A stretch of 41,303 bases of DNA, taken from Acidimicrobiaceae bacterium. Lineage in GTDB: Bacteria > Actinomycetota > Acidimicrobiia > Acidimicrobiales > Bog-793. Below are positions 1 through 41,303 of this stretch, one piece after another. Location: positions 1-41,303 of the forward strand of contig DAHWHN010000006.1 in the NCBI GenBank assembly GCA_027335685.1, in the 5' to 3' direction. The first letter of the stretch is position 1; each line of letters starts with the position of its first letter. Below the pieces are notes generated by a model. The model did no database searches. It saw only the letters and a program-made list of their open reading frames with translations, and had not been told where the DNA came from. The translations under genes were made by a program, and so were the position numbers.

Positions 1-242
1 TCCTGGGCCTGGTCGCCGCAGGCACAGCTCGGCACGACGGTGTCCGAGATCGGGGAGACCGGCCAGAACGCGAGGAGCGCGAGCACGACGTAGAGCCCGA
101 CGACCACGAGCACGGGCCACGAGCGCCGCAGCCGGCCAACCCCGCGACGGCGGCCGCCGGACGGGTCGGGACGAGCGTCCGCGTCGCCTTCCCGGCGCAG
201 CCGGAGACCCACAGCCCGCTCCGACTCCAACGCGTCAGTCAC
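1..242 (-). CDS. Polytopic membrane protein, N-terminal fragment (partial)
   Basis: Reading frame on the minus strand that starts at GTG 242 (or the adjacent GTG at 245) and leaves the window still open after 80 codons. The visible part has a charged, Arg-rich cytoplasmic N-terminus of about 40 residues, then one clear membrane segment (SWPVLVVVGLYVVLALLAFW), then SPISDTVVPSCACGDQAQ. A CACGDQAQ-like stretch just after the first membrane helix is, as I recall, typical of large actinobacterial multi-pass membrane proteins related to GT-C glycosyltransferases; that assignment is inference because most of the protein lies outside. It is too short for the supplied ORF track. It follows sufC in the same direction after a roughly 150-bp gap, so it is probably not part of the SUF operon. 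Confidence 0.6.
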   Translation of the reverse strand, partial: MTDALESERAVGLRLRREGDADARPDPSGGRRRGVGRLRRSWPVLVVVGLYVVLALLAFWPVSPISDTVVPSCACGDQAQ

Positions 243-337
243 CACCTGCTTGCCCCCGGGTACCGACACGCCAGCGCTCGCGCCGGAGACCTTAATCGGG
301 CCTCGCCAGTCACGCACGGGCGCGGCTCACCACCGCC

Positions 338-358
338 TCGGCGGGGGCGACCCGCCGG
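338..358 (-). terminator. GC-rich hairpin downstream of sufC
   Basis: GGCGGG and CCCGCC arms separated by GGCGA form a 7-8 bp hairpin about 35 bp beyond the sufC stop codon. There is no T-run, so intrinsic termination is uncertain. It is the only strong hairpin I noticed between sufC and the next gene. Confidence 0.25.
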
Positions 359-391
359 ACGCCAACCGGGGGCCGACGAGGCTGCGCCTTG

Positions 392-1243
392 CTAGGAGAA
401 GAGCCCGCCGAAAGGATCCGGCCCGATGGGCCGAGCCTCGACCTCGGGTTCGGCATAGCCCGCGTAGCCGGTTCGCTCGAGGTCGTCGGCGAGCCCGGGA
501 CCGCCGGACGCAACGATCCGTCCCTTGACGAGGACGTGGACGACGTCGGGATGGAGCTCGTCCAATAGCCTGCGGTAGTGCGTGATCGCGAGAACGCCGA
601 GGCCGGCTGCCCCGGGCTCCCCGGCTGCCGTCGCGCGCTCGACGCGGCGCGCCACAGCGCGCAGGGCGTCGACGTCGAGGCCCGAGTCGAGCTCGTCGAG
701 GACGGCGAAACGGGGAGCGAGGACCGCGAGCTGCAGGGTCTCGATGCGCTTCTTCTCCCCGCCCGAGGCGTCGACGTTGAGCGCGCGACCGAGGAACGCC
801 GGTGCGAGGCCGATCGCTGCAGCCTCGGCAGCCAGCTTCGCCCCGAGGGCGGCGGGCTCTGCGTCGGCCTCGCACCCGGCGGCGGCGAGCGCCGCCCCCA
901 GCACGTCGGCGATCGACACGCCCGGGATCTCGACGGGGTCCTGCGGCGCGAGGAACAGCCCGGCCTGGGCCCTCTCGTAGGTATCGAGATCCAGCAGCTC
1001 GACGCCGTCGAGCCGCACGGACCCGCCGAGCACCTCGTAACCCGCACGACCCATCAGGACGTGGGAGAGCGTGCTCTTGCCGGCGCCGTTCGGGCCCATG
1101 ATCGCGTGGACCTCGCCGCTGTGCAGCTCGAGGTCGATGCCGTGCAGGATCTCGACACCACCGACCGCCGCGCGCAGACCGGCGATCGTGAGGGTGCTAG
1201 AGCGCCCGACGCTCGGGTGCGGGAGGCTCGCGGTCGTCGTCAT
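392..1243 (-). CDS. sufC: SufC, SUF Fe-S assembly ATPase
   Basis: ABC-type ATPase of the SUF iron-sulfur cluster scaffold, working in the cytoplasm as SufBC2D to drive cluster assembly on SufB/SufD. The 283-residue product has Walker A GPNGAGKST at about residues 50-58, signature ASGGEKKR, a Walker B followed by DELDSGLDVDAL (the SufC-type D-loop) and the switch histidine in ITHY. There are no membrane segments, as expected. The ATG at 1243 is chosen because the preceding Rieske gene's stop TGA (1240-1242) overlaps it as ATGA, showing translational coupling; the longer reading frame upstream in the ORF track is only a shadow of sufD and the Rieske gene. It is the last gene of the sufB-hyp-sufD-Rieske-sufC operon. 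No sufS or sufU follows in this window. Confidence 0.95.
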   Translation of the reverse strand: MTTTASLPHPSVGRSSTLTIAGLRAAVGGVEILHGIDLELHSGEVHAIMGPNGAGKSTLSHVLMGRAGYEVLGGSVRLDGVELLDLDTYERAQAGLFLAPQDPVEIPGVSIADVLGAALAAAGCEADAEPAALGAKLAAEAAAIGLAPAFLGRALNVDASGGEKKRIETLQLAVLAPRFAVLDELDSGLDVDALRAVARRVERATAAGEPGAAGLGVLAITHYRRLLDELHPDVVHVLVKGRIVASGGPGLADDLERTGYAGYAEPEVEARPIGPDPFGGLFS

Positions 1244-1554
1244 GGCAGCACGACCGACACGTCGGTGCCGTCGACGAGGACCTCGTAGACCGCCACGGGC
1301 CGCGTCGCAGGCAGGGTCAGCGGCTCCCCGTCGAGCAGGGAGAACGCGCTGCCGTGCTTCCAGCACTCGATCTCGCAGGCGTCGGGGTCGACGGCGCCCT
1401 CGGACAGCGAGAAGTCCTCGTGGCTGCAGGTGTCCGCGACCGCCCGGAATCCGTCCGAGCAGCGCACGAGGCAGATCTGGACGCCGCCGGCGTCGAAGCG
1501 ACGCGCTTCGCCGACGGCGAGGTCGCCGACACCGCACAACCGGGACGCCGTCAC
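1240..1554 (-). CDS. Rieske-type [2Fe-2S] ferredoxin (SUF-linked)
   Basis: A 104-residue, single-domain Rieske protein. The cluster-binding motifs are visible as C43-S-H45 and C64-W-K-H67 (C-X-H...C-X2-H), the two-Cys/two-His pattern of the Rieske [2Fe-2S] fold. It has no membrane anchor and no oxygenase domain, so it resembles the soluble ferredoxin component of non-heme dioxygenases. Its position between sufD and sufC, with 4-bp GTGA/ATGA overlaps on both sides, indicates co-translation with the SUF scaffold. Embedding of such a ferredoxin in actinobacterial SUF operons is known; its precise role (electron donor or product acceptor during cluster assembly) is not established and is inferred only from location. 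Start is GTG 1554, overlapping the sufD stop. Confidence 0.9.
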   Translation of the reverse strand: MTASRLCGVGDLAVGEARRFDAGGVQICLVRCSDGFRAVADTCSHEDFSLSEGAVDPDACEIECWKHGSAFSLLDGEPLTLPATRPVAVYEVLVDGTDVSVVLP

Positions 1555-2945
1555 GCGGGCGACCCCGGGCTAGCGACCGTCGTGCGCCCGGCCGCCAGGA
1601 CGCCGTCGGACAGCCGGCGCGCGACGGCCGCACGCAGGTACGCTGCGACCCCCGGGACGGGCGCCCTGTCGAGCAGGTCGTCGAAGAAGCCGAGCAGGAT
1701 GAGCCGCTCCGCCACCTCCCGGGGGACGCCTCGGGTCGCGAGGTAGAAGAGCTGGTCGGCGTCGATCGGACCGACCGCCGATGCGTGGCTGCACCGCACG
1801 TCGTTCTCCTCGATGTCGAGGTTCGGCACGGAGTCCGCGTGGGCACCCTCGGACAGCACGAGGTTGCGGTTCGTCTGCGAGGCGTCCGCGCGCTTGGCTC
1901 CGGGATGCATGTGGATGAGCCCGGTGTAGACGGATCGAGCAGTGTCGGCCACCGCACCTTTGAAGACGAGCTCGCTGCGCGTGCGCGGGGCCTCGTGCTC
2001 CTGGAAGGTGCGCATGTCCTGGACCTGCGTGCCGTCGCCGAGGTACACGGCGAGCAGTTCGCTCGCCCCGCCAATGCCGGCGAGCACCGAGCTCGTCAGC
2101 TGGCGGGCGTACTCGCCGCCGAGGGCTGCGAGGAACGAGTGCATGACGGCGTCGCGACCGACGTTGCTCGCCTGGTAGCCGAGGTGCCACGCACGACGCC
2201 CGAGCTGCTGGACGCTCGTGTGCTCGAGCTGTGCGCCGTCGCCGAGGTCGACCTCGAGCAGCGGGACGACGAGACATGGCTCGTCGCCCGAGACGACGAG
2301 CTCGACCACGCTCGCCCTGGCCCCCGCACCGAGCACGACGAGCGCCCGCGGGAACGCGGCTCCTCCTCCGGGGCCCCGGCCGACCTCGTGGACGATCACG
2401 ACCGGCTCCTCGAGCTCGACGCCCGCCGGAACCCGCACGACCACCACGTCGGGGCACAGCGCGGTGGCGAGCGCTGTCAGCGCGTCGGCCCTGCGACCCA
2501 GGTGCACGCCGAGCTCCTCGGGCTTTGTGGCGAGGTCCTGCGCGGTGTCGACGCGCACCCCGAGGGCCGACGCGCCCTCCGCGAGCACCACCTCGACGGC
2601 GTAGCCCCCGGCGCTGCGGACGAGCGCGCTGCGCGCCCCGACGGCGTCGAGGAAGCGCTGTGCCTCGGTCGACAGCGGCGATCGCGCCGGCTCGAGGACC
2701 GGGGCGAACGCGTCGAGGTCGAGCTCGTCGATACGGCTGTAGCGCCACTGCTCCTCGGCCTCGGTCGGCAGGGCGGCCGTCGCGAGCCCGTCGGCCGCGC
2801 ATGCGCGCAGCTCGGCGAGCCACGTCGGACCTGCGAGCATCGCCGAGGCCGCGGCGAACCGTGCGAGCCCGTGCTGGACCGTCGAGGCCGCGGATGGCGC
2901 AGAGCCCGCCACGTCAGGTCCGCGCGACGGCGTCACGACGCTCAC
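1551..2945 (-). CDS. sufD: SufD, SUF Fe-S scaffold subunit
   Basis: SufD/SufB-family beta-helix protein of 464 residues. Partners with SufB and two SufC subunits and is needed for iron acquisition during cluster formation. Recognisable family features are the N-terminal EEQWRYSRIDELDLD segment and the C-terminal region with FKGAVADTARSVYTGLI, HADSVPNLDIEENDVRCSHA (His and Cys near the SufB-SufD interface) and DADQLFYLATRG. The ORF track extends to 3014, but I choose GTG 2945 because it overlaps the stop of the preceding small gene as GTGA; the extra N-terminal residues in the longer ORF would just overlap that gene. It ends in a GTGA overlap with the Rieske gene. Confidence 0.93.
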   Translation of the reverse strand: MSVVTPSRGPDVAGSAPSAASTVQHGLARFAAASAMLAGPTWLAELRACAADGLATAALPTEAEEQWRYSRIDELDLDAFAPVLEPARSPLSTEAQRFLDAVGARSALVRSAGGYAVEVVLAEGASALGVRVDTAQDLATKPEELGVHLGRRADALTALATALCPDVVVVRVPAGVELEEPVVIVHEVGRGPGGGAAFPRALVVLGAGARASVVELVVSGDEPCLVVPLLEVDLGDGAQLEHTSVQQLGRRAWHLGYQASNVGRDAVMHSFLAALGGEYARQLTSSVLAGIGGASELLAVYLGDGTQVQDMRTFQEHEAPRTRSELVFKGAVADTARSVYTGLIHMHPGAKRADASQTNRNLVLSEGAHADSVPNLDIEENDVRCSHASAVGPIDADQLFYLATRGVPREVAERLILLGFFDDLLDRAPVPGVAAYLRAAVARRLSDGVLAAGRTTVASPGSPA

Positions 2946-3331
2946 GAGGAGAGATCGTCGGGCGAGGACGGAGCGCGCCACGTCGGACCGGGACGGCGGA
3001 TGCGCTGCCACCATCGCCCGCCGGCGCGCCCGGCTGCGCGCTCACGCGCCTCGGCCTCGGCGCGTGCTGCGGGGCCGACGGCGTTGACGATGCCCTCTGC
3101 CTGGTCGAGCAGGCTCGCGATCTCGGCGCTCGACCCGTCGGGCTCGTCCTCGATCGCAGGCTCGACCAGCTGGCCGTGCGCCCATCCGGCGTCGGCGAGG
3201 CGGCGCTCGTAGCGCGCACAGTCGGCCGGGCAGCGCCACGGCGCCTCGGGAGCGAGGTCCAGCACGCAAAAGCGCGCGACCTCGCCGGAGCTGTACGTCC
3301 TCGACTGGAAATGCTTGCACTCCTCGCGCAT
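2942..3331 (-). CDS. Small four-cysteine protein inside SUF operon
   Basis: Unrecognised protein of about 129 residues between sufB and sufD, coupled to sufD by a GTGA overlap. Near the N-terminus four cysteines are arranged C-X16-C-X11-C-X3-C (EECKHF, ARFCVL, WRCPADC), a possible metal or Fe-S site; the rest is an acidic helical stretch, an Ala/Arg-rich segment and a Trp-rich tail (WWQRIRRPGPTW). No signal peptide or membrane helix. Placement inside the scaffold operon suggests a role in cluster assembly or transfer, which is inference. Start is uncertain: ATG 3331 is used here; GTG 3337 has GGAGG ten bases upstream and GTG 3358 opens the ORF track. All three give the same cysteine-rich core. 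Confidence 0.75.
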   Translation of the reverse strand: MREECKHFQSRTYSSGEVARFCVLDLAPEAPWRCPADCARYERRLADAGWAHGQLVEPAIEDEPDGSSAEIASLLDQAEGIVNAVGPAARAEAEARERAAGRAGGRWWQRIRRPGPTWRAPSSPDDLSS

Positions 3332-3404
3332 CGGCACGCCTGCTGAGCCTCCTGCCACGCTTCCGCCTCGGCGCCGCCCCTGGACGGGGAAGCGTGACGG
3401 CCGA

Positions 3405-4805
3405 TCAGCCGACCGACCCTTCCATCTGCAGCTCGATGAGCCGGCTCCACTCGACCGCGTACTCCATCGGCAGCGTCCGCGTGATGGGCTCGATGAAGCC
3501 GTTCACGATCATGCCCGTCGCCTGGGCCTCCGTGAGACCCCTACTCATCAGGTAGAAGAGCTGGTCGTCACCGACCTTCGACACCGTCGCCTCGTGGCCG
3601 ATCGACGCGTCACGCTCGCCGACCTCCATATACGGCATGGTCTCGGAGACCGACTCCTCGTCGAGGATGAGCGCGTCGCAGCGGACGAAGGACTTCGCGT
3701 GCCTTGCGCCTTCGTCCACGTGGACCTTGCCCCGGTAGGTCGTCTTTCCGCCATCTTTCGAGATCGACTTCGAGATGATGGTGGAGGTCGTCTCCGGGGC
3801 GCAGTGCACCATCTTTGCTCCCGTGTCCTGCATCTGGCCCGCCCCGGCGTAGGCGACCGACAGCACCTCGCCGGACGCCTTCGGACCCATGAGGTACACC
3901 GACGGGTACTTCATCGTGAGCCGCGACCCGATGTTGCCGTCGATCCACTCGACGTGGGCCTCCGCCTCGGCGCGCGCCCGCTTGGTGACGAGGTTGTAGA
4001 CGTTCGAGGACCAGTTCTGGATCGTCGTGTAGGTGATCCTGCTCCCCGGCAGGGCGACGAGCTCAACGACAGCCGAGTGCAGGGAGTCGCTCGAGTAGAC
4101 GGGCGCCGAGCATCCCTCGACGTAGTGGACTTGGGACCCCTCGTCGGCGATGATGAGCGTTCGCTCGAACTGCCCCATGTTCTCCGCGTTGATCCGGAAG
4201 TAGGCCTGGAGCGGCATGTCGACCTTCACGCCCGGGGGCACGTAGATGAACGAGCCGCCCGACCAGACAGCCGAGTTCAAGGCGGCGAACTTGTTGTCCC
4301 CGGGTGGGATGACCTTGCCGAAGTAGCGCCGGACGATGTCGGGATGCTCGCGCACCGCCGTGTCCATGTCCGTGAAGAGCACACCGAGACGCTCGAGGTC
4401 CTCCCGATTGCGGTGGTAGACGACCTCGGACTCGTACTGTGCCGTCACGCCGGCGAGGTACTTCCGCTCGGCCTGGGGGATGCCGAGCTTCTCGTAGGTC
4501 TGCTTCACCGAGTCGGGAAGCTGCTCCCACGCGTCGACCTGCTTGTCGGTCGGCTTGATGTAGTAGTAGATGTCCTGGAAGTCGAGGTCGGGCATCTTCT
4601 GGGCGAACCACTGCCGCATCGGCTTGTCGGTGAAGCGCCGCAGCGCGTCGAGGCGGAACTTCAGCATCCAGGCAGGCTCGGACTTGATCCCCGACATCTC
4701 GCGGACGATCTCCTCCGAGAGGCCCTTGCGGGGCTTGAAGACGTAGTCTTCGACGTCGCTCCATCCGAGCTGGTACTTGCCGAGGTCAAGCTCCGTCACA
4801 GCCAT
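3405..4805 (-). CDS. sufB: SufB, SUF Fe-S scaffold subunit
   Basis: Scaffold of the SUF system on which Fe-S clusters are built; 466 residues from ATG 4805, close to the usual 465-480. Family hallmarks: LGKYQLGWSDVEDYVFKPRKGLSEEIV at the N-terminus, PPGVKVDMPLQAYFRIN in the core, YVEGCSAPVYSSDSLHSAVVEL (with a conserved Cys) and the C-terminal RCDALILDEESVSETMPYMEV and GDDQLFYLMSRGLTEAQA. The longer ORF starting at 4892 would cross the likely promoter (TACTAT at 4858-4863), so the ATG followed by AVTELDLG is preferred, with GGAG upstream. It is the first gene of the operon in this window; no SufR-type regulator precedes it. Confidence 0.95.
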   Translation of the reverse strand: MAVTELDLGKYQLGWSDVEDYVFKPRKGLSEEIVREMSGIKSEPAWMLKFRLDALRRFTDKPMRQWFAQKMPDLDFQDIYYYIKPTDKQVDAWEQLPDSVKQTYEKLGIPQAERKYLAGVTAQYESEVVYHRNREDLERLGVLFTDMDTAVREHPDIVRRYFGKVIPPGDNKFAALNSAVWSGGSFIYVPPGVKVDMPLQAYFRINAENMGQFERTLIIADEGSQVHYVEGCSAPVYSSDSLHSAVVELVALPGSRITYTTIQNWSSNVYNLVTKRARAEAEAHVEWIDGNIGSRLTMKYPSVYLMGPKASGEVLSVAYAGAGQMQDTGAKMVHCAPETTSTIISKSISKDGGKTTYRGKVHVDEGARHAKSFVRCDALILDEESVSETMPYMEVGERDASIGHEATVSKVGDDQLFYLMSRGLTEAQATGMIVNGFIEPITRTLPMEYAVEWSRLIELQMEGSVG

Positions 4806-4857
4806 CTCGCCCGAGACTCCGTTCCCCCCGGCGACGCCGAGGATTTCTCCTGCCTGC

Positions 4858-4863
4858 ATAGTA
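4858..4863 (-). promoter_or_regulatory. Likely -10 of the SUF operon promoter
   Basis: Minus-strand TACTAT in an unusually AT-rich patch (GATTTGTTACTATG) between the DUF4115-like gene and sufB. It would give a leader of about 45 nt to the ATG at 4805. No convincing -35 is visible, as might be expected for an activator-dependent or regulated promoter. Confidence 0.45.
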
Positions 4864-4979
4864 ACAAATCGACCACGCAGGACGATCACCACCCGGTAGC
4901 CGCACGCACGGGTCGGACCACGCCGCCGTCGCCGGCCGATCTCGACCCGAGCGGCTGACGAGGTCCGCTCGATCGCACG

Positions 4980-6140
<1,161 letters not shown>

Positions 6141-6292
6141 AGCGAGCCAGCTCCTCGCTCAGCTATCACACTGCCTATTCAATCGCGGATCGCCAGTGGC
6201 CACACCGCGGTCGACGCCCTGTCACGAGATCGAAAGCATCCCGTGCGCCGACGGCCGATCGTGTGCGGGCACGCGCACGCTCGACCACGACC

Positions 6293-6829
6293 TCAGGTGC
6301 GCGCCCCGTACAGCGGGCGGCGCGCCGCGTCGATCTCGGAGCGGCGCGGATTGCGCCTGTCACGCTCCGACAGGATCGGGTCGGCGAGACCCCAGTCCGC
6401 GCCGATCTCGGGGTCGTCCCAGGCGACGCCGAGCTCGTCGACGGGGTTGTAGTACGAGTCGACAAGGTAGGTCAGCGTCAGGTCGGCGAGCGACGCGAAG
6501 CCGTGGGCGACTCCCGGTGGCACGAACACGCCCCGCTCCTCGCCGTCGCCGAGGAGCATATGCACGGTCGCCCCCTCCGTCGGCGAGCCCGTCCGCAGGT
6601 CGTGCAGCACGACCCGGGCGAGCCCTCGCGTGACGTACCAGTAGTCCGCCTGGTGGAGGTGGTAATGGAGCCCGACGACCGCGCCGCGCTCTTTGTCCGA
6701 CCGGTTGCCCTGCACCATCTCGCGCCCGAGGGGGAACCACGACCGGCGGTAGCTCTCGACGAAACGGCCCCTGCTGTCTCCGTGCGCGTCGGGCACGACG
6801 ACGGCGACGTCCCGGATCACTTCCGACAT
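6293..6829 (-). CDS. rmlC: dTDP-4-dehydrorhamnose 3,5-epimerase-like (RmlC)
   Basis: 178-residue single-domain cupin enzyme of the dTDP-sugar 3,5-epimerase family. In dTDP-L-rhamnose synthesis this enzyme epimerises C3 and C5 of dTDP-4-keto-6-deoxyglucose. Family signatures visible: GRFVESYRR near the N-terminus, GLHYH with the catalytic-type His at residue 55, DLRTGSPT, PPGVAHGFASL, the YLVDSYYNP strand with the conserved Tyr, and GVAWDDPEIGADW near the end. The HYHLHQADYW segment departs from the usual HYQ..P..Q.K pattern, so a related deoxysugar substrate is possible. ATG 6829 has AGAGG six bases upstream; the longer ORF in the track is antisense noise over mutY. rmlA, rmlB and rmlD are not in this window. 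It probably feeds deoxysugar into the glycan cluster downstream. Confidence 0.87.
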   Translation of the reverse strand: MSEVIRDVAVVVPDAHGDSRGRFVESYRRSWFPLGREMVQGNRSDKERGAVVGLHYHLHQADYWYVTRGLARVVLHDLRTGSPTEGATVHMLLGDGEERGVFVPPGVAHGFASLADLTLTYLVDSYYNPVDELGVAWDDPEIGADWGLADPILSERDRRNPRRSEIDAARRPLYGART

Positions 6830-6972
6830 CGCGACCTCTGCCACTTCAGCCCCTTTCCCGTCCCGGCCGGGCTCGCCGGGCTCGCCGCGAGACGCTACCG
6901 GACCCGGTGACCCCCGTACGGCGCAGCGCAGCTGCTCGCGCCGGTGGTGCGCACGCTCCGCCCCACGGTGTC

Positions 6973-8055
6973 TCACGGCAGGCGGAGCTCGCCCCCCGGA
7001 CCCTCGACGAGCAGGCCGTCGGCGACGAGCGCGGCCGCGACCCGCCGGGCGCGCCCCTCGTCCGCGATCCAACCCGTGATCTGCCCGAGCTGCGCGGGCA
7101 GCACGGGTCCGTCGCACGCCGCGCGCACGATGCGGCCCCGCCCCTCGCGGTCGGATCCGGAGAACCGGCTCTGCCGCGCCGTGACCCCTGCGGATCCGAC
7201 AGCCGGGTCCGGTGGAAGTCCCTCGTTCGGTCCCGCACCGGGCGGGTCCGGTGCTCGCGCGCCGCTGCTCGTCGCACCGTCGCCGCGACCGGACTCGCGG
7301 GCCGCGACGTCGGGGCGCGTCGCGGCGTTGCGCCACGCGCATGTCGAGCCCAACGGGCAGCTCGGGCACGCCGGCCGGCGCGACCGGCACACGAGGCTGC
7401 CGAAGTCCATGAGCGCGAGGTTCCAGTCGCGGCTGCGCTCCGCGGGCACGAGGCCGTCCGCGAGGCGCTGGGCCTCGGCGCGCCGAAGCGGGTGGCCGGC
7501 GACGGCACGGGCGAGGACACGACCGACATTGGTGTCGACGACCGCCGCGCCGACGCCGAACGCCGTGGCGAGGACGGCCCGCGCGGTGTACGGGCCGACG
7601 CCGGGCAGAGCGAGCAGCTCGTCGAGGGTCGACGGTACCGCGCCGTCGTGGCGCTCGACGATCGCTCCGGCAGCCGCGTGCAGACCGAGCGCCCGGCGGT
7701 TGTAGCCGAGTCCCGCCCACGCACGCACGACGTCGCCGGCCGCAGCGCGCGCACAGTCCCGTGCCGTCGGGAACAGCGCGACAAGGTCCGGGTAGCGCTG
7801 CGCTGCTCGAACGACCGAGGTCTGGGCGAGCATCGTCTCGGCGAGGAGGATCTCCCAGGGGTCTCTCGTGCTCCGCCACGGAAGGGCGTCACGCTCGGCC
7901 CGCGCGCCCTGCCACCACGCCAGCACGGTGTCGACGAGCGCGGTGTCGACGAGCGCGGTGTCCGCTGCACCGGCGGCAACGTCACGGCTCGCGCCCCCGG
8001 GGTCTGCTCGTCGCGCGAGCGCACCGTCCGGTCGCAAGACCGCGCCGCGCGGCAA
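6973..8055 (-). CDS. mutY: A/G-specific adenine DNA glycosylase MutY
   Basis: Base-excision repair glycosylase removing adenine mispaired with 8-oxoguanine. The HhH-GPD domain is complete: LPWRSTRDPWEILLAETMLAQTSV with the catalytic Glu (E73), helix-hairpin-helix LPGVGPYTA followed by VVDTNVGRV with the catalytic Asp (D174), then the [4Fe-4S] loop C223-X6-C230-X2-C233-X5-C239. The C-terminus does not show the usual NUDIX-like 8-oxoG recognition domain; instead there is a Gly/Pro-rich spacer and a 60-residue winged-helix-like tail (GRIVRAACDGPVLPAQLGQITGW). The start is uncertain: the ORF opens at TTG 8055 and includes a duplicated ALVDT segment (15-bp tandem duplication, 7927-7956) before the catalytic domain. 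The first reliable homology is near WWQGARAERDALPW. Confidence 0.88.
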   Translation of the reverse strand: MPRGAVLRPDGALARRADPGGASRDVAAGAADTALVDTALVDTVLAWWQGARAERDALPWRSTRDPWEILLAETMLAQTSVVRAAQRYPDLVALFPTARDCARAAAGDVVRAWAGLGYNRRALGLHAAAGAIVERHDGAVPSTLDELLALPGVGPYTARAVLATAFGVGAAVVDTNVGRVLARAVAGHPLRRAEAQRLADGLVPAERSRDWNLALMDFGSLVCRSRRPACPSCPLGSTCAWRNAATRPDVAARESGRGDGATSSGARAPDPPGAGPNEGLPPDPAVGSAGVTARQSRFSGSDREGRGRIVRAACDGPVLPAQLGQITGWIADEGRARRVAAALVADGLLVEGPGGELRLP

Positions 8056-8085
8056 TCGCCTCGGGCGGCGATCAGCGCTCGCGGA

Positions 8086-8514
8086 TCACTCCGGCCGGGC
8101 AGGCCGGGTCGAGAACGCGAGCGCCCAGTCGTCCTGCGACTCGCCGTCGATCGTCAGCCGCCAGCTGTAGCGGGTCTCCGGCGTGAGCGGGAGCGGGCCG
8201 AAGTTGAGGGCGAGCGCGACGTCGACCGGGCTGCCGGGCGGCACGGCGACGGGTCGGGCGACCTCGAAGTCCCCGCGGACCTCGATCGCCTGGGGACCGT
8301 CGGGGGTCTCCGCGATCACCGGCTGGCCGTCCTCGTCTGCGAGGTAGAGCTCCCAGTGGTGGGGGCGGTCGACCTCGGTCCAGTCGACGTCGATCTTCAT
8401 CGCGATCGCCGACGGCATCGGATCGGGCCCGATCAGGCTCCAGCCTCCACCGAGCACGTAGAGCTTCCCGTCGGCCACCTGGGCGGCGTCACACAGCATC
8501 ATCGTCAAGCGCAC
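8086..8514 (-). CDS. DUF6941-like conserved protein
   Basis: 142-residue soluble protein beginning MRLTMMLCDAAQVADGKLYVLGGGW, which I recognise as the start typical of the DUF6941 family found widely in Actinomycetota. The sequence is beta-rich with no membrane segment, signal peptide or catalytic motif; function is unknown. GTG 8514 lies exactly six bases after a minus-strand TACGTT, consistent with a leaderless transcript starting at the GTG. It is divergent from the methyltransferase gene and just upstream of mutY (30 bp), with which it may be co-transcribed. Family name from memory of the pattern, so moderately sure. Confidence 0.75.
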   Translation of the reverse strand: MRLTMMLCDAAQVADGKLYVLGGGWSLIGPDPMPSAIAMKIDVDWTEVDRPHHWELYLADEDGQPVIAETPDGPQAIEVRGDFEVARPVAVPPGSPVDVALALNFGPLPLTPETRYSWRLTIDGESQDDWALAFSTRPARPE

Positions 8515-8520
8515 GGCCCA

Positions 8521-8526
8521 AACGTA
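8521..8526 (-). promoter_or_regulatory. -10 element (TACGTT), leaderless promoter for DUF6941-like gene
   Basis: TACGTT on the minus strand ends six bases before GTG 8514, which places the transcription start at or next to the start codon. No Shine-Dalgarno sequence is present. Confidence 0.5.
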
Positions 8527-8573
8527 GCTGCTCGGGTCGCGCCATCCGGTGAGGCGGCGTCGGGCGCTCGGGT

Positions 8574-8579
8574 TAGGCT
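8574..8579 (+). promoter_or_regulatory. -10 element (TAGGCT), leaderless promoter for methyltransferase
   Basis: TAGGCT ends six bases before the second of two adjacent GTG codons (8586). This spacing favours GTG 8586 as a leaderless start over GTG 8583. Confidence 0.5.
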
Positions 8580-8582
8580 TCC

Positions 8583-9236
8583 GTGGTGACCGAGCTGGGC
8601 CTGCGCAACGACGTGTACCGACGGCCCCTGGCGACCGCGCTCGAGCGGCTCGGTGTCGGGCCGGGATGGCGCTGCGCCGACGTCGGGGCCGGTGCGGGGG
8701 ATGTCTCTGTCGCGCTCGCCGAGGTGGTCGGACCGGCGGGCCGCATCTTCGCCGTCGACAGCGATCCGCTCGCGCGCGACGAGGTCGCAGCCGCCGCGGC
8801 TGCGGCGGCCAGAGCCCAGGTCGTCGCCGTCACCCAGGCAGGAGAGGACCTCCTCCTGCCCGAGCTGGTCGACCTCGCCTTCTGCAGGTTCCTGCTCATG
8901 CACGTCCACGAGCCGGCGATCGTGCTCGCCCGGATGGGGCGCGCGACGCGCCCGGGCGGCTTCGTCGTCGCGCAGGAGCCCGTGACGACGGCGGGGCGTA
9001 TCGACGGCACGCCGATGTCCATGCCGGGGGCCCGGCATCCCGACGTCGGGGCGCTCCTGCCCGCGCTCGTGCGCGACGCGGGGCTCGAGCTCGTCGACGC
9101 GTGGGCCGAGGCGCCGGCGGGAGCAGGTCCGGGACCCGTCTCCGCCTATCTGGCCTCCCTGACGGGCGTCGACCCCGGCGACGACCCCGTCGTCCTGCCT
9201 CCGCTCGTCACGGTGATCGCGCGCCGTCCGGGCTGA
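8583..9236 (+). CDS. Class I SAM-dependent methyltransferase
   Basis: 217 residues. A Rossmann-type methyltransferase fold is indicated by motif I CADVGAGAGDVSVALAE (about residues 29-45), an acidic residue after the second strand (IFAVDSD), a motif-II-like segment ending in FCRFLLMHV and motif III RPGGFVVAQEP. The overall layout resembles UbiE/Coq5-like and other small-molecule methyltransferases; the substrate cannot be told from sequence. Two adjacent GTG codons (8583, 8586) open the frame; the upstream TAGGCT element favours 8586. The last 29 bases overlap the 3' end of the convergent flippase gene. No neighbour gives a clear pathway. Confidence 0.85.
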   Translation: MVTELGLRNDVYRRPLATALERLGVGPGWRCADVGAGAGDVSVALAEVVGPAGRIFAVDSDPLARDEVAAAAAAAARAQVVAVTQAGEDLLLPELVDLAFCRFLLMHVHEPAIVLARMGRATRPGGFVVAQEPVTTAGRIDGTPMSMPGARHPDVGALLPALVRDAGLELVDAWAEAPAGAGPGPVSAYLASLTGVDPGDDPVVLPPLVTVIARRPG

Positions 9237-10521
9237 CCACCGGCGCCGCGATCCGGCGACCGCGGCGCGACGCGACCGGCGCCGCATGCCGCTCGAGCCA
9301 GACCGACGTGGCCGCGAGCGCGGCGAGAAGGGCACCAGATGCCGCCAGCGCGTCGAGCGCGACGCTCGTCGTCGACCCGTGGGCGACGACGACGGCGGCG
9401 ACAAGGGCTCCTGCACCTGCCCACGGGAGGAGCACCGCTGCGCTGCGGTGCGCGAGGTGATGGCTCACGAGGTAGGACGAGATCCCGAGCAAGGCGTAGG
9501 AGATCGACAGGACGCGCAGCGCCACCGTCGCCCCCGCGTACCGGTGGCCGAACACGACGAGCACGACGAGCGGGGCGGCGGCGCAGAGCACGCCGGCCGT
9601 GCCGAGCGCGAGAGCTGCGACCTCGGCGAGGCCGACCCGGAAGGCCCGGCCGTCCCTCGAGCTCGCTCCTCGCGCGACGTCGGGGAAGATCGACGTCGCG
9701 GCGGCCGCCGACACGAAGTACGCGATGCTCCCACCCGCCGACGCCGCGGCGTAGTACCCGGACGCCTGCGGGCTGAGCCAGTGCCGGGCGGCGACGGTGT
9801 CGATGCTCATCAACGAGAGCAGGCCCGTGAAGCCGAGGACGGAGAGCCCCACCTCGCGTACCTGCAACGGAGCGCTGCGCGCACCGGGCCTGCTCGCGGC
9901 GAGCACGAGGGCGAGCAGCACGAGAGCGGTCGCCACCTCCCCGAGCGCCGCGCCGGCGAGCGGCCCGACGATACCCGGTCGCAGCGCGACCCACACCCAG
10001 CCCACCGCGAGCCGGAGCGCGGCGCCCCCTGCCGCCGCGAGCCCGACCCACGCGTACCGCCTCTCGCCGACGAGGGCGCCTCGTGGAACCCCTTCGAGCA
10101 GGATCGCACCGAGGTAGGCGCCGCAGAGCGCGACGGCCCAGTCGCCCGACAGGTGCAGGAGCGGGTCAAGCACCGGCACGAGGACGAGGGCGGCGCAGAC
10201 GAGCGCCGCGGCCCCGCCTGCGGCGAGCAGGATGGGGCGACCGAGACGGAGCGCTCCTGCGGGCGCGACGGCGACCTGCCGGGTGACGGCCGACTGCACC
10301 GCGGAGAGCGGGACAGCGAGCAGGGTCGCGAGCGCGAGCACGGAGCCGACCGCTCCGTAGCTCGAGCGCCCGAGAAGGCGCGAGAAGACGGCGTTCGCGG
10401 CAAAGCTCAGGACGCTGACGCTGAGCAGCCCGGCCGTGAGCACGTGGCGACCCCGTCCCTCCACCGAGAGGTCGGCCGAGCCGTCCGCGCCGTCGCGCGC
10501 CGGCCGCCGGCGCGTCGTCAC
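9208..10521 (-). CDS. Wzx-like MOP-superfamily flippase
   Basis: 437-residue integral membrane protein with about twelve hydrophobic helices from residue 30 to 405, a short charged N-terminus and an Arg-rich tail. Early residues (SVSVLSFAANAVFSRLLGRSSYGAVGSVLAL) follow the polysaccharide-biosynthesis (PST/MATE-like) exporter pattern, and SIDTVAARHWLSPQASGYYAAASAG matches the start of the second half of these pseudo-symmetric proteins. Proteins of this family flip lipid-linked oligosaccharides across the membrane. It is coupled to the upstream membrane GT2 by an ATGA overlap (10518-10521), supporting a shared role in glycan export. The 3' end overlaps the convergent methyltransferase by 29 bp. 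Confidence 0.85.
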   Translation of the reverse strand: MTTRRRPARDGADGSADLSVEGRGRHVLTAGLLSVSVLSFAANAVFSRLLGRSSYGAVGSVLALATLLAVPLSAVQSAVTRQVAVAPAGALRLGRPILLAAGGAAALVCAALVLVPVLDPLLHLSGDWAVALCGAYLGAILLEGVPRGALVGERRYAWVGLAAAGGAALRLAVGWVWVALRPGIVGPLAGAALGEVATALVLLALVLAASRPGARSAPLQVREVGLSVLGFTGLLSLMSIDTVAARHWLSPQASGYYAAASAGGSIAYFVSAAAATSIFPDVARGASSRDGRAFRVGLAEVAALALGTAGVLCAAAPLVVLVVFGHRYAGATVALRVLSISYALLGISSYLVSHHLAHRSAAVLLPWAGAGALVAAVVVAHGSTTSVALDALAASGALLAALAATSVWLERHAAPVASRRGRRIAAPVVSPDGARSP

Positions 10522-11810
10522 GAGCGCCGGGGCGGTCTCTCGAGCACCGTGGCCGAGCCGGCTGCCGAGCGCGCTCGGGAGCTGTCGCCGATCTGGTCGT
10601 GCCGACCTCGCGTGTCACGGCCCTGGGTGTCGCGGCTGTCCTCGTCGTCCGGGCTGCCGATCGCCCCGCGCTCGACGATCGGGTAGATGAGGCCGAAGCC
10701 GGCGAGCGACGCCCCGTCGACGACGAGCGACTGCGCGAGCGCGGCGAGCGGGATCGCCCGCGAGAAGGTGTGGTTCGTGTGGATCCAGAGCACGAACAAC
10801 ACGGCGTCGATCGCGATCCCCGCAGCCGCCGCGACGAAGCCGGTGGTGAGGCAGGCCGCCGGGAGCGACGCCCGCGCGTGGCCGCGCCGACGCCGGACCC
10901 GACCGGTGAGGGCGCGCTGGCGCTCGGAGAGGACGAACCCGGCGACGAGCGCCTGGACGCCGAGGATCAGGGCGATGCCGGAGATGAAGCTCGGCTGCCA
11001 GCGAAGCGAGCCGACGGCGAGCCCCGCAGGGTCGACGAGCCCGACGACCTCGAGGCCCGCACCGATCGCCAAGAGCACGAGCCCCGGAGCGACGAGCATG
11101 AGGTGGGGCGCGAGCAGCAGGATCTGACGGACGTGGCGCCAGCCGTCGGAGAACGTGTTGAGCTTCGAGGTGCCCGTGCGTTCCCGGTAGCCCGTGCTCG
11201 TCTCCGTGACCCTGAGGCGCGCCCGCCCCGCCAGGATGAGCATCTCCGACGCGAACTCCATGCCGGTCGAGCGCAGCCCGAGGGACAGGATCGCCTCGCG
11301 GCGAAAGGCGCGGTAGCCCGACTGGCTGTCGGTCACCGTGAGACCTGCCGCCGCCCGCCGGACGAGCATCGTGAGGATCGGCGTGCCGACCCGCCGGTGG
11401 AGGAACGGCATCGTCGAGCTCGGTGCCTCGCTCAGTCGCTCGCCGACGACGATGTCCGCCTCACCGTCCGCGATCGGCCCGACGAGGCGGGCGATCTTCG
11501 ACAGGTCGTAGGTGAGGTCCGCGTCGGCCATCACGACGATCTCGCCGTCGGCGGCCTCGATCCCGGTACGGAGAGCCCGGCCGTAGCCGGGCCGCTCCTC
11601 GTGCACCACCCGAGCTCCGTGGGCCTTCGCGACCTCGACGGAGCGGTCCGTCGAGTTGTTGTCGACGACGAGCACCTCGCCTCGGTACCCCGCGAGCTCG
11701 AGTGCGGCAAGGGCCTCGTCGACGCACTCGCCGACCGAGTCCTCCTCGTCGAGGCACGGCAGCACGACGGTCACGAGCACGGGATCGACGGCGATCGCCT
11801 CGAGGCTCAC
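10518..11810 (-). CDS. Membrane-anchored GT2 glycosyltransferase (DPM/DPG synthase-like)
   Basis: 430 residues. The N-terminal GT-A domain (about residues 10-225) has VTVVLPCLDEEDSVGECV, VVDNNSTDRS and the metal-binding DAD in VVMADADLTYD (residues 96-98), the layout of dolichyl/polyprenyl-phosphate hexose synthases. The C-terminal half has about four membrane helices and ends in a charged tail. Such enzymes transfer a sugar from a nucleotide donor to polyprenyl phosphate at the inner face of the membrane. That product could supply GT-C enzymes such as the nearby membrane paralogs (inference). GTG 11810 has GGAG ten bases upstream. It is followed by the flippase with an ATGA overlap and is divergent from the GT4 gene at 11901. 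Confidence 0.88.
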   Translation of the reverse strand: MSLEAIAVDPVLVTVVLPCLDEEDSVGECVDEALAALELAGYRGEVLVVDNNSTDRSVEVAKAHGARVVHEERPGYGRALRTGIEAADGEIVVMADADLTYDLSKIARLVGPIADGEADIVVGERLSEAPSSTMPFLHRRVGTPILTMLVRRAAAGLTVTDSQSGYRAFRREAILSLGLRSTGMEFASEMLILAGRARLRVTETSTGYRERTGTSKLNTFSDGWRHVRQILLLAPHLMLVAPGLVLLAIGAGLEVVGLVDPAGLAVGSLRWQPSFISGIALILGVQALVAGFVLSERQRALTGRVRRRRGHARASLPAACLTTGFVAAAAGIAIDAVLFVLWIHTNHTFSRAIPLAALAQSLVVDGASLAGFGLIYPIVERGAIGSPDDEDSRDTQGRDTRGRHDQIGDSSRARSAAGSATVLERPPRRS

Positions 11811-11859
11811 GAGACGCGGGCTCCTGGCTCGGCGACGGGCGCAAGACGCAGCACTTGGC

Positions 11860-11866
11860 TAGACTA
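11860..11866. promoter_or_regulatory. Overlapping bidirectional -10 elements (TAGACTA)
   Basis: The seven bases TAGACTA read TAGACT on the plus strand (11860-11865) and TAGTCT on the minus strand (11866-11861), both matching TAnnnT. They lie between the divergent GT2 (minus) and GT4 (plus) genes in a 90-bp gap. The patch ttggctagactagtttga is clearly less GC-rich than its surroundings. Confidence 0.45.
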
Positions 11867-11900
11867 GTTTGACGAGCACCTCGGCGGGCACCGCCGGCTC

Positions 11901-13118
11901 GTGGCACCCGTGCGCCGAGGACCGGTCCACTATCGTGGGGCGATACGCACAGACCCGCTCCGCCTCCTCGAGACCCCGCCGCGCTACCCCCCGTTCACCG
12001 GGGGTGTGGAAAATGTCGCACAGGCCGTGTGCACGCGGCTCGTCACCGGAGGCGACGACGTGCTCGTGATCTGCGCAGACGAGCCGCGGGGCGCGAGCGA
12101 CGCGGGCGACGGCGTGCCGGTCCGTCGTCTGCCCTGGCGCGTCAAGCTCGCGAACACCAACATCACGCCCGGCCTGCCGCTCGCGCTGGTGCGCGAGCCG
12201 TGGGACGTCGTCCACACGCACCTGCCGACGCCATGGTCCGCGGACCTGTCGGTCTACGCGGCCCGCATCCTCGGTCGAGGATCGGTCCTGTCCTTCTACA
12301 ACGCAACGGTCGGGGACGGCTGGGCGGGCCTGCTCGCGCGGGTCTACAACGCGACGGCCTTCCGCTGGACGCTGCGGCTCGCGGACCGCGTCGTCGTCGT
12401 GTCGGACCGGTGGCACGACGAGCTGCTCGAGCTCGAGCCCACTCTCGCCCCCCGCCTCGTCGTCATCCCGACCGGCGTCGACCTCGAGCGCTTCCGGCCC
12501 GGACGACGCGGCGACGGGCGGCAGCTGCTCTTCGTCGGGGTCCTCGACCGGTACCACCGCTACAAAGGGCTCGACGTCCTGCTCGACGCGCTCCACGAGG
12601 TACGCGAGCCGTTCGAGCTGACCGTCGTCGGCGACGGCGGGCTGCGGCCGGAGTACGAACGGCAGGCAGCGCAGCTCGGTCTCGGCGGGCGCGTGCACTT
12701 CGTCGGGCGCCTCGACGACGACGCGCTCGCCGCCCGGTACGGCGAATCGGACGTCTACATCCTCCCGTCGGACTTCGCGCGCCAAGAAGGCGGCTTCACC
12801 CTGACCGCCCTCGAGGCGATGGCGAGCGGCCTGCCGGTCGTCCTCGCCGACGGCGCCGGTCAGGTCGCCGCCGAGGCCGAGCAGGCCGGTGCCGGGCTGC
12901 GCGTCCCCGCCGGCGACGTCGGCAGGCTCGCGGCGGCGATCACGCAGCTGCTCGTCGACCCGCACGGGCGCGCGGCGATGGCGCAGGCAGCGCGGAGCTT
13001 CGTCGAGCGCCGGCACTCCTGGGACGACATCGCCGGGCGTCGGCGCGCCCTCTACGCGGAGGTCGCCGAGATCGCGCGCCTCCGGCGCCGCGCGCGACCG
13101 TGGCGCCGGGAGCCGTGA
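11901..13118 (+). CDS. GT4 glycosyltransferase
   Basis: 405-residue GT-B fold enzyme of family GT4. The N-terminal domain shows the glycine-rich acceptor loop YPPFTGGVENVAQAV and VVHTHLPTPW; the C-terminal domain has LLFVGVLDRYHRYKGLDVLLDAL, VVGDGG and the nucleotide-sugar motif EGGFTLTALEAMASGLPVV (E-X7-E type). It probably adds a hexose or mannose-like sugar to a growing surface glycan in the cytoplasm. GTG 11901 opens the frame but the true start may be GTG 11910 or later, since the homology begins at about residue 22. It leads a three-gene plus-strand run with GTGA couplings: the next gene starts at 13115 inside this stop codon. Confidence 0.88.
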   Translation: MAPVRRGPVHYRGAIRTDPLRLLETPPRYPPFTGGVENVAQAVCTRLVTGGDDVLVICADEPRGASDAGDGVPVRRLPWRVKLANTNITPGLPLALVREPWDVVHTHLPTPWSADLSVYAARILGRGSVLSFYNATVGDGWAGLLARVYNATAFRWTLRLADRVVVVSDRWHDELLELEPTLAPRLVVIPTGVDLERFRPGRRGDGRQLLFVGVLDRYHRYKGLDVLLDALHEVREPFELTVVGDGGLRPEYERQAAQLGLGGRVHFVGRLDDDALAARYGESDVYILPSDFARQEGGFTLTALEAMASGLPVVLADGAGQVAAEAEQAGAGLRVPAGDVGRLAAAITQLLVDPHGRAAMAQAARSFVERRHSWDDIAGRRRALYAEVAEIARLRRRARPWRREP

Positions 13119-14038
13119 GTGACGGCCCGCGCGTCCGGGTCGCCGCGGTGGTCGTGGCGTGGCGCGAGCTCGGGGCCACCCTCGAGGCAGTGGAGAGCCT
13201 GCTCGCATCGACGACTGCGTTCGAGCCGATCGTGTGCGTCGCGCAGGACTACGATCCCGAGGACCTGAGGACCCTCGAGCACGCGCTCGCCGGGCACGAG
13301 GTGATCGCGCTCGAGGACAACATCGGTTTCGCCGCTGCGGTGAACCTCGCCGTGGGCCGCGCCCTCGCCTGCGGTGCCGACTGGGTGCTCCTGCTCAACA
13401 ACGACGCGACGATCGACCCGTCCTGCGTCGAGCGCTGCCTCGCCGAGGCGTCGCGCCATCAGCGCGTCGCCGCCGTCGGACCCGCGATCGCCTACGCGCA
13501 CGACCCCTCTCGGCTGTGGTTCGCCGGTGCCGCGCAGAGCCGCTGGTTGGCCGTCGTCTGGCACCGCGGCCACTTCGCGCGCCCGGGCAGGCTCCCCCCG
13601 AGTGCCGACAGCGACTACATCCCCGGCTGCTGCGTCCTTGTCGCCGCGTCGGCGTGGCGTGACGTGGGTCCGCTGCGCGAGGACTTCTTCATGTACTACG
13701 AGGACGCCGAGTGGGGCGAGCGCGCGCGGGCCCGGGGCTGGCGACTCCGGTACCTCGGCGAGATGCTCTGCCTGCACGCGATGGCGCTGTCGTCGGGGCA
13801 GCAGGGCAGCAGGCTGCTCGCCGAGTCCGCTGCCTACTACCTCGAGCGCAACCCGCTCCGCTACGCCCGGGAGACGCGCCGGGTCCTCTTGCGCCTCAGC
13901 CGGACCGCCGGCGTGCTCACCGTGTGGACCGGCTACAACCTCACCCGGGTCCGGCCGTCGCAATGGCCGACCGTCGGGCGCGCCGTCGCGCAGGGGCTCC
14001 GCGACGGCTGGAACGGCACGATGGGGCGCCGCCCGTGA
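13115..14038 (+). CDS. GT2 glycosyltransferase (rhamnosyltransferase-like)
   Basis: 307 residues, GT-A fold. Motifs: VRVAAVVVAWRELGATLEAVESLL at the start, DNIGFAAAVNLAVGRAL, the metal-binding NND in LLLNNDATIDPSCVE, PGCCVLVAASAWRDVGPLREDFFMYYEDAEWGERARARGW (the acceptor/base region with conserved EDxEW). This is the layout of WbbL/rhamnosyltransferase-like GT2 enzymes, in keeping with the RmlC gene nearby, but the sugar is inferred. No membrane segment is obvious. GTG 13115 overlaps the preceding GT4 stop (GTGA), and its own stop overlaps the next GT4 start, so the three genes are translated as a unit. Confidence 0.88.
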   Translation: MSDGPRVRVAAVVVAWRELGATLEAVESLLASTTAFEPIVCVAQDYDPEDLRTLEHALAGHEVIALEDNIGFAAAVNLAVGRALACGADWVLLLNNDATIDPSCVERCLAEASRHQRVAAVGPAIAYAHDPSRLWFAGAAQSRWLAVVWHRGHFARPGRLPPSADSDYIPGCCVLVAASAWRDVGPLREDFFMYYEDAEWGERARARGWRLRYLGEMLCLHAMALSSGQQGSRLLAESAAYYLERNPLRYARETRRVLLRLSRTAGVLTVWTGYNLTRVRPSQWPTVGRAVAQGLRDGWNGTMGRRP

Positions 14039-15276
14039 CGGGGCCGGCCAGTGCGCCCCGCGAGGGTGAGCCCCGCGACGGTGCGCCCCACGAGGGTGCG
14101 CCCCTCGAGGGAGCGCACTGCGTCGTGGCCTACGACTGCCTGTTCCCCTGGACCATCGGCGGGGCGGAGCGGTGGTACCGGTCGCTCGCGGAGCAGCTCG
14201 TGTCGTCCGGGGCGCGCGTCACCTACCTCACCCGCGTCCAGTGGGACGGCGATCCCCCCGCGATCCCCGGCGTCGACGTCGTCGCCGTCCAGCAGCGGTG
14301 CGAGCTGTACCTTCCCGACGGGACACGCAAGACGGGGCCGCCGTTGCGCTTCGGTGTCGGCGTGTTCTCCTGGCTCGGACGCCACAGGGGCGACGTCGAC
14401 TCGGTCCACGTCGCGAACTTCCCCTACTTCTCGCTCCTCGGTGCGCGCCTCGCTCTGCTCGGTACGGCGACTCCGCTCGTCGCCGACTGGTTCGAGGTCT
14501 GGCCCGCGACCTTCTGGCGCCGCTACGCGGGAACCGTCGCCGGGACGGTCGGAGCCGCCGTCCAGGAGGTCTGCCTCGCGGCCTCACCCCACGCGCTCGT
14601 GTTCTGGGAGCACACTGCCCGCCGCATCCGGGCGCACCGCCTCCATGGCGAGCTCACGGTCCTTCCCGGCCTGCTTCCGAGTCGAGAGGTCAACCCGGCG
14701 GCGCAGCTCGGCACCCCGGCGCGTCCCGTCGCGCTCTTCGCCGGGCGCCATGTGAAGGACAAGGGCGTCCGCCAGCTCGCCGAGGCGCTCCGCGTGGCCC
14801 GGTGCGACGTCCCGTCCCTCGAGATGGTCATCGCCGGCGAGGGACCCGAGACCGATCTGATCGAGAGCGAGCTCACCCGGCTCGGGGTCCGGGAAGCCGC
14901 TGCGCTGACCGGCAAGGTGTCCGACGACGAGCTGGAGCGCCTCGTCGCGCACGCGTCGTGCGTCCTCGTCGCGTCGGTGCGGGAGGGCTACGGGCTCATG
15001 GCCGTCGAGGCGGCGGCGCTCGGCACGCCCGCCGTCGTCGCCGCCCACCCCGAGAACGCGGCGGTCGGCCACGTCGTCGACGGCGTCAACGGGTTCGTCG
15101 TGGAGCCCACCGCGTCCGGCCTCGCACGCGGCATCGTCCGCTGCGTCGAGGGCGGCGCGGCGCTGCGCGCGTCGACCGCGCAGTGGTACGCAGCGCACGC
15201 ACCGTCGATGAGCATGGCGAGCTCGGCGCGTGCCGTCGTCGAGCTCTACCGGCGGCTGGGAGTCGCCGGGCGCTGA
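14035..15276 (+). CDS. GT4 glycosyltransferase with repetitive N-terminus
   Basis: 413-residue GT-B enzyme. Residues 1-25 are low-complexity, made from an imperfect 15-bp tandem repeat coding for (E/D)GxPxx units (14051-14115), and precede the true fold, which starts CVVAYDCLFPWTIGGAERWYRSLAEQL. The C-terminal donor domain has ALFAGRHVKDKGVRQLAEAL, MVIAGEGPE and REGYGLMAVEAAALGTPAVVA (E-X7-E). It is likely a cytoplasmic transferase in surface-glycan assembly. GTG 14035 is within the GTGA overlap with the GT2 stop. It ends only 3 bp from the 3' end of the convergent membrane paralog. Confidence 0.87.
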   Translation: MTGPASAPREGEPRDGAPHEGAPLEGAHCVVAYDCLFPWTIGGAERWYRSLAEQLVSSGARVTYLTRVQWDGDPPAIPGVDVVAVQQRCELYLPDGTRKTGPPLRFGVGVFSWLGRHRGDVDSVHVANFPYFSLLGARLALLGTATPLVADWFEVWPATFWRRYAGTVAGTVGAAVQEVCLAASPHALVFWEHTARRIRAHRLHGELTVLPGLLPSREVNPAAQLGTPARPVALFAGRHVKDKGVRQLAEALRVARCDVPSLEMVIAGEGPETDLIESELTRLGVREAAALTGKVSDDELERLVAHASCVLVASVREGYGLMAVEAAALGTPAVVAAHPENAAVGHVVDGVNGFVVEPTASGLARGIVRCVEGGAALRASTAQWYAAHAPSMSMASSARAVVELYRRLGVAGR

Positions 15277-15279
15277 CGC

Positions 15280-17028
15280 TCAGCGCGGACCGAACCTGCA
15301 GAACGTCACCGGTTCGAACCCGGCACCGATGTGGGCCGCCTCGACGTCGCAGGCACGGGCGACGAGCCCGGGTGCGCCGAGCCGGGCGAGGTAGCGCGAC
15401 GTCCCCTTCGGCGTCGAGAGCCCGTGCCGGGGCGGCACGTCGACGAACACGACGTCGATGTCGCCTCCGTCACGGCGCACGCGTGCAAGCGCCCGGTGGA
15501 CGAGCACGCGGTTGGCCGGCGTGAGGAGGTTCCCGATGCCGCCGATCGCGACGAGGCGCTGCGGGAGCTGGGGGAACAAAAAGCCCATCGGCTGGCCACC
15601 GACCTCGACGACTGCGTCGGTCTTGTCGTTGTCGAGCACGTGGGGGAGCTGGAGGCTGAAGTACCGGCTCCCGAACGGCACCCGCAGCCAGTAGTTCCCC
15701 GGCCACGCGGTGGCGGCGCAGAGCGCGCAGACGACAAGGACCGTCGGTACCAGCCCGCCCGCAGCTCGGGCGCGCCACGGTGACGTCGCGGGGGCGAGCG
15801 CGGCGAGGCGGCGGAGGACGGCGACGATCACGACCGGCGAGAGCACCTCGAGCGGCAGGACGTAGCGGTAGATGCTGAAGACCTTCATCCAGACGGCCAA
15901 CGAGACGGCGAAGGTCACGATGAGGTAGCGGTCCGCGTCCGCGTCCCGGGTCGTGCCCGTCTCGGCTGCGACCACCCGGGCGTCGTCGAGCGGCGACGCG
16001 GCGACGGCTCGCCGGCCGACGGCGCGCCAGAGCAGGCGGGCGGCGCCGGCGAGGACGAGGAAGCAGGCGAGGATGTACGCGAGGGGCAACGAGAGCTCGC
16101 GGAAGCGGATCTCGCCGACCAAGAGAGGGTGCGCGACCCACCGGAGCGGGAAGCTCAGGCCCGCGAGCACCGATCGCGGGCCGTACCCTCCCCCGGCGAG
16201 CCGGGGCTTCGGGACGTACGGCGAGTGGAAGATGCCGAACGACGCCTGCGTGAAGGCGATGGGGTCCCCGTAGTGCACCCAGAGGAACCAGCTCCAGTAG
16301 CCCGAGGTCGCAGCGACGCCGGCCACGCCACCGGCTGCGCCCGCTCCGAGGCGTTTTGCCCGATCCCGCAACGAGCCCCCGACGGCCACGAGCCCGACGA
16401 CGATCCCGACGGCCACCGGAAGCTCCGAGAGCTTGAGGCCTGCGCCCGCCCCGGCGAGGGCCCCGGCGAGGGCCCAGCGCCACAGCTCGCCGGGCGCCCC
16501 CCGCCTGTCGACCGCCTGGAGGGCGAGCAGGACCGCGCCGACGAGGGGAACCGCGACGATCGTGTCGCCCATCGAGTTGCCGATCTGCGCGGCGAACCCG
16601 CCTGCCACGGCCGCGGCGACGCCGGTCGCGAAGCCGACGACCCATGAGCGCGTGAGGCGGTGGGCCACGAGGACGACGAGCAGCGGACCGCAGCCTTGCA
16701 CCGCGCCGACGACGGCCGCTTCAAGCCGGGGGGGGCTGTGGCCGATCAAGAGATAGATCGGCACGTCGAGCAGCGGGTTGATGAGGGACTGCAGCTGCGC
16801 CGCGTAGACGTCCACGCCGAGGCGGTCGTGGAGGAACGCATAGGCGATGTAGTAGTGGTAGTTGAGCAGGTCGTAGTTCGCGTCCTGGCCGATCGCGAGC
16901 GCCGCGAGGGCGCAGCCGAGCGGGAACGCGAGGAGCAGCGCGCGCCGAAGCCCGGGCGCGTGGGCACGCGCACCTGCGCGCACGGCCCCTGGCACGCGAG
17001 CTCCCTGGTGCGTCCCGGTGCGCTTCAC
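15280..17028 (-). CDS. Polytopic GT-C-like membrane protein, paralog A
   Basis: 582 residues with roughly ten or more membrane helices and a C-terminal extracytoplasmic-looking domain of about 100 residues. It starts PLGCALAALAIGQDANYDLLNYHYYIAYAFL; an acidic motif just after the first helix (GQDAN.DLLNYH), followed by NPLLDVP and GNSMGDTIV, is the kind of layout seen in GT-C lipid-linked-sugar transferases. I do not recognise a named family, so function is inferred only. It is clearly homologous to the divergently transcribed gene at 17271-19223, sharing all these motifs and the ending AHIGAGFEPVTFCRFGP. GTG 17028 lacks a visible ribosome-binding site; the start may be slightly downstream. 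Confidence 0.78.
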   Translation of the reverse strand: MKRTGTHQGARVPGAVRAGARAHAPGLRRALLLAFPLGCALAALAIGQDANYDLLNYHYYIAYAFLHDRLGVDVYAAQLQSLINPLLDVPIYLLIGHSPPRLEAAVVGAVQGCGPLLVVLVAHRLTRSWVVGFATGVAAAVAGGFAAQIGNSMGDTIVAVPLVGAVLLALQAVDRRGAPGELWRWALAGALAGAGAGLKLSELPVAVGIVVGLVAVGGSLRDRAKRLGAGAAGGVAGVAATSGYWSWFLWVHYGDPIAFTQASFGIFHSPYVPKPRLAGGGYGPRSVLAGLSFPLRWVAHPLLVGEIRFRELSLPLAYILACFLVLAGAARLLWRAVGRRAVAASPLDDARVVAAETGTTRDADADRYLIVTFAVSLAVWMKVFSIYRYVLPLEVLSPVVIVAVLRRLAALAPATSPWRARAAGGLVPTVLVVCALCAATAWPGNYWLRVPFGSRYFSLQLPHVLDNDKTDAVVEVGGQPMGFLFPQLPQRLVAIGGIGNLLTPANRVLVHRALARVRRDGGDIDVVFVDVPPRHGLSTPKGTSRYLARLGAPGLVARACDVEAAHIGAGFEPVTFCRFGPR

Positions 17029-17270
17029 GTGTACGTCGAACGGCTGGCTACGGCGCGTCCCTTTCGAGTCGCGTGCCGGACGAGCAAGTCACCGGCGTGC
17101 CCGAGTGCCTGGACGAGCACTCGGTCAGATCGCATTTGTCAATTGTGTTACGAACGTAGCACGGACCCGATCGCGACGTCGCAGCAGCAGAGCGGCGGCG
17201 GCGGCGGCGGAGCAACTACCGTGCCAGGACCAGCGCGTGCGTCACGACCGGCGCACGGACAGGAGGCTCG
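17029..17270. promoter_or_regulatory. Intergenic region between divergent membrane paralogs
   Basis: 242 bp without a gene. It holds an AT-rich island around 17136-17160 (tttgtcaattgtgttacg) with the palindrome CAATTG and the inverted repeat TACG-AA-CGTA. Minus-strand TTGACA here is a perfect -35 hexamer, but no good -10 lies 17 bp away. A (CGG)n run is at about 17191-17208. AGGAGG lies just before ATG 17271. It probably carries the promoters of both genes. Confidence 0.4.
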
Positions 17271-19223
17271 ATGGCGCACAGGGCGCCGGCAACCACGGCA
17301 GGGACGCGTCGGCCCGACCGCGCGACGACTCCACCCGCCAGGCTCCGCTGGCCCGAGCGCGCCGTCCTCGCGCTCCTCCCCGTCGGCTGCGCGCTCGCGG
17401 CGCTCGCGATCGGCCAGGACGCGAACTTCGACCTGCTCAACTACCACGCCTTCGACCCGTACGCGTTCCTCCACAACAGCCTCGCCGTCGACGTCATCCC
17501 CGCGTCGCTGCAGAGCTACCTGAACCCGCTCATCGACGTCCCGTTCTACGCGCTGATGACCCACGTCCCCCCGCGTTTCGAAGCCGCGATCGTCGGCGCC
17601 GTCCAGGGGCTCAACCTCGTGCTCGTCGCGTGCATCGCCCGCCGGGCGACCGGGTCACGGCTGCTCGCGCTCGCGGCGACGATCGCGGCCGGGGTCGCGG
17701 GAGGGTTCGCGTCCGAGCTCGGCAACTCGATGGGCGACACGATCGTGAGCATCCCCGTCCTCGCCGGCGTCTGGTGCGCGCTCGTCGCGATCGAGCGCGG
17801 ATCGGCCACGCCAGGTGCACGACCAGGACAGGCGCGCCGCCACCGGACGCGCCGAGACGCGGTGGGCCACGACGACGCGAGGCGCGCCGAGACATGGTGG
17901 TGGGCTGCCGCAGGTGCCCTGGCGGGGCTCGGGGTCGGCCTCAAGCTGTCCGAGCTCGAAGTCTGCGTCGGCCTGGTCGTGGCAGCCGGAGCCGTCGCAG
18001 GATCGTGGCGCGATCGCCTCCGGCGCCTTCTCGTCACCGGGCTCGCGGACCTTGCGGGCCTGCTCGCCACCGCCGGGTACTGGACGGTCCACCTCTGGCT
18101 CACCTACCACGACCCGCTCGTGTTCGACGCCTCGTCGAACGCGCTCTTCCCGACCCCGTACCTTCCCGCGGCAGCGGCCCAGGGGCGGGGCTTCCTGCCG
18201 GCGAACCTCTTCCAGGCTCTCGTCTATCCCCTCTACTGGTTCGTGCACCCGCTCGCGGTCGCGGAGATCCCGCTGCGCGAGCTCTCGATCCCGCTCGCCT
18301 ACGTCCTCACCGCAGCCCTGGTCGTGGTCGTCGTCGCCCGAGCGATCCTGCGCACGGCACGGGCTGGGGCTCGGTGGGCGCGCCGGAGCGCGCCTGGCGC
18401 AGCCGGCGCAGCCCCCGACCCGCTGCCCGCGTCGCGGGCGGACGACCATGTCGCGGCGCAGGCCGACCGCTTCTTCCTCGTGCTCTTCGGCGTCTCGCTC
18501 GCCATCTGGACCAAGCAGCTCGGCGTCTACCGGTACCTCATGCCCGTCGAGACCCTCGCGCCGCTCGTGATCTGGGCAGCCGCGCGGCGGCTCTCGCTCC
18601 TCGCCGCCGAGCGCCGGGGAGGCGTGCCGGGCCGGGCAAGCCGGCGCCGGCGCGCCCTCGCGGCGAGCTTCGTCGTCGCGTGCACCGCCTGCGCCGCGAC
18701 GGCCTACCCGGCGAGCTACTGGCTGCGCGTGCCTTTCGGGACCCGCTTTTTCACCGTGCCGACTCCACCCCTGCTCCAAGGGCGGCGACCCGACGCGGTG
18801 CTCCAGGTGAGCGAGCAACCGCTCGCCTTCGTCTACACCGTCCTTCCGAGCCGGATCATCGCCGTCGGTTACCTCGGCAACATCCTCGACCCGACCTACA
18901 TCCGGCTCGCCGACGACGCCGTGCGCCGCGCCGTCGGCGCCGGGGGTTCGGTGCTCGTCGACTTCGTCGGCTCCTACGGTCCCGGCCTCCGGGTCCCACC
19001 CGGCACGAGCGCCTACCTCGCCGAGCTCGGCCTCGGGCGCCTCGCCCCGGACGCCTGCGACATCGACCGTGCCCACGTCGGGGCTGCGCCCTTCTACCTC
19101 ACGTTCTGCCGGCTCGGGCCCCCTCCTCCGGCACGCCCGTCGCCGCGCGCCGCGCGCGGACATGGCGCGCCACCACGTGCTCGAGCCGCTCCACCATCTG
19201 CCGGCCGACCGTCGCCGAGCTGA
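17271..19223 (+). CDS. Polytopic GT-C-like membrane protein, paralog B
   Basis: 650 residues, same architecture as paralog A: LPVGCALAALAIGQDANFDLLNYHAFDPYAFL, NPLIDVPFYAL, GNSMGDTIVSIPVLAG and the C-terminal DIDRAHVGAAPFYLTFCRLGP. Compared with paralog A it has an extra basic cytoplasmic loop (about residues 180-210, rich in Arg and His) and a Pro/Arg/Ala-rich tail of about 32 residues after the point where paralog A stops. That tail is the part lying antisense to the downstream glycosyltransferase gene (125-bp overlap, 19099-19223). ATG 17271 has AGGAGG four bases upstream. Likely a lipid-linked-sugar-dependent transferase or other glycan membrane protein; exact role unknown. Confidence 0.8.
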   Translation: MAHRAPATTAGTRRPDRATTPPARLRWPERAVLALLPVGCALAALAIGQDANFDLLNYHAFDPYAFLHNSLAVDVIPASLQSYLNPLIDVPFYALMTHVPPRFEAAIVGAVQGLNLVLVACIARRATGSRLLALAATIAAGVAGGFASELGNSMGDTIVSIPVLAGVWCALVAIERGSATPGARPGQARRHRTRRDAVGHDDARRAETWWWAAAGALAGLGVGLKLSELEVCVGLVVAAGAVAGSWRDRLRRLLVTGLADLAGLLATAGYWTVHLWLTYHDPLVFDASSNALFPTPYLPAAAAQGRGFLPANLFQALVYPLYWFVHPLAVAEIPLRELSIPLAYVLTAALVVVVVARAILRTARAGARWARRSAPGAAGAAPDPLPASRADDHVAAQADRFFLVLFGVSLAIWTKQLGVYRYLMPVETLAPLVIWAAARRLSLLAAERRGGVPGRASRRRRALAASFVVACTACAATAYPASYWLRVPFGTRFFTVPTPPLLQGRRPDAVLQVSEQPLAFVYTVLPSRIIAVGYLGNILDPTYIRLADDAVRRAVGAGGSVLVDFVGSYGPGLRVPPGTSAYLAELGLGRLAPDACDIDRAHVGAAPFYLTFCRLGPPPPARPSPRAARGHGAPPRARAAPPSAGRPSPS

Positions 19224-20400
19224 AGCGCTCACCGACGACGGCAGCCGCCGACGCGCCGAGCCGGGCGCGCACGGCGGGGTGCTCGTAGAGCATGCGCAGC
19301 CGCCTCGCTGCCTCGCCGACGTCCGGCTCCGCCCAGGTCTCCCCCGCGACGTAGACGTTGCGCGCCGCGGGGTTGAAGCGGAGCTCGCCGGCGTCGACGG
19401 CGCACGTGTGGTAGCCGACCGGGCAGCCTGTCGAGATGTCGAGGAAGTCGCACGGCCCCGAGTAGCCCGTCGCGACGACAGGGCGGCCGGCGGCCATCGC
19501 CTCGGCGATCCCGAGCCCGAACCCCTCTGCCCGGTGCAGCGAGAGGTAGACGTCGCACGCCGACGTCAGCGCGGCGAGCTGGCTGTCGCTCATCTCGGTG
19601 TCGAGGAGCGTCCCGCCGGCGTCCGAGACGGCGCGCGCGAGCGCGAGGTGCGCCTCGGGCAGGGTCGCGAGGTTGATCGTCTTCACGACGAGGTGCGCGC
19701 GACGCGCCCGCTCGGCCGGGGAGAACGCCCTCCGGTACGCCTCGACGGCGCCGAGGGGGTTCTTGCGCGCCAGCGTCGAGCTCGCGTCGAAGCTGCAGAG
19801 CACGAGGAAGCGGTCCTCGGGCAGGCCGAGCGCGCGGCGCGCACCGCCCTGCCACGCCTCCCCGGCCGAACCGTCGACAGCGGTGCCGGTGTGCCCGCAG
19901 CGACCCGCGTCGGTCCCGACCGGTCCGTCGTCGACCACGCAGGGCACGACGGCGACCGGACAGGTCGCGTGCCGCTCGAAGACCTCCGCCACGAAGCGCG
20001 ACGCCACCCAGATCTCGTCGACCCGACGTGTCTCGCGGACGAGGTCCGGCGCCAGCGTGGAGAGCTCCCAGAACCACGAGACGACGACGGGTCGCGCGAG
20101 CGGCTCGGGCCGCAGGAAGGACTCGGGGATGACGTGGAACTCGTTGACGTTCAAGAAGAACAGGTCGACGCCGTGGGGCCGGCCACGCGGGAGCTCGCGC
20201 AGCTGCGCGGGCAGGCGGTGCGGTGCCCGAGGCGCCCCGTAGTCGTAGTCGACGAGAGCGACGGGAACACCCGCCTCGACGAGCGCGAGGACGCTGCGGC
20301 GTGCCGCCTGCGCGAGGCCTGTCGTCGACTCCCAGCTCGCGATCGCGTTGACGCCTGGTGGGCGCCGGAGCGCACCCGCCGGCCCCGACGCCGTGGCCAC
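19099..20400 (-). CDS. GT4 glycosyltransferase, single-module
   Basis: 433 residues from GTG 20400. GT-B fold with an acceptor-side start NAIASWESTTGLAQAARRSV, FLNVNEFHVIPESF, SWFWELSTLAPDLV, VDEIWVASRFVAEVF, then donor-side CSFDASSTLARKNPLGAVEAYRRAF and CDVYLSLHRAEGFGLGIAEAMAAGRPVVATGYSG (E-X7-E). The same series of motifs occurs in the C-terminal halves of the two fusion proteins at 26213 and 28629, so this is the stand-alone version of that module. The ORF track extends to 20547, but GTG 20400 is preferred: it is ten bases after the methyltransferase stop, with GAGG upstream. Last gene of the minus-strand glycan series. Confidence 0.87.
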   Translation of the reverse strand: MATASGPAGALRRPPGVNAIASWESTTGLAQAARRSVLALVEAGVPVALVDYDYGAPRAPHRLPAQLRELPRGRPHGVDLFFLNVNEFHVIPESFLRPEPLARPVVVSWFWELSTLAPDLVRETRRVDEIWVASRFVAEVFERHATCPVAVVPCVVDDGPVGTDAGRCGHTGTAVDGSAGEAWQGGARRALGLPEDRFLVLCSFDASSTLARKNPLGAVEAYRRAFSPAERARRAHLVVKTINLATLPEAHLALARAVSDAGGTLLDTEMSDSQLAALTSACDVYLSLHRAEGFGLGIAEAMAAGRPVVATGYSGPCDFLDISTGCPVGYHTCAVDAGELRFNPAARNVYVAGETWAEPDVGEAARRLRMLYEHPAVRARLGASAAAVVGERFSSATVGRQMVERLEHVVARHVRARRAATGVPEEGARAGRT

Positions 20401-20410
20401 CAACCCTGCC

Positions 20411-21898
20411 TCAGGGCCGCCGCGCCACGAGCGCGCACGCGCCGGCCACGAGCGCCGCGTCGCCAAACCGGGGCGCGAGCCGGCGGAGCTCGACGTCGGC
20501 GAAGCCCCGCGCCGCGACCGCGAACGCGAGGAACCCGCAGCCGACATGGCGGTCCGACACCGTGACGGCGACGGCCGGCTCCGTCCCGGCAGCGGCCCCG
20601 ACGGGGTCGGACAGGTCGATCACGAGGACGCCACCCGGCTCGATCGCGAGCGCCGCGAGGTCGACGAGCTCGACGATCTCACCCGCGGTCAGGTAGCCGA
20701 CGACGCGGGCTGCCGTGAGCGCGCCGACGCTCGACCTGTCGAGACCACGCACGTGCTCGACGACGTCGTCGACCGCGACGACGCCGGCGGCCACGGCGTC
20801 GTCGGCCACAGGGCCGACGTCGACGCCGCGCGCGTCCAGGCCCGCCTTGCGCAGCAGCTCGAGCCACTCGCCTCGTCCCGCCCCGACGTCGAGCACGGGC
20901 TTGGTCGATTGCGTCCCGACGATGTCGGCGAGGTAGCAAGCCGCACGTGCCTCGGCACGAGATGCCGGCTCGACGAGCGCGTCGGCGTAGGCGGCCCACA
21001 GCTGCTCGACGGTCCCCGGGGAGCCGGCGAGGCGAGCGGGAAGCGGCCCTGCGTCGCCACGCGCAACGTGCGCCGCGCCGAGGGCGAGGTCGACCTGGGC
21101 GAGCCGGAGACGCAGGGCGGCGAGCTCGCGCTCGACGGCCCGCTCGGTGGCGCGCAACCTCGCCGTGAGCGCCTCGCCCGCCGCACGCTCGGCCACGAGG
21201 CGCTCGGCGACATCGTCGGCCGCGACCTCGACGCGCGCCGAAAGGTCCCCAATCTCGCTCCGGATCGAGCCGATGCCGTCGTGGTAGCGGGAGAACGACT
21301 GCCGGTCGACGAGGTCCAGCTCCGCGCGCAGCCCGTCGAGCGCCTCCTCGACAGATGCGAGCGCGTAGCCGTGCGCCTCGAGCTTCGGCACGGCCGCCTC
21401 GATCGCCCAACCCTGGCGCTCGAGCGCCGCGCGCAGGTCGCGCACCGCGTCCTGGAGCTCGGCGAGGGTGCCCAGCGCAGCGTCGAGGCGAGCGGCGTCA
21501 CCGTCGGCGCGAGCGGCGAGGGCGTCGAGCGCGTAGCCGTGCGCCTCGAGCTTCGGCACGGCCGCCTCGATCGCCCAACCCTGGCGCTCGACGCGCCCGG
21601 CGACGTCGTCGACCCGGGCGGCGAGCGCTCCGGACTCGGCGCCCAGCGCGGCGAGCGCAGGACCGGCGTCGCGCGCCAGGCTCTCGACCCGCTCCTCGTC
21701 GAGGGCGGCGCCGAGTGCCCGCACGTCGTCACGCAGCGTGTGGTTGAACGCGACCTGCTCGCGCAGGACCGGCCACGCGATCCGCGCGACGACGCGCTGC
21801 GCGAGACCGGCACGGCGGCCACCTGATCTGTCGAGCCCGAGGTCCGGCGACGGGCGCGCCCCGGCGGGACCGTCGCTGTCCGGCGTCGGCTGCGACAA
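20411..21898 (-). CDS. Coiled-coil methyltransferase 1 (divergent catalytic domain)
   Basis: 495 residues. After a disordered start, residues 35-60 contain ARIAWPVLREQVAFN (shared with the paralog at 24553), then about 220 residues of Ala/Leu/Arg/Glu-rich predicted coiled coil, then a class I methyltransferase domain from about residue 330 (VLDVGAGRGEWLELLRKAGLDARGVDV). The coiled coil holds a perfectly repeated segment, residues 104-124 and 160-180. A RQxxxRYHDGxG motif at about 199-210 is conserved with the paralog. In the catalytic domain the paralog's QVVEHL is RVVGYL and its NPEN...FYLDPTHRRPL stretch is missing, so activity or substrate may have changed. TTG 21898 is supported by AAAGGAG seven bases upstream. 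Probably modifies or terminates the surface glycan. Confidence 0.85.
   Translation of the reverse strand: MSQPTPDSDGPAGARPSPDLGLDRSGGRRAGLAQRVVARIAWPVLREQVAFNHTLRDDVRALGAALDEERVESLARDAGPALAALGAESGALAARVDDVAGRVERQGWAIEAAVPKLEAHGYALDALAARADGDAARLDAALGTLAELQDAVRDLRAALERQGWAIEAAVPKLEAHGYALASVEEALDGLRAELDLVDRQSFSRYHDGIGSIRSEIGDLSARVEVAADDVAERLVAERAAGEALTARLRATERAVERELAALRLRLAQVDLALGAAHVARGDAGPLPARLAGSPGTVEQLWAAYADALVEPASRAEARAACYLADIVGTQSTKPVLDVGAGRGEWLELLRKAGLDARGVDVGPVADDAVAAGVVAVDDVVEHVRGLDRSSVGALTAARVVGYLTAGEIVELVDLAALAIEPGGVLVIDLSDPVGAAAGTEPAVAVTVSDRHVGCGFLAFAVAARGFADVELRRLAPRFGDAALVAGACALVARRP
21358..21591. repeat. Perfect 66-bp direct repeat, 168-bp offset
   Basis: Bases 21358-21423 and 21526-21591 are identical over 66 bp. 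The 168-bp offset equals 56 codons, so the duplication is in frame within coiled-coil methyltransferase 1. Confidence 0.95.
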
Positions 21899-21942
21899 CG
21901 ACCCTCTCCTTTCGCCCCGGCTCTGCGGGACCCCGACAACGG

Positions 21943-24540
21943 CTACGAGACCCTAACGCCACCCGGGAGATGTGGCAGGACGATCTCGGCGGCTGTGTCC
22001 GCCGGCCGGACCGTCGAGACGAGGGCGGCGAGGGCGTCACGAGCCTGCGAGGCGACGGCTGCGGGGAGCCATGCCGTCTCCGCCGTCTTCCTCGCCCGCG
22101 CCCCGACCCGCCCGCGCAGGGCCGGGTCCGCCGCGAGCCTGCGCATCCAACGGGCTGCTCCGGCTACGTCCGGCTCGAGCCAGAGATAGCCGGCTCCCGG
22201 AGGTGCCGCCGACTCCGAGTCCAGGTAGAAGTCGGCGTCGGTCGCCTCACGGACCTCGTAGCCGACACGGCAGCCGTCCCGGCCGCTCGTGTGACCGTCG
22301 AGGGCCGACCAGCTCGTCGCGAGGACGACCTTGCCGCACGCCATCGCGTCGACCAGCAGGAGACCGACGGGCTCGGCACGGTGGAGGGAGACCACGACGT
22401 CGCTCTCGTCGAAGAGAGCTTGCAGCTCGCCCCGCGAGGGGTCGAGGACGATCCGTCCCCGGACCCGCGCCAGCTCCTCGGCGAGGCGGGCGGCGGCCTC
22501 GGGCCGCGCCGCCGATCCCCCGAACGCCACGGTGAGGCGCGCCAGGCGACCCCGCTCGCCGCTCGGGAAGGCCGCCCGGAAGGCGTCGACGACGGCGAAG
22601 GGGTTCGCATAGGCGACGCCCGTCCCCTCCTCGACCGCCGCGAGGAGCTCGCACGGCCCCGAGCGAGCGCTCCGTTCCACCGGCACGCCGGCGCAGGCCG
22701 GCCAGGCCACGATGCGCGCGGGCACAGAGGTGCTCATCGCCGCGACCTCTGCGCCGTGCTCGCCCGCGACCCACACGTGCTCGGCGAGCTCGAGCAGCAG
22801 CCTGTAGTCCGTCGTGAGCGGGGTGAGGCTCGGCGCGAGGACCGCCACGACGCGGTGGCCCCGCGCCCGGCGGACACGGGCCAGCCGGCCCATCCGCCCC
22901 GCCGACGCGTCGTCGGCGACGTAGAGGGCGACGACGTGGGGGCAGCGGGTGACGAGGTCCCGGTCCGCGCGGTCCATCTCCTCCTCGGCGAGCTGGAGGA
23001 CGGCGCGGTCCCGGGTCGCGCGCGCCGCCGCCTCGGCCCGGTCGCCGTGCTCGCTCCGGCCCGCCGCGTCCGCCGCTCCGTCCGCCCGACCGGGTCGACC
23101 GGGCTCCGGGGTGCCCCCCGCCGCGCCCGGTGACCCGGGGGCCACCGTGGCGCCCGGCTGCGACCGGTCGCCGTCTCGGACCGCCGGGCCGAGCGGTGCA
23201 GACAGCTCGGCGGCGACGACGTCGATCCCGCCGGCGCCGAGCGCGTCCACGAGGCGTCGGGCTCCTCGCGCCAGCTCGCCCGGGCTCCGGACGACGAACA
23301 GGTTCGCGCCGGCGAGCGACCGGGACCCGAGTGCCAGGTGCCTCCGGCTCGCCACCTTTCTCGCGCGCTGGGCAGCGCAGTGCTCGACGTGGGCCACGTA
23401 CTGCTCTGCCACGACGCGGTAGGTCGCCTCGCTCTCGACGAAGCGCCTCGCGGCCTCTCCGGCGCGCCGGCAACGCTCGGGGTCCGCCGCGACCGCGTCC
23501 ATGATCTCGACGAGGCTGTCGTGCTCGCGGTCGAAGTCCGTCGTCACGCGCCAGCAGTACCGGCTGTCCAGCTCGCGGAACTGCAGCACGTCGCTCACGA
23601 TCGCAGGCCGACCGGCGCCGAGGGTCCGCATCAGCGTCGCGCTCATCTCCCCGGCCGTCGGCCAGCGCAGCGAGATCCCGACGTCGCACAGCGACATCTC
23701 CCGCTCGAGCTCGTCGAGCGGGAGGTTCGTCTTCACCTCGAGCGCGCCGGCGAGGTCGGGCCGCTCTGCGAGCCGGCGCACCTCGATCTCGAGCAACCGG
23801 TCGTCGGCGCGTCCGGCGATCACCATCCGGGCAGCCGGCCGGCGGGCACGGACCTCGGCGAAGGCCTCGACGATCGGCATGATGCGCTTGTAGTAGTTGA
23901 TCCCGCCGAAGACGCCGAAGACGACCTCTCCCGGCCGTCGTGGCTCGAGGCGCGGCACGTCGGGGACGATCTGGGCAGGAAGCTGGATCGTCGCGATGTC
24001 GGCACCGCCGTAGCGCCGGCGCATCTCACGTGCCATCGCGCTCGAGTGCACGAGCGTGCGCACGTTGGACTCGACGATCCGCCGAGCCAGGAGGACGGCG
24101 ATCCGGTCGAGGTCGATCCTGCCGTTGCCGGCGTCCACGAGCGGCAGGTCGTCCTCCGGCGCGATCGCGGGGCAGTCGTACGCCACCTCGTCGCGGAATA
24201 TCGTGCTCCGGGCGTCCCCGCACATCTCCGCGGTGAAGTCCGCGAGAGACGGGTCGTGGAGGACGAGCAAGCCGGGCTCCTCGAAGGCCCGGCCGTAGAT
24301 GAACCGGTGGAAGTTCGGGTTGTTGCCCATCTGGTAGATCGCGCAGTCGTACTCGCCGGGGAGCACGCTCGAGTCGCCGACCACATCGACCCCGTCCGGC
24401 GCCCGGGCGCTCCAGAGCACCTCGTCGCTGACCACGGCCGTCACGTCGAGCAGGTTCCTGAGCTCTTCGAGCAGCTCGTAGCTGTAGTCGCCGATCCCCG
24501 TGCGCTCGGGCGGCAACGGGGAGAAGAACGCGACCCGCAC
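21943..24540 (-). CDS. Tandem two-domain glycosyltransferase (GT4-GT4-like)
   Basis: 865 residues with two GT-B modules. Module 1 (about 1-395) starts MRVAFFSPLPPERTGIGDYSYELLEEL, has FGVFGGINYYKRIMPIVEAF and ISLRWPTAGEMSATLMRTLGAGRPAIVSD. A low-complexity Gly/Pro/Ala/Asp linker lies at about 455-530. Module 2 (about 535-850) has NPFAVVDAFRAAF and DVVVSLHRAEPVGLLLVDAMACGKVVLAT; compared with its relatives in this cluster its E-X7-E motif reads EPVGLLLVD, with the second Glu replaced by Asp, and its N-terminal Rossmann half seems short. It is probably a bifunctional or one-active, one-structural transferase. GTG 24540 lies 12 bp after the methyltransferase 2 stop; co-transcribed with both coiled-coil methyltransferases. 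Confidence 0.85.
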   Translation of the reverse strand: MRVAFFSPLPPERTGIGDYSYELLEELRNLLDVTAVVSDEVLWSARAPDGVDVVGDSSVLPGEYDCAIYQMGNNPNFHRFIYGRAFEEPGLLVLHDPSLADFTAEMCGDARSTIFRDEVAYDCPAIAPEDDLPLVDAGNGRIDLDRIAVLLARRIVESNVRTLVHSSAMAREMRRRYGGADIATIQLPAQIVPDVPRLEPRRPGEVVFGVFGGINYYKRIMPIVEAFAEVRARRPAARMVIAGRADDRLLEIEVRRLAERPDLAGALEVKTNLPLDELEREMSLCDVGISLRWPTAGEMSATLMRTLGAGRPAIVSDVLQFRELDSRYCWRVTTDFDREHDSLVEIMDAVAADPERCRRAGEAARRFVESEATYRVVAEQYVAHVEHCAAQRARKVASRRHLALGSRSLAGANLFVVRSPGELARGARRLVDALGAGGIDVVAAELSAPLGPAVRDGDRSQPGATVAPGSPGAAGGTPEPGRPGRADGAADAAGRSEHGDRAEAAARATRDRAVLQLAEEEMDRADRDLVTRCPHVVALYVADDASAGRMGRLARVRRARGHRVVAVLAPSLTPLTTDYRLLLELAEHVWVAGEHGAEVAAMSTSVPARIVAWPACAGVPVERSARSGPCELLAAVEEGTGVAYANPFAVVDAFRAAFPSGERGRLARLTVAFGGSAARPEAAARLAEELARVRGRIVLDPSRGELQALFDESDVVVSLHRAEPVGLLLVDAMACGKVVLATSWSALDGHTSGRDGCRVGYEVREATDADFYLDSESAAPPGAGYLWLEPDVAGAARWMRRLAADPALRGRVGARARKTAETAWLPAAVASQARDALAALVSTVRPADTAAEIVLPHLPGGVRVS

Positions 24541-24552
24541 GGACGCGCGCCC

Positions 24553-26007
24553 CTAGGGCCGGTGACCGACGACCACGTAGTCGGCGGGCGCGAACAGGTG
24601 GACGTTGACGGCGTCGACGACGGCACCGACGGTTTCGGCCCACGGCTCGTCCGGCTTCGGGCGCTCCAGTCCCTGCGCCTGCTCCGCCCGCTCGAGCCGG
24701 CGGACCTCGACGTCGGTGAAGCCACGTGCGCCGACGAGGAAGGCGAGCAGCGGCGGCGGCAGCGGGCGCCGGTGGGTCGGGTCGAGGTAGAACGACGACG
24801 CGCCGACCACGAGGTTCTCCGGGTTCTGCGTCTCGAGAAGGATGAGCCCGCCCGGCCGGATGGCCCGAGCGCTGAGCTCGACGAGCTCGATGAGCTCGTC
24901 GACCCCGAGGTGCTCGACGACCTGGATGGCCGTGACCGCACCGAGGGAGGCGGCGGGCACCCCGAGCAGGTGCGCGCGCGCGTCCTCGACGCGGACGTCG
25001 AGGCCGCGTGCTCGGCACGAGGCCGCGTGCTCGGCGTTGAGCTCGACCCCGTAGGCCGGGACGCCTCCGGCGGCGAGCACGTCGAGGAGCTCGCCGCGGC
25101 CAGAGCCGACGTCGAGGACTGGTCCTCCCGCGTCGGCGAGGTCGTCGAGGTAGAGCCGGACGCGCTCGCGCACGACGGGCTCCGGGCCGCGAAAGGCCTC
25201 CGCGAACACCGCTTCCAGGCTCGCGAAGCCGCTCGGCACGCCTGCGAGCTCCGCTGGCGCCGGCACGTCGGGAAAGCTGCGGCGGACCTGGGTGAGGAAC
25301 AGGTCGAGCTGGCCCATGCGGAGCCAGACGTCGTCGAGTGCGGCCCGCCAGGCATCGCGGTGGGTCGCGGCGCCGTCGAGCGCCTCGAGCGCGGCGGAGC
25401 GGGCAGCCTCGGACGCCGCGGCGATCGCGTCGTCGATGCCCGCGCGCACGGCCAGCACGTCGTCCGTCACGGCGGCCAGCCCGGTCGACACGGCCTGCGA
25501 CGCGATGCCCGACGCAGCCTCGACTGCGGCTTCCCGGACCCCGGGCAGCGCGGACTCGAGGTCGTCGAGGCGCAGCTCGAGCTCGTCAAGGGCGGCGCGC
25601 AGGCGACCGACGCCGTCGTGGTACCGGGCGAGAGCCTGCCGCTGGCCGAGGTCGACCTTGTCCTGGACGAGGTCGATCTGGCGGATGAGGTCTCCGGTCG
25701 CCCGCTCGAGGTGGGTGAGGAGGAACTCGTGGCGGTCGAGCGGCTCCTCGTGGCGGACGAGGACGCTGCTGTGGTGCGCGAGGTCCCCGTCGACACGGGC
25801 GAGACGGAGCTCGTCGCTGTCGAGGCGCGCCCGGACCGCGTCGAGCTCGGCGAGCAGGGCGCGGTTGACCTGGACCTGGTGGCGCAGGACGGGCCAGAGG
25901 ATGCGACCGAGCAGGCGCCGGGCGAAGCGGAACCGCCCCGGGGCGGCCGGCAGCCCGATGTCGGCGTGCGCCTCGGCGACCGACCAGCTCGGGGTCAGGC
26001 CGGGCAC
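24553..26007 (-). CDS. Coiled-coil methyltransferase 2
   Basis: 484 residues from GTG 26007. N-terminal FARRLLGRILWPVLRHQVQVN (residues 28-48), long helical/coiled-coil region to about 240 with the RQxxxRYHDGxG motif (123-134), then a class I methyltransferase domain: VLDVGSGRGELLDVLAAGG (297-315), YGVELN, AIQVVEHLGVDELIEL, RPGGLILLETQNPENLVVGASSFYLDPTHRRPL (384-415). The QNPEN...DPTHRRPL stretch is typical of methyltransferases in O-antigen and capsule clusters that act on glycans. Start is uncertain: the ORF track reads far upstream through a repeat tract, while GTG 26007 gives an N-terminus of the same length as the paralog. A 16-residue ORF in another frame overlaps this start. Confidence 0.85.
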   Translation of the reverse strand: MPGLTPSWSVAEAHADIGLPAAPGRFRFARRLLGRILWPVLRHQVQVNRALLAELDAVRARLDSDELRLARVDGDLAHHSSVLVRHEEPLDRHEFLLTHLERATGDLIRQIDLVQDKVDLGQRQALARYHDGVGRLRAALDELELRLDDLESALPGVREAAVEAASGIASQAVSTGLAAVTDDVLAVRAGIDDAIAAASEAARSAALEALDGAATHRDAWRAALDDVWLRMGQLDLFLTQVRRSFPDVPAPAELAGVPSGFASLEAVFAEAFRGPEPVVRERVRLYLDDLADAGGPVLDVGSGRGELLDVLAAGGVPAYGVELNAEHAASCRARGLDVRVEDARAHLLGVPAASLGAVTAIQVVEHLGVDELIELVELSARAIRPGGLILLETQNPENLVVGASSFYLDPTHRRPLPPPLLAFLVGARGFTDVEVRRLERAEQAQGLERPKPDEPWAETVGAVVDAVNVHLFAPADYVVVGHRP

Positions 26008-26045
26008 GAGGTATCGCCCGTCGTGGTCGGCTCGCTCGTCGCCAT
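25995..26045 (-). CDS. Possible 16-residue leader ORF overlapping methyltransferase 2 start
   Basis: ATG 26045 opens a short frame (MATSEPTTTGDTSCPA) ending at 25995, overlapping the first 13 bases of the methyltransferase frame. It lies nine bases after a TACGAT -10-like element, so it would be the first start codon on a nearly leaderless transcript. It may be a leader peptide, or the true N-terminus of methyltransferase 2 separated by a frameshift. Evidence is positional only. Confidence 0.25.
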   Translation of the reverse strand: MATSEPTTTGDTSCPA

Positions 26046-26054
26046 GGCGCGCCC

Positions 26055-26060
26055 ATCGTA
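26055..26060 (-). promoter_or_regulatory. Putative -10 (TACGAT) upstream of methyltransferase 2
   Basis: Minus-strand TACGAT between the (CCCAG)9 tract and the first start codons of the downstream series. No clear -35 is present; the repeat tract starts 30 bp upstream of it. Confidence 0.35.
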
Positions 26061-26090
26061 CCGGGGCCCGCCGCCCCCTGCCGAGCTCGT

Positions 26091-26138
26091 CCCAGCCCAG
26101 CCCAGCCCAGCCCAGCCCAGCCCAGCCCAGCCCAGCCC
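26091..26138. repeat. (CCCAG)9 pentanucleotide tract, G-quadruplex-prone
   Basis: Nine perfect CCCAG units plus CCC. On the minus strand this reads (GGGCT)n, ten GGG runs separated by two bases. It lies in the 205-bp gap (26008-26212) between the GT fusion stop and methyltransferase 2; the rest of the gap holds only the putative promoter above and otherwise nothing I recognise. Confidence 0.95.
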
Positions 26139-26212
26139 GGTCGGGTCCGCGGTCCCCCGCGCGTCGCGCCCGGAGCCGCACGGGCGGCGCCAGGGCGCGA
26201 GGTGCGGGCTTG

Positions 26213-28612
26213 CTAGCGCCCGCTGCGGGCGCGCCAGCGCGGCCGTCGTGGGGCAGTCCGGCGGCGCTCGGCAAGGACGGACTGTGCGTGGGCAAAGCGC
26301 GCCGCGACGACGCGTGCGCGCGCCTCGAGCCCGTGGTGCTCGAGCACGTCGGCCTGAGCAAGCGCCCCGCGCTCGCGCGCAAGGTCCGGGTGGTCGGCGA
26401 CCTCGCGCAGCAGCCGTGCAGCGACTGCGAGGTCCGGCTCGGCCCAGCGCGCGCCGTGCGGGTACGGGTCGTGCGCGACGGGCACGTGGCCCACCGTGTA
26501 GGGCACGAGGTAGGAGTTCTGCTCGGTCATGAAGTCGAGGTTGCCCGAGTAGCCGGTCGCGACGACCGGCTTTCCGAGAGCCATCGCCTCGGCGAGGGTG
26601 AGCCCGAAGCCCTCCGAGCGGTGCAGCGAGACGTAGCAGTCGCACGACGCCATCAGGGCCGACTGCCCGGCCCGGTCGAGGTAGCTGTCGAGGACGACGA
26701 CGTCCGGCCGTCGGCTGGCCTCGCGCTTCAACCGCTCGAGCTCCCCGGCGCGCCGCTGCGCGTTGACCGCCTTGAGCACGAGCACGGGACCCTCGCCCGG
26801 CGCGAACGCCCGGCAGAACGCCTCGAGGAGCCCGAAGGGGTTCTTGCGCTCGACGTCGCTCATCACGTCGAAGCAGAAGAGGAACATCGTGCCCTCCGGG
26901 AGCCCGAGCTCCCGGCGAGAGCGCGCCGCGGCGGGGCTCGGCGCGACGACCGGGAGCGGGAAGGCGACCACTGGAACGGTCGCGACCGCGGCGATCGCCC
27001 GGCGGGTGAACTCGCTGTTGGCCCAGACCTCGTCGACGTAGGCAAAGGACGCCGCGTAGCGGGCCGGGAACTCCTCGAGCTCCCACGCCCACAGGCCGAT
27101 CGTGTAGTGGTCGGCGAAGAACCCCGGCCCCACCCGGGCGGCGAAGCGGGGGAGCTCGTCCGCGTTCACGCAGACGAGGTTGACGTCGAGATCGTCGCGC
27201 CGCGACGCGTCGAACTCGTGGAGCTGCCTGCTCGCCGACGTCACGTCGACGTAGGTCGACGTCGTGATGCCCGCCCGCTCGGCGGCGAGCACCGCGAGGC
27301 GACCGTGCTCGCCGACGCCGGTCTCGGCGCGCAGGTACCCTGCGACGCGTATCCCCGGCCGGGGGGATGCAGGCGCAGGGCCGACGGCGCGATCTGCCAG
27401 CGCGAGACGGGCGTCGAGCCGGCCCTGGGCGACCTCGTGGTGGCTCCACTCGGCGACACGGTCGCTGTCGGCGCCGTCGGGATCCGGGAAGACCGCCTGC
27501 AGGTCCGGGCGGCTCGCATGCAGCGCGGCGAGATAGCGCGTCAGGCGACCACCGGGCCGCTCGTCGGGCACGGCGTTCAGCCAGTCGAGGAACTGCCGGC
27601 CGTCGTCGTCGAAGGGGTTCGGCGGCGCAGCGAGCGCACAGCCGTCGTGCGCCTCACTGTCGAGCAACGCGGCGCGGAAGAGCGCGCGCATGACCCGGTC
27701 GTACGCGAGCCCGTTGCCGAGGCGCCCGAACGCGTACTCCGGCGACACGCCGCCGTGACCCGCAGCGACAAGCCGGCTCGCGTAGTCGTCGCACAGCCTG
27801 GCCAGGCCGGGACGCTCGGACAGCACGATGCGCGGCTGCTCGCCCTGGTGCTTGCTCAGCAGGTGCGGCGCATCCGGGCTGTAACCGCTGAAGTGGAAGA
27901 AGTGGATGGGCTCGCCGTCGAGGCGTGGCAGCACCCCGTCGAAGGCGACCTCGCGGCCATGCAGGTTCCAGTACGCGACGTTGAAAGTCGGATCGTGCAC
28001 GATCGATGTCGGGAACAGTCCGGGCACGAAGTCGACCCAGCGCTGGTCCACGAAGCGCATGTGCACCGGATCGGTCACGCACTCCCGGCGCAGCCGCACC
28101 TTCCAGAAGTCGAGGAACTCCGCGGCATCTCTCGACACCGCGACGAAGCCGAGGTTGTAGATCCCCGACGCGAGGATGTCGCTCTCGGTGACGCTCCGCC
28201 CGTCACGCGGGATCGGTCGGGTCACGTGCGGTGTCAGCACGATGCCGGTCTCGACGGCCCGCTCGCAGAGCTCGTCGAGCGGCGCGTAGACGACGACGTC
28301 GGGATCGAGGTAGAGCACGGCATCCGCGCCACCGGCGAGGAGCGTCTCGAGCAACCAGGGCTTCACGGCCGTCGCGATCTCGAGGACGTCGTAGATCGCG
28401 ACCATCTTCACGAGCTCCTCGGGCGCGATCCCGATCTCGTCGAGGTGGAGGATCCGGAACGGCTCCGCCGACGTGCCGACGCTCCGCTCGAGGTCGTCGA
28501 GCAGCAAGACGTCGAGGACCGATCCGGGGTGGTGGCGCGCGAACGACGTCGCGAGCACACGCGCCGCGGGCAGGTAGTTGCGAGCGACGATCGTGCAGGC
28601 GCGGACGGTCAC
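26213..28612 (-). CDS. Fusion glycosyltransferase: GT-A (GT8-like) plus GT4
   Basis: 799 residues. The N-terminal module (about 1-300) starts VRACTIVARNYLPAARVLATSF, has VLDVLLLDD, an ATAVKPWLLETLL helix and the DxD-type metal motif in VLYLDPDVVVYAPLDEL (D103-P-D105), then NVAYWNLHGR and HFFHFSGYSPD, a GT8-like GT-A layout. After a helical linker, the C-terminal GT-B module (from about residue 425) carries VAGYLRAETGVGEHGR, LVCVNADELPRF, GLWAWELEEFPARY, FCFDVMSDVERKNPFGLLEAF and YVSLHRSEGFGLTLAEAMALGKPVVATGYSGN (E-X7-E). Both modules look catalytically complete, so it may add two successive sugars. GTG 28612 with GAGG nine bases upstream is preferred over the ORF-track start, which overlaps the upstream gene. 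Paralog of the next gene upstream. Confidence 0.87.
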   Translation of the reverse strand: MTVRACTIVARNYLPAARVLATSFARHHPGSVLDVLLLDDLERSVGTSAEPFRILHLDEIGIAPEELVKMVAIYDVLEIATAVKPWLLETLLAGGADAVLYLDPDVVVYAPLDELCERAVETGIVLTPHVTRPIPRDGRSVTESDILASGIYNLGFVAVSRDAAEFLDFWKVRLRRECVTDPVHMRFVDQRWVDFVPGLFPTSIVHDPTFNVAYWNLHGREVAFDGVLPRLDGEPIHFFHFSGYSPDAPHLLSKHQGEQPRIVLSERPGLARLCDDYASRLVAAGHGGVSPEYAFGRLGNGLAYDRVMRALFRAALLDSEAHDGCALAAPPNPFDDDGRQFLDWLNAVPDERPGGRLTRYLAALHASRPDLQAVFPDPDGADSDRVAEWSHHEVAQGRLDARLALADRAVGPAPASPRPGIRVAGYLRAETGVGEHGRLAVLAAERAGITTSTYVDVTSASRQLHEFDASRRDDLDVNLVCVNADELPRFAARVGPGFFADHYTIGLWAWELEEFPARYAASFAYVDEVWANSEFTRRAIAAVATVPVVAFPLPVVAPSPAAARSRRELGLPEGTMFLFCFDVMSDVERKNPFGLLEAFCRAFAPGEGPVLVLKAVNAQRRAGELERLKREASRRPDVVVLDSYLDRAGQSALMASCDCYVSLHRSEGFGLTLAEAMALGKPVVATGYSGNLDFMTEQNSYLVPYTVGHVPVAHDPYPHGARWAEPDLAVAARLLREVADHPDLARERGALAQADVLEHHGLEARARVVAARFAHAQSVLAERRRTAPRRPRWRARSGR

Positions 28613-28628
28613 GGTGCTGTGCCTCGGC

Positions 28629-31139
28629 TCAGAGGAAGCGGCGGACCGCGTCGGCGGCCGCACTGGAGTAGCCCTTGCGGAGCTTCTTCTCGATGGCGTC
28701 GACGCGCCGCCGCACGAACCGCTCGGCCTGGGCGACGCCGTGCTCGCGCAGCACCCGATCGCGCGCGCGCTGGCCGAGCACCCGAGCGTCGTCGGGGCGT
28801 GCCGCGACGCGCCGCATCAGCTCGGCAGCCGCGCCGACATCGGGGTCGAACCAGTGGTCGGTTGCGTCGTAGGGCTCCCGTCCCGGACCCACCCGTACGC
28901 GCTCTCCCGGGACGAGCAGGGCGGTCTCGTCGTCCATGAAGTCGAGATTGCCCGAGTAACGCGTCGCGATGACCGGTTTGGCGAGGGCCATCGCCTCGCC
29001 CATCGCGAGCCCGAAGCCCTCTGCCCGGTGCAGCGACACGTAGCACTGGCAACTGTCGATCAGGGCGGCGAGGGCCGGGCTGCTCAGGTAGCCGTCGACC
29101 ACCGCGACGTCCGGCCGCTCCGAGGCCGCGATCAGGAGCTGCTCGAGCTGTGCGCGCCGCTGGTCGCCGTTGACGCTTTTCAGCACGAGCACCGGACCCG
29201 CCCCCGGAGAGAACGCTGTCGTGAAGGCCGCGAGGACACCGAGCGGGTTCTTGCGGTCGAAGCCCGACAAGAAGTCGTAGGTGTAGAGGAAGCAGAACCC
29301 GTCGGGGACCCCGAGCGCCGCCGCGTCGAACGAGGCGTCACGCGACGGTTCGACCACGGGATGGGGAAAGACGTGGACCTCACGGTCGACCGCAGGAGCC
29401 ACGGCGTCCCTGACGTAGCTGCTCGGCACCCAGATCTCGTCGAGCATCGCCGCCGAGACGGCCATCGACGCCGGCAGCGACTCGGTCTCCCAGGCCCAGA
29501 AGCCGACGTTGTAGCGACCGTCGAAGAACTCCGGACCGACCACCGACGCGAAGCCGGGGAGCTGGTCGGCGTTGACCCAGACGAGGTTGATGCGGCGATC
29601 GGCGCGCGGCGAAGCTGCCGCGTCGGCACGGGGCGGGCCCTCGTGGAGCTGGCGGCTCGCGCGGGCACCGATCGTGACTGCAGAGACCTCGACGCCCGCA
29701 GATACGAGCACGTCGAGGGCGAGGCGTGCGGCTTCGCCGACGCCGGACTCGGCGCGCAGGTACCCGGCCAGCGCGACACCTGGCCGCAGCGCCGCGGGCG
29801 CGACGGCGACGGCACCGGTCGGAGCCGACCACCATGGCGTCGCCGCCAGCGCCGTGCGCAGAGCCGGCGGGACGCGCGCCTCGTCGAGCCCGTGCTCGCC
29901 GACCCACTGGCGGAACCTCGCGGCGTCCACCGTCGCGAGCCGCGGGAAGTGCCACACGAGATCCGCGCGCTCGCGGTAGACCTCGACCAGGTAGCGCGGG
30001 ATCTCGGGTGCGAGCGGATCCGCCGGGTCGGGCGCGGCCAGCCAGTCGTAGAACGGCGCGCGGCCGGCCGGGCCGTCGGGGTCGGGCGCGGCCTGTTCGT
30101 CCCACCGGGCCGATGCGGCGGCCCGGCGGACGATCCGGCGCATGCGCTCGTCGACGACCACCGCTTCCGCGCGACCCGGCGGCTCGGTTCCGGCGCTCGG
30201 ACCGCCGTCGGGCTCGAGCGCCGCGGAGCCGTCCATCTGCAACTGCTGCGCCCGCTCGTCGCACAGCCGGCGGAGTGCCGGGTTCTCGCTCAGAAGGACA
30301 CGCGGTCGGCGGCTGCCCGCCGGGCCGACGAGGTACGGCTGCTCGGGATCGAAGCCCTGGAGGTGTGCAAGGACGAGAGGGGCGCCACCGGCACGGTAGC
30401 CGTCGGTCGCGCTCCAGCTGACCGCCCGCTCGTGGGCGTTCCAGGCCGCCACCCCGACGCCCGGCGCCCGGCAGAGCTGCGCGCCGAACAACTGCGGCGC
30501 GAACCCGAGCGCTGGCTGCGCTCGGCTCGGGTGCCCCCCCGGCGACGACGCGAGGTGCCGCAGCGACCGCTGCCACCAGTCGAGGAACGCGCTCGCACCC
30601 GGGGCGACGGCGACGATCCCCGGGTCCACCGGGCCGGCGTCGACGATCTCGGCCTCGCTCGGGGACCACCCGTCGCTCGGCAGGGGGCCGAGCAGGCGGG
30701 GCACGAGGACGGCCGGAACCCCGCCCGGCGGCACGAGGTCGTCGAGCGCCGCGAGCATCACGACCTCGGGCGAGAGCCACACGACCGGGCGACCCCGCCC
30801 GAGCAGCGCCGCCACCAGTGCCGGTGCAAAGCATGCAGCGAGGTCGTCGCCGCTGCACAGCCACGCGAGCTCGTGGCGCCTCCAGGGCTCCAGCGCGAGG
30901 TCGCCGGTGCGCACGATCTCGACCGGCGTCTCGACGCCGGGCAGCGGGTCGAGCCCGGCCCGCTCGGTCGCGCCCGGGTTGCCACCGGCATCGCGCCCGG
31001 CCGAGGTCTCGCCCACCTCGTCGACGAGAAGGACCACCAGTGCCTCGCCCTCGTGGTGTCGCGCAACCGCGCGCGCGAGGGACCGGACCATCCCCCGGCG
31101 ACGGCGTGTCACGGCGGTGCAGACCAGCGGCACCGTCAC
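28629..31139 (-). CDS. Fusion glycosyltransferase with degenerate GT-A domain plus GT4
   Basis: 836 residues, collinear with the 26213 gene. The N-terminal module keeps the outline (VPLVCTAVTRRRRGMVRSLARAVARHH, AWNAHERAVSW, LAHLQGFDPEQPYLVG) but the metal motif is replaced: VVWLSPEVVMLAALDDL has S-P-E at 123-125 where the paralog has D-P-D, so this half is probably not an active metal-dependent transferase. The C-terminal GT-B module is intact: LAGYLRAESGVGEAARLA, LVWVNADQLPGF, GFWAWETESLP, YTYDFLSGFDRKNPLGVLAAF and YVSLHRAEGFGLAMGEAMALAKPVIATRYSGN. GTG 31139 has AAGGAG eight bases upstream. It is the first gene of the minus-strand glycan series and is followed after 16 bp by its paralog. Confidence 0.87.
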   Translation of the reverse strand: MTVPLVCTAVTRRRRGMVRSLARAVARHHEGEALVVLLVDEVGETSAGRDAGGNPGATERAGLDPLPGVETPVEIVRTGDLALEPWRRHELAWLCSGDDLAACFAPALVAALLGRGRPVVWLSPEVVMLAALDDLVPPGGVPAVLVPRLLGPLPSDGWSPSEAEIVDAGPVDPGIVAVAPGASAFLDWWQRSLRHLASSPGGHPSRAQPALGFAPQLFGAQLCRAPGVGVAAWNAHERAVSWSATDGYRAGGAPLVLAHLQGFDPEQPYLVGPAGSRRPRVLLSENPALRRLCDERAQQLQMDGSAALEPDGGPSAGTEPPGRAEAVVVDERMRRIVRRAAASARWDEQAAPDPDGPAGRAPFYDWLAAPDPADPLAPEIPRYLVEVYRERADLVWHFPRLATVDAARFRQWVGEHGLDEARVPPALRTALAATPWWSAPTGAVAVAPAALRPGVALAGYLRAESGVGEAARLALDVLVSAGVEVSAVTIGARASRQLHEGPPRADAAASPRADRRINLVWVNADQLPGFASVVGPEFFDGRYNVGFWAWETESLPASMAVSAAMLDEIWVPSSYVRDAVAPAVDREVHVFPHPVVEPSRDASFDAAALGVPDGFCFLYTYDFLSGFDRKNPLGVLAAFTTAFSPGAGPVLVLKSVNGDQRRAQLEQLLIAASERPDVAVVDGYLSSPALAALIDSCQCYVSLHRAEGFGLAMGEAMALAKPVIATRYSGNLDFMDDETALLVPGERVRVGPGREPYDATDHWFDPDVGAAAELMRRVAARPDDARVLGQRARDRVLREHGVAQAERFVRRRVDAIEKKLRKGYSSAAADAVRRFL

Positions 31140-31176
31140 CGCGGCGGCTCCTTCTCGCCCGCTCCGGCGGGACGCG

Positions 31177-31860
31177 CTACGCGAGCGACGACCGGAGCAC
31201 CTCGAGCGTCCGCTGCCACGCGAGCCTCGACGCCTGCTCGTCGTAGACCTCCGGCCGGGTGTCGTTGAAGAACGCGTGCTGGGTCCCGGGGTAGGTGTGC
31301 ATCGTCACGTCGGTGACGCCCGCCGAGCGCAGGGACGTCTCGAGCTCGCCGACGTAGCGCGCGCTCGCGAAGTCGTCGTGCTCGGCGAAGTGGCCGAGGA
31401 CCGTCGCCCGCAGGGCCGACCAGTCCGGCTGCGCGTCGGGCCACATGATGACCCCGTAGAAAGGGACGACGCAGCGCACCGCGTCGGGGCGCTGCGTGCC
31501 GAGGACGAGCGCGAGACCTCCCCCCATGCAGAACCCGACGACGCCGACCGAGGATCCCGACGAGCGGGCGAGCAGCGCGTCGACCGCGCCGGAGAAGTCC
31601 TTTCCCGCCTTGGCCAGGTCGAGCGCCATTGCGAGCTTGCCCGCCTCGTCGGGCTCGCTCGCCGTCTTGCCGTGGTAGAAGTCGGGGGCGAGCGCCACGA
31701 AGCCCTCTCGGGCAAAGCGGTCGCAGACGTCGGTGATGTGGGGGACGATGCCCCACCACTCCTGGATGACGAGGACCCCTGGGCCGGTCCCGGTGTCGGG
31801 GGTCGCGAGGTAGCCCTGCCCCGTCGTGCCGTTGCTCGCAAACTCGATCGTCTCGGACAT
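31177..31860 (-). CDS. Dienelactone hydrolase family protein
   Basis: 227-residue alpha/beta hydrolase. The dienelactone-hydrolase triad is visible: nucleophile Cys111 in GFCMGGG, Asp in HFAEHDDF (about 162) and His195 in YPGTQHAFFND; QEWWG with Glu34 near the N-terminus is also characteristic. In aromatic degradation these enzymes open dienelactone to maleylacetate, but most family members outside such clusters have unknown esterase-like roles, and no catabolic neighbours are present. ATG 31860 lies exactly six bases after a TAGCCT element, suggesting a leaderless message. It is 37 bp upstream of the fusion glycosyltransferase, on the same strand, but unrelated in function. Confidence 0.92.
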   Translation of the reverse strand: MSETIEFASNGTTGQGYLATPDTGTGPGVLVIQEWWGIVPHITDVCDRFAREGFVALAPDFYHGKTASEPDEAGKLAMALDLAKAGKDFSGAVDALLARSSGSSVGVVGFCMGGGLALVLGTQRPDAVRCVVPFYGVIMWPDAQPDWSALRATVLGHFAEHDDFASARYVGELETSLRSAGVTDVTMHTYPGTQHAFFNDTRPEVYDEQASRLAWQRTLEVLRSSLA

Positions 31861-31866
31861 GGCGCG

Positions 31867-31872
31867 AGGCTA
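31867..31872 (-). promoter_or_regulatory. -10 element (TAGCCT), leaderless promoter for dienelactone hydrolase
   Basis: Minus-strand TAGCCT followed by six bases and ATG 31860. There is no Shine-Dalgarno sequence. Confidence 0.5.
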
Positions 31873-31895
31873 CCGTGGCCGGCTCGCGCCCGGCG

Positions 31896-32663
31896 TCAAC
31901 GGCTGAGCTCGAGGGGTGCCGGGCAGTCGCTCGCGCCGAGGACGGCCGCCGGCCGCCCGGGGCCGGCGGGCCCGACCACCCGAGCGATGTCCTCGACCTC
32001 GACGAGGCGGTCCGTGCCGCAACGAGCCGCCGCCGCGGCGAACAGTGGTGCCGGCAGGAGCCGACCGACCCCGACCATCGCCCAGAGCGCGACGCCACGC
32101 TCCCGGGCCCGGGCGGCGAGGAAGGCCCCGTCTGGCACGAGGCACCCCTGCGGGCCGGCGGCCGTCGCCTCGAGCACGAGCACGTCGGCGCCGGAGAGGG
32201 CTCCCGGCGACTCCTCGGCCCGCCATGCTGTCGCCGGCGAGCCGCCCGACAGCTCCTCCAGGGCACCGCGCAGCGCGAGCGGAGCCCCGACGAGGCGGAC
32301 CTCGAGGTCCGGTCGGGCGCGCAGGGCACGCGCGAGCTCGGTCGACGCCCCCGCCACGACGACGGCGCCCCCGGGCAGCGCCGCCGCGAGCTCGTCGCCT
32401 GTGCAGTCGTCGACGAGCAGCGCGCACGCACGCGCCGCAGCGTCACGAGCACCGCCGGCGCCGTCCGCGCAGAGCACGAGGGACGACGCCCACCACAGCG
32501 GTCCGCAGCAGGGGTGGGCGGCGACGAGCCGGCGGGCCGCCATGACGAGCATCGGCTGCGAGCTCGCCAGGTCGGCAAGGCTCGCCGCGGCCTCGGGAAC
32601 CAGGATGTCGACGTCGAGGTCGTCGGCGCGAGCGAGGTACCGCAAGCGCTCGATCGGGTGCAC
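31896..32663 (-). CDS. Unrecognised protein, possibly eIF-2B/MtnA-like fold
   Basis: 255 residues from GTG 32663. I do not recognise the family with confidence. The N-terminal third is helical; HPCCGPLWWASSLVLCADG at about 45-65 is notable; then repeated Rossmann-like strand-helix units follow (GGAVVVAGASTELARAL, LEVRLVGAP, GADVLVLEATAAGPQGCLVPDGAFLAARARERGVALWAMVG). The last resembles the GADxVxxxGxVxNxxGT region of eIF-2B/methylthioribose-1-phosphate isomerase-like proteins, which is a suggestion only. GTG 32663 is chosen because TAGCCT lies seven bases upstream; GTG 32690 is an alternative, 12 bases after the fumarase stop. No membrane segment. Confidence 0.72.
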   Translation of the reverse strand: MHPIERLRYLARADDLDVDILVPEAAASLADLASSQPMLVMAARRLVAAHPCCGPLWWASSLVLCADGAGGARDAAARACALLVDDCTGDELAAALPGGAVVVAGASTELARALRARPDLEVRLVGAPLALRGALEELSGGSPATAWRAEESPGALSGADVLVLEATAAGPQGCLVPDGAFLAARARERGVALWAMVGVGRLLPAPLFAAAAARCGTDRLVEVEDIARVVGPAGPGRPAAVLGASDCPAPLELSR

Positions 32664-32670
32664 CGCGGTG

Positions 32671-32676
32671 AGGCTA
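32671..32676 (-). promoter_or_regulatory. -10 element (TAGCCT) ahead of the unrecognised gene
   Basis: Minus-strand TAGCCT, seven bases before GTG 32663, again without a Shine-Dalgarno sequence; consistent with a leaderless start independent of fumC. Confidence 0.35.
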
Positions 32677-32701
32677 CCGGCCACCTGCACGGAGCCGGTG
32701 C

Positions 32702-34075
32702 TCAGCCGACGATGCCGCCGCGCGTCATGGCGAGCACGTCGAGGGCACGGTCCACCTCGTCGTCGCCGAGCAGGCCCATCTCGAGGACGACCGACTTGAG
32801 GTCCCTGCCCTCGGCGAGCGCCCGCTTCACGACCTTGGCGGCGTTCTCGTAGCCGATGTAGGGATTGAGCGAGGTCACGATCGACGGCGAGGAGAGAGCG
32901 TAGGTCCGGCAGCGCTCGACGTCGGCGACGATCCCGACGACGCACTTGTCGGCGAGCGCCCGGCTCACGGACGCGAGAAGCCGGATCGACTCGAGGAGGT
33001 TGCGGGCGATGACGGGCAGCATCACGTTCAGCTCGAAGTTGCCGGCCGAGCCCCCGAACGCGACGGCGGCGTCGTTGCCGAACACCTGCGCGACCACCTG
33101 ACAGACCGCCTCGGGTACGACCGGGTTCACCTTGCCCGGCATGATGGAGCTCCCGGGCTGGAGATCCGGCAGGTGGATCTCGCCAAGCCCGCACCGCGGT
33201 CCGGACGACATCCAGCGCAGGTCGTTCGCGATCTTGTAGAGCGACACCGCGATCGTGCGGAGCACGCCGGACGCCTCGACGAGCGCGTCGCGCGCCCCTT
33301 GAGCCTCGAAGTGGTCCCGCGCCTCGCTGAGGGGCAGCCCCGTGACGCGGCGGAGCCGCTCGACCACCGCGGCGGCGAAGCCCGGCTTCGCGTTGAGCCC
33401 CGTGCCGACGGCCGTGCCGCCGAGAGGCAGCTCCCCCACGCGGCCGAGGCCGGCCTCCAGCCGCTCGACGCCGTGCTCGACGGCCGCCGCGTAGCCACCG
33501 AGCTCCTGGCCGAGCGTCACCGGGGTCGCGTCCATGAGGTGCGTCCGTCCGGACTTCACGACCTCGGCGAGCTCGACCGACTTCGCGCGCAGCGTCTGCG
33601 CGAGGTGCTCGAGCGCGGGAACGAGGTCGCCGACGATCTCCCGGCACGCCGCGAGGTGGATCGCGGACGGGAACGTGTCGTTGGACGACTGCGAGGCGTT
33701 CACCTCGTCGTTGGGCCCGACGCTGCGCCCGAGCCGTGCGCCTGCGATGTGCGCGAGCACTTCGTTCATGTTCATGTTCGTCGAGGTGCCCGATCCCGTC
33801 TGGAACACGTCGACCGGGAACTGCTCGAGATGCCCGCCCGCAGCCACCTCCGACGCAGCCGCGTCGATCGCCTCGGCGACGCCGGCGTCGACGACACCGA
33901 GCTCCGCGTTGACCAGGGCCGCCTGGCCCTTGATCAAGGCCAGCGCCGAGACGAGAGCGGGCTCGACGGTCCGGCCCGAGATCGGGAAGTTCTCGACGGC
34001 GCGCTGGGTCTGCGCCCCCCAGAGCGCCGCGTCGGGCACCAGCACGTCGCCCATCGAGTCGTGCTCGACCCGCAT
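32702..34075 (-). CDS. fumC: Class II fumarate hydratase
   Basis: 457 residues. Iron-independent fumarase interconverting fumarate and L-malate in the TCA cycle, a cytosolic homotetramer. Signatures: [13 protein letters not shown] at the N-terminus, [38 protein letters not shown] with the catalytic His179, and the superfamily signature [11 protein letters not shown] with the catalytic Ser310. Length and motif spacing are those of FumC. ATG 34075 is chosen because the family N-terminus begins here; the ORF track adds 54 low-complexity residues encoded partly by a 13-bp tandem repeat. It is divergent from the NlpC/P60 gene across a 253-bp gap. Confidence 0.95.
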
Positions 34076-34137
34076 GGTCGAGCCCGCCACGTCCCCACGG
34101 TCCTCGTGAGCGCCCACGGTCCGTCCTCCCGTCCTCG

Positions 34138-34166
34138 TGCCTGGTCCTGGTGCCTGGTCCTGGTGC
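34138..34166. repeat. 13-bp tandem duplication upstream of fumC
   Basis: TGCCTGGTCCTGG occurs twice in tandem plus TGC, in the 253-bp divergent intergenic region (34076-34328). Apart from this and the -10-like TAGGTT below, I see nothing in that gap. Confidence 0.9.
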
Positions 34167-34311
34167 GGCCCGCTGACCCGGGCCCGCTCGCCTGCTCGCT
34201 GCCGGCGCCTCGCGGCCGGCGCGGGAGGCGGCTCCACCGTAGCGGGCAGCCCCGCAGCCGGCGAAACGCGACTGCAACGAAGCGTGCTTGCGCCGCCCGG
34301 GCCGCCCCCGG

Positions 34312-34317
34312 TAGGTT
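34312..34317 (+). promoter_or_regulatory. -10-like TAGGTT upstream of NlpC/P60 gene
   Basis: TAGGTT lies 11 bases before GTG 34329 in a less GC-rich patch (ggtaggtttctacgacattg); this would give a 4-5 nt leader. Confidence 0.4.
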
Positions 34318-34328
34318 TCTACGACATT

Positions 34329-35513
34329 GTGACAGCAATCGAGCGGATTTTCGCGTCCGCCCGGCGACGGCGGCGCCTCGTGCGAGACGTGGACCTCTCC
34401 GGCAGACGCCGCCTGCCCGCTGTGGTCGCGGCCGGGACGGTGCTGCTCGTCTCGGCGGCCGTGCTGCCCGACGCCCTCGCAGGAGGCTCACCGGCTGCTG
34501 CGGCGTCGGTCGCCTCCCTCCAGGCCACCGCGGCGCACATCGCGGCCGAGGTCAACGCGGCGGACACCCGGCTCCAGGTGCTGTCCGAGGAGTACGACCA
34601 GGCGTCGCTGCGCGTGCAGGCCCTCGAACGGGAGATCCGGGTGGACCGTGGCCAGCTCGATCGGGCAACGCGCTCCGTCCACCGCGACGCGCGGAGCTTG
34701 CACAGCGACGCCGTCGCGGCCTACGTCGACGCGGGCTCCTCGAGCGAGCTCTCCGTCGTGATGTCCGCCTCCGCGAGCTCGCTCCCGCTCCAGCAGACGT
34801 ACCTGCAGGCAGCCTCGGGCTCGCTCAGCACGGCGATGACGTCGCTACAGGACTCCCGGCACAGCCTCGCAGTCCACCAGGCGACCCTCGTGCACGCCGA
34901 GCGCGCGGCGGCGCGCGGCGAGACGACGCTCGCGGCCTCCAGACAGGCGGCCGCGGCGGTCCTCGCCGGCCTCGGCAGGCTCGAGCGGGGCGTGAAGGGT
35001 CAGCTTGCTGCGGCGGTCGCCCAGCAGGAGCAGATCCAGCAGGCACAAGCCGCTGCCCGGGCCGCGGCCCTGCGCGCGGCTGCGCCGACCGTCGCCGCAG
35101 CCGTCTCGCAACCGCCGCCCCCGACGCCGACGCTCGTGCCGGCCTCGGCGCCGGCAGGGAGCTCGGCCGGGGCCGTCGCCGTGCACGCCGCCGAGAGCCA
35201 GATCGGCGTGCCCTACGTCTGGGCCGGGGCGACGCCGGGCCAGGGGTTCGACTGCTCCGGCCTGACGATGTGGGCATGGGGCCAGGCCGGCGTCAACTTG
35301 CCCCACAGCGCCCAGGACCAGTACGACAGCATCGAGCACGTCTCGCTCTCCGACCTCCAGCCGGGCGACCTCATCTTCTACGCGAGCGGCGGCTACATCT
35401 ACCACGTGATCATGTACATCGGCGGCGGTCAGGCCGTCCAGGCCGAGAACACCGGCACGACGATCCAGATCACGCCCGTCTGGCCCGGTGCCTACGGCGC
35501 CGGGCAGCCCTAG
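34329..35513 (+). CDS. NlpC/P60 peptidoglycan endopeptidase with coiled coil
   Basis: 394 residues, secreted cell-wall hydrolase. An Arg-rich start is followed by a signal/anchor helix at about 29-50 (LPAVVAAGTVLLVSAAVLPDALA), a long coiled coil at about 58-250, a Pro-rich linker and a C-terminal NlpC/P60 domain from about residue 282. Catalytic Cys309 in GFDCSGLTMWAW and His359 in YHVIMYIG are visible, with LPHSAQDQY and LQPGDLIFY between. The layout matches actinobacterial RipA/PcsB-like enzymes that cleave the peptide stem during cell separation; the coiled coil usually mediates control by FtsEX-type partners (known for PcsB/RipC; inferred here). GTG 34329 is chosen because upstream codons lack a start with a ribosome-binding site and a -10-like element precedes it closely. 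Confidence 0.9.
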   Translation: MTAIERIFASARRRRRLVRDVDLSGRRRLPAVVAAGTVLLVSAAVLPDALAGGSPAAAASVASLQATAAHIAAEVNAADTRLQVLSEEYDQASLRVQALEREIRVDRGQLDRATRSVHRDARSLHSDAVAAYVDAGSSSELSVVMSASASSLPLQQTYLQAASGSLSTAMTSLQDSRHSLAVHQATLVHAERAAARGETTLAASRQAAAAVLAGLGRLERGVKGQLAAAVAQQEQIQQAQAAARAAALRAAAPTVAAAVSQPPPPTPTLVPASAPAGSSAGAVAVHAAESQIGVPYVWAGATPGQGFDCSGLTMWAWGQAGVNLPHSAQDQYDSIEHVSLSDLQPGDLIFYASGGYIYHVIMYIGGGQAVQAENTGTTIQITPVWPGAYGAGQP

Positions 35514-35540
35514 CGCCCGTCAGGCCGGCGAGGCTCGCCG

Positions 35541-36509
35541 ATGCACGCGGCGGTCGTCGCCGGCGGGGAGGTGGCCTGGGAGGTCCGGCCGGACCCCGTC
35601 CCCGGCACGCACGAGATCCTCGTGCGCGTGGAGGCGGCCGGGCTCAACGCCGCAGACCTACTGCAACGGGCCGGTCGCTACCCACCACCCCCCGGCGCTC
35701 CGGCCGACATCCCCGGCCTCGAGTGCGCGGGCACCGTCGTCGAGACCGGGCCGCGCGTCGAGCGCTTCGCCGTCGGCGACCGCGTGATGGGCCTGCTCGG
35801 TGGCGGCGGCCAGGCCGAGCTCGCTGTGCTCCACGAGCGCGTCGCGCTCGCCGTGCCCGACGGCGTGGCGACAGACGCCGCCGGCGCGTTCTGCGAGGTC
35901 TTCGCGACGGCCTACGACGCGCTGTTCAGCCAGGGCCACCTCGCCTCGGGCGACCGCCTGCTCGTGAACGGCGGAGCCGGAGGCGTCGGGATCGCCGCCG
36001 TCCAGCTCGCCAGGGCCACGGGCGCGCGCGTCGTCGCGAGCGTGCGAGACGCGAACAGGCGAGCCGCCGTCGCCGAGCTCGGCGCCGTCGCCGTCGCCCC
36101 CGACGCCACGCGCGACCACGCCCCCTACGACGTCGTCCTCGAGCTCGTCGGCGGGCCCAACATCGCGACAGACCTCGCAGACCTCGCGACAGGAGGGCGG
36201 GTTCTCGTGATCGGGACCGGCGCGGGCCGTGCCGCGGAGCTCGACCTCGGGACGCTCATGGCTCGCCGCGCGACGATCCGGGGATCGACGCTGCGCGCGC
36301 GCTCGCTCGAGGAGAAGGCGACGCTCTCCCGCAACCTCGAGCGCCACGTCCTGCCCCTCCTCGCGTCCGGGCAGCTCGTGGTGCCGATCGAGCGGCGCTT
36401 CGCCTGCGCGGACGTCGCGTCGGCCTACGAGCGCTTCGCAGCGGGTGCAAAGCTCGGCAAGATCGTGCTCGTCGCCGCAACTCACAGCACCGGCACAGCA
36501 ACTACCTAG
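35541..36509 (+). CDS. Quinone oxidoreductase-like medium-chain dehydrogenase
   Basis: 322-residue zinc-independent MDR enzyme. N-terminal GroES-like domain: EILVRVEAAGLNAADLLQRAGRYPPPPGAP and PGLECAGTVVETG; Rossmann domain with LLVNGGAGGVGIAAVQLARATGARVVAS at about 140-167 for NADPH binding, then a C-terminal FACADVASAYERFAAGAKLGKIVL. The structural and catalytic zinc ligands of alcohol dehydrogenases are absent. Close in pattern to TP53I3/PIG3-type NADPH:quinone reductases; physiological substrate unknown. ATG 35541 has GAGG about seven bases upstream. It lies between the NlpC/P60 gene and the exporter operon, with no evident functional tie. Confidence 0.9.
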   Translation: MHAAVVAGGEVAWEVRPDPVPGTHEILVRVEAAGLNAADLLQRAGRYPPPPGAPADIPGLECAGTVVETGPRVERFAVGDRVMGLLGGGGQAELAVLHERVALAVPDGVATDAAGAFCEVFATAYDALFSQGHLASGDRLLVNGGAGGVGIAAVQLARATGARVVASVRDANRRAAVAELGAVAVAPDATRDHAPYDVVLELVGGPNIATDLADLATGGRVLVIGTGAGRAAELDLGTLMARRATIRGSTLRARSLEEKATLSRNLERHVLPLLASGQLVVPIERRFACADVASAYERFAAGAKLGKIVLVAATHSTGTATT

Positions 36510-36542
36510 CACCGCCACAGCCGCACGCGCGACGGTGGCGCC

Positions 36543-38542
36543 GTGCGCACCCCGAGACAGCTCGTCCGCAGAAAGGGTCGTGGGTCGCTCGCGCCTTCGG
36601 CTCCCTCGCCTCGCCAGAGGACGTCACGGCGCAAGACGGTAGCCTTCTACTCTATCCTGGTCCTCGCCGTCGCCGCGGTGGCAGGCCTCGGGCTCAACTC
36701 CGTCTTCGACACCGGATCTGCGCCGACGGCAGCCGTCCGCACGTCGTCGGTGACCGTCGGCACCGTCCAGGCCACGGAGAGCTCGACGGGCAACGTCGCC
36801 GCAGCCAGCACGGCGTCACTCGCCTTCCCGGTGAGCGGCACGGTCACCGCGCTCGACGTCGCGGTCGGCGACCACGTGCGAGCCGGCGAGGTCCTCGCAC
36901 GGATCAGCACGAGCCAGGCCGAGGCGACCCTCGCGACCGCGCAGGCGACCCTCGCCGCGGCGCAGCAGAACCTCGCGACGGCCGAGCAGGGCGGGAGCGG
37001 CTCGACGCTCGACGCCAACCAGGGGACCCTCGTCGCGGACGAGGAATCCGTCACGAGCGCCGAGCAGCAAGTGGCCTCCGACCAGAGCACCCTCGCGACC
37101 GCCCGAGCCCAGCTCGCATCCGACGCGCGCCTCGGCTGCCCGCTGTCGACGGAATCGGGCTCGGCGGGGAGCACCGCGAGCAGCTCGACGACCGGGACGA
37201 CGTCGGGGAGCGGCTCGACGACCGGGACGAGCAGCTCCAGCTCCGGCACCACGACGAGCGGGGGCTCCGCAACGGGCCAGCTCCGAGCCTTCAACGCGGC
37301 GACGAGCTCCGCTCCCCAGGTCACGACCGGATCGGCGAGCAACGTGACCGCGACCGGAGCGTCCCTCGAAGGGTCCGTCGATCCCGACGGCTCGGACACC
37401 TCGTACTCCTTCGACTACGGCACGACACCTGCGCTCAGCCGTTCGACCGCGGCGACGGCCATCGGGAGCGGGACGGCGGCGACGGCGGTCACCGTCGATC
37501 TCGAAGGGCTGCGCCCGAACACCACCTACGCCTTCCAGCTCGTCGCGACGAACGCATACGGCACCACCCGCGGCGCGACGGTGAGCTTCACCACGGCCGA
37601 GAGCACGTGCGAGTCGGACCGGAGCACCGTCACGACAGACACCCAGGCCCTCGAGCGCGAGCAGGCCGCGCTGGCCCAGGCGCGCCTTGCCCTCGCGGGC
37701 GAGAGGAGCTCCATCGCGACGAGCGCGCAGACCAACGCGGTCACCGTCGCCGAGGACCGGGCGACGGTGGTGCTCGACCAGGCAACGGTGGCTGCCGACG
37801 CCTCCGACCTCGCGGGCACGACGCTCACGTCGCCGATCAGCGGGACGGTCAGCGCCGTGAACGGGTCCGTCGGGTCGACCGTCACGGCCGGGACCTCGAC
37901 GGTCACGACCGCGACCGAGACGGCGAGCAGTGGGACGAGCTCGACCGGTAGCTCGGGTGGCTCGTCGGGATCCAGCTCCAGCTCGTCGGGGTTCATCACC
38001 GTCACCGACCTCGGCCAGCTCGACGTCGTCGTCGGCTTCCCCGAGGCGGACATCGGATCGGTCGCCGTCGGTCAACCGGCGACGATCACGCTGCCGGCCC
38101 TCCCCGACACCGAGCTCTCCGGCAAGGTCACGGCCATCGCGACGACCTCGACGGTCTCGAGCAACGTCGTGACCTACGACACGACGGTCAGCATCTCCGA
38201 CCCTCCGGCGACCGTGCGCGACGGCATGACCGCCGACGTCGACGTCATCGTGGCGTCGAAGACGGGCGTCCTCGAGGTCCCGAGCGCCGCGATCACGACC
38301 GTCGGCACGAGCTCGACCGTGACGGTCCTGCGCGGGACGACACAGGTCAGCGTGCCCGTCGTCACCGGGGTCGTCGGGAGCTCGACGACCCAGATCGTGA
38401 GCGGGCTGACGGCCGGCGAGAAGGTCGTCCTCCCGACCGTCACGGTCGCCGCCGCGTCGGGTGCGACGACGACCGGCGGCGGGTTCGGCGGCGGCTTCGG
38501 CGGAGGCGGCTTCGGCGGAGGCGGCTTCGGCGGAGGTGCGGG

Positions 38543-38546
<4 letters not shown>
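36543..38546 (+). CDS. MacA/HlyD-type adaptor with inserted FN3-like domain
   Basis: 667 residues; periplasmic-adaptor-type subunit of an ABC exporter. Membrane anchor at about 33-50; first lipoyl half LAFPVSGTVTALDVAVGDHVRAGEVLARI (93-121); hairpin helix 1 (123-196); a Ser/Thr/Gly linker (200-245); a fibronectin-III-like domain (about 257-352: APQVTTG, SVDPDGSDTSYSFDYGTT, LRPNTTYAFQLVATNAYGTT); helix 2 (357-420); second lipoyl half TLTSPISGTVSAVNGSVGSTV (427-448); beta-barrel (484-570) and a C-terminal region ending in GGGFGGG repeats. The only cysteines, C199 and C356, flank the insertion. The FN3 insertion is atypical for MacA. GTG 36543; the stop overlaps the ATPase start (ATGA). Confidence 0.9.
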
Positions 38547-39387
<841 letters not shown>

Positions 39388-39391
<4 letters not shown>

Positions 39392-40611
39392 GCTGGCTCG
39401 ACAACCTCCGGATCGCCGTGCACGGCATCCTCGCGAACAAGCTCCGGTCGCTGCTGACCGTGCTCGGGGTCCTGATCGGCGTGGGAGCCGTGATCATCCT
39501 CGTCGCCGTCGGCACGGGATCGTCGGCCGCTGTCCAGGCGCGCATCGACCGGCTCGGCACGAACACGATCACGGTGCTCAACCGCGGGTCGTTCGGCCGC
39601 GGCCCGTCGACGACGGCGACCCAGACCCAGCCGGCAGTGCTCACGCTCGCGGACGTCCAGGCGATCAGCAACCGGTCGCAGGCGCCTGACGTGGCCTCGG
39701 TCTCGCCGGTCATCTCGACGAGCGTGACGGCGACGTTCGGGGCGGCGACGACGACCGCGTCGGTCATCGGCAGCACGCCGTCCTACCTGACGGCCGACGA
39801 CTACACGGTCGAGGCCGGTAGCACGCTCACGAGCGAGGAGGTCTCGAGCAGGGCGCGCGACGTCCTCATCGGCCAGACCGTGCTGTCCGACCTGTTCGCG
39901 TCCGGCACGAACCCGATCGGTCAGAGCATCCAGCTCGACTCGGCGACGTTCAAGGTCGTCGGCGTGCTCGCGGCGAAGGGCACCTCGGGGGTGACGAACC
40001 AAGACGACGTCATCATCGCGCCCTACACAGCTGTCCAGGACGAGCTCACAGGAGAAGCCTCGACGTTCACCGAGCTTCTCGTCCAGGGCCGTTCGTCGAG
40101 CACCCTCGACCTCGCTGCGACCGAGGTGGAGGACATCCTCGCAGCTCAGGAGAACACGACCGTGGCAGACCTGCCGTTCACCATCGTGAACCAGGCGACC
40201 CTGCTCAGCACGGCGACGTCGACGTCGAGCACCTTCACCGTCCTCCTCGGCGCGGTCGCCGCCATCTCCTTGCTCGTCGGCGGGATCGGCGTGATGAACA
40301 TCATGCTCGTCTCGGTCACCGAGCGGACACGGGAGATCGGCATCCGCAAGGCGATCGGCGCGCCGAAGTCGGTCATCCTCGCGCAGTTCCTCTTCGAGGC
40401 CGTCGTGCTCTCGTTGCTCGGTGGGGCGTCGGGCGTCGTCGTCGGCCTGATCGGCTCGCGCTTTCGCATCGACGGCGTGCAACCCGTCGTCGCCACGTAC
40501 TCGATCGCCCTCGCGTTCGGCGTGTCGCTCGCCGTCGGGATCTTCTTCGGCTTCTACCCCGCGAACCGCGCCGCATCGCTCCGCCCGATCGACGCGCTGC
40601 GCTACGAATGA
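39388..40611 (+). CDS. MacB-type ABC transporter permease (FtsX fold)
   Basis: 407 residues with the four-helix MacB/FtsX topology: helix 1 at about 20-45 (LRSLLTVLGVLIGVGAVIILVAVG), a large extracytoplasmic MacB_PCD-like domain (about 46-275), then three helices at about 283-395 including GGIGVMNIMLVSVTERTREIGIRKAIGAPK, the cytoplasmic coupling loop diagnostic of the family, and NRAASLRPIDALRYE at the end. In this class the permease transmits ATP-driven movement to the periplasmic domain and adaptor rather than forming a channel. The substrate is unknown; no outer-membrane TolC partner is expected in an actinobacterium and none is seen here. GTG 39388 overlaps the ATPase stop. Confidence 0.94.
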
Positions 40612-40627
40612 CGAAAGGGACCGACCG

Positions 40628-41284
<657 letters not shown>

Positions 41285-41303
41285 CACGATGCCGGTCGGG
41301 ACG

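Follow-up and report, generated by a model that had tools for sequence, protein, structure and literature searches.

Two paralogous coiled-coil methyltransferase proteins, here called A and B, flank a double-domain glycosyltransferase in a 41,303-nt stretch of DNA from an Acidimicrobiaceae bacterium (contig DAHWHN010000006.1, positions 1 to 41,303, referred to below as the window). The reading we favour, to which we assign a probability of about one half, is that B caps a glycan as a terminator spaced by its coil and that A, no longer catalytic, acts as a scaffold. The parts of this reading differ in strength. From its sequence B is predicted to be an active methyltransferase, unlike A; that its substrate is a glycan is well supported; that it terminates chains at a distance given by the coil stands at about even odds. 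Coiled-coil rulers of glycan length are experimentally established in a few enterobacterial O-antigens, and we know of no Wzt-linked methyltransferase with the coil first whose function has been tested.

Architecture of the two paralogs

The two open reading frames lie on the minus strand where the original prediction had placed them (Table 1), and their proposed paralogy is confirmed by 30% identity in BLASTP (E 2e-36). The common WPVLRxQVxxN start was found at residues 38-48 of B and 42-52 of A, its Q and N being invariant in an alignment of 24 sequences. In B it is preceded by a basic, amphipathic 18-mer (charge +5, moment 0.65, shuffle p 0.04); such an 18-mer opens B and most of its relatives (shuffle p 0.02-0.14), and the N-terminal helix that it is expected to form may bind the membrane. 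The RQxxxRYHDGxG motif is likewise shared (B 123-134, A 199-210) and is conserved in relatives. Pfam detected no glycosyltransferase domain in either protein.

Table 1. Coordinates of the features in the window
Feature	Position	Strand	Remarks
GT4 glycosyltransferase	19099..20547	-	next gene downstream of A; Pfam
Protein A	20411..21898	-	B paralog, longer coil, degenerate methyltransferase; 495 aa, TTG start; predicted pseudoenzyme
A, degenerate methyltransferase domain	20411..21010	-	
A, RQSFSRYHDGIG motif	21269..21304	-	
A, coil-1	21305..21742	-	162 residues from WP to RYHDG; holds the internal repeat
A, coil repeat copy 2	21358..21423	-	spacing to copy 1: 168 nt, equal to 56 aa or 8 heptads
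A, coil repeat copy 1	21526..21591	-	ERQGWAIEAAVPKLEAHGYAL, 66 nt; 100% identical to copy 2
A, amphipathic helix (predicted) and WPVLREQVAFN motif	21743..21808	-	
Double-GT4 protein	21943..24540	-	865 aa, between A and B; Pfam, two stretches; position kept in relatives
Protein B	24553..26007	-	484 aa, GTG start; amphipathic helix predicted at the N-terminus, followed by coiled coil and class I methyltransferase
B, methyltransferase domain with FRG motif	24553..25224	-	
B, coil-2	25279..25605	-	length-variable
B, RQALARYHDGVG motif	25606..25641	-	
B, coil-1	25642..25863	-	most conserved segment
B, basic amphipathic helix (predicted) and WPVLRHQVQVN motif	25864..25932	-	
GT8-like + GT4 glycosyltransferase	26213..28663	-	816 aa, next gene upstream of B
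GT4-containing glycosyltransferase	28629..31139	-	836 aa; Pfam

A coil of about 200 residues had been predicted, and AlphaFold gave long helices and a non-globular N-terminus in both proteins, with the coil modelled N-terminal to the methyltransferase. The helices of B (36-sequence alignment; mean pLDDT 81, methyltransferase mostly above 90) span residues 27-36, 38-178 and 184-243, and those of A (22 sequences, lower confidence; mean pLDDT 70) span 28-119, 125-175 and 180-279. These are monomer predictions, in which an oligomeric coil cannot show. Coil-1 has a significant hydrophobic periodicity close to 3.5 in B (3.52, p 0.035) and in A (3.49, p 0.001), and the methyltransferase halves of both have none.

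When the proteins were divided into coil-1 (WP to RYHDG), coil-2 (RYHDG to LRxxQ), linker and methyltransferase core, the coefficients of variation in length over 24 proteins were 0.43, 0.39, 0.07 and 0.05, respectively. The B clade departs from this freedom in one half of the coil. Its coil-1 measures 90 residues in seven of eight members, and in B the N-terminus and coil-1 together show a lower pN/pS than the methyltransferase (0.07 vs 0.14 between G001 and G002; 0.17 vs 0.23 between G000 and G001). Coil-2 of B is alanine-rich and the weakest coil, and among B orthologs it ranges from 41 to 105 residues. Since coil-1 of B is both fixed and highly conserved, an interface fits it better than a free ruler, and only coil-2 behaves like an adjustable spacer. 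A heterocoil of A and B in register across coil-1 is unlikely, the lengths being 90 residues on one side and 162-197 on the other.

Internal repeats, scored at 14-20 identities per 20 residues, were found in 16 of 93 rows, which represent 14 distinct proteins, always in the coil half and never in a methyltransferase half. The main offsets are 11, 14 and 56 residues (three proteins each), followed by 59, 48, 27, 13 and 8; most of them, not all, are multiples of a heptad or hendecad. Variation of this kind, in coil length as in repeats, is what a ruler might show, and a ruler role is plausible. A Planctomycetota member (L110, 7802-10651), encoded downstream of a Wzt gene, carries a 48-residue coil unit repeated at least four times.

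Catalytic motif loss in protein A

A class I methyltransferase had been proposed for both proteins. The assignment is clear for B and only partly right for A, whose domain is degenerate and has lost its catalytic motifs. B matches PF13489 (Pfam, E 2.9e-12) and the solved structure 3dli (sequence comparison 2e-28, fold comparison 6e-18), and its EHL, NPEN and FYLDPTH motifs are all intact. It carries the C-terminal 3dli-like methyltransferase with EHL, ETPNPEN and FYxDPTH; A has the SAM motif only, retaining VLDVGAGRGEW and lacking EHL, NPxN and FYxDPTH. Its match to PF13489 (6.8e-6) lies under the Pfam gathering score, its 3dli match has an E of 2e-6, and pLDDT falls to 34-41 at the expected FYxDPTH loop. 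Among 91 family proteins EHL is near-universal, DPTH is nearly so, and NPxN is common, with NPEC in a subclade. In PHROGs only a weak methyltransferase match was obtained, for B; Rfam returned nothing.

The loss can be followed across genomes. All three motifs are gone from A of three same-genus genomes, A of G012 is partly decayed (VERL, DPRV), and A of G015 and G026 has its catalytic motifs intact. Coil-1 of A measures 62 residues in the intact G015 and G026 proteins and 162-197 in the decayed proteins of G000, G001, G002 and G012; coil growth and catalytic decay thus coincide, within one lineage only. The reading frame is open in three genomes and pN/pS of the methyltransferase is well below 1 (0.28 [0.14-0.52], G001 vs G002), which rejects a pseudogene. 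Motif loss under purifying selection points instead to a pseudoenzyme, and the coil lengthened by internal repeats suggests that A has likely become a scaffold.

The tree, which was built by a quick method without bootstrap, separates the A from the B proteins of these genera, and the A/B duplication is therefore older than the genera; a second copy from G010 falls elsewhere. The end branch of the window's A is 0.88 long in this quick tree, against 0.14 for B.

The exact 66-nt duplication in the coil of A, like the loss of its catalytic motifs, had escaped the original prediction. In the model of A, each of the two helix breaks falls where a repeat copy ends. A of G012 has its own near-identical pair at the same 168-nt spacing, and in A of G002 the two copies have diverged while keeping the spacing. 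This pattern fits gene conversion or repeated duplication. A deletion between the copies would be expected to take out 56 residues without disturbing frame or register.

Locus and family context

Acidimicrobiaceae MAGs were found as the nearest named relatives, so the actinobacterial origin guessed from the sequence was right. The host genome (2.39 Mb, 153 contigs) is 82% complete. The tandem glycosyltransferase expected between A and B is indeed present, as a protein with two GT4 domains. The frame of the GT4 gene downstream of A overlaps A by 137 nt, and its true start is probably internal. Six genomes, which represent four genera and include the window's own, conserve all or some of the order fumarase, P480, two glycosyltransferases, B, GT4/GT4, A, GT4, membrane protein. 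Among 35 genomes of the bacterial family, 14 encode a protein matching A with E <= 1e-25.

Conserved beside the cluster are two large membrane proteins of 582 and 650 aa, divergently oriented and with similar sequences (15280-19223). Neither has a Pfam match, and M_650 has neither a PDB nor a Pfam match; they are possibly GT-C-type enzymes. A scan for sigma-70 promoters and terminators over 19000-33000 came back empty and is uninformative at the local G+C. On the minus strand at 25995-26060, a TACGAT box resembling a -10 element is followed by an ATG-started ORF of 16 codons whose TGA overlaps the GTG start of B. An in-frame version of 16-22 codons is kept in the window's genome and five relatives, and the ORF is a possible leaderless leader with translational coupling to B. 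Just upstream of the TACGAT box lies a perfect pentanucleotide repeat, (CCCAG)9.6 at 26091-26138, which is absent from five relatives and could affect expression of B. Another perfect repeat, the hexanucleotide (GGGCTC)9.3, is located near the end of the window (41221-41276).

No Wzm or Wzt gene lies within the window, and at E <= 1e-50 neither was found in the window's own 82%-complete genome. G001 and G002, of the same genus, have one Wzt each at this threshold, unlinked on another contig. The wider family was surveyed in 77 loci from many phyla, retrieved through the alignment and forming a non-random sample picked by a SAM-motif pattern and by similarity. In 31 of the 77 loci the gene directly upstream, read in the same direction, encodes a Wzt-type exporter ATPase; L118 is left out of this count. 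The Wzt pattern also matches DrrA-type ABC proteins, which L118 and G000:C43 probably are, so only the RLAF/RLGF form was trusted. Several other Acidimicrobiales loci have Wzt 4-5 kb downstream. Of the 67 more distant loci, 46 have a recognisable further glycosyltransferase, and roughly half of those without one carry Wzt. Most homologs sit in glycan loci. A location mainly elsewhere, or a globular N-terminus, had been named beforehand as grounds for refutation, and neither was seen. The linkage to Wzt supports ABC-transporter-dependent glycan assembly as the setting of the family.

The coil-first order had been taken as unusual, a view that the family does not bear out. It is general, for example in Pseudomonas, Xanthomonas and Desulfobulbaceae, and is a family rule rather than a peculiarity of this organism. 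A literature search, carried out mostly outside subscription journals, found no publication on this family. In Cyanobium a gene beside Wzt (L130, 9896-11107) has the methyltransferase first and a possible coil after it. Open frames of two relatives match the same methyltransferase family (L065, 5825-9829, 1335 aa; L064, 2-3007, at least 1002 aa); these same genes (L047, L050) also resemble the 816-aa glycosyltransferase of the window, so that the frames may be WsaE-like fusions. The published PA5455-PA5459 operon of P. aeruginosa, which serves common polysaccharide antigen synthesis, was taken up as a lead and is not used as evidence here.

Proposed mechanism and known systems

The A/B pair would form part of a machinery that assembles a cell-surface polysaccharide at the membrane, on its cytoplasmic side. 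B would be anchored there by its basic N-terminal amphipathic helix, and its coiled coil, probably oligomeric, would space the active methyltransferase from membrane-bound multi-domain glycosyltransferases. Methylation of the non-reducing end by B would then cap the chain. Within the coil, a fixed protein-protein interface would be provided by coil-1 with the RYHDG segment, and the adjustable spacer by coil-2. In the window's lineage A, the product of the old duplication, has lost its substrate and catalytic motifs, retained the SAM-binding motif and the fold, and lengthened its coil by internal duplication; it is most likely now a scaffold or regulatory partner. An extension of this scheme, which we consider unlikely, is length control by two rods, B capping the chain and the dead A setting or modulating glycan length. 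The coil of A would then gain or lose its 56-residue (8-heptad) module through recombination between the near-identical repeats.

The alternative that deserves most weight, although we regard it as doubtful, is that B is an internal O-methyltransferase decorating the repeat units of a glycan, with the coil only a scaffold for glycosyltransferase assembly and the length set elsewhere. The fixed, interface-like coil-1 of B, the lack of a cis exporter in the window and the methyltransferase-like stretches within the long glycosyltransferase-bearing frames of L065 and L064 would all suit it, as would the finding that methylation by WsaE in vitro is independent of chain length (PMC2943079). It accounts less well for the linkage of the family to Wzt, for the recurrence of coil plus terminator in ABC-dependent systems and for the strong length variation of coil-2, which a pure scaffold would not need.

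Two further readings concern the substrate. A might be an active, neofunctionalised methyltransferase with a changed substrate, so that A and B add different methyl groups. It retains SAM motif I, purifying selection still acts on the domain, and AlphaFold still gives the core sheet; against this, sites with a conservation of 90% or more across the family, among them EHL and the FYxDPTH loop, were lost together, that loop is predicted with very low pLDDT, A has evolved far faster than B, and G012 shows an intermediate state. We judge this reading improbable. It is more improbable still that A and B methylate lipids or small molecules and are merely sited among glycosyltransferases: Methyltransf_23 is a broad domain family, but the gene order with glycosyltransferases is conserved, and the distant loci described above have a further glycosyltransferase or, in about half of the remainder, Wzt.

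A widespread family of opposite domain order, beside Wzt in many phyla and extending to Actinomycetota, would make the ruler principle general and mechanically indifferent to domain polarity. Natural variants with coils of very different length, recent in-register duplications included, offer ready-made tests of coil against chain length, and the decayed A illustrates how such an enzyme may become a pure scaffold. The locus is more useful as a family of coil-length variants than as an oddity of a single organism.

A close anatomical parallel is WbdD of E. coli O8/O9a and Klebsiella O3/O5, a chain-terminating methyltransferase(-kinase) with a coiled-coil ruler. As in WbdD, a class I methyltransferase would stand at the far end of an extended coil and an amphipathic membrane helix at its near end, and the protein would act beside multi-domain glycosyltransferases in an ABC-exporter system. 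The models place such a coil between methyltransferase and membrane end in A and B, and the sequence predicts the helix at the end away from the methyltransferase. The differences are that A and B run helix, coil, methyltransferase, in the reverse order, and that there are two paralogs, one of them degenerate. Kinship of the methyltransferases was rejected as a ground for membership: a profile search reached WbdD (4ax8) only in a 42-residue stretch of the SAM motif (E 0.007), and 3dli was matched at 5e-64. Pfam and NCBIfam scans gave no kinase domain in A or B. The O5 form of WbdD adds methyl only (PMC11231755), so absence of a kinase does not exclude a WbdD-like mechanism. B thus resembles WbdD-type terminators by anatomy; it is not a WbdD.

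ORF6 of Klebsiella O7 (methyltransferase, kinase, CBM, coil and two glycosyltransferases) also has a coil parting the methyltransferase from the glycosyltransferases and a terminator role, but as a single polypeptide with the methyltransferase first and a novel kinase domain (PMC11231755), whereas here the glycosyltransferases are separate proteins and no kinase was seen. The WsaE methyltransferase, which adds a 2-O-methyl cap to the S-layer glycan of Geobacillus stearothermophilus, shows such capping on a Gram-positive glycan built by multi-domain glycosyltransferases and exported by Wzm/Wzt (PMC2943079). It is N-terminal and fused to two glycosyltransferase domains, which A and B lack, and the likeness described here is one of anatomy. 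The structure closest to the methyltransferase domain in fold and sequence, the SAM-dependent methyltransferase 3dli of A. fulgidus, has only 240 residues and no coil. A further comparison is with the Wzt-linked coil-first methyltransferases of Pseudomonas, Xanthomonas, Lysobacter, Desulfobulbaceae and other Acidimicrobiales, which belong to the same methyltransferase family and lie adjacent to wzt. In these, too, an N-terminal region precedes the methyltransferase, though it is largely unalignable outside Acidimicrobiales; they are usually single-copy with the exporter in cis, whereas the window has two copies and no cis exporter.
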